Positions 1 to 42,400 of a stretch of DNA of 42,400 nucleotides are shown here, one piece after another; position 1 is the stretch's first letter, and every line of letters begins with the position of its first letter. The DNA is from Bacillus sp. 522_BSPC (GTDB lineage: Bacteria > Bacillota > Bacilli > Bacillales > Cytobacillaceae): the NCBI RefSeq assembly GCF_001076885.1, contig NZ_JVDT01000287.1:1-42400 (forward strand), given 5' to 3'. The notes under the pieces were generated by a model that ran no database searches, was not told the DNA's origin, and worked only from the letters and a program-made list of their open reading frames with translations. Both the position numbers and the translations under genes were made by a program.

Positions 1-120
1 CTTTTTTTAAAATTGAAAATTCAGGTTTAAATAGTTTGAGATTAATGATATCTTGGTGGAAGGCCAATTAAGATTTACATAGAAGAAAATAAAGAGCATA
101 ATCGTATAGGAGTGAATTTT

Positions 121-1044
121 TTGAATTACTTTGATGGGCATTGCGATGTATTATTAAAAATGTTTAAGGATAAAATGATTAATTTTCAGAATAGTAAAAA
201 ACTTCATATAACGAAAGAAGGACTCCAAAAGGGTGGAGCAAAGATCCAATGCTTTGCCATCTATATTCCAGAATCCATTCATCCAGATATGAAGTTTGAA
301 GCTGCATTATCCATGGCAACTATTTTTAATGAAAAAATCCTACAGCCTAACCCAGATCTTAAATTTATCCGTAATAAAATGGATATCGAGCAATTGAAAG
401 ATGGAGAAATTGGCGCGATTCTAACACTTGAGGGCTGTGATGCAATCGCTGGCGATTTATTGAAATTAAAGACATTGCTTCAATTAGGCGTATCAGCAGT
501 CGGACTAACCTGGAACTACGCCAATGCTGTTGCAGATGGTGCGTTAGAACCAAGAGGGGCTGGTTTATCTTTATTTGGAAGAGAAACAGTAAAACTACTA
601 AATCAACAAGATATTTTAGTAGATGTTTCCCACTTGTCAGAAAACTCCTTCTGGGATGTCATGGAACTTGCCGATCATCCGTATGCATCCCACTCAAATA
701 CATATAATCTTTGTCCACATCCTCGTAATCTACGAGATGACCAAATAAAGGCTTTGATTGAAGCAGACAGCGTAATCGGGATTACTTTTGTGCCGCAATT
801 TTTAAGTGGCACAAATGCTGCAACCATTACAGATGTATTACGGCATTTAGATTATATCTGTTCCCTAGGAGGAGAGGATCATGTCGGCTTTGGTTCTGAT
901 TTTGATGGAATCTCTCAAACCGTTAAAGGGTTATCTTCTACTGCCGATTACCCGAATCTAATTAACGAACTTATGAAATATTATACTAGTAGCCAAGTAG
1001 AGAAGTTTTTATTTTCGAATATGGTAAAAAGATTTCCGAAATAA
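121..1044 (+). CDS. membrane dipeptidase (peptidase M19, renal dipeptidase family)
   Basis: Zinc-dependent dipeptidase of the M19 family, which cleaves dipeptides, including some with a D-residue at the C-terminal side. Visible metal-site residues are the N-terminal HxD (H7, D9), E104 in LTLEG, H171 in VSHLS, H191 in ASHSN, and a late GFGSDFDG motif. The length of 308 codons including the first fits the bacterial family. An in-frame GTG at 112 is possible, but AGGAG at 108-112 overlaps it and sits 8 nt before the TTG at 121, so TTG is the better start. No signal peptide is seen, so a cytoplasmic location is inferred. It is transcribed alone, ahead of miaB. Family assignment is firm; the substrate is not known. 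Confidence 0.87.
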   Translation: MNYFDGHCDVLLKMFKDKMINFQNSKKLHITKEGLQKGGAKIQCFAIYIPESIHPDMKFEAALSMATIFNEKILQPNPDLKFIRNKMDIEQLKDGEIGAILTLEGCDAIAGDLLKLKTLLQLGVSAVGLTWNYANAVADGALEPRGAGLSLFGRETVKLLNQQDILVDVSHLSENSFWDVMELADHPYASHSNTYNLCPHPRNLRDDQIKALIEADSVIGITFVPQFLSGTNAATITDVLRHLDYICSLGGEDHVGFGSDFDGISQTVKGLSSTADYPNLINELMKYYTSSQVEKFLFSNMVKRFPK

Positions 1045-1065
1045 AGGGTAATTTTAAAAAGCATC

Positions 1066-1113
1066 CGGGCAGTTGCGTTCTCTCCTTTTGAGGTAGGAAA
1101 ACGCAACTGCCCG
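1066..1113 (+). terminator. stem-loop after the dipeptidase gene
   Basis: A perfect 14-bp inverted repeat (1066-1079 with 1100-1113) encloses a 20-nt loop. It lies 22 nt after the dipeptidase stop. No T-run follows, so it may be a weak or factor-assisted terminator or an mRNA-stabilising hairpin. Confidence 0.4.
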
Positions 1114-1427
1114 TTGCTGTAAGATTCCTATATATAGATAAAGAAAATAGTAGAAATTCTTCTTTCTAACCTAGCTATTGTTTTCAAAAGGTCAAAGGCT
1201 TATACTAGAATAATGAAAATATGTCTATAAAGAATAGTACATATGAAGAAAAGATTGTTGTTTATATTGCGACAGTACCGAACTTCTGCGGGGAGCAAGT
1301 GGTTAACCTGGCTAAATCAATGGAAACCATGTTATAAAGAAAACAATCTATAAGAACTAACCTAAACCATGTATATTAACAAACTTATGGATGAAACAAG
1401 TTCATCGATAAGAGAGGAGTAGTTGAA
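1114..1427. other. intergenic leader upstream of miaB
   Basis: No coding region is supported here. The stretch holds the candidate miaB promoter at 1178-1206 and a leader of roughly 215 nt ending in the miaB ribosome binding site (GAGAGGAG, about 1411-1418). I see no recognisable riboswitch or T-box motif. Confidence 0.5.
1178..1206 (+). promoter_or_regulatory. candidate sigma-A promoter for miaB-ricA
   Basis: TTGTTT (1178-1183) and TATACT (1201-1206) are separated by exactly 17 bp, close to the sigma-A consensus. It is the best promoter-like match in the gap before miaB. Confidence 0.55.
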
Positions 1428-2978
1428 ATGAACGAAAAACAACGTTTAGAAGGACAAAAAATTGAAAGCAATAATTCTTCGGACAAAAAATCCGAAAAGG
1501 ATTACAGCAAATATTTCGAAACAGTGTATAAAGCACCATCTTTAAAAGATGCCAAAAGACGTGGAAAAGAAGAAGTTCGTTATGAAAAAGATTTCTCTAT
1601 TTCCGAACAATTCCGTGGAATGGGAGAAGGACGCAAATTCTACATTCGCACATACGGTTGTCAAATGAATGAGCATGATACAGAGGTAATGGCAGGAATT
1701 TTCTTAGCATTAGGCTATGAAGCTACAGATACTGTAGATGATGCCAATGTTATTCTTCTTAATACATGCGCGATTCGTGAAAATGCAGAAAATAAAGTAT
1801 TTGGTGAATTAGGACATTTAAAGCATTTAAAAACAGAAAAACCAGATCTTTTAATCGGGGTTTGTGGCTGTATGTCCCAAGAAGAATCCGTAGTAAATAA
1901 GATTTTAAAAACATACACACAAGTAGATATGATCTTTGGAACACATAATATTCACCGTTTACCAAATATTCTTCAAGAAGCATATATGTCTAAAGAAATG
2001 GTTGTGGAAGTTTGGTCTAAAGAAGGGGACGTTATCGAGAACCTTCCGAAAGTACGTAACGGAAAAATAAAAGCATGGGTTAATATCATGTATGGCTGTG
2101 ATAAATTCTGTACCTATTGTATCGTTCCATATACTCGAGGAAAAGAACGTAGCCGCCGTCCAGAGGATATTATTCAAGAAGTACGTCAATTGGCTGCACA
2201 AGGTTATAAAGAAATCACCTTGCTTGGTCAAAATGTAAACGCCTATGGAAAAGATTTCACGGACATTGATTTCCGCTTCGGTGATTTAATGGAAGAAATG
2301 CGCAAAATTGATATCCCACGTGTTCGTTTTACAACAAGTCACCCACGTGATTTCGATGATCATTTAATCGAAGTGCTTGCTAAAGGCGGCAACTTAGTGG
2401 AACATATCCATTTACCAGTTCAATCTGGTTCATCAGATGTGTTAAAAATTATGGCACGTAAATATACAAGAGAAAAATATTTAGAATTAGTTCGCAAAAT
2501 GAAAGCCGCTATTCCTAACTTAACACTAACAACAGACATTATTGTTGGGTATCCAAATGAAACAGATGAGCAATTTGAAGAAACATTATCTCTTTATAAA
2601 GAGGTTGGCTTTGAAGCTGCATATACATTCATTTATTCACCACGTGAAGGTACGCCAGCTGCGAAAATGAAAGATAATGTTCCAATGGAAGTGAAAAAGG
2701 AACGTTTACAGCGCCTAAATGCTTTAGTTAATGAGTATTCTGCTAATTCCATGAAGGGCTACCAAGATCAAATTGTGGAAGTCCTTGTGGAAGGGGAAAG
2801 CAAGAATAATCCAGATGTACTAGCGGGCTATACACGCAAAAACAAGCTAGTAAACTTTGTTGGACCAAAATCAGCAATCGGTAAACTTGTTTCTGTTAAA
2901 ATTACGGATGCGAAAACATGGTCATTAAACGGGGAAATGATTGAGGTATTAGAAGCGGAAGCTGTTGAGGCAAACTAA
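1428..2978 (+). CDS. miaB: tRNA-2-methylthio-N6-dimethylallyladenosine synthase MiaB
   Basis: Radical-SAM methylthiotransferase that converts i6A37 to ms2i6A37 in tRNAs reading UNN codons. An N-terminal methylthiotransferase domain carries the three auxiliary-cluster cysteines (C78 in YGCQMN, C114 in NTCAIRE, C148 in GVCGCMS). The radical-SAM motif CxxxCxxC is C224-C228-C231, and a TRAM RNA-binding domain forms roughly the last 70 residues. The charged 60-residue N-terminal extension and 516-residue length match Bacillus MiaB. GAGAGGAG precedes the ATG. The stop codon overlaps the ricA start by one base, so the two are translationally coupled. Confidence 0.97.
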
Positions 2979-3358
2979 TGGCTAAGTATACAAAAGAAGA
3001 AATCATCGAGCGAACAGAACAACTTGCCAAGATGATTCGTGATACAGAAGAAGTCGAATTTTATCAGCGGGCAGAACAGCAAATCAATCAAAACAAAAAA
3101 GTGAATGATCGAATTGCTCAAATCAAAAAATTGCAAAAACAAGCAGTTAACCTTCAGCACTATGGGAAAATTGCGGCTTTAAAAGAAACAGAAGCAAAAA
3201 TTGATGCCTTGCAAAAAGAAATCGATGAGCTTCCAATCGTCAGCGAATTTAAAGAATCACAGGAAATCGTTAACGATATGCTTCAAATGATAACAAAAAC
3301 AATCGCAAACACAGTTGAAACCGAAATTCTTTCCGTTGATAAGAAGAAAGAAGAGTAA
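2978..3358 (+). CDS. ricA: RicA (YmcA/YlbF family), RNase Y specificity factor
   Basis: YlbF/YmcA-family all-helical protein. In B. subtilis RicA forms the Y-complex with RicF and RicT, which steers RNase Y cleavage and affects sporulation, competence and biofilm formation. The match is clear in segments such as LAKMI.DTEEV and LQKQAVNLQHYGK. The ATG overlaps the miaB stop (TAATG), so it depends on miaB translation. At 126 residues it is shorter than the about 143 of B. subtilis, and it contains no cysteine. The B. subtilis protein, as I recall it, contributes a C-terminal Cys to an Fe-S cluster of the complex. The missing tail is therefore a notable difference. Confidence 0.9.
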   Translation: MAKYTKEEIIERTEQLAKMIRDTEEVEFYQRAEQQINQNKKVNDRIAQIKKLQKQAVNLQHYGKIAALKETEAKIDALQKEIDELPIVSEFKESQEIVNDMLQMITKTIANTVETEILSVDKKKEE

Positions 3359-3484
3359 AAAGGGTTTTTGTTAGATTAGAATGTTCATTGAGTTAAATAA
3401 CGTTTAACATTCTTCCGTTGATTGGAGCTGAAAGCAATAGGCTTCATTTATTTGCGAATACAATTAAAATGCCCAAAAGTAGAA

Positions 3485-3514
3485 AAACCAAGCATATTCT
3501 CGCTTGGTTTTTTA
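3485..3514. terminator. bidirectional terminator between ricA and the convergent gene
   Basis: A 9-bp stem (AAACCAAGC at 3485-3493 with GCTTGGTTT at 3502-3510) is flanked by A-run and T-run, so it can end transcripts from both ricA and the convergent reverse-strand gene at 3512. Confidence 0.8.
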
Positions 3515-3865
3515 CTTATTTTGATTATTTAAAATGTTAATTGCTCGTAAGAAAGCTTTTCGATATTCCTGCTGTTCCTTCATAGCAGTTTGCAAGGTAG
3601 AAAGCAATGCTTTATTAAGCTGCTTCGTTTCTTTATCTTTCGCGTTTCCATTATTAATCGACTGCTGAAGAAATGTATAGACTAAAAATAAAACAGAATA
3701 GTTATCAACATAAGTAAGGCTGACAGCACTTCCGCCATTTCCTCCTTCTGCATGTGTGTTAACAGAAGGCCCTCCCGTTTCCAGAATTTTATCAATAAGC
3801 TCCTCTGGTACACCAAGATCCTTTAATTTCTCAGCTGTTAAGCCAATATTTTTATCCTTCGCCAT
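3512..3865 (-). CDS. hypothetical protein, 117 residues
   Basis: I do not recognise this family. The start chosen is the ATG at 3865, preceded by GAGGG in an AGGAGGGAA context. The longer reading frame begins inside a terminator hairpin and is rejected. The protein begins MAKDKNIGL, has a Gly/Ser-rich stretch (GGNGGS, about residues 41-46), a short hydrophobic segment (YSVLFLVYTFLQ) and a charged helical C terminus. No signal peptide is evident. It is the last of three co-oriented genes lying between ricA and cotE, which suggests but does not prove a spore-related role. Confidence 0.65.
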   Translation of the reverse strand: MAKDKNIGLTAEKLKDLGVPEELIDKILETGGPSVNTHAEGGNGGSAVSLTYVDNYSVLFLVYTFLQQSINNGNAKDKETKQLNKALLSTLQTAMKEQQEYRKAFLRAINILNNQNK

Positions 3866-3889
3866 TCTTTTCCCTCCTATTAGGTATGT

Positions 3890-3928
3890 AAAAAAGAAAA
3901 GGGCAAACACCAGATGATGTTGCCCTTT
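3890..3928 (-). terminator. terminator after the Gly/Ala-rich protein gene
   Basis: On the reverse strand AAGGGCAA (3927-3920) pairs with TTGCCCTT (3906-3899) and is followed by TTTTCTTTTTT. It sits between the genes starting at 4281 and at 3865, so the latter is expressed by read-through or from a weak local promoter. Confidence 0.75.
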
Positions 3929-3972
3929 ATTATATGCTTCTATCTTGTAAGAGTGATTATCTTAAAAGCTGA

Positions 3973-4281
3973 TTAACCTTCGTTTACCATTTCAGGGCTG
4001 TTTTCGTTGTAAGATACAGCAGTAGCAGCACCTGCAACGTTAGCATTAACTAAAATACCACCAACGAAGAAGTTTAATAAGTTAACACCTACAGCAGCAC
4101 CACCAGCAGCGCCAGAAGCTGTAAATTGGTTAGCAAGGTTACCATTTCCTTGAGTAGCGTTAGTGAATCCGCGAAGTTCTGCTCCTTTATTTCCAATGCC
4201 TTTACCTTTAGCAGTAACATCAGTACCAGCAACGCCAGAACCGTTACCTTTGTGACAATCAGATGTGTAGTTAGACAACAT
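3973..4281 (-). CDS. Gly/Ala-rich small protein, function unknown
   Basis: A 102-residue protein preceded by a near-perfect ribosome binding site (AAAGGAGGTG, 4290-4300). The N-terminal half is hydrophilic and rich in Gly, Asn and Thr, with one Cys (C9). The C-terminal half (about residues 55-90) is a Gly/Ala-rich hydrophobic stretch including AAGGAAVGVNLLNFFVGGIL, compatible with a membrane-inserting or self-assembling segment. It lies 36 nt after the gene at 4318-4773 and ends at a strong terminator, so the two likely form one transcript. The family is not recognised. A spore-surface or peptide-toxin-like role is possible but unsupported. Confidence 0.7.
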   Translation of the reverse strand: MLSNYTSDCHKGNGSGVAGTDVTAKGKGIGNKGAELRGFTNATQGNGNLANQFTASGAAGGAAVGVNLLNFFVGGILVNANVAGAATAVSYNENSPEMVNEG

Positions 4282-4317
4282 ATGATTTCACCTCCTTTCA
4301 AAAGTAAGATAAATTCA

Positions 4318-4773
4318 TTATTTTTTGATAAAATCTGATAAATCTAGTGAAAAAATAGGCTTGCCATTCACGTTTAATTGGAGATTCCCATCATCATTTG
4401 AAGCATCAATAACAGGTAATTTCTCCTGTATCTTACTTAATGTTTCTTGATTTATTAAACTCTTTAGCGTTTCTGGATTAAGATTCGGCATTACTTTATC
4501 TTTAAGCGAATCTAAATCGATATTAGCCACTTTTTCTTTAATAGAATCTAAGTCAACATTCGATGCAACCTTTTCTTTCACTGCCTCCATGGTTCTTTCA
4601 GATACATTGCTTTTTAAACCTTCTGTTAATTTTTGAACCAATCCACCCATTTCAGTAGATAACTTACCGACTAATTCTTGTGCGTATTTAGCTCCTTCTT
4701 CACCAGAAACCTCTTTGCCATTTACATTGAATTTAAAATCAAACTGATCGTTGTTATTAAATAACCCTGCCAA
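4318..4773 (-). CDS. hypothetical protein with repeated amphipathic helices
   Basis: 151 residues from a TTG start at 4773, chosen because a GGGGGTG ribosome binding site lies 6 nt upstream. The longer frame to 4821 runs through the promoter region. The protein starts LAGLFNNNDQFDF. It has imperfect repeats of the type DLDS[IL]K[ED]KV in its middle third, predicting a long amphipathic helix or coiled coil, and ends in a second beta-like segment (LQLNVNGKPIFSLDLSDF) that echoes FKFNVNGKEVSG near the N terminus. No membrane segment is seen. First gene of the reverse-strand group; family not recognised. Confidence 0.65.
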   Translation of the reverse strand: MAGLFNNNDQFDFKFNVNGKEVSGEEGAKYAQELVGKLSTEMGGLVQKLTEGLKSNVSERTMEAVKEKVASNVDLDSIKEKVANIDLDSLKDKVMPNLNPETLKSLINQETLSKIQEKLPVIDASNDDGNLQLNVNGKPIFSLDLSDFIKK

Positions 4774-5124
4774 CTTCCTCACCCCCTTACCGTATACTAC
4801 AGTATATAAAGATTTGACCAAGCTGTATCCGCGAATGTATTAATACAAACGCATATTTTTTTATGAGTTAAAAATTTTATCGAAGGAATGCTGAGTTTTA
4901 CCCATAAATAGAATGGAAGTAGATCCATTCAAAGGCATGGAGTGGAGCTTTGCAAAAGCAAGGATATCCGTCTAGAAAAATGGCTAATATCGGCACACTT
5001 ACCCAAGTTTTACATACAATGAAGTAGATTTAAGCATTACTTACAGTCTTTAAAATTTGTCGCACACTAGACTCCTATCCCGCATAGGATGAAATGAAAA
5101 TGAATGAGGAGGTTTCGCTCGAAC
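4774..5124. other. divergent intergenic region before cotE
   Basis: Holds the promoters of the reverse-strand group and of cotE. On the reverse side, a short dyad (TATAC-TGTA-GTATA) lies at about 4793-4806, directly upstream of the ribosome binding site at 4780-4790. On the cotE side is a sporulation-type -10 element at 5013-5020. No coding region is supported. Confidence 0.45.
5013..5020 (+). promoter_or_regulatory. candidate sigma-E type -10 element of cotE
   Basis: CATACAAT matches the sigma-E -10 consensus (CATACAHT) and lies about 105 nt before the cotE start. No convincing -35 element is seen at the usual distance. In B. subtilis cotE is known to be read by mother-cell sigma factors, which supports the call by analogy. 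Confidence 0.45.
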
Positions 5125-5673
5125 ATGGGAGAATATAGAGAGATTATTACAAAGGCAGTCGTAGCGAAAGGACGCAAATTCACAAAATCCAATCATACGA
5201 TCTGTCCAGACAACAGCCCTTCAAGCATCTTGGGCTGCTGGATTATCAACCATACGTATGAGGCAGAAAAGGTTGGTAAAACAGTAGAAATTTGCGGATA
5301 CTATGACATTAACGTTTGGTATTCCTATAATGACAATACACAAACAGAAGTCGTTACAGAGCGTGTAAAATATACAGATGTCATTAAACTAAAATATCGT
5401 GATCCTGACTGCCTAGAAGACCACGATGTGATTGCAACAGTATTACAGCAACCAAACTGTATCGAAGCAGTAATTTCTCCAAATGGCAATAAAATTATTG
5501 TTCATGTAGAAAGAGAATTTATTGTAGAAGTTATTGGAGAAACAAAAATTTGTGTAGAAGTATGCACAGATGAATGTGGTAAAGATGACGACACATGGTT
5601 TGAAGATGACGTAGAAGACGAAGAATTTGAAGAATTAAATCCAGACTTTTTAGTAGGCGGAGAAGAAGAGTAA
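5125..5673 (+). CDS. cotE: outer spore coat morphogenetic protein CotE
   Basis: CotE assembles the outer spore coat and recruits many coat proteins in the mother cell. The sequence follows B. subtilis CotE closely ([53 protein letters not shown]) and ends in the typical acidic tail ([17 protein letters not shown]). At 182 residues it matches the usual length of about 181. The ATG at 5125 is chosen over an in-frame ATG at 5104 because the latter overlaps the AGGAGG (5107-5112). Spacing of 12 nt is slightly long. Followed immediately by a strong terminator, so it is monocistronic. Confidence 0.97.
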
Positions 5674-5674
5674 A

Positions 5675-5700
5675 GGCTAGGAGCTTCCTAGTCTTTTTTT
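5675..5700 (+). terminator. cotE terminator
   Basis: An 8-bp stem (5675-5682 with 5686-5693, one G-U pair) with a 3-nt loop is followed by seven T residues, directly after the cotE stop. Confidence 0.9.
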
Positions 5701-5708
5701 CTTGAACC

Positions 5709-5743
5709 TTTTTAATACGCTGTTTACATAAAGTTTGTTGCTA
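5709..5743 (+). repeat. dispersed intergenic repeat, copy 1
   Basis: 35 bases that match 31 of 35 positions at 19521-19555. The shared core AAAGTTTGTTGC also occurs inverted at 13773-13784. All three copies are in gaps after genes. It looks like a degenerate member of the short intergenic repeats common in Bacillus genomes. Confidence 0.55.
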
Positions 5744-5913
5744 GAACCTCACAGCCTGAGGAGGCGCATCTTTTTCCCCGGCTAATCTTATGTCTCGAGC
5801 GAAATGGAACGAACAAGTTATCAAATCTAACTTTACTTAAAGAATAAAAGTTTTATATGTTTACAATAGCTGTTTTTTCCCAAAACCCCCCACTCAAATA
5901 TTCTATTTCTTTA

Positions 5914-5922
5914 TGGTATAAT
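5914..5922 (+). promoter_or_regulatory. extended -10 promoter candidate for mutS
   Basis: TGGTATAAT is a consensus extended -10 (TG at 5914-5915, TATAAT at 5917-5922), about 40 nt before the mutS start. The -35 region (TCAAAT) is weak, as expected for extended -10 promoters. Confidence 0.55.
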
Positions 5923-5962
5923 GAGAAAATAATAGATTTGGACTTGGATTTTGGAGGAAGTT

Positions 5963-8584
5963 ATGACAACATATACGCCAATGATACAACAATACTTACA
6001 GGTAAAGGCAGATTATCAGGATGCCTTTTTATTTTTTCGTTTAGGAGATTTTTACGAAATGTTCTTTGATGATGCGATCAAAGCATCACAAGAGCTTGAA
6101 ATTACGTTAACGAGCAGAGAAGGGGGCGGAGCAGAGCGAATTCCAATGTGTGGAGTTCCTCACCATTCTGCGCCAAACTATATTGAACAGCTTGTTGAGC
6201 GTGGCTACAAAGTGGCAATTTGTGAACAAACAGAAGACCCGAAGCAAGCAAAGGGTGTCGTAAAAAGAGAAGTGGTTCAGCTAATCACACCTGGTACGAT
6301 GATGGAAGGGAAAAATTTATCAGATAAAGAAAACAATTATATTGCAACCATATCAACACTGACGGACGAAAAATTTGGCTTTGCATACAGCGATTTATCG
6401 ACAGGGGAAAGCAAGGCAACCATATTAACTGGAATCGATTCATTATTGAATGAATTATCGTTATCAGGAGCGAAAGAAGTGGTTGTTGCAGACGATTTTT
6501 CAAAAGAGTATTTGAAAAGATTACAGGAGCGGGGAACTATAACCCTTTCGATTGAAAATGATATTGTTGAAAAAGACATGCATGTTTCTTTATTACAAGG
6601 AATAGAAGAACAATCACTGAAAAACACCGTTGCACGCTTGTTCAATTACTTATATCGCACACAAAAAAGAAGCCTTGATCACTTACAGCCAGTTTCAATT
6701 TATGTAATCGATCAATTTATGAAAATTGATTATTATTCAAAGCGAAATTTAGAATTAACGGAAACGATTCGCTCAAAAGGGAAGAAAGGTTCTCTTCTTT
6801 GGCTTTTGGATGAAACGAAAACTGCGATGGGTGGCAGATTGCTAAAACAATGGATCGATCGTCCATTATTAAATAAGGACGAGATTGAAAATCGCCAAAA
6901 CTTAGTAGAAACAATGATTAGTCATTATTTTGAGCGCCAAGATTTGCGAGAAAAATTAAAGGAAGTATACGATTTAGAACGCTTAGCAGGTCGCGTTGCT
7001 TTCGGTAATGTCAATGCAAGAGATCTTGTGCAACTAAAAAAATCGTTACAGCAAATACCGATTATTCAGCAAATCGTGGCATCATTCGGGTCAAAAGAAG
7101 CAAGCAGCCTTGCAGATAAATTGGATCCATGTGAAGATATTACCGATTTATTAGAACGTGCGATTGTGGAAAATCCGCCACTTTCTATTAAAGAAGGAAA
7201 TATTATTTTAGATGGTTATCATCCTGAATTAGACAGCTACCGGGATGCAAGTCGAAACGGCAAGACATGGATTGCTCAGCTGGAAAGAGAAGAACGGGAA
7301 AAAACGGGCATTAAATCACTAAAGATTGGCTATAACCGTGTATTTGGCTACTATATTGAAGTGACGCGTGCCAATGTTCATCTTTTACAAGAAGGACAAT
7401 ATGAGCGCAAACAGACACTTGCCAATGCAGAACGCTATATTACGCCTGCATTAAAGGAAAAAGAGAGCCTAATCTTACAAGCGGAAGAAAAAATGGTCGA
7501 GCTGGAATATGAAATTTTTACGACAATCCGCGAAACGATTAAAGAATATATTCCCCGCTTACAGAAGCTAGCCAAAACAGTAAGTGCACTAGATGTATTG
7601 CAGTGTTTTGCAACTGTCAGTGAGGATCGTCGCTATGTGAAGCCGCAATTTTCTGCGGACCGAACACTTTCTATTAAAAATGGCCGTCACCCTGTAGTAG
7701 AAAAGGTGATGAACGCACAGAGCTATGTAGCAAATGATTGCACCATGCATAAAGACCGAGAATTACTGTTAATTACAGGACCGAATATGTCTGGTAAAAG
7801 TACGTATATGCGCCAGATTGCTTTAACCAGTATTTTAGCGCAAATTGGTTGTTACGTCCCAGCAGACGAAGCAGTTCTTCCGCTATTTGACCAAGTATTT
7901 ACAAGAATTGGTGCCGCAGATGATCTTATTTCTGGACAGAGTACGTTTATGGTTGAGATGCTAGAAGCGAGAAATGCCCTGTTGCATGCCACCAATAATA
8001 GTTTAATCTTATTCGATGAAATTGGCCGAGGCACAAGTACCTATGATGGAATGGCGCTTGCACAAGCCATTATTGAATATATCCACCATGAAGTCGGGGC
8101 AAAGACATTATTCTCGACTCACTATCATGAGCTAACCGTACTTGCAGATGAGCTTCCGTCCTTAAGCAATGTTCATGTAAGTGCGATGGAGCAAAATGGA
8201 AAAGTTGTCTTCCTTCACAAAATAAAAGAAGGAGCAGCAGATAAAAGCTATGGTATTCACGTCGCCCAGCTTGCAGAATTACCAGAGGCACTTATTGAAC
8301 GAGCACAAGAGCTATTAACAAGCCTAGAGCAAAAAGATCAATTCGCTGAAGAAGCAGCAGTGGCGGAAGTCGAGCAACCTACCGTAAAAGCAGAAAAGAT
8401 CGAAGAAGAGGCACAATTATCCTTCTTTGGTACAGAAGAAGAGAAAAAGCCGCACAAAGTGCTTTCTACTAAGGAAAAGCAAATTGTAGCGAAGCTTAAA
8501 GAGATAGATATTCTAGAAATGACGCCAATGCAGGCATTAAATACATTATATGAGCTTCATAAAAAAGTCCGAAATGATAGATGA
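5963..8584 (+). CDS. mutS: DNA mismatch repair protein MutS
   Basis: Mismatch recognition ATPase of methyl-independent mismatch repair. From ATG 5963 (GGAGG 5 nt upstream) it is 873 residues. The mismatch-contacting F-x-E motif is F30-Y-E32 in GDFYEMF. The connector, lever and clamp domains follow. The Walker A motif GPNMSGKST is residues 606-614, with [10 protein letters not shown] downstream. A QLSFF motif at residue 818 matches the beta-clamp binding motif of Bacillus MutS. An upstream in-frame TTG at 5951 overlaps the ribosome binding site and is rejected. Followed by mutL after a 209-bp gap. Confidence 0.98.
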
Positions 8585-8793
8585 AGTGGATTTGGTGAGT
8601 GGGATGAACGTTTGAATAGGGTTATCGTTGAGGAAAGTGGTTTTCATAAGCGAAATGAACGCCAGAAAAAAGAGGAATCCCAGAAAAAGTGGTTATCATA
8701 CACAAAATAAAAGCCGAAATTAGAACCACCGTTCATTCTAATGCTAAACTACCACCAATCTGAAAATAAGTAAGAAAGAAAAGAGGAGAAACA

Positions 8794-10710
8794 ATGGCAA
8801 AGATTATTCAACTGGATGATGCACTCTCGAATAAAATTGCTGCAGGTGAAGTTGTTGAGCGGCCAGCCTCTGTTGTAAAAGAGTTAGTAGAAAATAGTAT
8901 TGACGCAAAAAGTACTTCGATTGAAATTTTTATCGAAGAGGCTGGTTTGCAAAGCATCCGCATTCTTGATAATGGACTAGGAATTGACGAAGAGGATGTC
9001 TTAACTGCTTTTTCCAGACATGCGACAAGTAAAATTAAAGACGAAAATGACTTATTCCGGATTCGTACCCTTGGCTTCAGAGGAGAGGCACTACCAAGTA
9101 TTGCCTCTGTCTCACAAGTTACCTTAACAACTTCCACTGGGGAAAAGGGTACAACGATCGAACTCAAAGGCGGTCATTTAGTGAAACAGGAAGGCGCACC
9201 TGGAAGAAGAGGTACAGAGATTATCGTCAGCGATTTGTTCTTTAATACGCCAGCAAGATTAAAATATATGAAATCGATTCATACTGAGCTTGGCAATATT
9301 ACTGATATCGTCAATCGACTTGCCCTTGCGCATCCTGATATTAGCTTTCGCCTAGTCCATAATGACCGAAAGCTCCTTCATACGAATGGCAATGGGGATG
9401 TAAGACAAGTTCTTGCGAGCATTTATGGCTTAACTATTGCAAAAAAAATGATTCCAATTTCAGCAAGCACCCTTGACTTTAAATTAAGTGGCTATATGGC
9501 GCTGCCAGAAATTACACGAGCGTCACGTAACTATATTTCCACGATGATTAATGGACGCTTTATTAAAAACTATTCTCTCGTACGTAGCATTCAGGAAGGC
9601 TATCATACGTTGCTGCCGATTGGAAGATATCCAATTGTTCTCTTAAATGTGGAAATGGATCCGATTCTAGTTGATGTCAATGTCCATCCATCGAAAATGG
9701 AAGTGCGCTTTAGTAAAGAACAAGAGCTGTATGAACTTGTAAGTACTACCATTAAAGCAGCTTTCAAGAAAAAAGAGCTTATTCCAGCTGGACTAATCCG
9801 CGAGAAAAAGACTGCACCAAAAGAAGAGCAAGCAGCGTTTAGCTTTGACACGGTGCGTGAGCCAGCAATGCCAATATCTGCTCCAAAATCAGAACCAACT
9901 GTTTCGATTTCAACAGAAGAGCAAGAGGAAAAGCCAACTTGGAACGAGCCAATAGAAGAACCACCAAGTAGTTGGCAAGCTGGAGAAGCTAGAGAAGAAA
10001 CAACAATAACAGATACCACAGCCTTTTTCTTTGAACAGAAAGGAAGCAATTTCATTCCAACTGCACCAGTAGAAGAGATAGAGGAAACGTGGGGTGAGGA
10101 AGAAATAGCCGACGTCGTGGAAGGTCCCAGAGTTCCGCCCCTTTATCCAATTGGGCAAATGCACGGAACTTACATCTTTGCGCAAAACGAAAGAGGACTA
10201 TACATCATCGACCAGCACGCAGCCCAAGAACGAATCAAATACGAATTTTTCCGGGAAAAAGTTGGAGAAGTGCATAATGAATTACAGGAAATGCTCATCC
10301 CATTAACATTAGATTATTCTCTAGATGAATGGATGAAAATAGAAGAAAATAAAGCTGAATTAGAAAAAGTAGGCGTATTTCTCGAACCATTTGGCCAGCA
10401 AAGCTACCTAGTTCGCTCCCATCCACAATGGTTCCCAAAAGGAGAAGAAAAAGAAACAATCGAAGAAATGATCGAACAAGTTCTCTCCATGAGAAAAGTA
10501 GACATCAAGCTTTTACGAGAAGAAGCAGCCATTATGATGAGCTGCAAAGGCTCTATTAAAGCAAACCGCCATTTGCGAAATGATGAGATTCAAAGTTTAT
10601 TAGACGAACTTCGGACTACATCCGATCCATTTACCTGTCCGCATGGTAGACCGATTATTGTGCATTATTCGACTTATGAGATGGAGAAGATGTTCAAGAG
10701 AGTTATGTAA
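8794..10710 (+). CDS. mutL: DNA mismatch repair endonuclease MutL
   Basis: GHKL ATPase and nicking endonuclease that acts after MutS. The N-terminal ATPase shows ELVENSIDA (E30, N34), DNGLGI and [10 protein letters not shown] long acidic linker of low conservation (about residues 320-440) precedes the C-terminal domain. That domain holds the endonuclease motif [12 protein letters not shown] (residues 473-484), the QEMLIP beta-clamp motif, and the SCKGSIKAN and CPHGRP metal-site motifs. These mark it as the nuclease-active type found in organisms without MutH. AGAGGAG precedes the ATG. 638 residues, normal for the family; a strong terminator follows. Confidence 0.98.
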
Positions 10711-10804
10711 ATAATAAAGTGAGCCCCTATAATATTCCTTATTGAACTAGAAAAATACACTAATTGAATGGGAAGGCTTAGAATTTAATCATCTTGTGTA
10801 ATAT

Positions 10805-10858
10805 AAAGGTCTGCCCCGAAAATCAGCATCCACTGATTTTTGGGGTAGACCTTTTTTT
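10805..10858 (+). terminator. mutL terminator
   Basis: A long near-perfect stem of about 22 bp (10805-10826 with 10833-10854) closes a short loop and is followed by a T-run. It ends the mutSL region. Confidence 0.92.
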
Positions 10859-10910
10859 CATTCACAAAGTGAAACTTTTTCACTATTCAAACGTATTTCC
10901 TAAGAGAGGG

Positions 10911-11333
10911 GTGAGTAAAATAAATAAATTTGTAAGAAAATTTATGTCCATTTTATTCATTGTATTGTTGCCAATGGTAGTTGGGTGTTCGGCTCAAAAT
11001 GCCTCAGAGGAAAAAAACAGTAAAACACTTGAAACGGTATTGAACGAAACGTTTACCGTACCTAATAAGGAGCTTCGTGATATTTTAGAAGATCCAAATA
11101 ATTACACGATAATAGCTGCGAAAGAAAAAATTAATTCAACTAATAACTTGGATGCTTATTTAGTGAAGAAGTATAAGGCATATTTTACTTCCTATAAAAA
11201 ATTCGAGCTTAATCTAAATAAAGCGTTAAAAGAATTGGAAAATCATGAAATAATAGATGTGAAGTTTGCGGTGAACAATGAACCTTTTACGGAGCAAGAA
11301 ATCTACGCAGCAGTCATTTTATATAAAGCATAA
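10911..11333 (+). CDS. putative lipoprotein, 140 residues
   Basis: The protein has a lipoprotein signal peptide: basic N region (SKINKFVRKF), hydrophobic core (SILFIVLLPMVV) and lipobox VVGC. The mature part is small, Lys/Glu-rich and helical. The GTG at 10911 is chosen because it keeps the basic N region; the frame further upstream lies inside the mutL terminator. GAGAGGG directly abuts the GTG, so spacing is poor; an ATG at 10944 would lack the basic region. No family recognised. Membrane-anchored location is inferred from the signal. It is followed by another lipoprotein gene. Confidence 0.68.
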   Translation: MSKINKFVRKFMSILFIVLLPMVVGCSAQNASEEKNSKTLETVLNETFTVPNKELRDILEDPNNYTIIAAKEKINSTNNLDAYLVKKYKAYFTSYKKFELNLNKALKELENHEIIDVKFAVNNEPFTEQEIYAAVILYKA

Positions 11334-11395
11334 GGTTTCAATAAATTCTTTTCCAATTCTAATCCGTAAACAAAAATGTCAGGAGCTGTTTAATT

Positions 11396-11926
11396 ATGAA
11401 AAAATTACTTGCTTCCTTTCTTATTTTATTCACTTTGCTTGGTTGTTCTAATAAAGGGAAAGAGTCTGACGTAAAATCAAGTGATACTGATTCACTCGAA
11501 GAACAAATTTCGAGTGTAATAGCAGAACATCAATTAAAGAATAAAGAAATTATTGATTACGATCTAAAAGATGATTTCATTTATGTTATTTTTAAAAACA
11601 AGCATGAAAGCGGCAATACGCATAATCCTGATTTAGTTATTTTAGAGAATAAGGAAGGAAAGGTAAATTGGGTAGCGGGTCCAGAGGATCGTACAGGGTC
11701 TGTTGATACGTCTATGATATTTGCAAGAGAAGATGGTCCTACTGTTACTATTACGATGCCAACGGGAAATACAGCTGTCAAAGAGGTAAAAGTGCTTGGA
11801 GAATCTGCAAAAGCAGTAACCTATTTAGAGCATTTTACAGATGATTTTTCAAGAGCATATACCTATTGGATTTCTTATACAAAGGAAGAACCTACGTATG
11901 AGGATATTGAAGTGATTACGGAGTAG
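11396..11926 (+). CDS. putative lipoprotein, 176 residues
   Basis: Starts MKKLLASFLILFTLLGCSN, a classic lipoprotein signal with lipobox LLGC (C17). The mature part has a Ser/Asp-rich linker and then a mixed beta-type domain with no motif I recognise. AGGAGCTG precedes the ATG. It lies 62 nt after the previous lipoprotein gene, same strand, but the two sequences are not obviously homologous. Expected on the outer face of the cytoplasmic membrane. Function unknown. Confidence 0.75.
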   Translation: MKKLLASFLILFTLLGCSNKGKESDVKSSDTDSLEEQISSVIAEHQLKNKEIIDYDLKDDFIYVIFKNKHESGNTHNPDLVILENKEGKVNWVAGPEDRTGSVDTSMIFAREDGPTVTITMPTGNTAVKEVKVLGESAKAVTYLEHFTDDFSRAYTYWISYTKEEPTYEDIEVITE

Positions 11927-11965
11927 GGAAAGATAATCAATTTTTTTGTATAAGAGGAGATTTAT

Positions 11966-12409
11966 ATGGAAATAATCACATTCGGCAAAAAAGAAGAAGG
12001 GAAAGAATACATCATAAGACCTGCAGCGTATTGTGTGATCTTTAATAAGCAGAAAGATAAAATTGCCATCATTCAAACTAGTGATGGCAACTACTTTCTT
12101 CCGGGTGGAGGAATAGAAAAGAATGAGACCCATAAAGAATGCTTAGTAAGAGAAGCTTTGGAAGAAATGGGAATGGACATTGAAATAAATTCCTTTATTG
12201 GGAGTGCGCGCAGATATTTTTACTCAACAAATGAATATAAGTATTATCTGAGTGAAGGGTATTTCTATATATGCAAGATCGTTAAACAAATAGGGGAACC
12301 AACAGAGGAAGGTCATTTTCTAAAATGGCTAGAACCAATTCAAGCAATAGAAGGTTTATTTCATGAACATCAAAGCTGGGCAATTCAGGAAGCATTACGA
12401 AAAGGATAA
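11966..12409 (+). CDS. Nudix hydrolase
   Basis: MutT-type pyrophosphohydrolase. The complete Nudix box GX5EX7REUXEEXGU spans residues 48-70 (G48, E54, R62-E63, E66-E67, G69), which binds the catalytic divalent cation. 147 residues, a usual size for single-domain Nudix proteins. AGAGGAG precedes the ATG. Substrate cannot be inferred from the sequence. It is followed 35 nt later by a second, clearly different Nudix gene, and the two may be co-transcribed. Confidence 0.88.
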   Translation: MEIITFGKKEEGKEYIIRPAAYCVIFNKQKDKIAIIQTSDGNYFLPGGGIEKNETHKECLVREALEEMGMDIEINSFIGSARRYFYSTNEYKYYLSEGYFYICKIVKQIGEPTEEGHFLKWLEPIQAIEGLFHEHQSWAIQEALRKG

Positions 12410-12444
12410 CAATTTTCACTTATCTGAGCTTGGAGGCGTAATAA

Positions 12445-12903
12445 ATGGAATACTATAAATATTTAAGGCAGCATGTAGGGCATAAGCCACTTATTCTACC
12501 TGGTTCTGTTGTCATCATGCTAAATGAACAAGAGGAAGTGTTATTGCAAAAAAGGCTTGATGGATATTGGGGATTGCCAGGTGGGTTAATGGATTTAGGG
12601 GAGAGCTTTGAAGAAGTAGCAAGAAGAGAGGTCTTTGAAGAAACAGGATTAAAAGTTGAAAATCTTACATTACTAAATGTATTTTCTGGTTCTGATTATT
12701 ATTTTAAAATCCCCAATGGCGATGAAGTATATGCAGTAACAGCAGTGTATTTTACGAAAGATATAAGTGGAGAAATGAACATTGATTATAATGAGTCAGA
12801 AAAAATGCAGTATTTTCCTTTAAATAAATTGCCTAGTGAATTATCGGATGAATATAGAGGATATCTGGAGAAATATATAGAATGGGAAAATAATGTGTTG
12901 TGA
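12445..12903 (+). CDS. Nudix hydrolase
   Basis: Second Nudix protein, 152 residues. The box lies at residues 47-69 (G47, E53, R61-E62, E65-E66, G68), within GLPGGLMDLGESFEEVA. The N-terminal part (YLRQHVGHKPLILPGSVVI) is typical of Bacillus MutT/ADP-ribose-pyrophosphatase-like proteins. GGAGGCG precedes the ATG. Substrate unknown. It stands between another Nudix gene and an EcsC-family gene, all co-oriented with short gaps. Confidence 0.88.
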   Translation: MEYYKYLRQHVGHKPLILPGSVVIMLNEQEEVLLQKRLDGYWGLPGGLMDLGESFEEVARREVFEETGLKVENLTLLNVFSGSDYYFKIPNGDEVYAVTAVYFTKDISGEMNIDYNESEKMQYFPLNKLPSELSDEYRGYLEKYIEWENNVL

Positions 12904-12936
12904 TAGCGGAAGCATTTAATTATAAGAGGTGTAGGA

Positions 12937-13737
12937 ATGGAAAATCTAGAACAGCTCAGAATAAAATTAAAGACAATTGAAAAATGGGAGAAAAACCAAA
13001 AAGGGTTGTTCTTCTGGGAAAAAATCGGGCGGCTTCCATTTGTGCTGTTAGACAAATGGACACCGAAATACATACAAGACAAAATACATATCCTATTAGA
13101 TGAAATTGCAGTATATATTGACAATGGCGGAAAATATTTAGTGAATAAGGAAAAAACAGTACATAAAGTAAAAAAAGAATTATCCTTACAGAAGGATATA
13201 AAACTTGATGATATAAAATACTTTTCTATTGATTCCATGGAAAAGACAGCAGAAGCCTTTATAAAAAGTCATGCTAAGAATGCGCAAATTCAGGGGGCTA
13301 CAACTGGATTTGGGGGGATTTTTACTCTCGCTGTAGATATTCCCCTTATTTTTGGGATTACCTTAAAGACTATACAAGAAGTGGCGGTTGCATATGGATA
13401 TGACCCATCCAATAAGGAAGAACGAATATTCATGATCAAATGTATGCAATTTACGTCATCTGATATAGTTGGAAAAAAAGCAATCTTAAATGAATTGACA
13501 AATGCACAAGAGGAGGAAGGCTTTGCGCAGCTACAAGGCTGGAGAGAGGTATTCGCCTCTTATCGAGATAATTTTGGTTGGAAAAAGCTGTTTCAAATGA
13601 TTCCCGTCGCTGGAATGATTTTTGGTGCGTATATGAATAAATCAGCCATAAAAGATGTGGGAGAAGTTGCGAATAAGCTCTATCAAAAGCGTAGGGTATT
13701 GGAGAGAATAGAGCAATACACAGGTAAGGTGGAGTAG
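12937..13737 (+). CDS. EcsC family protein
   Basis: EcsC-family protein of 266 residues. Recognisable features are the N-terminal WEKNQKG..WEKIGRLP segment, the central AEAFIKSHAKNAQIQG..GFGG region and the IPVAGMIFGAYMN segment near the C terminus, with two weakly hydrophobic stretches around residues 120-150 and 225-240. EcsC family members are membrane-associated and of poorly defined function; the name comes from the ecs locus of B. subtilis, but no EcsAB transporter is nearby here. AGAGGTG precedes the ATG. Confidence 0.85.
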   Translation: MENLEQLRIKLKTIEKWEKNQKGLFFWEKIGRLPFVLLDKWTPKYIQDKIHILLDEIAVYIDNGGKYLVNKEKTVHKVKKELSLQKDIKLDDIKYFSIDSMEKTAEAFIKSHAKNAQIQGATTGFGGIFTLAVDIPLIFGITLKTIQEVAVAYGYDPSNKEERIFMIKCMQFTSSDIVGKKAILNELTNAQEEEGFAQLQGWREVFASYRDNFGWKKLFQMIPVAGMIFGAYMNKSAIKDVGEVANKLYQKRRVLERIEQYTGKVE

Positions 13738-13772
13738 TCCTTCTTTTTTGGATTGTAAGAACTATTGAATCG

Positions 13773-13784
13773 GCAACAAACTTT
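13773..13784 (-). repeat. core of the dispersed intergenic repeat, inverted copy
   Basis: The reverse complement reads AAAGTTTGTTGC, the core shared with the copies at 5709-5743 and 19521-19555. The flanks are diverged. Confidence 0.4.
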
Positions 13785-13833
13785 CTTATTGGACAAGTTA
13801 GAATGGAACTTGCGCTTGTTTTTAAGTAAGTTT

Positions 13834-13853
13834 CCCCCTAATGCAATAGGGGG
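13834..13853 (-). terminator. hairpin after the 45-residue gene
   Basis: CCCCCTA (13834-13840) pairs with TAGGGGG (13847-13853) around a 6-nt loop. It lies 12 nt past the stop of the reverse-strand small gene. No clear T-run, so termination is uncertain. Confidence 0.35.
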
Positions 13854-13865
13854 CAGGGGTTGGAG

Positions 13866-14003
13866 CTATTTTCTTTTTGGCTCCTGGATCGATACATGCT
13901 TTGGACGTTTTGGATACGATGCTTTGCCTGCATCTGGTCCAGTAAGATCATTTCGCTGGTCTAGAACTTTCCCAGTATATTCAATCGGATTTTGCTTGTT
14001 CAT
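13866..14003 (-). CDS. small basic protein, 45 residues, function unknown
   Basis: ATG at 14003 with an excellent ribosome binding site (GGAGGTGG, 14009-14016, spacing 5 nt). The product is hydrophilic and basic, has no membrane segment, is rich in Pro, Lys and Arg near the end (YPKRPKHVS, PKRK), and resembles in character the small spore-core or Bacillus-specific peptides, though I cannot assign a family. A longer frame extending to 14066 ignores this signal, and the overlapping forward-strand frame has none, so this is the likely real gene here. Confidence 0.7.
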   Translation of the reverse strand: MNKQNPIEYTGKVLDQRNDLTGPDAGKASYPKRPKHVSIQEPKRK

Positions 14004-14075
14004 CTTTACCACCTCCAATAATAGGATGGGTAAAAATAAAAATCCAATGACAGGTAATTTTTCCATGGAGGAGTA

Positions 14076-14107
14076 AACCTTTTTTCATCGATAGGGGAAA
14101 AAAGGTT
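14076..14107. terminator. AT-rich hairpin
   Basis: An 11-bp stem, AACCTTTTTTC (14076-14086) with GAAAAAAGGTT (14097-14107), and a 10-nt loop. It could end forward transcripts from the EcsC gene or isolate the reverse-strand small gene. Confidence 0.4.
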
Positions 14108-14300
14108 ACAAGGATAAAAATTGGAAATGATATCTACTTAAAAGAGTCTGATTCAAATGAAAAATTCCATTCCGATTAGCTTCGTTTTGTTTTGTTCGAT
14201 TTGTACTATTGAGAAAGTGTCCGCTCTTTACTTCTTGGTTATTTGATCCAAAAATAGCTCATATTAAGTTATACACACTTAAAAAAGGAGTTATAGATAA

Positions 14301-14714
14301 TTGAATCAAATAAAGATATTCTCGCTTATACCTATATTTTTACAAATACTGTTAAATGCTTCCCTGTTTCTTATAGGATTGATTTTAAGTTTTCTGCTTA
14401 TAAAGGAAACATGGTATATTTTTACATATGTAGCCTTTGTACCAGAGAATGAACAAGATTATTATTTATTCACAGAGGAGCTGCTTACTTACTTTTTATA
14501 CTTTGAATTTATCGCTTTAATTATAAAGTATTTTGGATCTCAGTTTCACTTTCCGTTACGCTATCTTATTTACATTGCTATTACAGCAATTGTAAGACTA
14601 ATTATTATTGAGCATGATGATCCAATTAATGCTTTCTGGTGGGCATTGGCTATTCTCATTTTAATTATTTCCTTATTATTAACAAACTTAAAACTTCTAA
14701 AAAAGGATTATTAA
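14301..14714 (+). CDS. psiE: PsiE family membrane protein
   Basis: Phosphate-starvation-inducible PsiE family, 137 residues, with four predicted membrane helices (about residues 12-35, 60-80, 85-105 and 112-132). Family-typical segments are LLTYFLYFEFIALIIKYF and FHFPLRYLIYIAITAIVRLIIIEHDDP. Starts with TTG at 14301, supported by AAAGGAGTT 8 nt upstream. PsiE in E. coli is controlled by PhoB and cAMP-CRP; its molecular role is not established. Here it is a lone gene with no phosphate genes beside it. Confidence 0.87.
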   Translation: MNQIKIFSLIPIFLQILLNASLFLIGLILSFLLIKETWYIFTYVAFVPENEQDYYLFTEELLTYFLYFEFIALIIKYFGSQFHFPLRYLIYIAITAIVRLIIIEHDDPINAFWWALAILILIISLLLTNLKLLKKDY

Positions 14715-14801
14715 TCCATTATGTTTCCTTATTGAATAAAAGGATTAGATGGGGGGGATGTAGAAACAAATATGGGGGTTGATAAAGGAAGGAGGAACAG
14801 T

Positions 14802-15122
14802 ATGGGGAAATTCAGTTTGTTTGGAAAATTTACTGTTCAAGAGGGCGAACGTGAAACAATGGTTGCTATTTTGTTGGAAGCAGCAGAATCAATGAAGAAT
14901 CTGGATGAATGTGAAGTGTATCTTGTTAATATTTCTGAAAGTGATCCAAATTCTGTTTATATTTATGAAGTTTGGAGTAATGAAAATGCCCATCAAGCCT
15001 CTCTGACTCTTGAAGTCACACAAACATTAATAAGGCGCGCCAAACCACTCCTTACTGGAATGGAAAGAATCAATACTCTTCAAACAATAGGTGGAAAAGG
15101 AGTACGATCAAAGTCTTACTAG
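14802..15122 (+). CDS. antibiotic biosynthesis monooxygenase-fold protein (ABM/YgiN-like)
   Basis: 106 residues with the dimeric ferredoxin-like ABM fold pattern: KFSLFGKFTVQEGERETMVAILLEAA, CEVYLVN, SVYIYEVWSNENAHQASL. Members include quinol monooxygenases and stress-linked small oxygenases, and function cannot be settled here. ATG 14802 is chosen over an upstream in-frame ATG (14772) because AAGGAGG lies just before it. A strong terminator follows, so it is monocistronic. Confidence 0.82.
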   Translation: MGKFSLFGKFTVQEGERETMVAILLEAAESMKNLDECEVYLVNISESDPNSVYIYEVWSNENAHQASLTLEVTQTLIRRAKPLLTGMERINTLQTIGGKGVRSKSY

Positions 15123-15170
15123 TTTCAATAGCCTCAAAGTTCAGATGTTACATACTATGTAAAAATTAAG

Positions 15171-15207
15171 CGTCTATCCCTTTTTTTCATAAAGGTAGAC
15201 GTTTTTT
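15171..15207 (+). terminator. terminator after the ABM gene
   Basis: CGTCTA (15171-15176) pairs with TAGACG (15196-15201), extended inward, and is followed by TTTTTT. Confidence 0.8.
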
Positions 15208-15365
15208 CTTATTTAATAAGAAATAGAAGGCTAAATAATAGCTTTAGAGAAAAACTAGACTACAAAAAGAAGGAACATTAAGGTAAAATAGACTTTTATA
15301 TAGCTAATGGACCATTTTTTTCGAGTAATTTAGAAAGATACAATAGTATTGTGAGGATTTTTTAA

Positions 15366-16589
15366 ATGATAGACAATGAATTTTTACCTAGTATAAAGCT
15401 TTATCGTATGATTATTGGCATTTTTATTGTATTAATGAGTGCAGGGTTAGTTTTAATATACATAGAAGATGATCGAATCATTTCTTTATCTTTCCTTTTG
15501 CAATTTATATTCGTTATAAGCATTTCTGTGCTATTAATCATCTTTCCAAAAAGGGATTCCGTAAATTATAGAGCTGCGATTATTATTTGCATGTCAGCAT
15601 ACTTTTTATTTATGTATTTACGGTTTCCCGAGAGATTTGCTTTGCTATTACTTATTAGTTTTATCCCAGTTATTCCAGTGTTATTTTTGCATATCCGATT
15701 ATTCTATATCACATTGATTGGTAACATTACAATTACTATTAGCATTATTATCTACATGATGATGGTTGATACACCTAGTATACATATTTATAATTATTTG
15801 GACTTCTTTGGAGTTGCGATTAATTTCTTGGCGACACAGCTTTTGCTACTTTTTCTTTTTCTTCTCTTCCAAAAAAGGATGAAGAATCAAGAATTATATT
15901 ACGATCAAGTGAAGCAAGCTGAAAAACTTAGGACAACTGGACAGCTTGCGGCAGCTGTTGCACATGAAATTCGCAATCCTATAACGGTGGTAAAAGGATT
16001 TATTCAACTACATGAAAATGATAAGGCATTGCCAGAACATATCAAAAAGCATTACAAACTAATGTTGGATGAGCTACAAGTTGCCGAAACGGTTATTTCT
16101 GATTTTTTATCACTGGCAAAACCGGCGGAAACCAAGATGGAGATTGTATCGGTCAATACTGCACTTCATACTGTGATGGACTTACTAAACACCTATGCTA
16201 TGAATGATACGATTCATATTGAATTAGAAATGGCAAGAGATTATGAAATTAAATGTAATATAATGGAGTTTAAGCAATTATTTATAAATTTATTAAAAAA
16301 TGCGATTGAAGCTTCTCATCATGGAGATACAATTCGAGTAAAAGTGACCGGTGAACAGGATAATGTGAAAATAATGATAATCGATAGCGGTTCTGGAATG
16401 AGCCGAGAACAACAGGAGCAGATAGGAACCCCTTTCTATTCCTTAAAAGCCAAAGGTACAGGACTCGGCTTAATGATCTGTTATAGCATTATCCAAAAGT
16501 ATGATGGAATGATTAACATTTGGAGCGAGGAAGGAAAGGGGACAGAGGTGACAGTCACCTTTCCTATTGTTAAAATCGATTCTTTGTAA
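15366..16589 (+). CDS. six-helix membrane sensor histidine kinase, sporulation-kinase type
   Basis: Orphan sensor kinase of 407 residues. The N-terminal 175 residues form six membrane helices without a sizeable extracellular loop, as in B. subtilis KinB. The HisKA region has H200 in AVAHEIRNPITVVKGFIQL, the signature seen in sporulation-type kinases. The ATPase domain has the N box (FINLLKNAIEAS), G1 (DSGSGM) and G2 (GTGLGL). No response regulator gene is adjacent, which fits feeding into the Spo0 phosphorelay, though that is inference. The ATG at 15366 has only a weak GAGG upstream. Confidence 0.88.
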   Translation: MIDNEFLPSIKLYRMIIGIFIVLMSAGLVLIYIEDDRIISLSFLLQFIFVISISVLLIIFPKRDSVNYRAAIIICMSAYFLFMYLRFPERFALLLLISFIPVIPVLFLHIRLFYITLIGNITITISIIIYMMMVDTPSIHIYNYLDFFGVAINFLATQLLLLFLFLLFQKRMKNQELYYDQVKQAEKLRTTGQLAAAVAHEIRNPITVVKGFIQLHENDKALPEHIKKHYKLMLDELQVAETVISDFLSLAKPAETKMEIVSVNTALHTVMDLLNTYAMNDTIHIELEMARDYEIKCNIMEFKQLFINLLKNAIEASHHGDTIRVKVTGEQDNVKIMIIDSGSGMSREQQEQIGTPFYSLKAKGTGLGLMICYSIIQKYDGMINIWSEEGKGTEVTVTFPIVKIDSL

Positions 16590-16600
16590 AATTTTGTGTG

Positions 16601-16642
16601 AAACGTCTGACTCCTTGCTACATAAGGATTTAGACGTTTTTT
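16601..16642 (+). terminator. histidine kinase terminator
   Basis: AAACGTCT (16601-16608) pairs with AGACGTTT (16632-16639), with an inner TCCTT/AAGGA stem and a T-run. The distal half closely resembles the hairpin at 17833-17872. Confidence 0.85.
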
Positions 16643-16660
16643 TATTAGGTGGAGGATTCG

Positions 16661-16789
16661 TTGAAAAAACTTTTTAAAAGGTTATCTGCCTATTATTTCA
16701 TTTATAGAATAATAATTTATTTTTTAGGTAATCGGACAGGGATTTCATTGAATAAAACTATAAAAAAGAATGCTTTTCATTTTTTTTAG
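16661..16789 (+). CDS. possible small protein, 42 residues
   Basis: A TTG-started frame with GGTGGAGGA 4-5 nt upstream encodes a basic peptide (KKLFKRLSAYYFIYRIIIYFLG...) with one short hydrophobic segment. It lies between the kinase terminator and cwlJ. Supported only by the ribosome binding site; it could be chance or a truncated gene. Confidence 0.3.
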   Translation: MKKLFKRLSAYYFIYRIIIYFLGNRTGISLNKTIKKNAFHFF

Positions 16790-16871
16790 GGCAAACGAAG
16801 TATTCTTATTTTCTTAATAAAAATTTTGTTAATGAATCTTTTTTTTATACTATATTTTAGGGGTGACAAAA

Positions 16872-17314
16872 ATGCCAAGAGTTAGCTACAAAAGTTCAGA
16901 CGTTGACCTAATGGCAAGGATGATGAGGGCGGAAGCAGAAGGGGAAGGCCCACAAGGAATGCTGTATGTTGGAAATGTAATTGTTAATCGTCTTAAAGCA
17001 GATTGTACAGATTTTAAAGGTTTAAGAACCATTTCACAGGTTATTTTTCAAGTACAAGGAGGAAATTATTCTTTTGAAGCTGTTCAAAAAGGGAATGTAT
17101 TTTATCAAAGAGCAAGAGCAGCTGAAAAAAATTAGCAAAACAAAATTTAGATTACTGGCGAGAACATCCAGGAAAATATGCCCTTTGGTATTTCAATCCA
17201 TATGCTCCATGTCCTCCAACGTGGTATGGTCAACCGTTTGCAGGTCAATATAAAGATCATTGTTTTTACGAGCCAAAACCTGGAACCTGTGAAACTGTTT
17301 ATACAGGAGGATAA
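16872..17314 (+). pseudogene. cwlJ: frameshifted spore cortex-lytic hydrolase CwlJ
   Basis: CwlJ (hydrolase_2 fold, related to SleB) degrades spore cortex peptidoglycan during germination. From ATG 16872 (AGGGGTG 6 nt upstream) the first part reads SSDVDLMARMMRAEAEGEG, with the family's catalytic Glu region, through YQRARAAEKN and stops at 17133-17135. The missing C-terminal half continues intact in another frame (KYALWYFNPYAPCPPTWYG... to a stop at 17312-17314). The break is in a run of seven A at 17125-17131; one more A restores the full reading frame of about 147 codons. It may be a real inactivating mutation, a slippage-expressed gene or a sequencing error in the homopolymer. Confidence 0.88.
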
Positions 17315-17460
17315 GCCTATTTTAATCTGTACAGTAGATGATGGAGTAGGGTTGCAATAGGTTCATTTGGTAATAAAAAATAAGAGCTCTAAAATCCAAT
17401 ATAAATACAGAATTTAGCCCAAGTATCGGAATTAAGTTCAAAGAATTTAAAATATTTATT

Positions 17461-17510
17461 AGGAGTCTGTAACCTGGTATGCTAATTTCAATGGTTACAG
17501 ACTCCTTTTT
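17461..17510 (+). terminator. strong terminator downstream of cwlJ
   Basis: A perfect 14-bp stem (17461-17474 with 17493-17506) and TTTTT. It likely ends the cwlJ transcript. Confidence 0.87.
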
Positions 17511-17560
17511 AGAATGAGAATATGAAGTATTTGGAACAGTGTAAATTGTATTTCAATTAG

Positions 17561-17683
17561 AGTCCAGAATTATCTGAATTTAATCAACACTTAATTGATA
17601 ATCAAGTTAAGGTCGAGGAGATAAAAGAAGATAATGGTCATACTTTTTTCCACTTTTATGACCCAAATGGTAATAAACTTTAA
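17561..17683 (+). pseudogene. VOC/glyoxalase-family C-terminal remnant
   Basis: 40 codons in frame read like the end of a VOC-family protein: ELSEFNQHLIDNQVKVEEIK then HTFFHFYDPNGNKL and a stop. The N-terminal half and a start are absent, and no ribosome binding site is present. It is the decayed end of a bleomycin-resistance/glyoxalase-like gene. Confidence 0.65.
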
Positions 17684-17832
17684 GTACCTGGTAAGATTAT
17701 TATCAATAAATTACCTTATTACATTACCGTGTGCTTTAGCCGAGCAAGAAAAAAAATTTATGTAGATTGTTCAAATAATAACAGAAAATTTTGTATAATT
17801 CATATTAATGCTACAATAATTTCTAATGATAT

Positions 17833-17872
17833 ACGTCTAAAACCTCGATACATAAGGGATTAGACGTTTCTT
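17833..17872 (+). terminator. hairpin related to the kinase terminator
   Basis: ACGTCTA (17833-17839) pairs with TAGACGT (17861-17867), followed by TTCTTTATTAT. The 3' half and its surroundings repeat the sequence at 16621-16646 with few changes. No gene ends just before it except the VOC remnant. Confidence 0.65.
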
Positions 17873-18116
17873 TATTATATCATAAGTAAGGCTAAGAAGA
17901 ATTATCACTCAAAATAAGAGTTAACGCTTATTTTATTAGATTAAAAATTGTACAACCTTTTTTTATGCAGTCTTGAGATTACTATTTCTGTAATCTGATG
18001 GATTTATAGGACTACATTGTGGAAATTATACTTAAACTACCCTGAGTATTGACTCGAGTAAGATTAATGCTCTTTCTTGTATAAGACCATTAGGCACAGT
18101 CTTAAATAAATTTTAT

Positions 18117-18139
18117 AAAAAAACTAGGTTGGTACCTAG
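18117..18139 (-). terminator. terminator of the ferritin-like gene
   Basis: On the reverse strand CTAGGT pairs with ACCTAG across a 4-nt loop (18124-18139) and is followed by seven T, just past the stop at 18150. Confidence 0.75.
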
Positions 18140-18149
18140 AATTAAAAAC

Positions 18150-18776
18150 TTATTTCAAGAAATATAAGAACCAAACTGCATGATTTTGTTCATCATGTGC
18201 TGCTCTTTGAAACTCTTCTTTAATTTTTGGATTATCTGTTTTAGATACAATTTCTAAATAAAAATCGACTGTTTCTTGTTCATCTTTAAACGCAAAATCT
18301 AATCCTTGTTTATATTTCTTTGGGCATTCTTCACTAATTTTTGGTTTATATTTTTCACCTGTTAATTGTGTATATAAATTTGAAAAGCTATTAAAATGTC
18401 TTATTTCATCTTTTCTGATTTCGTTGATTTTATCTTTTATATATTGAGTAGAAGCTAAATTAATTAAATGCTGATAACATGAAATGGCTGAATATTCACC
18501 ATCTATTGCCTTTTCTATTAAAGTCACAATATTTTCCCTAGAATGAGCATGAAAAGCTGTTGTAAGGCCGGTAACATTTGGAACAAGTGGTCCTAGATAA
18601 TGATAGTATGCATGTGGATCAGATGGAAGTTGTTTAATGTGATATGTTCCATGCCCATAGTGAACGTGACATGAATTCCCAGGGCAATGTAAAAGCTGAT
18701 TCCAAGGTCCATGTTTAATAAAGGGATAACCTTTATACATTACACCATCAAGACCGGTGATTATTTCTGGTTGCAT
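18150..18776 (-). CDS. ferritin-like domain protein
   Basis: 208 residues. The C-terminal 130 residues form a four-helix ferritin/rubrerythrin-like bundle with two paired carboxylate/His motifs: DGEYSAISCYQHL with EIRKDEIRHFNSF, and KDEQETVDFYLEI with AAHDEQNHAVWF, consistent with a di-iron site. The N-terminal 75 residues are rich in His and Cys (LLHCPGNSCHVHYGHGTYH), possibly another metal site. GGAGGT precedes the ATG. It is divergent from the DUF302 gene across a 245-bp gap. A role in peroxide or metal handling is plausible but not shown. Confidence 0.82.
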   Translation of the reverse strand: MQPEIITGLDGVMYKGYPFIKHGPWNQLLHCPGNSCHVHYGHGTYHIKQLPSDPHAYYHYLGPLVPNVTGLTTAFHAHSRENIVTLIEKAIDGEYSAISCYQHLINLASTQYIKDKINEIRKDEIRHFNSFSNLYTQLTGEKYKPKISEECPKKYKQGLDFAFKDEQETVDFYLEIVSKTDNPKIKEEFQRAAHDEQNHAVWFLYFLK

Positions 18777-19021
18777 GATTTACCTCCTATAATTTGTTTG
18801 TATCATATTATGACATCGCTCTTCTATAGATGTTTGTCTCTAAGAGAATTGGGTGTTCAACTCAATTTTATCTGTGGATTGTTTTTTTCACTTTTATTTA
18901 ATAAAAGTCTGGGTATTGATAATAAGGGTATATTTTCTTTTCTGCCTTTAGTAATTTTAAAAAATATCCTGATATATATTTCACCACCATTATAAATACT
19001 AAAAGTTAAGGAGTGTGACAA

Positions 19022-19405
19022 ATGTTTGATTATACTGTAGAAACCAGTAAAAATATTAGTGAGGCAATCTATAGCTTGGAAGAAAATTTAAAAGAAGAAA
19101 AGTTTGGTGTATTATGGATGTTTGATATAAAAGATAAACTTCAAGAGAAAGGACTAGAGTTTGAATCTGACTATAAAGTTTTAGAGGTTTGTAACCCACA
19201 TGAAGCACAAAGAGTGTTAAAGGAGAATTTGTTAGTTGGTTATTTCTTGCCATGTAAAATGATTGTTTATACCGACCAGGGAAAAACTAAAATTGGCATG
19301 CCGAGACCAACAGCTTTAATTAACTTAGCAAATAATGAAGAAATCAAAAAACTTGCACAAGATATTGAGGTCCGTTTAATTAGCTGTATTAATAAAAGTA
19401 TATAA
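19022..19405 (+). CDS. DUF302 family protein
   Basis: 127 residues matching the DUF302 pattern: FDYTVETSKNISEAIYSLEENLKEEKFGVLW at the start, then VCNPHEAQRVLKE, LPCKMIVYTDQGKTKIGMPRP. Cysteines occur at VCNP and LPCK. DUF302 proteins have no firm general function. AAGGAGTG precedes the ATG. It is the last gene before the sulfur island and divergent from the ferritin-like gene. Confidence 0.88.
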   Translation: MFDYTVETSKNISEAIYSLEENLKEEKFGVLWMFDIKDKLQEKGLEFESDYKVLEVCNPHEAQRVLKENLLVGYFLPCKMIVYTDQGKTKIGMPRPTALINLANNEEIKKLAQDIEVRLISCINKSI

Positions 19406-19460
19406 AGTTGAAGAGTTGAGTTAATAAGTTTCTTTAATCCTTGAAAAACTATATGATTCA

Positions 19461-19491
19461 AGACCTGTTTCCATGTAATTAGATCAGGTCT
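19461..19491 (+). terminator. weak hairpin after the DUF302 gene
   Basis: AGACCTG (19461-19467) pairs with CAGGTCT (19485-19491). The following bases are only moderately T-rich. Confidence 0.4.
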
Positions 19492-19520
19492 AATGTTATT
19501 CCGCACATTGAATTTAAACT

Positions 19521-19555
19521 TTTTTAATAGGCTTTTTTCGTAAAGTTTGTTGCTA
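19521..19555 (+). repeat. dispersed intergenic repeat, copy 2
   Basis: Matches 31 of 35 bases of 5709-5743. Both copies continue into GC-richer sequence containing a CAGCC core. Confidence 0.55.
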
Positions 19556-19659
19556 TCGCCCTCAGCCGGAATACTTCGCTTTTCCGTGGGGCAGATAAAT
19601 ATCCCTTTCGCATATGGGAATATATGGATGTAATACTCAAAAAACTAGAAAAGAGATTT

Positions 19660-19692
19660 ACCGATGATTTTTAGGATTAATCATCGGTTTTT
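19660..19692 (+). terminator. terminator-like hairpin
   Basis: ACCGATGATT (19660-19669) pairs with AATCATCGGT (19679-19688) and is followed by TTTTC. It would insulate the sulfur island from upstream reading. Confidence 0.65.
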
Positions 19693-19883
19693 CAGTTGTC
19701 TCACTCAAGCTCCTGCAGAGTCTCAGACTGTCCTCGCTAATCCCACAGTAGGGAGTCTACGTGTATTCGGCTGCTCTATTTTCCAACTAATTCTTTTTTT
19801 CTATTGAAAAAACAGTCTTTTAGAAGAAATGCGCTTAAAAAAATGATTGGATGGAATATTTTTACAATATTATAAGTATTTAA

Positions 19884-19901
19884 TTGTGAAGATATTGTGA
19901 A
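19884..19901 (+). promoter_or_regulatory. two TTGTGAA direct repeats upstream of the island promoter
   Basis: TTGTGAA at 19884-19890 and 19895-19901, spaced 11 bp, plus an inverted TTCACAA at 19918-19924 overlapping the -35. The motif resembles half-sites of Rex and the ResD-type TTTGTGAAT element of Bacillus. Identity of the factor is inference. Confidence 0.35.
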
Positions 19902-19917
19902 ATAAACTCAAATAACC

Positions 19918-19975
19918 TTCACAAAATTAATTTATATTTTATAATACCCATACAGGTATAAACCTATCGGGGTAT
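19918..19975 (+). promoter_or_regulatory. promoter with tandem CstR-type operators for the CoADR fusion gene
   Basis: TTCACA (19918-19923), 16-bp spacer and TATAAT (19940-19945) form a strong sigma-A promoter. ATACC-CATACA-GGTAT (19944-19959) overlaps its -10, and a second site, AAACC-TATCGG-GGTAT (19960-19975), abuts it and covers the start point. The arms match five further sites in front of the sulfur genes, so repression by CstR with release by persulfides is the natural reading. Confidence 0.75.
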
Positions 19976-20025
19976 ATTCAAGGGTATTGATTGGAATTAA
20001 ATTAAAAATAGTTGGAGGGAATAAC

Positions 20026-21987
20026 ATGTCACAGAAACTCATTATAGTAGGTGGAGTTGCAGGTGGAGCAACAGCTACAGCAAGGTTAAGAAGAATAAGT
20101 GAAGATGTAGAAATTGTTCTTATAGAAAGGGGAGAATATATTTCATTTGCTAATTGCGGACTGCCTTATTACATTGGAGAAACAATCAAAGACAGAAGCA
20201 AATTATTAGTCCAGACCGTTAAAGGAATGTCGAATCGATTTAATCTGGACATTCGGAATTTTAGTGAAGTATTAAGCATTAATCCCAAAAATAAAAAAGT
20301 CACAATTAAGAATTTACAATCAGGGAAAGAGTATGAGGAATCCTATGACAAGTTATTATTGTCACCAGGGGCTAAACCAATCGTCCCACCAATTCCAGGA
20401 TTAAGTGAAAATGAGGTATTATTTACATTAAGAAATATTCCAGATACAGATAAAATAAAAAAATATGTTGATACCAATCAACCTAAAAAGGCGATAGTAA
20501 TTGGCGGAGGATTTATTGGAATTGAAATGGCTGAAAACTTGTTGGAAAGAGGAATAGAAGTAACGATTATTGAAATGGCAAAGCAAATTATGGCTCCAAT
20601 TGATTTTGAAATGGCTAGTATTTTACACGGAAATATAAAAGAAAAAGGTGTGAATCTAATATTAGAAAACGGGGTCCAAGCATTTGCTAATAAGGGAAAA
20701 AAAGTTATTCTCTCTGATGGAACAGAAATAGAAACCGATATGACCATTCTTTCTATAGGTGTTAAACCGGAAAATGAATTAGCTAAGGTAGCAGGACTTG
20801 AACTAGGAGAGCGTGGAGGAATTGTTGTAAATGAATACCTTCAGACTTCTAATGAGGATATTTATGCTGTCGGGGATGCAGTTGAGGTGGTGGATTATAT
20901 TAGCGGGAAAAAAGCTATGATTCCACTTGCAGGACCGGCTAACCGACAAGGCAGAATTGCGGCAAATAACATGATGGGGAAAAAGGAGAAGTATCATGGC
21001 ACATTGGGAACTTCCATTGTTAAAGTATTTGATTTAACAGTTGCGACTACTGGCAATAATGAAAAGACGCTAAAAAGCTTAGGAGTTTCATATGAAGTTG
21101 TTCATATTCATCCAAGTTCTCATGCAGGGTATTACCCAGGAGCAGCACCAATTGCTTTAAAATTAATCTTTGATAAAGAAACAGGAAAAATATTTGGTGC
21201 ACAAGCTATAGGAGCAGATGGTGTTGATAAACGGATTGACGTAATTGCAACAGCAATAAAAGGTGGATTAAAGGTGAATGATTTGACTAATTTAGAATTA
21301 TCTTATGCTCCCCCATATTCTTCAGCAAAAGACCCTGTTAATATGGCTGGCTATGTAGCTTCTAACATAATGGAAGGTGAATTAGAAATGGTTCAGTGGC
21401 ATGAAATCGATGAGATTGTTAAAGATGGAGGGTTATTGATTGACGTTCGCGAGCCAATGGAACGGGAATTTGGATATATTAAAGGTTCCTTGAATATTCC
21501 GTTAGATGAATTAAGGAACCGATTAGATAGTCTTCCAAAAGAACAAACGATATATGTCAGTTGTCAAGTTGGATTAAGGGGATATCTGGCAAGCAGGATA
21601 TTAAAAAATAGTGGATATACTGTTAAAAATGTTGATGGAGGTTTTAAAACGTATTCCTCTGTATTTAAAAGCGTTATAAACAAAACGATTGAAACGAAAA
21701 CAAATCAACTTGAGGAATCAGAAGATATTGATGAAATACCGGTGAATGCTGTTGTTGATGTTACTGGTTTATCTTGCCCAATGCCGATTGTAAAACTAAA
21801 AAAAGCGATTGAGCAGTTGGATAGCGGTCAAATATTAGAAATCCATGTGACAGATAAAGGTGCATTAAATGATCTGCCTGCATGGTCAAAAAATGCCGGA
21901 CATATTCTTTTAAAAACAAAACAAGAGGAAAAAGTGATTAAATTTTGGATTAAAAAAAATGAAGATAAATTAAAGGGAAGCATTTAA
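20026..21987 (+). CDS. CoA-disulfide/persulfide reductase - rhodanese - TusA triple fusion
   Basis: Three domains in 653 residues. Residues 1-445 are an FAD/NAD(P)H CoA-disulfide reductase with dinucleotide motif GGVAGGATATARLR and active C44 in SFANCGLPYYIG. Residues about 460-550 are a rhodanese with LIDVREPMERE and C513 in VSCQVGLRGY. Residues about 575-650 are TusA-like with C584 in GLSCPMPIVKLKKA. The expected job is to reduce CoA persulfide or other persulfides and pass sulfane sulfur between the three thiols. ATG 20026 has GGAGGG upstream; an earlier frame start has no signal. It is monocistronic between tandem CstR-type sites and a terminator. The two-domain reductase-rhodanese form is known from bacilli. 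Confidence 0.93.
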   Translation: MSQKLIIVGGVAGGATATARLRRISEDVEIVLIERGEYISFANCGLPYYIGETIKDRSKLLVQTVKGMSNRFNLDIRNFSEVLSINPKNKKVTIKNLQSGKEYEESYDKLLLSPGAKPIVPPIPGLSENEVLFTLRNIPDTDKIKKYVDTNQPKKAIVIGGGFIGIEMAENLLERGIEVTIIEMAKQIMAPIDFEMASILHGNIKEKGVNLILENGVQAFANKGKKVILSDGTEIETDMTILSIGVKPENELAKVAGLELGERGGIVVNEYLQTSNEDIYAVGDAVEVVDYISGKKAMIPLAGPANRQGRIAANNMMGKKEKYHGTLGTSIVKVFDLTVATTGNNEKTLKSLGVSYEVVHIHPSSHAGYYPGAAPIALKLIFDKETGKIFGAQAIGADGVDKRIDVIATAIKGGLKVNDLTNLELSYAPPYSSAKDPVNMAGYVASNIMEGELEMVQWHEIDEIVKDGGLLIDVREPMEREFGYIKGSLNIPLDELRNRLDSLPKEQTIYVSCQVGLRGYLASRILKNSGYTVKNVDGGFKTYSSVFKSVINKTIETKTNQLEESEDIDEIPVNAVVDVTGLSCPMPIVKLKKAIEQLDSGQILEIHVTDKGALNDLPAWSKNAGHILLKTKQEEKVIKFWIKKNEDKLKGSI

Positions 21988-22011
21988 CTTCTATTTAATC
22001 AAAAATACTTT

Positions 22012-22049
22012 AAAAAGCATGCCTCCTATTTTTGGAGTCATGCTTTTTA
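22012..22049 (+). terminator. terminator of the CoADR fusion gene
   Basis: AAAAAGCATG (22012-22021) pairs with CATGCTTTTT (22039-22048), with inner CTCC/GGAG pairing and a T-run. Confidence 0.87.
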
Positions 22050-22194
22050 TCTTTCGCAAAATCATCTGTCAAAGTTAACAGTAAGGGTATTGGGGAATAT
22101 AATTAATAGCTAATGTTTTTTTATACTCATTCTTTGTTGGAGGATATAGTCTTAGTTCCTATAAAATTTATGATTCCTGCCATTTAATATTTTT

Positions 22195-22371
22195 TTAAGA
22201 AACATGATTGCTTTCAACAAACGTTTCAAGAGCTGGATGATATTCTTTTTGATAATGATTATCAGGACAAGACTTTTTTACTATTGAATTCATAAAAGCT
22301 GTTTTATCCGTTACTAAAGTTTTCTTACATTCAGGGCACTTTTCGCTAAATAAAGTTTTAAATAAACTCAT
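22195..22371 (-). CDS. small zinc-ribbon-like protein, 58 residues
   Basis: ATG at 22371 has GGAGGTG upstream at close spacing on the reverse strand. The product starts MSLFKTLFSEKCPECKKTL and contains CPEC (C12, C15) and a later SCPDNH (C35, H39), giving a CxxC...CxxxH set that could bind zinc or iron-sulfur. No membrane segment. It lies convergent to the CoADR fusion gene and before the IS element. Family not recognised. The ribosome binding site and motif spacing support a real gene. Confidence 0.68.
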   Translation of the reverse strand: MSLFKTLFSEKCPECKKTLVTDKTAFMNSIVKKSCPDNHYQKEYHPALETFVESNHVS

Positions 22372-22596
22372 AATGGCACCTCCACAATAACCTTTAAATC
22401 ATATTGTAATACTTGGTATTATAAATGAGTAGTTAAAAAAACTCAATGGATTGAAATCCAAAAGTTAAAATAATAGGAGCATTCCTGTTAGAAGGATTTT
22501 CGGGGACTTGAACAAAAAGAGCCCTCTTGGTATGATGCGGGGTGTCAAATCGTCGACGAAATGACCCCTAATTTGTTAACCAAGGAGGACTCCATA

Positions 22597-23862
22597 ATGG
22601 ATTTTAAACAAAACCAGAAAATAAATCAAGTCACTGAAAAAACACTTGTTGTCGGAATCGACATTGCCAAGCAGACACACTACGCCTGCTTTGTGGATGA
22701 CCTCCAAAAATCATTTTCTGTTTCTCAAACTGGTGATGGATTCGAGCTTTTCTATCAACGTGTTCTCGCTGCAATGAAAGAGAACGAAAAAACGGAAGTC
22801 ATCATTGGGATTGAACCAACTGGCCATTACTGGCTCAATTTAGCCTATTTCCTTGAGGAACGCGGTATTCCCCTAGTAATGGCAAACCCTATGCATGTCA
22901 AACGTTCAAAAGAGTTGGACGACAATCTGCCAACCAAACATGACCGTAAAGATGCGCTGGTAATCGCTCGTCTTGTAAAGGATGGACGCTTTAGTTATCC
23001 GCGAATCCTCAAAGGGATGGAAGCCGAACTTCGTGCTGGTTCAACATTTCGAAGTAAATTGACAGAGGAACTAGGAGCTGTCAAAAACATGATGATTCGT
23101 TGGTTAGATCGCTATTTTCCTGAATTTACTCAGGTGTTCCCATCATTCGGAAAAATGGCAATGGCTGTTCTTGAATGTACTCCATTTCCAAGTGATCTTC
23201 ACCAAAAACAACCCGATGAAGTGTTATCACTTTACCGGGAAATCGAGGGGCTCAAATCCCCCCAAAGACCGAAAGCAATACGCCTGATAGAGGTCGCAGC
23301 TAGTTCTATCGGTGTAACAGAAGGACGTGAGATGGCCCGTATTGAAATCGCCACACTCGTCCGACGTTACCACCAGCTAGAAGAAGATATCGAATGTATT
23401 ACGGAACGCTTAGTTGAACTTGTAAAAACGTCTGTAGAGTACCAATGGCTATCAACGGTACCAGGACTTGGAGATACCACAATCGTTGACCTATTAGCTG
23501 AAATCGGAAGCTTTTCACACTATGAAGATCCACGCCAACTAATCAAACTCGCGGGATTAACGTTACGTGAAAATTCCTCCGGCCTGCACAAAGGGCAAAA
23601 ACGTATCTCCAAACGGGGTAGAAGAAAGCTGCGTGCCCTCCTGTTCCGAGTAATGATGCCGATGGTCCGTCACAACGAAGCCTTTAAAAAGCTACACGAG
23701 TATTACACAAACCGTCAGGTTAATCCGTTACGCAAGAAACAATCCATTGTGGTTCTATGCGGTAAGCTATTAAAAGTATTACATGGAATTAGCACGAAGC
23801 ACAAAGCGTTTGACGCACAGCGAATGATGAGGGATATTCCTAGTCTCGCAGAGGCTGCATAA
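22597..23862 (+). CDS. IS110-family transposase
   Basis: 421-residue DEDD recombinase. The N-terminal RuvC-like domain shows D22 (VVGIDIAK), E73 (IGIEPTGHYW), D116 and D119 (KHDRKDA). The C-terminal transposase_20 domain has LSTVPGLGDTTIVDLLAEIG and the Ser-containing RENSSGLHKGQKRISKRG segment, the site of the catalytic serine in IS110 enzymes. AAGGAGG precedes ATG 22597; an earlier in-frame start at 22561 lacks a signal. Codon choice is less AT-biased than the neighbours, consistent with transfer. Appears intact. Confidence 0.94.
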   Translation: MDFKQNQKINQVTEKTLVVGIDIAKQTHYACFVDDLQKSFSVSQTGDGFELFYQRVLAAMKENEKTEVIIGIEPTGHYWLNLAYFLEERGIPLVMANPMHVKRSKELDDNLPTKHDRKDALVIARLVKDGRFSYPRILKGMEAELRAGSTFRSKLTEELGAVKNMMIRWLDRYFPEFTQVFPSFGKMAMAVLECTPFPSDLHQKQPDEVLSLYREIEGLKSPQRPKAIRLIEVAASSIGVTEGREMARIEIATLVRRYHQLEEDIECITERLVELVKTSVEYQWLSTVPGLGDTTIVDLLAEIGSFSHYEDPRQLIKLAGLTLRENSSGLHKGQKRISKRGRRKLRALLFRVMMPMVRHNEAFKKLHEYYTNRQVNPLRKKQSIVVLCGKLLKVLHGISTKHKAFDAQRMMRDIPSLAEAA

Positions 23863-24190
23863 GTCCCTATATCCCCTTAAATAGACCTAGACAACAGGAT
23901 GACACGGAGAAGCTGGCACTATTTTTTCCATTCGACCTTGAGTCCCTAAAGGAGCTTCGCTAGCCTCTGCCTTATGACTAGACCGAACGAAGGAATGTAG
24001 GCACTTAGATGCCCAGAGACATGGGAGGGTACGTCATCATAAGTTACGCAGAGATCCATTGTGCATCGCATAATTTCCTATCACTACTTTCCACCATTAT
24101 CCAGTAGTGACCGCGTAGCGTACCCCTATGATGGAATAGTTTCACATATTATGAAAATACTGTAGGGAACTTTGTCGAAAAATATTTTTT
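23863..24190 (+). ncRNA. candidate guide (bridge/seek) RNA region of the IS
   Basis: Non-coding 3' part of the element, where IS1111-type members encode their guide RNA. Visible pairings are TCACTAC (24081-24087) with GTAGTGA (24104-24110), GGGTACG (24027-24033) with CGTACCC (24119-24125), and CATCATA (24035-24041) with TATGATG (24127-24133). The last two cross, so they are alternatives or a pseudoknot. The RNA call rests on family knowledge; boundaries are not defined. Confidence 0.5.
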
Positions 24191-24350
24191 TGACACCGTA
24201 CCAATGGCACAAACCCTTGGTACATCAATATTTATAGAGGGAGGTAGTAACAGCAATTATACTTATTTGATATTATCAAGGTTTGCAAATGCTTGTGCTC
24301 TTGAGTAAGAAGATGTCCGGTGATTGAGTAATAAAAAACAAAAAGGAGTG

Positions 24351-24377
24351 TTGACAAAATACCTATTGGGGTATAAT
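24351..24377 (+). promoter_or_regulatory. promoter with embedded CstR-type operator
   Basis: TTGACA (24351-24356) and TATAAT (24372-24377), 15 bp apart, enclose and overlap ATACC-TATTGG-GGTAT (24359-24374). The operator fills the spacer, so a bound repressor would block polymerase. It drives the Cys-less rhodanese gene and probably cstR. Confidence 0.8.
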
Positions 24378-24428
24378 ATAGATTTTGTCAGTTATTCCTG
24401 CCTCTTTCATTTAGGAGGAAAGATTCAT

Positions 24429-24779
24429 ATGACTATTGTTATTTTAAGTTTTATCATTATTGGTTACTTTATCTTTAGAAGGAATATCCCAATAATTGGG
24501 GTTCCACAAATAAATAAAAAAGATATTGAATTAAGTATGTTGAATGTTGTAGATATAAGAGATTATAATGTTTCTTATAAAAGCCCTATACAAGGTGCGA
24601 TTAACATTCCAGTTTCTTATATAAATAGGCATTACACAGATATATCAAAAAGCGATCTGATTGTAGTAGCTTCGAATCGCTTGGAAAAGAATGTAGGAGT
24701 TCGTTTATTACGCCAAAAAGGTTTCAAGATAGTCGGATACATCCTTTTCGATGAGTATGAAATGGGAGAACATAGGTAA
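24429..24779 (+). CDS. membrane-anchored rhodanese-fold protein lacking the catalytic Cys
   Basis: 116 residues from ATG 24429 (AGGAGG upstream). One N-terminal membrane helix (TIVILSFIIIGYFIF), then a short linker (RRNIPIIGVPQI) like that of the active anchored rhodanese at 25991, then a degenerate rhodanese domain (VVDIRDYNVSYKSPIQGAINIPVSYI). Where active forms have VIC-x-SG, this has VVASNRL, with Ala81 in place of Cys. It therefore cannot form the persulfide. A scaffold, sensor or sulfur-partner role is possible. It is the first gene of the cstR unit. The frame upstream to 24324 runs through the promoter and is rejected. Confidence 0.82.
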   Translation: MTIVILSFIIIGYFIFRRNIPIIGVPQINKKDIELSMLNVVDIRDYNVSYKSPIQGAINIPVSYINRHYTDISKSDLIVVASNRLEKNVGVRLLRQKGFKIVGYILFDEYEMGEHR

Positions 24780-24828
24780 CTATAGGAGACAAGTTAAAAA
24801 GTAATTATTTGTTAAGGAGGGTAATCAC

Positions 24829-25092
24829 ATGGAGTACAATGAGCAAATGAAAAATAGAGTAAAACGTATAGAAGGCCAACTTAGAGGAATTTTAAGGATG
24901 ATGGAAGAAAACAAAGACTGTAAGGATGTTATAACTCAGCTATCTGCAACACGTGCTGCTATTGATCGGACAATTGGTGTTGTGGTTAGTTCTAATTTAG
25001 TAGAGTGTGTGCGCAATGCAGAAGAAAATGGAGAAAAAAACACAGAAGATTTAGTAAAAGAAGCTGTAAATCTGCTTGTGAAAAGTAGATAA
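24829..25092 (+). CDS. cstR: persulfide-sensing repressor CstR (CsoR family)
   Basis: 87-residue all-helical CsoR-family repressor. The cysteines are C31 (KDCKDVITQLS) and C60 (SSNLVECVRNA), the positions of the two sensing cysteines of S. aureus CstR. The copper-binding His of CsoR proteins is Asn56 here, so this is the persulfide rather than the copper type. CstR is known to form di- to tetrasulfide links between subunits when exposed to sulfane sulfur, and then to leave its operator. AAGGAGG precedes the ATG. The seven ATACC-N6-GGTA[T/A]-type sites in this window are its likely targets, including one before its own unit. Confidence 0.94.
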   Translation: MEYNEQMKNRVKRIEGQLRGILRMMEENKDCKDVITQLSATRAAIDRTIGVVVSSNLVECVRNAEENGEKNTEDLVKEAVNLLVKSR

Positions 25093-25124
25093 AAATAAAA
25101 GGGTTGACACCCACTTTTATTTTT
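25091..25124 (+). terminator. cstR terminator overlapping the next promoter
   Basis: AAAAATAAAAG (25091-25101) pairs with CTTTTATTTTT (25114-25124). The loop holds the TTGACA of the tusA promoter. Confidence 0.5.
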
Positions 25125-25149
25125 ATTACTATTATACCCATAGGGGTAA
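25104..25149 (+). promoter_or_regulatory. promoter and CstR-type operator of the tusA unit
   Basis: TTGACA (25104-25109), 17-bp spacer and TACTAT (25127-25132) form the promoter. ATACC-CATAGG-GGTAA (25134-25149) follows the -10 and covers the probable start point. Confidence 0.7.
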
Positions 25150-25178
25150 AGGTAAATGATGAAAGGAGAGTTAAAAGA

Positions 25179-25406
25179 ATGAATATAGATAAATTGTTAG
25201 ATGCAAAAGGATTGGCATGTCCAATGCCAATTGTAAAAACAAAGAAGGCAATAAATGAATTAACTGCTGGTCAAGTATTAGAAATCCATACTACTGATAA
25301 AGGTGCAAAGAACGATCTCACTGCTTGGGCAAAATCGGGTGGACATGAGCTACTAAAATATGAAGAAGCGAATGATGTATTAAAGTTTTGGATTAAAAAA
25401 GGTTAA
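25179..25406 (+). CDS. tusA: TusA-family sulfur carrier protein
   Basis: 75-residue single-domain TusA-like sulfur carrier. The sulfur-carrying Cys is C14 in AKGLACPMPIVKTKKA, followed by GQVLEIHTTDKGAKNDL and a hydrophobic end (DVLKFWIKKG). GAAAGGAG precedes ATG 25179; the longer frame to 25104 crosses the promoter. In E. coli TusA feeds 2-thiouridine synthesis, but here the setting points to persulfide transfer among the island's rhodaneses and reductase. Very close in sequence to the TusA at 28934, suggesting duplication. Confidence 0.92.
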   Translation: MNIDKLLDAKGLACPMPIVKTKKAINELTAGQVLEIHTTDKGAKNDLTAWAKSGGHELLKYEEANDVLKFWIKKG

Positions 25407-25424
25407 ATTTTTTTGTTTATAAAT

Positions 25425-25440
25425 ATACCCATACAGGTAA
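25425..25440 (+). promoter_or_regulatory. CstR-type operator before the DsrE-family gene
   Basis: ATACC-CATACA-GGTAA, 10 bases of its arms and all 6 of its centre agreeing with the site at 19944 except the final T/A. No clear -35/-10 pair was seen. Confidence 0.65.
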
Positions 25441-25469
25441 GGGTGACTGATACATGAGGAGGAACTATA

Positions 25470-25949
25470 ATGACAGAAAAGAAAAAAACAACAATTGTAT
25501 TATTTAGTGGCGATTATGATAAAGCAATGGCAGCTTATATCATTGCGAACGGGGCAGCGGCGTATGATCATGAAGTAACCATTTTTCACACGTTTTGGGG
25601 ACTAAATGCCTTGCGAAAAGATGCAGATATTCAACTGAAAAAAGGCTTCATGGAAAAAATGTTTGGCAGAATGATGCCAAAAGGTGCAGATAAAATGGGG
25701 CTTTCAAAAATGAACTTTGCTGGTTTTGGTCCTAAAATGATTAAAAATGTGATTAAAAAACACAATGCAATGCCACTTCCAGATTTAATCGAAATGGCAA
25801 GAGAACAAGATATAAAGCTTGTTGCCTGTACGATGACAATGGATTTATTAGGACTTCAAAAAGAAGAACTGTTGGATAATATTGAATATGCAGGTGTTGC
25901 TGCTTATTTGGGTGATGCAGAAGATGGAAATGTAAACCTATTTATCTAA
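25470..25949 (+). CDS. DsrE/DsrF/DrsH-like family protein (YrkE-like)
   Basis: 159 residues of the DsrE2 type. It starts KTTIVLFSGDYDKAMAAYIIANGAAAYDHEVTIF, has a central insert (KKGFMEKMFGRMMPKG), and the likely sulfur-binding C120 in VACTMTMDLLGL. DsrE-type proteins accept and pass on sulfane sulfur. Corresponds by family and neighbours to B. subtilis YrkE. GAGGAGG precedes the ATG. A CstR-type site lies just upstream, and an inverted repeat (25956-25963 with 25967-25974) separates it from the next gene. Confidence 0.9.
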   Translation: MTEKKKTTIVLFSGDYDKAMAAYIIANGAAAYDHEVTIFHTFWGLNALRKDADIQLKKGFMEKMFGRMMPKGADKMGLSKMNFAGFGPKMIKNVIKKHNAMPLPDLIEMAREQDIKLVACTMTMDLLGLQKEELLDNIEYAGVAAYLGDAEDGNVNLFI

Positions 25950-25955
25950 ATCAGT

Positions 25956-25974
25956 AGGGGATTCTTCCCTACAT
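25956..25974 (+). other. intercistronic hairpin
   Basis: GTAGGGGA pairs with TTCCCTAC around a 3-nt loop, between the DsrE-family and rhodanese genes. There is no T-run, so it is more likely an mRNA processing or stability element than a terminator. Confidence 0.4.
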
Positions 25975-25990
25975 AAAGGGAGAGATAATT

Positions 25991-26356
25991 TTGGAATATC
26001 TAAATTATATAATAATTGGGCTACTGTTAATTTTTATCATCAGACGATTCATTCCTACATTAGGTGTAAGACAGATTACAGCATTAGAGCTACGGGATGA
26101 GTTAAAGGATAAAAATAAACAATTTATTGATGTCCGTACTCCTGGGGAATATAGAGTAAACAATATTAAAGGATTTAAAAATATTCCACTTCAACAAATT
26201 ATGCAAAAAGCGGAGAAAGAAATCTCAAAAGATAAAGAAGTAATTGTTATTTGCCAAAGTGGAATGAGAAGTCAAAACGCAATTAAAATGTTAAAAAAAT
26301 TAGGATATACTAAAGTGACCAATGTAAAAGGCGGAATGAACGCTTGGAGATCATAA
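25991..26356 (+). CDS. membrane-anchored rhodanese
   Basis: 121 residues, TTG start at 25991 with AAGGGAGAG upstream. One N-terminal helix (YIIIGLLLIFIIRRF), then a full rhodanese domain with QFIDVRTPGEYRVNNI and the catalytic C88 in VICQSGMRSQNA, ending KGGMNAWRS. Sulfur transfer at the inner membrane face is inferred. Its anchor and linker (IPTLGVRQI) resemble those of the Cys-less protein at 24429 (IPIIGVPQI), so the two are probably paralogues. The next rhodanese begins 12 nt after it. Confidence 0.92.
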   Translation: MEYLNYIIIGLLLIFIIRRFIPTLGVRQITALELRDELKDKNKQFIDVRTPGEYRVNNIKGFKNIPLQQIMQKAEKEISKDKEVIVICQSGMRSQNAIKMLKKLGYTKVTNVKGGMNAWRS

Positions 26357-26368
26357 GGAGGCAAAAGC

Positions 26369-26665
26369 ATGAAACAATTAACTGCAAAAGAAGTAGAGAA
26401 ACTTTTAAGAGAAGGTAAAGTGTTAAATATTATTGATGTTCGAGAAGTTGATGAAGTTGCAACTGGTAAGATCCCAGGAGCCATTCATATCCCACTAGGG
26501 TTAGTAGAATTCCGTATGCATGAATTAGATAAATCTAAAGAATATATCATGGTTTGCCGTTCTGGTGGAAGAAGTGGTCAAGCAAGTCAATTTCTCGAAG
26601 ATCATGGATTTAAAGTAATAAATATGACTGGTGGAATGCTTGCATGGGAAGGCGAGACGAAGTAA
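26369..26665 (+). CDS. single-domain rhodanese
   Basis: 98-residue cytoplasmic rhodanese with IIDVREVDEVATGKIPGAIHIPLG and active-site C63 in MVCRSGGRSGQAS, ending MTGGMLAWEG. The CRSGGRS loop is of the six-residue sulfurtransferase type. AAGGAGGC precedes the ATG. It is co-transcribed with the anchored rhodanese 12 nt upstream and lies before a CstR-type site. Confidence 0.93.
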   Translation: MKQLTAKEVEKLLREGKVLNIIDVREVDEVATGKIPGAIHIPLGLVEFRMHELDKSKEYIMVCRSGGRSGQASQFLEDHGFKVINMTGGMLAWEGETK

Positions 26666-26683
26666 ATATTTTCGGTTAATCAA

Positions 26684-26699
26684 ATACCCGATGGGGTAA
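26684..26699 (+). promoter_or_regulatory. CstR-type operator before the TusA-rhodanese gene
   Basis: ATACC-CGATGG-GGTAA, ending just upstream of the gene's ribosome binding site. No convincing promoter hexamers seen. Confidence 0.65.
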
Positions 26700-26718
26700 A
26701 ATGGGAGGCTTTAATAAG

Positions 26719-27294
26719 ATGGAATCATTAAAAACAGATTTTTTATTAGATGCAAAAGGGTTAGCTTGCCCAATGCCAATCGTAAGAACAAAAAAAGCAA
26801 TGAATGATTTACAAGCTGGTCAGGTCTTAGAAGTTCAAGCAACAGATAAGGGCTCAAAAGCTGATATTCAAGCATGGGCTAATAGTGCTGGTCATCATTA
26901 TCTTGGCACAATTGAAGAAGACAATGTATTAAAACATTATTTAAGAAAATCATCTAATGATGCTTCAATTGAAAGAAAACATCCCAATGTAACTAGCAAT
27001 GAAGCACTTGAAAAGAAGCTAGAAACGAATGAAAATATCGTGGTTCTTGATGTAAGGGAAGAAGCTGAATATGCATTTAATCATATACCTAATGCGGTTT
27101 CGATTCCGTTAGGAGAATTAGAATTGCGTTTAAACGAATTAAAAGCAGATGATGAAATCTATGTGGTATGTCGCACAGGTAACCGTAGTGATCTTGCTGC
27201 TCAAAAGTTAGCTGAAAAGGGTTTTGATAATGTGATTAATGTGGTTCCAGGCATGAGTGCTTGGACAGGAAAATCGGACTCTTTAATCAAATAG
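26719..27294 (+). CDS. yrkF: TusA - rhodanese fusion (YrkF-like)
   Basis: 191 residues. TusA domain at residues 1-75 with C17 in AKGLACPMPIVRTKKA; rhodanese at about 95-190 with VLDVREEAEYAFNHI and C151 in VVCRTGNRSD. The linked carrier and sulfurtransferase suggest direct hand-over of sulfane sulfur. Same architecture as B. subtilis YrkF and comparable with S. aureus CstA. ATG 26719 is preferred because GGGAGG (26703-26708) lies 10 nt before it; ATG 26701 overlaps that signal. Downstream are two decayed genes and then the YrkH-like gene. Confidence 0.92.
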   Translation: MESLKTDFLLDAKGLACPMPIVRTKKAMNDLQAGQVLEVQATDKGSKADIQAWANSAGHHYLGTIEEDNVLKHYLRKSSNDASIERKHPNVTSNEALEKKLETNENIVVLDVREEAEYAFNHIPNAVSIPLGELELRLNELKADDEIYVVCRTGNRSDLAAQKLAEKGFDNVINVVPGMSAWTGKSDSLIK

Positions 27295-27304
27295 AGAGAT
27301 TAAT

Positions 27305-27403
27305 ATGGACGAAGTAACAGTATATACTATTTCACGTTGTCCATAGTGTGTTCTGTTAAAAAAATTTTGGCAGAACACACTGTTTCTTTCCTAGAGGTGA
27401 AAG
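27305..27403 (+). pseudogene. glutaredoxin-like gene interrupted at its active site
   Basis: Reads MDEVTVYTISRCP then TAG (27344-27346) then CVLLKKF, so an amber codon stands at the Y of the CPYC motif. A second break in the A/T tract at about 27358-27368 shifts the frame to LAEHTVSFLEVKVE, which still looks glutaredoxin-like. The rest of the gene is missing, replaced by DsrE-family sequence. Non-functional as read. Confidence 0.72.
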
Positions 27404-27738
27404 TTGAAACAACAAACAGCAGCAACAGATAAAGAAGTAGCCATTTTCTTTACTTTTGAAGGGTTGAACTTAATTCATAAAAATGAATACAAACAATTAC
27501 CAATGCCTCAAGGCAAAGAACATTTCGCGCAAGGGTGGGTTTGCTAATGCAAATGTACCAGCTACTCCCCGAATTAGTTGCAATGCCCAAGAAATAGGTG
27601 TTAAATTCATTGGTTGCCAAATGACAATGAATGTTATGGGATCAGAAAAGGTGCTTTTGTTGATGGAACTGAAGTAGGAGGAGCAGTAACCTTTTTAGAA
27701 TTTGATAAAGATGCAGACGCAACACTAACTTTTAAAAG
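27404..27738 (+). pseudogene. decayed DsrE2-family gene
   Basis: Pieces of one DsrE2-type protein appear in successive frames: AATDKEVAIFFTFEGLNLIHK..PMPQGKEHF from about 27416, GFANANVP and then GVKFIGCQMTMNVMG in the next frame, and FVDGTEVGGAVTFLEFDKDAD in the third. At least three indels are needed, and the N terminus is lost. The CQMTM motif corresponds to the sulfur-binding Cys segment of family members (compare CTMTM in the gene at 25470). Not functional as read; the piece at 27483-27677 is not a separate gene. Confidence 0.82.
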
Positions 27739-27764
27739 GGTTTATTATTTTTTTAACCAAAAAT

Positions 27765-27780
27765 ATACCGTAGGGGGTAA
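27765..27780 (+). promoter_or_regulatory. CstR-type operator before the YrkH-like gene
   Basis: ATACC-GTAGGG-GGTAA lies 5 nt before the gene start and overlaps the only ribosome-binding-like sequence (AGGGGGTAA), so repressor site and translation signal coincide. Confidence 0.65.
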
Positions 27781-27785
27781 ATGAT

Positions 27786-28913
27786 ATGACTGTTAAAGTT
27801 ATGCAGACAAAAGAAGTAACTAAAAAAGTATTTAATAAAGAAGAATTATTTATTCTAGATGTTCGTAACGAAAGTGATTTTAAGGATTGGAAAATTGAAG
27901 GGGAAAACTTTGATTATTTAAATATCCCGTATTTTGAATTACTTGATGGAGTGGAAGAAATTTTAGAAAAACTTCCTGCTACAAAAGAAATATTAGTTGT
28001 TTGTGCTAAAGAGGGTTCTTCTGTAATGGTGGCAGAGATGCTTTCAGAACAAGGTTTAACTGTTTCTTATTTGCAAGGTGGTATGAAGGCGTGGAGTGAA
28101 CATTTAGAGCCTGTAAAGATTGGGAATTTAACGGAAGGTGGAGAATTACACCAATTTGTTCGCATCGGAAAAGGTTGTCTATCCTATATGGTGATTTCTA
28201 ACGGAGAAGCTGCAATTATAGACGCCACTCGTATGACAGATATTTTTCTAAACTTTGCGAATGAAATGGGAGTAAAAATCACACATGTTTTTGATACTCA
28301 TCTTCATGCAGATCATATTTCAGGAGGAAGAGTCATCGCTGAAAAAACAGGTGCAACATACTGGTTACCTCCAAAAGATGCGACTGAGGTAACTTTTGAA
28401 TACAACGCTCTAGAAGGCGGCAAAGTAGTGACAATCGGAAAAACAGAAATTGATATTCATGCGCTGTACTCTCCAGGTCACACAATCGGTTCTACATCAT
28501 TTGTTGTGGATGGGAAATTCCTTCTGTCAGGGGACATCTTATTTATTGATTCAATTGGAAGACCCGATTTAGCAGGAATGGCAGAAGACTGGGTAGCAGA
28601 TTTACGTGAAAGCCTGTATTCTCGTTACAGAGAACTTTCAGAAGAACTAATTGTACTCCCAGCTCACTTTATGATCATTGATGAACTGAATGAAGACGGT
28701 AGTGTATCAGAAAGATTAGGTACATTGTTTGAGAAAAATCATGGTTTAAATATTGAAGACGAAAATGAGTTTAGAAGACTTGTAACAGAGAACCTACCAC
28801 CACAACCAAACGCTTATCAAGAAATTCGTGAAACAAATATGGGGAAAATTAGTCCAGACTTAGATAAACAACGTGAGATGGAAATAGGACCAAACCGTTG
28901 TGCAGTCCGATAA
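27786..28913 (+). CDS. yrkH: rhodanese - metallo-beta-lactamase protein, persulfide dioxygenase-like (YrkH-like)
   Basis: 375 residues. The N-terminal rhodanese domain (about 5-110) has [14 protein letters not shown] and C73 in VVCAKEGSS. The rest is a metallo-beta-lactamase domain with H172-x-H174-x-D176-H177 in [11 protein letters not shown], later [25 protein letters not shown] and LPAHF, the pattern of ETHE1/persulfide dioxygenases and their relatives. Expected to oxidise or hydrolyse low-molecular persulfides, with the rhodanese passing sulfur on. S. aureus CstB has related domains with the metal domain first. Same architecture as B. subtilis YrkH. The ATG at 27786 directly follows an operator. 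Confidence 0.92.
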
Positions 28914-28933
28914 TTTATAAATAGGAGGAAAAT

Positions 28934-29167
28934 ATGATAATGGAATCAACTAAAGTATTAGATGCAAAAGGGTTAGCTTGCCCAATGCCGATTGTAAAGA
29001 CAAAAAAAACAATGGGAGAGATGGAATCAGGTCAGGTATTAGAAGTTCATACAACTGATAAAGGGGCTAAAAATGATTTAACTGCTTGGGCTAAATCAGG
29101 AGGGCATGAATTATTACAACACGAAGATGAAAACGGAGTGTTGAAATTTTGGATTAAAAAAGGTTGA
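28934..29167 (+). CDS. yrkI: TusA-family sulfur carrier protein (YrkI-like)
   Basis: 77-residue TusA with C16 in AKGLACPMPIVKTKKT and the same hydrophobic end (GVLKFWIKKG) as the TusA at 25179. AGGAGG lies 5 nt before the ATG. It follows the YrkH-like gene by 20 nt, so it is co-transcribed and matches the place of B. subtilis yrkI. A terminator-like hairpin follows before the permease gene. Confidence 0.92.
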   Translation: MIMESTKVLDAKGLACPMPIVKTKKTMGEMESGQVLEVHTTDKGAKNDLTAWAKSGGHELLQHEDENGVLKFWIKKG

Positions 29168-29173
29168 ACTATA

Positions 29174-29201
29174 AGGGGACCAATTAAGGTTCCTTTTTTT
29201 T
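29174..29201 (+). terminator. partial terminator between TusA and the permease gene
   Basis: AGGGGACC (29174-29181) pairs with GGTTCCTT (29188-29195), two G-U pairs, and T-run. It would lower permease expression relative to the genes before it. Confidence 0.7.
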
Positions 29202-29220
29202 CTAAAGAGGGGGGATCTAT

Positions 29221-29997
29221 ATGGATATTAATTTCATCATCACTATTTTCACAATTGGCTTTATCGGTTCCTTTCTTTCTGGAATGTTAGGGATAGGAGG
29301 AGCCATTATAAATTATCCAATGTTATTATATATTCCAGTAATTTTAGGGGTGGGTCATTTTACATCACATGAAGTTTCAGTAATTACAGCCATCCAAGTG
29401 TTCTTTGCGACACTTGGTGGTGTTTGGGCTTATCGTAGTGGCGGATATTTAAATAAAACATTAATTGTTAATATGGGAATTAGCGTTTTAATCGGGAGTT
29501 TTATTGGGGGCATGAGTTCCACTCACATGTCGGATAGTGGAATTAATATCGTATATGGCATTTTAGCTATTATTGCTGTTATTTTAATGTTTGTACCTAA
29601 AAAAGAGATCGATGCTAACCGTTTAGAACAAGTCAAGTTTAATAAATGGCTAGCTGCTTCATTTGCCTTTATCGTAGGTGTGGGGTCAGGTATTGTAGGT
29701 GCGGGAGGAGCATTCTTATTAGTTCCTATCATGCTTGTCCTATTAAAAATACCAACAAGAATGACCATTGCATCATCCTTAGCCATTACACTTATTTCAT
29801 CAATAGGAACTGTCTCAGGAAAAATCTCAACAGGCCATGTACCGATATTGCCTTCTCTTATTTTGGTTGTTGCCAGTCTGATTGCTTCACCTATAGGAGC
29901 TAACGTTGGAAAAAAGGTGAATACAAGGGTCTTACAAGGAATAATGGGAATTTTAATTTTAGCAACAGCAGTGAAGACTTGGATGGAAATATTATAA
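29221..29997 (+). CDS. yrkJ: TauE/SafE family permease (YrkJ-like)
   Basis: 258-residue membrane protein with about eight helices and the TauE/SafE pattern: [22 protein letters not shown] near the start and [23 protein letters not shown] in the second half, an internal duplication. The family moves sulfur-containing anions such as sulfite, thiosulfate or sulfoacetate. In this place (as YrkJ, and TauE in cst operons) export of sulfite or thiosulfate made by persulfide oxidation is the likely job, by inference. GAGGGGGG precedes the ATG. Confidence 0.92.
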
Positions 29998-30361
29998 GTA
30001 TTTATTGATTAGCTAAAAGAAGTAGTTGACTAAACTATTATTGTTCTAATATCGTCAACATTAAGTTGAACAAATGGAAAAAAGTGGTGTTATCAAAGTG
30101 TTATGTTTATATAAAATTCCAATGAGGTAATAAAAGTGATTTTAACTGAAAATAGTTTTTGATTTAATCAATAGAGGCTAGATAGGTACCTATTTCTATC
30201 TACCTTGTCCATACATAAGTTTTAAATAATGTGGGTATTCTAAAAGGGAATCTTTAGTAAAATGAGGATAGATTTATAAAAGTACAGCAATCCTATATCG
30301 ATATAATATGGCATAATTATGCTCAATAATTCACTAATTTAAAATGAATAGGAGAGAAAAT
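29998..30361. other. intergenic region before cydA
   Basis: No gene is supported. It contains GTTGAC/GTCAAC (about 30026-30057) and a GATAGG..CTATC repeat near 30182-30203, a TATAAT at 30302-30307 without a good -35, and the AGGAGAG of cydA. No Rex-type palindrome is seen. Confidence 0.4.
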
Positions 30362-31714
30362 ATGGATTTTGATACGGTCACGATTAGTAGATTGATTACA
30401 GCAATGACCCTGCTTTTTCATATAATCTTTGCGACACTTGGGGTAGGAGTACCATTGTTTATTTCAATAGCTGAATTAGTCGGTATTAGAAAACAAGACA
30501 AGCATTATGAATTGCTAGCGAAAAGATGGTCAAGAGGCTTTGTAATAACTGTTGCAATTGGAGTAGTGACTGGAACAGCCATTGCTCTACAGTTATCTTT
30601 AGTCTGGCCAAACTTTATGCAGCTTGCAGGGAATGTAATTGCATTGCCGTTATTTATGGAAGTTTTTGCGTTTTTCTTTGAAGCTATTTTCTTGGGGATT
30701 TATTTATATACTTGGGATCGGTTTAAAGGGAAGTATACACATTGGCTATTAACGCTACCGGTCGTTATCGGTGCGGGGATGTCTGCGGTCTTTATAACGA
30801 CAGTAAATTCGTTTATGAACTCGCCTAATGGATTTACGATGGTGGATGGGGAATTTGTTGCTGTTAATCCATTAAAAGCAATGTTGAATCCATCATCTCC
30901 AACTAGAATTTTTCACGTATTGGGAGGTTCCTATTTAACTGTAGCCGCTATTTTAGCAACTATTGCCGCAATTGCGTTAATAAGGAATAAAGGTGCTCAT
31001 GAATATCATAAAAAAGCATTAAAAATGACGGTTATTGCTATGTTTACATTTTCGGTAATTACTGCATTAGCCGGTGATGTGTCAGCAAAATATTTAGCAA
31101 AACATCAGACTGAGAAACTAGCTGCCGCAGAATGGCTTTTTGAGTCAGAGGAGAATGCTGATCTTCTCCTTTTTGGATGGTTGAATAAGGATAATGAAAT
31201 CGTTGGAGCGATTCGCGTACCAGGATTTCTAAGCTTTTTAGCACATGGTGACTTTATGAGCGAGGTAACTGGATTGGAAGAAACACCAGAACAGGAAAGA
31301 CCCCCATTAATCATACACTATCTATTTGATTCAATGGTATCTATTGGTTTCTTCTTATTAGGAATTTCCTTTTTATATATTGTTTTAAGGAGGCTTAAGC
31401 GCTGGAATGTGCACAGTAAATTAATGCTTTGGCTACTTGCGATAAGTGGACCACTTGCAATGTTAGCTGTAGAACTTGGATGGCTTTTTGCAGAGCTAGG
31501 AAGACAGCCTTGGATAGTAAGAGGATATATGACGGTTGATGAGGCAGCAACTTCTTCTACTTATATCCTGCATATGTTTTTTCTATTTCTAGCATTGTAT
31601 ATAGTGCTCGGTACATTATTTACGATAACCTTGCGAAAATTATTTAAAGACAATCCAGCTGAAGTGGAGTTAGAGAAGCATTACCCTGAATGGAAAGAGG
31701 GAATTGAAAAATGA
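30362..31714 (+). CDS. cydA: cytochrome bd ubiquinol/menaquinol oxidase subunit I
   Basis: Haem- and quinol-binding subunit of the bd terminal oxidase, which reduces oxygen to water in the membrane. H20 (LLFHIIF) matches the high-spin haem b595 ligand and H185 (RIFHVLGGSY) the b558 ligand of E. coli CydA; the GRQPW motif is near the C terminus. About nine helices; 450 residues with a short Q loop, close to B. subtilis CydA and YthA. ATG 30362 has AGGAGAG upstream; the earlier in-frame ATG at 30344 does not. Its stop overlaps the cydB start (ATGA). First gene of cydABDC. Confidence 0.95.
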   Translation: MDFDTVTISRLITAMTLLFHIIFATLGVGVPLFISIAELVGIRKQDKHYELLAKRWSRGFVITVAIGVVTGTAIALQLSLVWPNFMQLAGNVIALPLFMEVFAFFFEAIFLGIYLYTWDRFKGKYTHWLLTLPVVIGAGMSAVFITTVNSFMNSPNGFTMVDGEFVAVNPLKAMLNPSSPTRIFHVLGGSYLTVAAILATIAAIALIRNKGAHEYHKKALKMTVIAMFTFSVITALAGDVSAKYLAKHQTEKLAAAEWLFESEENADLLLFGWLNKDNEIVGAIRVPGFLSFLAHGDFMSEVTGLEETPEQERPPLIIHYLFDSMVSIGFFLLGISFLYIVLRRLKRWNVHSKLMLWLLAISGPLAMLAVELGWLFAELGRQPWIVRGYMTVDEAATSSTYILHMFFLFLALYIVLGTLFTITLRKLFKDNPAEVELEKHYPEWKEGIEK

Positions 31715-32724
31715 GCTATGAAGTAATTGGGATTACGGTTTTGTGGCTGTTTTTATACGGTTATCTCATTGTAGCATCGATTGATTTTGGAGCAGGTTTT
31801 TTTGCATATTATGCAAAGATTACGAAGCAAGATCATATCATTAATCAAATAATTTCGCGCTATTTATCGCCTGTTTGGGAAGTTACGAATGTGTTTTTAG
31901 TTTTCTTTTTTGTAGGAATCGTCGGTTTTTTCCCATCTACGGCATATTATTATGGATCCGCTTTACTTGTGCCTGCAAGTTTTGGGATTATTTTGCTAGC
32001 AATTCGAGGTTCCTTTTATGCTTTTGAAAATTATGGTTCAAAACAAAGTAATGTTTATATGTTTCTATATGGAGCTACAGGGCTATTCATCCCGGCATCG
32101 TTATCGGTCGCCTTAACGATTTCAGAAGGAGGATATATTTCTGAACAAAACGGTCAAGTTTCGTTAAAGTATTTAGAATTATTTACCAGTCCATTAGCAT
32201 GGAGTATTGTTGCGTTAGCTATTGTTTCTGTTTTATTTATTAGTGCAAGCTTTATCACCTATTATGCATCAAGAGCAAAAGATATAGCAGCACTACTGTT
32301 AGTACGTAAATGGGCATTATTTTGGGCAACACCAACCATTATTATGGCGTTGACAACGATGATTACTTTAAGTCAGAGAAACCAGGTCAACTATGAAAAT
32401 ATGTTGGATTTATGGTGGATATTTGGCTTATCGATGGGCTTTTTCATCATTGGGATTAGCCTATTATATATTGGCAGAAATTATGGCATTGCATTTATTG
32501 CTATTATGCTGCAGTTTCTCTTTGCCTTTTTCGGATACGGAATGGCTAAGTATCCCTATTTACTCTATCCATACATCAATATTGAAGATAGTGTTACAAA
32601 TTCATCTATGGCAATGGCGCTTATAATTGCCTTTATTGGGGGACTTTTATTATTAATTCCTTCTCTAATCTTATTGATGCGCCTCTTTTTATTTGATGCA
32701 GATTATGCCAAAGGAAAAAAATGA
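31711..32724 (+). CDS. cydB: cytochrome bd oxidase subunit II
   Basis: 337-residue membrane subunit with eight to nine helices, partner of CydA. It starts SYEVIGITVLWLFLYGYLIVASIDFGAGFF, typical of the Bacillus YthB/CydB type, and has the WEVTNVFLVFFFVGIVGFFP segment. The ATG overlaps the cydA stop by 4 nt, indicating coupled translation. It lacks motifs beyond the family pattern, as usual for this subunit. Followed by the CydDC exporter genes after 33 nt. Confidence 0.92.
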   Translation: MSYEVIGITVLWLFLYGYLIVASIDFGAGFFAYYAKITKQDHIINQIISRYLSPVWEVTNVFLVFFFVGIVGFFPSTAYYYGSALLVPASFGIILLAIRGSFYAFENYGSKQSNVYMFLYGATGLFIPASLSVALTISEGGYISEQNGQVSLKYLELFTSPLAWSIVALAIVSVLFISASFITYYASRAKDIAALLLVRKWALFWATPTIIMALTTMITLSQRNQVNYENMLDLWWIFGLSMGFFIIGISLLYIGRNYGIAFIAIMLQFLFAFFGYGMAKYPYLLYPYINIEDSVTNSSMAMALIIAFIGGLLLLIPSLILLMRLFLFDADYAKGKK

Positions 32725-32757
32725 AGAATACGCTAAATTATAGATTAGAGGGCTGAA

Positions 32758-34497
32758 TTGTTCATGGGAAATTTAAAGAAAACGGTTTGGATTCATAAGA
32801 AGAAGGTTTATTTTTTAATGGGTCTCACATTGATCCTTGGCCTCGCAATAGTTGCACAGGCTTACGTGATGACAAGTATTGTCGATGGTGTTTTTCTAAA
32901 AAAACAAACATTTTCAGCAGTTATACCGTGGTTGATAGCGTTACTCCTCATTCTATTTGTAAGGTCTAGTATGGATTATATAAGTAAACGGATTGGTGTT
33001 TTGATTGCAAGCGATGTCAAGGGAGATACGCGTAAGAAGTTATTAAAGAAGTATGTTTCTAATTCTGTCCAACTAGCTGAAAAAGGTCAGACTGGGGAAA
33101 AAGTAAGTATGCTACTTGATGGTGTGGATGAGATGGATAGTTTTTATAGTCAGTTTATCCCTCAGGTTATGCAAAGTATATTTGTGCCGATTCTAATGCT
33201 TATTGTTATTTCCACACTGCATATGAATTCAGGCATTATTTTAATGGTCTGTGCCCCATTTATTCCTATTTATATGATAGTAATTGGTATCAAAACACAA
33301 AAAAAAGCAGAAGAGAAGTTGGAGAAATTAGCTTCTTTTTCTGCTAAATTTTTAGAAACTTTACAAGGGTTAGTAACTATAAAGCTATTTGCACAAACAA
33401 TTCGACAAAAAGAAGAATTAGAAAAAAGTAGTGTAAGCTTTCGCGATACTACACTAGAAATATTGAAGATTGCATTTACACAATCTTTTGCCATTGAACT
33501 TATATCGATGTTGAGTATTGGGATAGTAGCACTAGAACTTGCTATTCAAATAATTATATATGAAAGTCTCTCCTTTTTTACTGCATTTTTGATTTTAATA
33601 TTGGTTCCGGAATTTTATAGTTCATTAAAAGAACTTGGAGTAACGTTTCATAACGGTAGAAGCAGCATGGGAGCAGCTAAAAAAGTATTAGAAGTATTTG
33701 ACGAAGAAGATGAACCTACTATATGGGGGGTACAAATTTTTCCAGAGTGGGAAGTGCCACCAACCATTCAACTCAATCAAGTGAATTTCACTTACGCAAA
33801 TACTAACTTTCAATTAGAATCTGTGACAGCTTCTTTTTTTCCTAAGCAAAAAATTGCCATTGTTGGCGCTAGTGGAGCAGGAAAGACAACCTTACTTCAT
33901 TTAATAGCAGGTATGATTACTCCTGAGAAGGGAGCGATTTACATTAATCAAGAAGAGCTCACAAAGTATACAGAATTCTCTTGGTTAAAGAAAATTTCTT
34001 ATATATCGCAAAACCCTTATATTTTTTCAGGAACGATAGCTGAAAATATTGCGATGGGAACTACAGACGAAGTTGGCATGGAAGCAATTAAAGCGGCAGC
34101 ACAATTAGCAGGAATCGCTTCATTGATTGAACCATTAGAAAATGGGTTTGAAACTAGAATTGGTGAAGCTGGAAGAGGGCTTTCTAGCGGTGAAAAGCAA
34201 AGAGTATCCATTGCACGTGCTTTTCTAAAAAAACCTCATATTGTATTGTTGGATGAACCAACACGTGGGCTGGATTTAGCTACTGAAAAAATCTTACAAC
34301 AATCAATCCAAAAATTAAATGAGACAGCAACGGTTATTACTGTTGCGCATCGTTTACATACGATAAAAAATGCTGACCAAATTCTTTTTTTAGAAAATGG
34401 AAAGCTACTAGCTGTTGGTACACACGAATCATTATTAAAAATTTCACCCGCATATAAGGAGTTAGTAATGATCCAAAAAAGGAGGAGTCAAAAGTGA
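32758..34497 (+). CDS. cydD: thiol reductant ABC exporter subunit CydD
   Basis: Half-transporter: six-helix membrane domain (about 1-310) and ABC ATPase with Walker A GASGAGKT (370-377), signature LSSGEKQRVSIARAF and Walker B IVLLDEPTRGLDL. CydDC exports cysteine/glutathione in E. coli and is needed for bd oxidase assembly. The start is TTG 32758 (AGAGGG 5 nt upstream) or ATG 32764 (11 nt); both are possible. It overlaps the next gene by 4 nt. B. subtilis usage of the names C and D is the other way round. Confidence 0.9.
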   Translation: MFMGNLKKTVWIHKKKVYFLMGLTLILGLAIVAQAYVMTSIVDGVFLKKQTFSAVIPWLIALLLILFVRSSMDYISKRIGVLIASDVKGDTRKKLLKKYVSNSVQLAEKGQTGEKVSMLLDGVDEMDSFYSQFIPQVMQSIFVPILMLIVISTLHMNSGIILMVCAPFIPIYMIVIGIKTQKKAEEKLEKLASFSAKFLETLQGLVTIKLFAQTIRQKEELEKSSVSFRDTTLEILKIAFTQSFAIELISMLSIGIVALELAIQIIIYESLSFFTAFLILILVPEFYSSLKELGVTFHNGRSSMGAAKKVLEVFDEEDEPTIWGVQIFPEWEVPPTIQLNQVNFTYANTNFQLESVTASFFPKQKIAIVGASGAGKTTLLHLIAGMITPEKGAIYINQEELTKYTEFSWLKKISYISQNPYIFSGTIAENIAMGTTDEVGMEAIKAAAQLAGIASLIEPLENGFETRIGEAGRGLSSGEKQRVSIARAFLKKPHIVLLDEPTRGLDLATEKILQQSIQKLNETATVITVAHRLHTIKNADQILFLENGKLLAVGTHESLLKISPAYKELVMIQKRRSQK

Positions 34498-36212
34498 GTG
34501 CACTGCAGAAAATAATTAAATTGATGTTAATGGAGAAAAAAGATATTAGCATTGCTGTCATTTGTGGATTTATTGCTGGAACTAGCAGTGTAGGTTTGTT
34601 TGCTGCAAGCGGTTATCTAATATCTAAGTCTGCATTAATTCCTCCTTTTTATACATTGATAATATTGACTTCGACAGTAAAGTTACTCGGTCTTGTTAAG
34701 GCAGGAGCGAAATATGGAGAGCGACTTTATTCTCATAGAGCGACATTTACGATTCTAAGTAATTTACGAGTAACTTTTTTTGGAAAACTAACGCCACTTA
34801 TTCCACAAATTTTTCACAAATACAGAAGCGGGGATTTACTTGCGCGTGTTGTCGGAGATGTAGAAAGCCTTCAAAATTTCTTTTTAAGGGTGTTTTATCC
34901 ACCGCTAGTGCTCTTACTTGTTTTTGTTAGTACTATCTTATTTACTAGTTTTTATTCCATCGCCATTGCTTTGATTCTATTACTTGGATTTTTCCTAACG
35001 ACGATTATCATTCCAGCACTATTTTCCCTAAAGCAAGTCAAAATTAAAGGGAAAGTTAGGCAGGATCGTGGTGATCTATCAACTTACATTACAGAGGTAA
35101 TGTATGGATTTCGTGAATTAAAGCTGTTTCATCAATTACCAAGTAAACAACAACAGCTTTTGAGTCACTCTGAATTGTATATTAATCAACAAAAAGTAGA
35201 AAATTTAAATAAAGTGTCTAGTCAATCGTTTAATGGTTTTATAACGTTTGTTACAAGTTGGTTTGTCATAGGAGCTGGAGCATATTTTGTTACTAATGGG
35301 ATGCTTGAAGGGATATTTTTGGCAATGCTTGTCATGATTTCTCTAACTGTCTTTGAGCCTGCTGCACCGATGGCGGTTTTTCCTATTTATATGCAAGAAA
35401 GTAGAGATGCATCTACACGTTTATATGAAGTAGTAGAAGATCTGAGTTTCATAGAAGATAAAAGGGAGTCTACTATTAATGAATTACCTAGCCTCGCACC
35501 ATCATTAGCGTTTATAGACATTCAATTCACTTACACGGGAAATTGGCGTAGAACGATTCCAAACTTATCATTTATGATGCCAGCCGGGTCAAAGACGGCG
35601 ATTGTTGGTGCGAGTGGCTCTGGAAAATCCACCTTGCTTCAGCTTATCTTAAAGCTACAACATGTAGATGCTGGAAAAATTTATTGGGGAGATTTTGACA
35701 CATCGACAGTATCCAGCGAGGCAATTTGGGAACAAACTAGAGTTGTCTTACAGGAAAATTATTATTTTTATGGAACTATTCGTGATAATCTTCAATTAGC
35801 TGGATCACAGCTTAGTGACGAACAAATGGAAGCGGCATTAAAAAAGGCAAGGTTAGAACATTTTTCGCTAGAGCATCGCGTGTTAGAAAAAGGAGAAAAT
35901 CTTTCAGGGGGAGAAAAACAACGTTTGGCTATTGCTAGAGCATTTTTGAAAAAAGGGCATTTATGGTTACTAGATGAGCCAACGTCATCACTTGATGCAC
36001 AGACAGAACAAAATATTTATCAGGAAATTTTTGAGTGTGCTGAACAGGATACATTCATTTTAGTTAGCCATCGTTTACAGGAATTAGATCATATGGATCA
36101 AATTATTGTAATGGATCAAGGGGGAATTGTCGAGTGCGGTTCTTATAGGGAGTTAATGAATAAACAAGAATATTTTTATAAAATGAAGGTAGTAGAAGAA
36201 AGTTTGCTTTAA
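34494..36212 (+). CDS. cydC: thiol reductant ABC exporter subunit CydC
   Basis: Second half of the heterodimeric exporter, 572 residues. GTG start at 34494 overlaps the cydD stop (GTGA), with AAAGGAGGAG upstream. Membrane domain in the first 300 residues, then Walker A GASGSGKS (372-379), signature LSGGEKQRLAIARAF and WLLDEPTSSLD. Paired with CydD it would move reduced thiols across the membrane, which near a persulfide-handling island may also affect sulfur balance (inference). Last gene of the cyd group. Confidence 0.9.
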   Translation: MSALQKIIKLMLMEKKDISIAVICGFIAGTSSVGLFAASGYLISKSALIPPFYTLIILTSTVKLLGLVKAGAKYGERLYSHRATFTILSNLRVTFFGKLTPLIPQIFHKYRSGDLLARVVGDVESLQNFFLRVFYPPLVLLLVFVSTILFTSFYSIAIALILLLGFFLTTIIIPALFSLKQVKIKGKVRQDRGDLSTYITEVMYGFRELKLFHQLPSKQQQLLSHSELYINQQKVENLNKVSSQSFNGFITFVTSWFVIGAGAYFVTNGMLEGIFLAMLVMISLTVFEPAAPMAVFPIYMQESRDASTRLYEVVEDLSFIEDKRESTINELPSLAPSLAFIDIQFTYTGNWRRTIPNLSFMMPAGSKTAIVGASGSGKSTLLQLILKLQHVDAGKIYWGDFDTSTVSSEAIWEQTRVVLQENYYFYGTIRDNLQLAGSQLSDEQMEAALKKARLEHFSLEHRVLEKGENLSGGEKQRLAIARAFLKKGHLWLLDEPTSSLDAQTEQNIYQEIFECAEQDTFILVSHRLQELDHMDQIIVMDQGGIVECGSYRELMNKQEYFYKMKVVEESLL

Positions 36213-36326
36213 GAACGAAGCGGATTTAAGTCTTCCTTAGTTGTTATATATTTCAGGTTAATTCTAACTTGAGATATTAACAATTAGTATTAAAAAGGGA
36301 TAAAATACAAGATATATAAGTAAAAT

Positions 36327-36352
36327 CAATGCAGCAAAGAATCGCTGCATTG
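36327..36352. terminator. hairpin between cydC and the convergent VOC gene
   Basis: CAATGCAGC (36327-36335) pairs with GCTGCATTG (36344-36352). Reverse-strand flank ATTTTACTTATAT is T-rich, so it may end the VOC gene and possibly cydC. Confidence 0.55.
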
Positions 36353-36369
36353 AAATCAGGTTAGATGGA

Positions 36370-36753
36370 TTAATTATTACAAATCATTAGTACATTTCCA
36401 TCTAAGTCTTTAAAGTTAAAATAAGCAAAATCGCCAATTCGCTCTATTTCTTTAACAATGATAATTCCTTTGCTTTTTACAAATTCATATGCTTCATCAA
36501 TATCCCGAACGAAAAAATTAAATAAAACATGTTCCGAGGGCTGGAGCTTAAAGTCTGGATCGAAAGTGTGATCATCCAATGTCAGTCCTGTTTCGGAAGG
36601 AAGAGGAATATTATATACTGGTGATTTCACATTGCTCTTATGAAATGGAAGCCCAAGTAAGTCGCTATACCATTTTGCTGATTCTTCGAGGTTGCTAACA
36701 TGTATAAACACATTATTTATTTTACATATGATAGGAGAAATAATTGAATGCAT
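36370..36753 (-). CDS. VOC (glyoxalase/bleomycin resistance) family protein
   Basis: 127-residue single VOC domain with two beta-alpha-beta-beta-beta units: NNVFIHVSNLEESAKWYSDLLGLPF at the start and FNFFVRDIDEAYEFVKSKG..YFNFKDLDGNVLMICNN at the end. Typical of metal-dependent lyases, dioxygenases and resistance proteins; substrate unknown. ATG 36753 is chosen because AAAGGTGG lies 7 nt upstream; an ATG at 36759 is too close to it. It is unrelated in detail to the VOC remnant at 17561. Confidence 0.85.
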   Translation of the reverse strand: MHSIISPIICKINNVFIHVSNLEESAKWYSDLLGLPFHKSNVKSPVYNIPLPSETGLTLDDHTFDPDFKLQPSEHVLFNFFVRDIDEAYEFVKSKGIIIVKEIERIGDFAYFNFKDLDGNVLMICNN

Positions 36754-36862
36754 AAACATTCCACCTTTATTTTGGATTATAAAATTACTTCGATAAAAAA
36801 GAAGAAATTCCTTTAAAATGAGGAATGTTTATGTGGAAAAATACAATAACTAAATGAAAATA

Positions 36863-37354
36863 TTAGGCTTCTTCTGCCTGCTTATTCGCAGCTTTTCGAA
36901 CTAAAACGATTACAAAACGCACAAATAAAAAGGTTCCTGCAATGGAAAGAAAACTATAAGTGGAATTCCAATTTTTTTTATATCGAATTAAGTTAGTCTT
37001 TCTTTCTATCCAATATTCAGCAAGTGCAGAAGGAAGGCTAAAGAATAAGCACTTTATCAATATGCCGATGATACTTGAATTTTTCGTTACTTGATTGAAA
37101 TAGATACATGTTACTGGAAAAAGAAGATAGCTGAATAATACGCTCACATCAAAGGTTTTGATTAATTTTATTGGATAGACGAGATACCCTTTTTTTACCA
37201 AAAGATTATCTAAAATGGAAGCTATATAACTTTTCACCAAGAAAATAATGAGCCAATCCTTTAATGGAGGCTTTCGAAGTAGGTTAAAAAAAGCACCTAT
37301 TCCTATGATACATAAAATTCTTAATATGTTTTCATCACGCTTGCGTTTCCTCAT
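36863..37354 (-). CDS. CBO0543-type small membrane protein
   Basis: 163 residues, four to five membrane helices, with the pattern of the CBO0543 family: an aromatic/Pro-rich FDVSVLFSYLLFPVTCIYFNQ segment and later ALAEYWIERKTNLIRYKKNWN, followed by a last helix. Function unknown. Basic N terminus (MRKRKRDEN). It resembles the three proteins at 38945, 39417 and 40014 in helix layout and in the conserved E...ER.T.L..Y..W motif. Preceded by a GGAGAC-type ribosome binding site. Confidence 0.75.
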   Translation of the reverse strand: MRKRKRDENILRILCIIGIGAFFNLLRKPPLKDWLIIFLVKSYIASILDNLLVKKGYLVYPIKLIKTFDVSVLFSYLLFPVTCIYFNQVTKNSSIIGILIKCLFFSLPSALAEYWIERKTNLIRYKKNWNSTYSFLSIAGTFLFVRFVIVLVRKAANKQAEEA

Positions 37355-37453
37355 ACTTTTGTCTCCTTTGATTTTATATTAGTTTAACCAAAGGAGGCAG
37401 AGTTAATGTTGAATTTTACATGGAAAAGGAGGGCTGATTCTTTGTATGAATAT

Positions 37454-38017
37454 CTATTTAGTATGCTTTAAAGAAGGAAAATCTCCTTTAAGGATAGAGT
37501 ACATGTATAAATCATCAAATTTCCCGCAAGTATATTCATAATGTCTTAATAATCCTTCTCTTAGAAAGCCATGTTTTTCGACTAATCTTTGCGAAGAGGT
37601 ATTTAATGGTTCGATTAATGCTTCGATTCTTTCTAAGTTCAAATGCTTGAAGCCATAGGCAAGCACAGCTTCTAAAGCCTCGCTAGCAATGCCTTGCCCC
37701 CAATAATTTCTGCTTAGTTCATATCCTATTTCTGCTTTATAATGTTTCTGCTGCATATTCAAAAATCCACAGCTGCCAATCACGGTATCTTCGTCTTTTA
37801 ATGTAATGCACCATCTGATTCCAGTGCCGTTTTCCCAGATTGATTTATACCAATTAATTTCTTCCATCACTTCTTCAGAAGACTTATATGGTTCTAGCCC
37901 CATATGTTGAACAACATCTTGATCAGATAGGTAGGTAAACATATCCTTAGCATCATTAGCGCTTACGTTTCGTAAAGCTAAACGCTCTGTTTCAATAAGT
38001 GGAAATACGCGCTCCAT
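37454..38017 (-). CDS. GNAT-family N-acetyltransferase (RimJ/RimL type)
   Basis: 187 residues with the full GNAT layout: ETERLALRNVSANDAKDMF at the start, AEIGYELSRNYWGQGIASEAL as the acetyl-CoA motif A, and LIEPLNTSSQRLVEKHGFLREG near the end. Most similar in type to acetyltransferases acting on ribosomal proteins or small amines; the substrate is not predictable. ATG 38017 is favoured by AAGGAG 8 nt upstream over a TTG at 38023. Alone on its strand beside a divergent repair gene. Confidence 0.9.
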   Translation of the reverse strand: MERVFPLIETERLALRNVSANDAKDMFTYLSDQDVVQHMGLEPYKSSEEVMEEINWYKSIWENGTGIRWCITLKDEDTVIGSCGFLNMQQKHYKAEIGYELSRNYWGQGIASEALEAVLAYGFKHLNLERIEALIEPLNTSSQRLVEKHGFLREGLLRHYEYTCGKFDDLYMYSILKGDFPSLKHTK

Positions 38018-38177
38018 TGACAATTCTCCTTCTTTGTAAATAAAATAGCTTTAGTACATATTCAATATACAAATAGATAATTCCTGCTAAATCTAATCTA
38101 TGGCTTATATGGTAGAAGAAAGATATAAAGGGAACGAATAATTAGAAGATACTATATCATTAGGAGGAAGGGAACCA

Positions 38178-38885
38178 ATGGAGTTTGAAACAGTGATGCA
38201 AGAGTTAGAAGCACTTGGGAAGGAAAGGACGAAGAAGCTTTATATGGGCAATGGTGCAAACGAGCCAGTATTTGGCGTAGCTACTGGTGCGATGAAGCCA
38301 ATTGCTCGGAAAATTAAGAAGAATCAACCGTTAGCAGAAGAGCTATACGCAACGGGCAACTATGATGCGATGTATTTTGCTGGTGTCATTTGTGATCCAG
38401 ATATCATGACAGAGGAAGATTTTGAACGCTGGATAGATGCGGCCTATTTCTTTATGCTGTCAGATTATGTGGTGGCCGTGTCTTTAGCAGAAACGGATTT
38501 TGCGCAAGCGGTTGCCGATAAATGGATTCAAAGCGGAGAAGAACTGCGAATGTCTGCAGGCTGGAGCTGTTATTGCTGGCTGTTAGGAAATAGACAGGAC
38601 TTTGAATTTAGTGAAAGCAAGCTTGCAAGTATGCTTGATCAAGTGAAAAATACGATTCATCAATCTCCAGATACGGTGAAATCAGCTATGAATAACTTTA
38701 TCTACACCGTTGCCATATCCTATGTGCCCCTTCATGAAAAAGCAGTAGAAACGGCTAAAGAGGTTGGTCTAGTTGAAATCAAGAAAGGCAAGAAAAAAAG
38801 CACGATGTCAAATGTGTCAGAAAGAATTCAAAAGGATTTAGATAGAGGCATACTTGGCTTTAAGCGTAAATATGTGAGATGTTGA
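38178..38885 (+). CDS. DNA alkylation repair protein (AlkD-like HEAT repeat)
   Basis: 235-residue all-helical protein of the AlkD-like DNA alkylation repair family. Recognisable segments are FGVATGAMKPIARKIKKNQPLAEELYATGNYDAMYFAGVI, DKWIQSGEELRMSAGWSCYCWLL and NNFIYTVAISYVPL. AlkD-type glycosylases excise bulky or cationic alkylated bases; the activity of this divergent branch is inferred. AGGAGG precedes the ATG. Monocistronic, with a strong terminator directly after. Confidence 0.82.
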   Translation: MEFETVMQELEALGKERTKKLYMGNGANEPVFGVATGAMKPIARKIKKNQPLAEELYATGNYDAMYFAGVICDPDIMTEEDFERWIDAAYFFMLSDYVVAVSLAETDFAQAVADKWIQSGEELRMSAGWSCYCWLLGNRQDFEFSESKLASMLDQVKNTIHQSPDTVKSAMNNFIYTVAISYVPLHEKAVETAKEVGLVEIKKGKKKSTMSNVSERIQKDLDRGILGFKRKYVRC

Positions 38886-38912
38886 ATGTTTGTTTTATTA
38901 GCATAATTTTTA

Positions 38913-38946
38913 AAGCCAAAATCCTTTAGTGGACTTTGGCTTTTTT
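38913..38946. terminator. bidirectional terminator after the AlkD-like gene
   Basis: AAGCCAAAATCC (38913-38924) pairs with GGACTTTGGCTT (38931-38942), then TTTTT. It also serves the convergent gene ending at 38945. Confidence 0.8.
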
Positions 38947-39424
38947 AGTCAGACGATTCACTTAAACCTTTCCTAAACCAGAAAGCAAATGTTTTTACAA
39001 GGTATAATATACATAGGTCGATCGTGACAGCAAACCACCAATGCCAGTTTATATCATGAACAAGCTCAGTATGTCTCTCCACTAAAAACATATAAAGATG
39101 CATACCGTTGCAAAAAATTAGATAATGAATCCATTTTCTCATCCAATTCTGCTTTTCTGGATAAAAAAGCATGAAAAAAACAGCGAAAGTTGGCAAAACC
39201 ACATAATAGAGGGAAAAACTCATTTTGGTTGCCTGTTCAAATTCTCGATAAGGAAAACTTACTAACCCTATATTTACTTGGATATATTGAAATATCCAGG
39301 CTGTTGCATGAGCAAACAAAAAAATAATTTGGAAATACCTTTTTTTCTCTTTCGGAATAAATTTAATGAGCAAAAATAAACAAGTAATCCATGAGAAAAT
39401 TAAAATAACTAGTTCTTTATTCAT
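38945..39424 (-). CDS. CBO0543-type small membrane protein
   Basis: 159 residues, five predicted helices, with FSLYYVVLPTFAVFFMLFYPEK and the family motif FLVERHTELVHDINWHWWF near the C terminus. The ATG lies inside the end of the upstream gene (8-nt overlap), so the pair is translationally coupled. Clearly a paralogue of the next gene: FPYREFEQATKMSFS with FLVERHTELVHDINWH aligns to FSFANEFNRSSFT with VIIERHTELVNYISWH. Function unknown. Confidence 0.8.
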   Translation of the reverse strand: MNKELVILIFSWITCLFLLIKFIPKEKKRYFQIIFLFAHATAWIFQYIQVNIGLVSFPYREFEQATKMSFSLYYVVLPTFAVFFMLFYPEKQNWMRKWIHYLIFCNGMHLYMFLVERHTELVHDINWHWWFAVTIDLCILYLVKTFAFWFRKGLSESSD

Positions 39425-39911
39425 TTGTCTCTGTTCCTTTTACCCCTTTTTTAAACCAATGATAATAAGTATGATTAAGAAATAAGGTAACCATAACTGT
39501 TATTAGCGTATAAGATCCATGCCAGCTTATATAGTTCACGAGCTCGGTATGTCGCTCAATGATGACTTCCAGGCAGGTGAAAAAGCCAGCAAAGAGAAAA
39601 TAATAAAAAAAGGTCCCTGTTTTTTTTATTTTTTTCGGGTAATATAAATTAAACATAATTGCTGTTACGGGAAAAAGGAAAAATTCAAAGGTGAAGCTTG
39701 ATCGATTAAATTCGTTTGCGAAGGAGAAAAGCTGAATAGGATAATCAATCATGTTCCATTCCACTGCAAGTAATCCAGCTGGCCAAGTGATGATCTGCAG
39801 AGATAAAAATATCATCCAAGCTTCTCTAGCTTTATTTTTGGGAACAAGAAAGAAAAGGGCAAGGATGCTTATTGCAATGATTCCTATTAAAATCCACCTT
39901 TCCATATTCAT
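39417..39911 (-). CDS. CBO0543-type small membrane protein
   Basis: 164 residues, five predicted helices, with SSFTFEFFLFPVTAIMFNLYYPKK and LEVIIERHTELVNYISWHGSYT, the most typical CBO0543 motif in the set. ATG 39911 has AGGTG 8 nt upstream. First gene of a two-gene unit with the paralogue at 38945. Function unknown; the strongly conserved E-x-ERHTEL motif within helices suggests a specific membrane role. Confidence 0.82.
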   Translation of the reverse strand: MNMERWILIGIIAISILALFFLVPKNKAREAWMIFLSLQIITWPAGLLAVEWNMIDYPIQLFSFANEFNRSSFTFEFFLFPVTAIMFNLYYPKKIKKTGTFFYYFLFAGFFTCLEVIIERHTELVNYISWHGSYTLITVMVTLFLNHTYYHWFKKGVKGTETNE

Positions 39912-40013
39912 CCAATCTTCACCTGCTCCATTAGATAATTATTAATCATAGTATTACCTAAAGGAAAAAAATATATGTAAAGCAGCTAACGATAATTTAA
40001 CCAATGTTTAACG

Positions 40014-40496
40014 TTATACCGAACTTTCTATTTTCTGTATATAACGATAATACTTAATGACGATTACTAGTAAAACTGGATTAAGTAAAGCCGAGTACCA
40101 CCATTTCCACCAGCCATAATGGAAGTAGCCCCAAGGCTCTGGAGATAGAGTAAGGAATTCATAGAGTAGGAATGCAATATTCCATAGTAGGATTGCGGTT
40201 ATTTTATGTAAAATAGATTTTTTGAATGGAAAATAATTGAGAAAAATTATATTGACAGGAGGTACTAGAAAGATAGCATATAATAAAACATGCCATTCTA
40301 TTTCTATCGTAAAATACCAATATGCATGCAGCTTAAAATCGATAATTATATCAAATAATAATTGAAATGCGATAGAAAAAATATAAATATGTAGTATCTG
40401 ATTCTTGTTTAAATGCTTATTCAACCGAAAGGCAAAGAAGTTAAAAAGAAGTACGGAAATTAATAATCCAATCACATTGATCATTTCTCCTAACAT
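40014..40496 (-). CDS. CBO0543-related small membrane protein
   Basis: 160 residues, four to five helices. The layout follows the paralogues (YAIFLVPPVNIIFLNYFPFKK, then a helix and a polar Trp-rich loop GYFHYGWWKWWYSALLNP), but the ERHTEL motif is replaced by LLYEFLTLSPEPWGYFHYGWW, so it is a more distant member. Ribosome binding site is weak (AAGGA 11 nt before the ATG at 40496). Separated by 102 nt from the pair downstream. Function unknown. Confidence 0.7.
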   Translation of the reverse strand: MLGEMINVIGLLISVLLFNFFAFRLNKHLNKNQILHIYIFSIAFQLLFDIIIDFKLHAYWYFTIEIEWHVLLYAIFLVPPVNIIFLNYFPFKKSILHKITAILLWNIAFLLYEFLTLSPEPWGYFHYGWWKWWYSALLNPVLLVIVIKYYRYIQKIESSV

Positions 40497-40871
40497 TGTA
40501 TAATTTTTCCTTCATTTTACCAGTAAACACCCATAATATAAATAGTAATTATTTACATTTTATTTTTGTTTTATAAATACAGAAAATGATTCTAAAAAAA
40601 TGTTTTAGAACTGTGTTTATGTATGTAATGATTTTGCTTAGGAAGAACATTTTTTGAAAATATCACTATCCCATAATAGATGGCGATATTAAATTATATT
40701 CCTCCTATTCATTAGATTTTGTATTTCTCACTTGGAAAAATCATCAAGATTATCTGCGAAATAAACTCCAAAAAGATGGGAAACATCAGAGTAACTCCTT
40801 TCTGGTAATATAATTACTTTGCAGAAAAAGTTTTAAAGAAAAATTTAATTTGGTTCCTTGTATATTATGTA
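40497..40871. other. intergenic region before the IS4 element
   Basis: AT-rich with no supported gene. A short inverted repeat (TTCTAAAA 40590-40597 with TTTTAGAA 40603-40610) is the only structure seen. Confidence 0.4.
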
Positions 40872-40971
40872 CTCAACTTTCGCACCAAAAAAATAAGTGC
40901 AAATCGTTAGTTGTATTGCGTCTATGGTCTATTAAATATGTTGCTTGACAGTGTTTAATAAAATGAAATAA

Positions 40972-41029
40972 CACCTCATTCTTTGGTATAGTGTAATTGT
41001 AGAGAAAACACTACCATACAGAAGAGGTG
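40972..41029 (+). promoter_or_regulatory. IS leader: extended -10 promoter and SD-sequestering repeat
   Basis: TGGTATAGT (40984-40992) is an extended -10. CACCTC (40972-40977) lies upstream of it and is complementary to GAGGTG (41024-41029), the transposase ribosome binding site. Only transcripts entering from outside contain both arms. Confidence 0.45.
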
Positions 41030-41037
41030 CTCCCTAT

Positions 41038-42399
41038 ATGATAGACCAAAATAGCCAAAACAATCAACTACCAAAAGAACTTAATTCGGTTTTTTCTGAG
41101 CTTGAAATGAATAAACACCTGCGCCAAGCAGGAATTAAAAAATCCTTCGGTTTCAGCTGTTCCTACTTATTTCAGCTTGTTTTCTGTTTGATTTTCCAGC
41201 ACAAAAATTGGTTTTCACTTCTTGATTCAAAGAAAGCCGATCAGTTTCCAGCCAAAGATGCCGTCTATCGCTTTTTAAACCAATCAACTTTTAATTGGCG
41301 CCGTTTCTTACTACTGTTGAGCATTTTTACTATTCAAAAGGTGACTCGCCTTACGAATAAAGAGCGTCCAAAAGTACTGATTATCGATGATTCTGCGTAT
41401 GACCGAAATCGTAGTAAAAAGGTAGAGCTTCTCGCTCGTTGTTTTGATCATGCTTCCCTGAAAATGCGTTTCTTTAAGGGGTTTCGTATGCTCACTTTGG
41501 GCTGGTCAGATGGCTATACATTTATGCCAATTGACTTTTCTTTAGTCAGTTCAAAAAAGTCTCAAATCAATGGTATCTCTGAAAAAATTGATAAACGTAC
41601 TTGTGGATACAAGCGTCGAGAAAATGCATTACAAACTGAGCCTGAACAAGTTCCTGACATGATTAAACGTGCATTAGCCAATGGGATAGATGCAAGTTAT
41701 GTCCTTATGGATTCTTGGTTTACATTGCCACCACTTGTAAAGTCTATTGTGGATCAAGGATTAGACGTAATTGGTATGGTCAAAGAAACAAAACAACGTT
41801 ATAACGTAAACGGGGAGATGGTTTCTTTAAAGCAACTATACCGCCTAGCTGGACCCATTCAATCCAAGAAAGGAATTCTTCGTTCCATCCATACGATCAT
41901 GGCTAATGGAACACCAATTAAAGTGGTATTCATTCAAAACAGAAATAAGAAAAGCGACTGGCTTGCCATCCTCAGCACAGACTGCACTCTTTCAGAACAG
42001 GAGATCGTCCGAATCTATGGAATGCGCTGGGATATCGAGGTATTCTTTAAGGCGGCCAAATCTCTTTTGAAACTTGAAAAAGAATTCCAAAGCCGTTCAT
42101 ATGACGCGCTTATTTGCCATACAACGATTGTGTTTTCTCGTTTTATCGTTCTGTCGTGGCAGAATCGCTGTAATACCGATCAACGCACAATAGGTGGTCT
42201 GTTTTACGAATTATGCGATGAAGTAAATGAACTTGATTGGGCTGTCGCATTACAGCAATTGATCGAGCTTCTTCAAGATGCACTTAAACAAACGAATAAG
42301 AAAATCAAAAAAATAATTCAAAGTCAACTTGAACAGTGGATCGCTGGCCTTCCTAATTATATCAAGGCTTATTTGCCGATATCACTCTGCGAAAGTTGA
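41038..42399 (+). CDS. IS4-family transposase
   Basis: 453-residue DDE transposase. D117/D118 in IIDDSAYDRNR, D225 in LMDSWFTLP and E334 in YGMRWDIEVFF form the catalytic triad; the YREK signature is complete (Y327, R330, E334, K341). Starts at ATG 41038 after AGAGGTG and ends in-frame at a TGA one base before the window end, within the terminal repeat. No internal stops, so it looks intact. Base composition is less AT-rich than the preceding gap, as expected of a mobile gene. Confidence 0.94.
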   Translation: MIDQNSQNNQLPKELNSVFSELEMNKHLRQAGIKKSFGFSCSYLFQLVFCLIFQHKNWFSLLDSKKADQFPAKDAVYRFLNQSTFNWRRFLLLLSIFTIQKVTRLTNKERPKVLIIDDSAYDRNRSKKVELLARCFDHASLKMRFFKGFRMLTLGWSDGYTFMPIDFSLVSSKKSQINGISEKIDKRTCGYKRRENALQTEPEQVPDMIKRALANGIDASYVLMDSWFTLPPLVKSIVDQGLDVIGMVKETKQRYNVNGEMVSLKQLYRLAGPIQSKKGILRSIHTIMANGTPIKVVFIQNRNKKSDWLAILSTDCTLSEQEIVRIYGMRWDIEVFFKAAKSLLKLEKEFQSRSYDALICHTTIVFSRFIVLSWQNRCNTDQRTIGGLFYELCDEVNELDWAVALQQLIELLQDALKQTNKKIKKIIQSQLEQWIAGLPNYIKAYLPISLCES

Positions 42400-42400
42400 G

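Follow-up and report, generated by a model that had tools for sequence, protein, structure and literature searches.

The closest described relatives of the locus studied here are the yrk genes of Bacillus and the cst operon of Staphylococcus aureus. A YrkD-controlled cluster has been published for B. licheniformis, where YrkD is described as binding two intergenic regions and a hairpin is placed between yrkI and yrkJ (PMC9918477), and yrkEFHIJ of B. subtilis is reported to be induced by allicin and diallyl tetrasulfide (PMC6943732). The sections of the literature consulted describe persulfide sensing of the CstR type as a soluble two-cysteine switch. In the window, that is the whole stretch of 42,400 nucleotides that was analysed, the island at 20026-29997 is an extended form of this known YrkD/CstR-controlled yrk cluster. 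A first, sequence-only reading had presented it as a combination of cst and yrk parts; persulfide handling of the yrk/cst type stands, but the combination is not novel by the gene-order check, in which many of the examined Bacillales loci had a similar order. Since clusters of this sort are already known, the island is of less interest overall than one of its genes, here called pRhd, for which the literature search found no description and in which the novelty of the island appears to rest.

All features given below with coordinates lie on the + strand. The genes that had been listed for 20026-29997 are present as open frames in the translations from the host contig. After a fusion of CoA-disulfide/persulfide reductase, rhodanese and TusA (CoADR-Rhd-TusA, 20026..21987) and pRhd (24429..24779) come CstR (24829..25092), a free TusA (25179..25406, PF01206), a YrkE-like sulfur carrier of the DsrE2 type (25470..25949, PF13686), a membrane-anchored rhodanese of the active type with the loop CQSGMRS (aRhd, 25991..26356, PF00581), a single-domain rhodanese with CRSGGRS (26369..26665, PF00581), a YrkF-like TusA-rhodanese fusion (26719..27294, PF01206 and PF00581), a YrkH-like fusion of rhodanese and metallo-beta-lactamase fold (Rhd-MBL, 27786..28913, PF00581 and PF00753), a YrkI-like TusA (28940..29167, PF01206) and a YrkJ-like TauE/SafE permease (29221..29997, PF01925). 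Pfam, the translations and the relatives agree on the order typical of yrk/cst clusters: CstR-type repressor, DsrE2, TusA-Rhd, Rhd-MBL, TusA and TauE. Pfam finds the four TusA domains claimed earlier (CoADR fusion, 25179-25406, TusA-Rhd and 28940-29167), and genome-wide TusA matches occupy five places, these four and one on contig C169. Five of the six claimed rhodanese domains are recognised by Pfam, and the sixth, pRhd, by a profile match to 3icr and an AlphaFold2 model. The sulfur-binding cysteine said to be present in each active domain could be read from the translations, as CPMP in 4/4 TusA domains and as a loop cysteine in the five rhodanese proteins (CQVGLR, CQSGMR, CRSGGR, CRTGNR, CAKEGS).

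The CoADR protein was assigned by NCBIfam, Pfam and PDB matches: it scores 551.8 bits with TIGR03385, below the cut-off of 578.8, and 403 bits with PRK13512.1, above the cut-off of 394, and its best PDB match is 3icr (E 6e-231, residues 2-548). By sequence it has the reductase and the cysteine-bearing rhodanese of the CoADR-Rhd class, to which TusA is an addition. Rhd-MBL matches 3tp9, 3r2u, 5ve3 and ETHE1 (4chl) in the PDB, and its THLHADH (HLHADH), PGHT and SGD motifs, compared with the HxHxDH and later His and Asp of ETHE1-like proteins, suggest a putative persulfide dioxygenase. SQR, which belongs to an S. aureus-type cst operon, was recognised neither in the identified genes of the island nor in the few flavoproteins that were checked in other parts of the genome.

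The stretch had also been called one of intact genes, which is true of each named gene but not of the set as an uninterrupted whole. An IS110-type element (22480..24239, GGAG at both edges, transposase 22561-23862 with PF01548/PF02371) splits the CoADR unit from the remaining island and is not present in the relative loci L070 and L071. Three-frame reading found frame-broken remnants of a glutaredoxin gene and a small DsrE gene at about 27305..27745, and the hairpin scan placed a 19-pair terminator-like hairpin inside them (27343-27383). Both interruptions went unmentioned in the sequence-only reading, as did the six TACC-N6-GGTA sites and the cydABCD genes discussed below.

CstR belongs to PF02583 (CsoR/DUF156) and has, by counting, cysteines at residues 31 and 60. 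Its nearest solved chains are 7mq1 and 7mq2, which carry the PDB label csoR, and the alignment to 7mq1 matches both cysteines. A metal-sensing CsoR could be supposed instead, with the island responding to copper or another metal: CstR and CsoR share one Pfam family and similar palindromic operators, the label of the nearest chains is csoR, and the best of the NCBIfam matches, all of them sub-threshold, is the copper regulator RicR (58.6 bits against a cut-off of 175). However, C31 and C60 are as in CstR, 7MQ2 is given as CstR in a review (PMC9774590), the island genes are sulfur-transfer genes and the B. licheniformis counterpart YrkD is reported to respond to sulfane sulfur (PMC9918477), so that we give a metal sensor hardly any credence. 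CstR-like genes (E 1e-15) occur in 108/110 genomes of the host family with a strong pRhd match and in 71/83 without one, and a second CstR island on this genome lacks pRhd in the part that was read; therefore CstR does not need pRhd.

Control by CstR had been claimed before, and six exact TACC-N6-GGTA operator-like sites, which stand in front of the units, speak for it; the operator is putative, being defined by position and repetition. CoADR-Rhd-TusA is preceded by a promoter-like site from the promoter scan (19918-19945) and by tandem sites at 19945..19974 (19945-19958 exact, 19961-19974 with one mismatch). The site before pRhd, TACCTATTGGGGTA (24360..24373, exact), which also precedes pRhd in relatives, sits between the TTGACA and TAATAT elements of a promoter-like site with a spacing of 17 (24351-24379). 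Further sites stand before the free TusA (TACCCATAGGGGTA, 25135..25148, exact, with a promoter-like site at 25104-25132), DsrE2 (TACCCATACAGGTA, 25426..25439, exact), TusA-Rhd (TACCCGATGGGGTA, 26685..26698, exact) and Rhd-MBL (TACCGTAGGGGGTA, 27766..27779, exact). A DUF302 gene (19022..19405, PF03625), a recurrent neighbour that directly precedes pRhd in several relatives, has no exact operator-like site upstream and is probably outside the regulon here. Genome-wide, the W-prefixed motif was found at 39 distinct places (from 61 rows), six of them in the island; another lies 20 bp upstream of the second CoADR gene on contig C169, and the GGGGTA half occurs in 5/39 places, all five at these sulfur genes. 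Across the genome the motif shows no excess over its backward control (30 and 31 versus 70 and 65). In relatives it is found upstream of pRhd in 83/97 cstR-linked loci (shuffle mean 0.28) and in 27/49 other loci (shuffle mean 0.18), compared with 6/771 control segments. These counts support a CstR-type regulon that would govern the island units.

No Pfam or NCBIfam hit was obtained for pRhd at E 0.001. A profile of its family, made from 51 sequences, matches the 3icr rhodanese domain in the PDB (E 6e-7), PF00581 is matched by 7/51 family members, and the order of elements in its AlphaFold2 model (pLDDT 87) is that of aRhd (pLDDT 90), all of which points to a rhodanese fold. The sequence-only reading was right that one anchored rhodanese is devoid of cysteine: the loop cysteine that follows the central strand in active rhodaneses is an alanine in pRhd of the window. 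It had not seen that this loss is conserved, nor that pRhd usually leads cstR under an operator. In the catalytic column pRhd has A 87, V 11, S 2, T 2 and C 2 (n=104), and aRhd has C 68 and F 1 (n=69); the cysteine is thus replaced in 102/104 pRhd copies versus 1/69 of aRhd, and the exceptional cysteine-bearing pRhd copies are L167 and L169 (2/104) and L207 (1/67). The adjoining loop differs as well, since position 86 is E in 99/104 pRhd copies and R in 69/69 of aRhd, and position 87 is K in 88/104 and S in 69/69, respectively. Because the cysteine has given way to alanine and the loop Arg-Ser to Glu-Lys, pRhd cannot form the loop persulfide.

Such a protein might be the drifting relict of an old anchored rhodanese whose function has been lost. 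The constraint on pRhd is indeed weaker than that on its neighbours (median dN/dS 0.148 over 130 pairs, compared with 0.095 for aRhd, 0.094 for CstR and 0.065 for DsrE2), and some six-frame matches cross stops, although the stop codon of the gene itself may account for some of these. Nevertheless, pRhd is under purifying selection, with dN/dS of at most 0.5 in 127/130 pairs, seven columns (D42, R44, P61, Y64, R67, N88, R92) are invariant in 67 sequences, and several solitary copies keep the operator-like site. This conservation largely refutes the relict, which we consider extremely improbable. Y64 and R67 are kept in 104/104 copies, and in the tree pRhd stands apart from its active neighbours on one side of a branch with support 100/100.

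A strong pRhd match was found in 110/193 genomes of the host family. The next island gene after pRhd, at any distance, is cstR in 79/104 copies, and in a partly overlapping named set cstR lies within 900 bp in 47/80; the median gap is 13 bp, and the motif stands between the two genes in 1/95. Judged by these positions, pRhd is usually the operator-controlled leader gene of cstR. We consider it fairly probable that a CstR regulon of the yrk/cst type, with a pRhd that acts by contact, is the best explanation of the locus, although 14/104 copies are followed by no island gene on the strand, 22/49 non-linked loci are without the motif and the few copies named above bear the cysteine. Inactive rhodanese domains are regarded as mediators of protein-protein interactions (PMC10135228), and pRhd most likely serves the persulfide system as a subunit for docking or regulation at the membrane, with no catalytic role.

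By analogy with its homologues, CstR would keep the island off until C31 and C60 become linked by persulfide or polysulfide, and the operator-like sites before the units would then allow coordinated derepression. Sulfane sulfur would be accepted by aRhd, the single rhodanese, TusA-Rhd, DsrE2 and the free TusA; one part would be reduced by CoADR-Rhd-TusA, another presumably oxidised to sulfite by Rhd-MBL, and the product would be exported by TauE. Induction, relay order and flux are inferred. As the first gene of the presumed cstR transcript, pRhd would be tethered to the membrane by its one N-terminal helix, with the rhodanese-fold domain probably in the cytosol, and it could dock a partner beside aRhd, where persulfide may arrive, thereby tuning sulfur hand-over or CstR sensing. 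A bolder form, which we hold to be doubtful, is that pRhd gates the signal: made together with CstR, it would hold CstR or its charging carrier near the source of sulfane sulfur. If so, what the cell senses would be the flux of sulfur at the membrane and not the bulk pool of persulfide, and a pseudo-enzyme would be a co-sensor of a persulfide repressor.

Alternatively, a two-domain sulfurtransferase could be split over two genes, with pRhd as its non-catalytic half. In that case pRhd would pair with aRhd at the membrane, as the inactive domain pairs with the active one in TST and MPST, and would shape the active site or substrate choice of aRhd. Both proteins have an N-terminal helix, a similar juxtamembrane R..P..GV pattern and the same predicted order of elements; of the 71 distinct pRhd-cstR loci that have 5 kb of flank or more, 50 carry aRhd downstream, and aRhd is present (E 1e-25) in 91/110 strong-pRhd genomes versus 48/83 others (p 0.0002, uncorrected for kinship); in a distance-matrix comparison of 47 loci the highest partial correlation of pRhd is with aRhd (r 0.35, and 0.16 with CstR); and pairs of an inactive and an active domain form a described class (PMC10135228). 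On the other hand, 19/110 strong-pRhd genomes are without aRhd at this threshold, aRhd also occurs in 48 genomes that lack a strong pRhd, and it is cstR rather than aRhd that usually lies nearest to pRhd. We regard the split enzyme as unlikely, though worth keeping in mind. A conserved membrane pseudo-rhodanese that is usually encoded before cstR suggests either a split sulfurtransferase or a missing part that connects membrane sulfur chemistry with the repressor.

The island is followed directly by cydABCD (30362..36212), cytochrome bd oxidase and its assembly transporter, where cydA and cydB were assigned by PF01654 and PF02322 and cydD and cydC by eye from the translations. These genes have the same position in L070 and may be functionally linked to the island. 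Together with cydAB upstream of pRhd-cstR in L213, L223 and L228, and with the likeness of the CoADR-Rhd part to persulfide reductases, some of which are tied to sulfur respiration (PMC7969121), this could mean that the island serves sulfur assimilation or the respiration of sulfur compounds, with a sulfide-tolerant oxidase, and not detoxification. Yet the published relatives are described as helping cells to tolerate sulfide and sulfane sulfur (PMC9918477, PMC5480029), and cydA frames are limited to the window and these four loci within the flanks examined, which makes this purpose improbable.

Compared with yrkD-yrkEFHIJ as described (PMC9918477, PMC6943732), the island has the same CstR-type repressor first, followed by DsrE2, TusA-Rhd, Rhd-MBL, TusA and TauE, and likewise a hairpin between the TusA and permease genes (29173..29196 in the hairpin scan, terminator-like; yrkI-yrkJ there). 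Additional here are the extra free TusA, the anchored and the single rhodanese, CoADR-Rhd-TusA, pRhd before cstR and the six operator-like sites, while nreBC, sqr and a separate pdo are not part of the island; the B. licheniformis gene list given in PMC9918477 begins with yrkD and names no pRhd. With the S. aureus cst operon (CstR, CstA, CstB, SQR, TauE; PMC5480029) it shares the CstR-type sensor, functions of the sulfurtransferase and persulfide-dioxygenase types and TauE, but no SQR was recognised in it, the functions are spread over more genes, and six operator-like sites contrast with the one operon that S. aureus CstR likely controls directly (PMC5480029).

Among the relatives, the plasmid island of Cytobacillus oceanisediminis (L006) has a nearly identical order (pRhd-cstR-DsrE2-aRhd-Rhd-TusA-Rhd, then Rhd-MBL-TusA-TauE), except that the glutaredoxin-small DsrE pair broken here is intact and that no free TusA follows cstR, and in that of Mesobacillus foraminis (L009) pRhd follows a cluster headed by cstR and precedes a second gene of the CsoR family. 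Reductase and rhodanese of the CoADR protein resemble, over residues 2-548, CoADR-Rhd 3icr, the persulfide reductases 3nta and 6pfz and the CoA-persulfide reductase 8a56 (from B. anthracis, Shewanella, Archaeoglobus and Enterococcus), from which it differs by the added C-terminal TusA domain. Finally, pRhd has in common with TBC1D23 and the inactive TST/MPST domains a non-catalytic rhodanese fold used for contact or for shaping an active site (PMC7274447, PMC10135228), but unlike them it is bacterial, single-domain, probably membrane-anchored and encoded next to the gene of a persulfide sensor.

The sequence-only reading had listed a series of sulfur-transfer genes in the island between 20026 and 29997, and all of them are present according to the ORF listing and the Pfam search. 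Its count of four TusA domains and six rhodanese folds also holds: five of the folds combine a Pfam match with a loop cysteine, and the sixth has neither. This sixth fold belongs to the membrane-anchored, Cys-less protein encoded just before cstR (24429-24779, forward strand), which we call pRhd. The whole genome contains five TusA matches, four in the island and one in a second CoADR-Rhd-TusA fusion on another contig, C169. The sulfur relay proposed in the same reading is plausible but unproven, and the idea that cst and yrk parts were newly combined in the island was rejected, as similar gene order recurs in relatives. No SQR was recognised among the four of 32 flavoprotein matches that were inspected: three, scanned against NCBIfam, hit just a general model and stayed under its cut-off, and the fourth was assessed by eye.

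The window pRhd matched no Pfam or NCBIfam model at E 0.001, and PF00581 was matched by 7 of the 51 family members taken singly (alignment A1, 51 of the 81 rows of its search). The family profile, in turn, aligns with the CoADR-Rhd structure 3icr in its rhodanese domain with E 6e-7. The AlphaFold2 model of pRhd (pLDDT 87) begins with a helix at the N-terminus, after which the elements come in the order seen in the model (pLDDT 90) of aRhd, the anchored active-type rhodanese of the island (25991-26356). The loop after the central strand comprises four residues in the aRhd model (88-91) and two in that of pRhd (82-83), so the cradle of modeled pRhd looks closed. We compared 104 pRhd copies, near-identical ones included, which represent a part of the strong matches: they come from the window itself, from four plasmid loci and from all but one of the 100 regions L070-L169 (99 regions). 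Their catalytic column holds A in 87, V in 11, S in 2, T in 2 and C in 2 (L167 and L169); among 69 aRhd sequences it holds C in 68 and F in one. The flanking residues are R and S in aRhd (69/69 each), whereas pRhd has E (99/104) and K (88/104) there, and its Y64 and R67 are each found in 104 of 104 copies. In the named set of 67 sequences (alignment A3, 67 of 74 rows) a single one, from Oceanobacillus salinisoli (L207), carries the cysteine.

Among 193 genomes from the family to which the source genome belongs, matches to pRhd were found in 142 at E 0.001 and in 110 at E < 1e-12; the latter were taken as strong-pRhd genomes and the remaining 32 were excluded by hand. In an order-level draw of 397 genomes 234 match the profile at 1e-12, the weakest of which, with E close to 1e-13, may represent anchored rhodaneses of the ordinary type. 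The named scan, from which the best 80 of 84 loci were kept, includes Neobacillus, Cytobacillus, Mesobacillus, Robertmurraya, Planococcus, Geobacillus and Anoxybacillus. A scan of viral contigs gave none; its query was the window protein by itself, and its reach was limited to close relatives. In a 122-row tree (the first 40 distinct rows of each group, 136 kept columns, midpoint root, bootstrap unsettled) a branch supported at 100/100 has pRhd on one side, with a long stem, with the warning that a long CoADR-rhodanese branch joins it. Because pRhd forms a single supported branch with a long stem, one loss of the cysteine is the simplest reading of the sequences. The median dN/dS of pRhd is 0.148 over 130 pairs and exceeds 0.5 in three of them (simple Nei-Gojobori count; ungapped pairs, identity 75-99.5%, dS 0.1-1.5). 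The alternative that pRhd is a decaying gene was rejected on conservation. Our literature search, which had little reach into subscription journals and covered its sources in part, found no Cys-less rhodanese beside CstR.

Exact TACC-N6-GGTA sites stand before the units of the window at 19945, 24360, 25135, 25426, 26685 and 27766, and a site with one mismatch lies at 19961. Matches with up to one mismatch number 15 in the window, moderately above chance (shuffle mean 7.74; 1 of 100 shuffles as high); the weight rests on the exact sites and their positions. The site at 24360 is enclosed by a promoter-like sequence, TTGACA-17-TAATAT, and falls in its spacer, where a bound repressor would block the polymerase; promoter-like sites overall are at chance level (40 vs 39.5). 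As the motif was derived from the window first, the relatives serve as its test: after identical and short upstream stretches were dropped, it was found before pRhd in 83 of 97 cstR-linked loci (shuffle mean 0.28) and in 27 of 49 others (shuffle mean 0.18), whereas the control segments of those pRhd loci contained it in 6 of 771 cases. Genome-wide the motif is rarer than its backward control (30 and 31 vs 70 and 65), thus only its location matters. By our own count over 61 rows, the W-prefixed form occurs at 39 distinct places in the source genome, six of them in the island and one upstream of the second CoADR gene at a distance of 20 bp; the GGGGTA half is found at five of the 39, all at sulfur genes of the island or of the second CoADR. 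We infer that the motif is a putative CstR operator.

The next island-type frame after pRhd on its strand, at any distance, is cstR in 79 of the 104 copies, followed by none (14), DsrE2 (5), TusA (2), aRhd (2) and an ABC-transporter-like frame (2). The best 80 of 84 loci of the named scan, which partly overlap this set (e.g. L171 and L076), gave cstR in 47, no such gene within 900 bp in 22, CoADR in 6, aRhd in 3 and DsrE2 in 1; the one locus left had no pRhd frame. The median gap between pRhd and cstR is 13 bp over 95 distinct pairs, and the motif lies in between in one of the 95; therefore, in most pRhd-cstR loci transcription of cstR probably starts at the promoter before pRhd. In six Anoxybacillus loci (L224, L229, L238, L240, L241 and L244) CoADR and a rhodanese come after pRhd in the place of cstR, and the upstream operator-like site is kept. 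The source genome has a second CstR island on contig C169 (L075 5360-8679) with CoADR-Rhd-TusA, CstR, DsrE2 and a rhodanese and without pRhd; one exact and one one-mismatch operator-like site precede its CoADR-Rhd-TusA gene. Since a CstR-like gene is also present in 71 of 83 family genomes without strong pRhd, CstR as such can do without pRhd.

Positive residues beside a membrane helix mark its cytosolic side (the positive-inside rule). Such residues follow the helix of pRhd, which suggests that its rhodanese domain faces the cytosol. No Cys-to-Cys relay can run through the loop of pRhd, and non-catalytic rhodanese domains elsewhere serve in contact (PMC7274447, PMC10135228); by this analogy, a docking or regulatory role of pRhd is favoured. 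One concrete candidate for the partner of such a docking part is CstR, whose gene is adjacent, although the mirror comparison of distances did not single it out. The distance correlation in that comparison weakly favours the other concrete candidate, aRhd, which also has a similar membrane anchor.

The sequence-only reading left unmentioned a broken gene pair, an IS110-type element, the exact TACC-N6-GGTA sites, cydABCD and the hairpin between TusA and TauE. The broken pair, a glutaredoxin gene and a small DsrE gene, survives as frame-broken remnants between TusA-Rhd and Rhd-MBL (27305-27745); L006, a plasmid island of Cytobacillus, has both genes intact, and in the close relative L071 the stretch is broken too. 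A terminator-like hairpin of 19 pairs is located inside the remnant. The IS110-type element at 22480-24239 has GGAG at both edges and 377 bases of DNA after its transposase, and its insertion is probably recent, because it is absent from L070 and L071. A DUF302 protein (19022-19405), without an exact operator-like site in front, adjoins pRhd repeatedly in several relatives. The cydABCD genes (30362-36212; cydD and cydC named by eye) directly follow the island, a position kept in L070, and in L213, L223 and L228 cydAB precede pRhd-cstR; this arrangement hints that cytochrome bd and sulfide stress are connected. Three neighbouring small membrane-type proteins, alike in size by eye, are encoded at 38945-40496 on the reverse strand.

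In published homologues, C31 and C60 of CstR become linked by di-, tri- and tetrasulfides (PMC9774590), and CstR so modified releases its promoters from repression (PMC9918477). YrkD of B. licheniformis responds to elemental sulfur and polysulfide and governs its whole cluster (PMC9918477), and B. subtilis yrkEFHIJ is strongly induced under allicin and diallyl tetrasulfide (PMC6943732). The island would respond as these homologous yrk clusters do, with more carriers. Its terminator-like hairpin between TusA and TauE (29173-29196) has a reported counterpart between yrkI and yrkJ of B. licheniformis (PMC9918477). The island is an extended-form member of the known yrk/cst kind, and what is new in this variant is the conserved pseudo-rhodanese before cstR, which merits a test.
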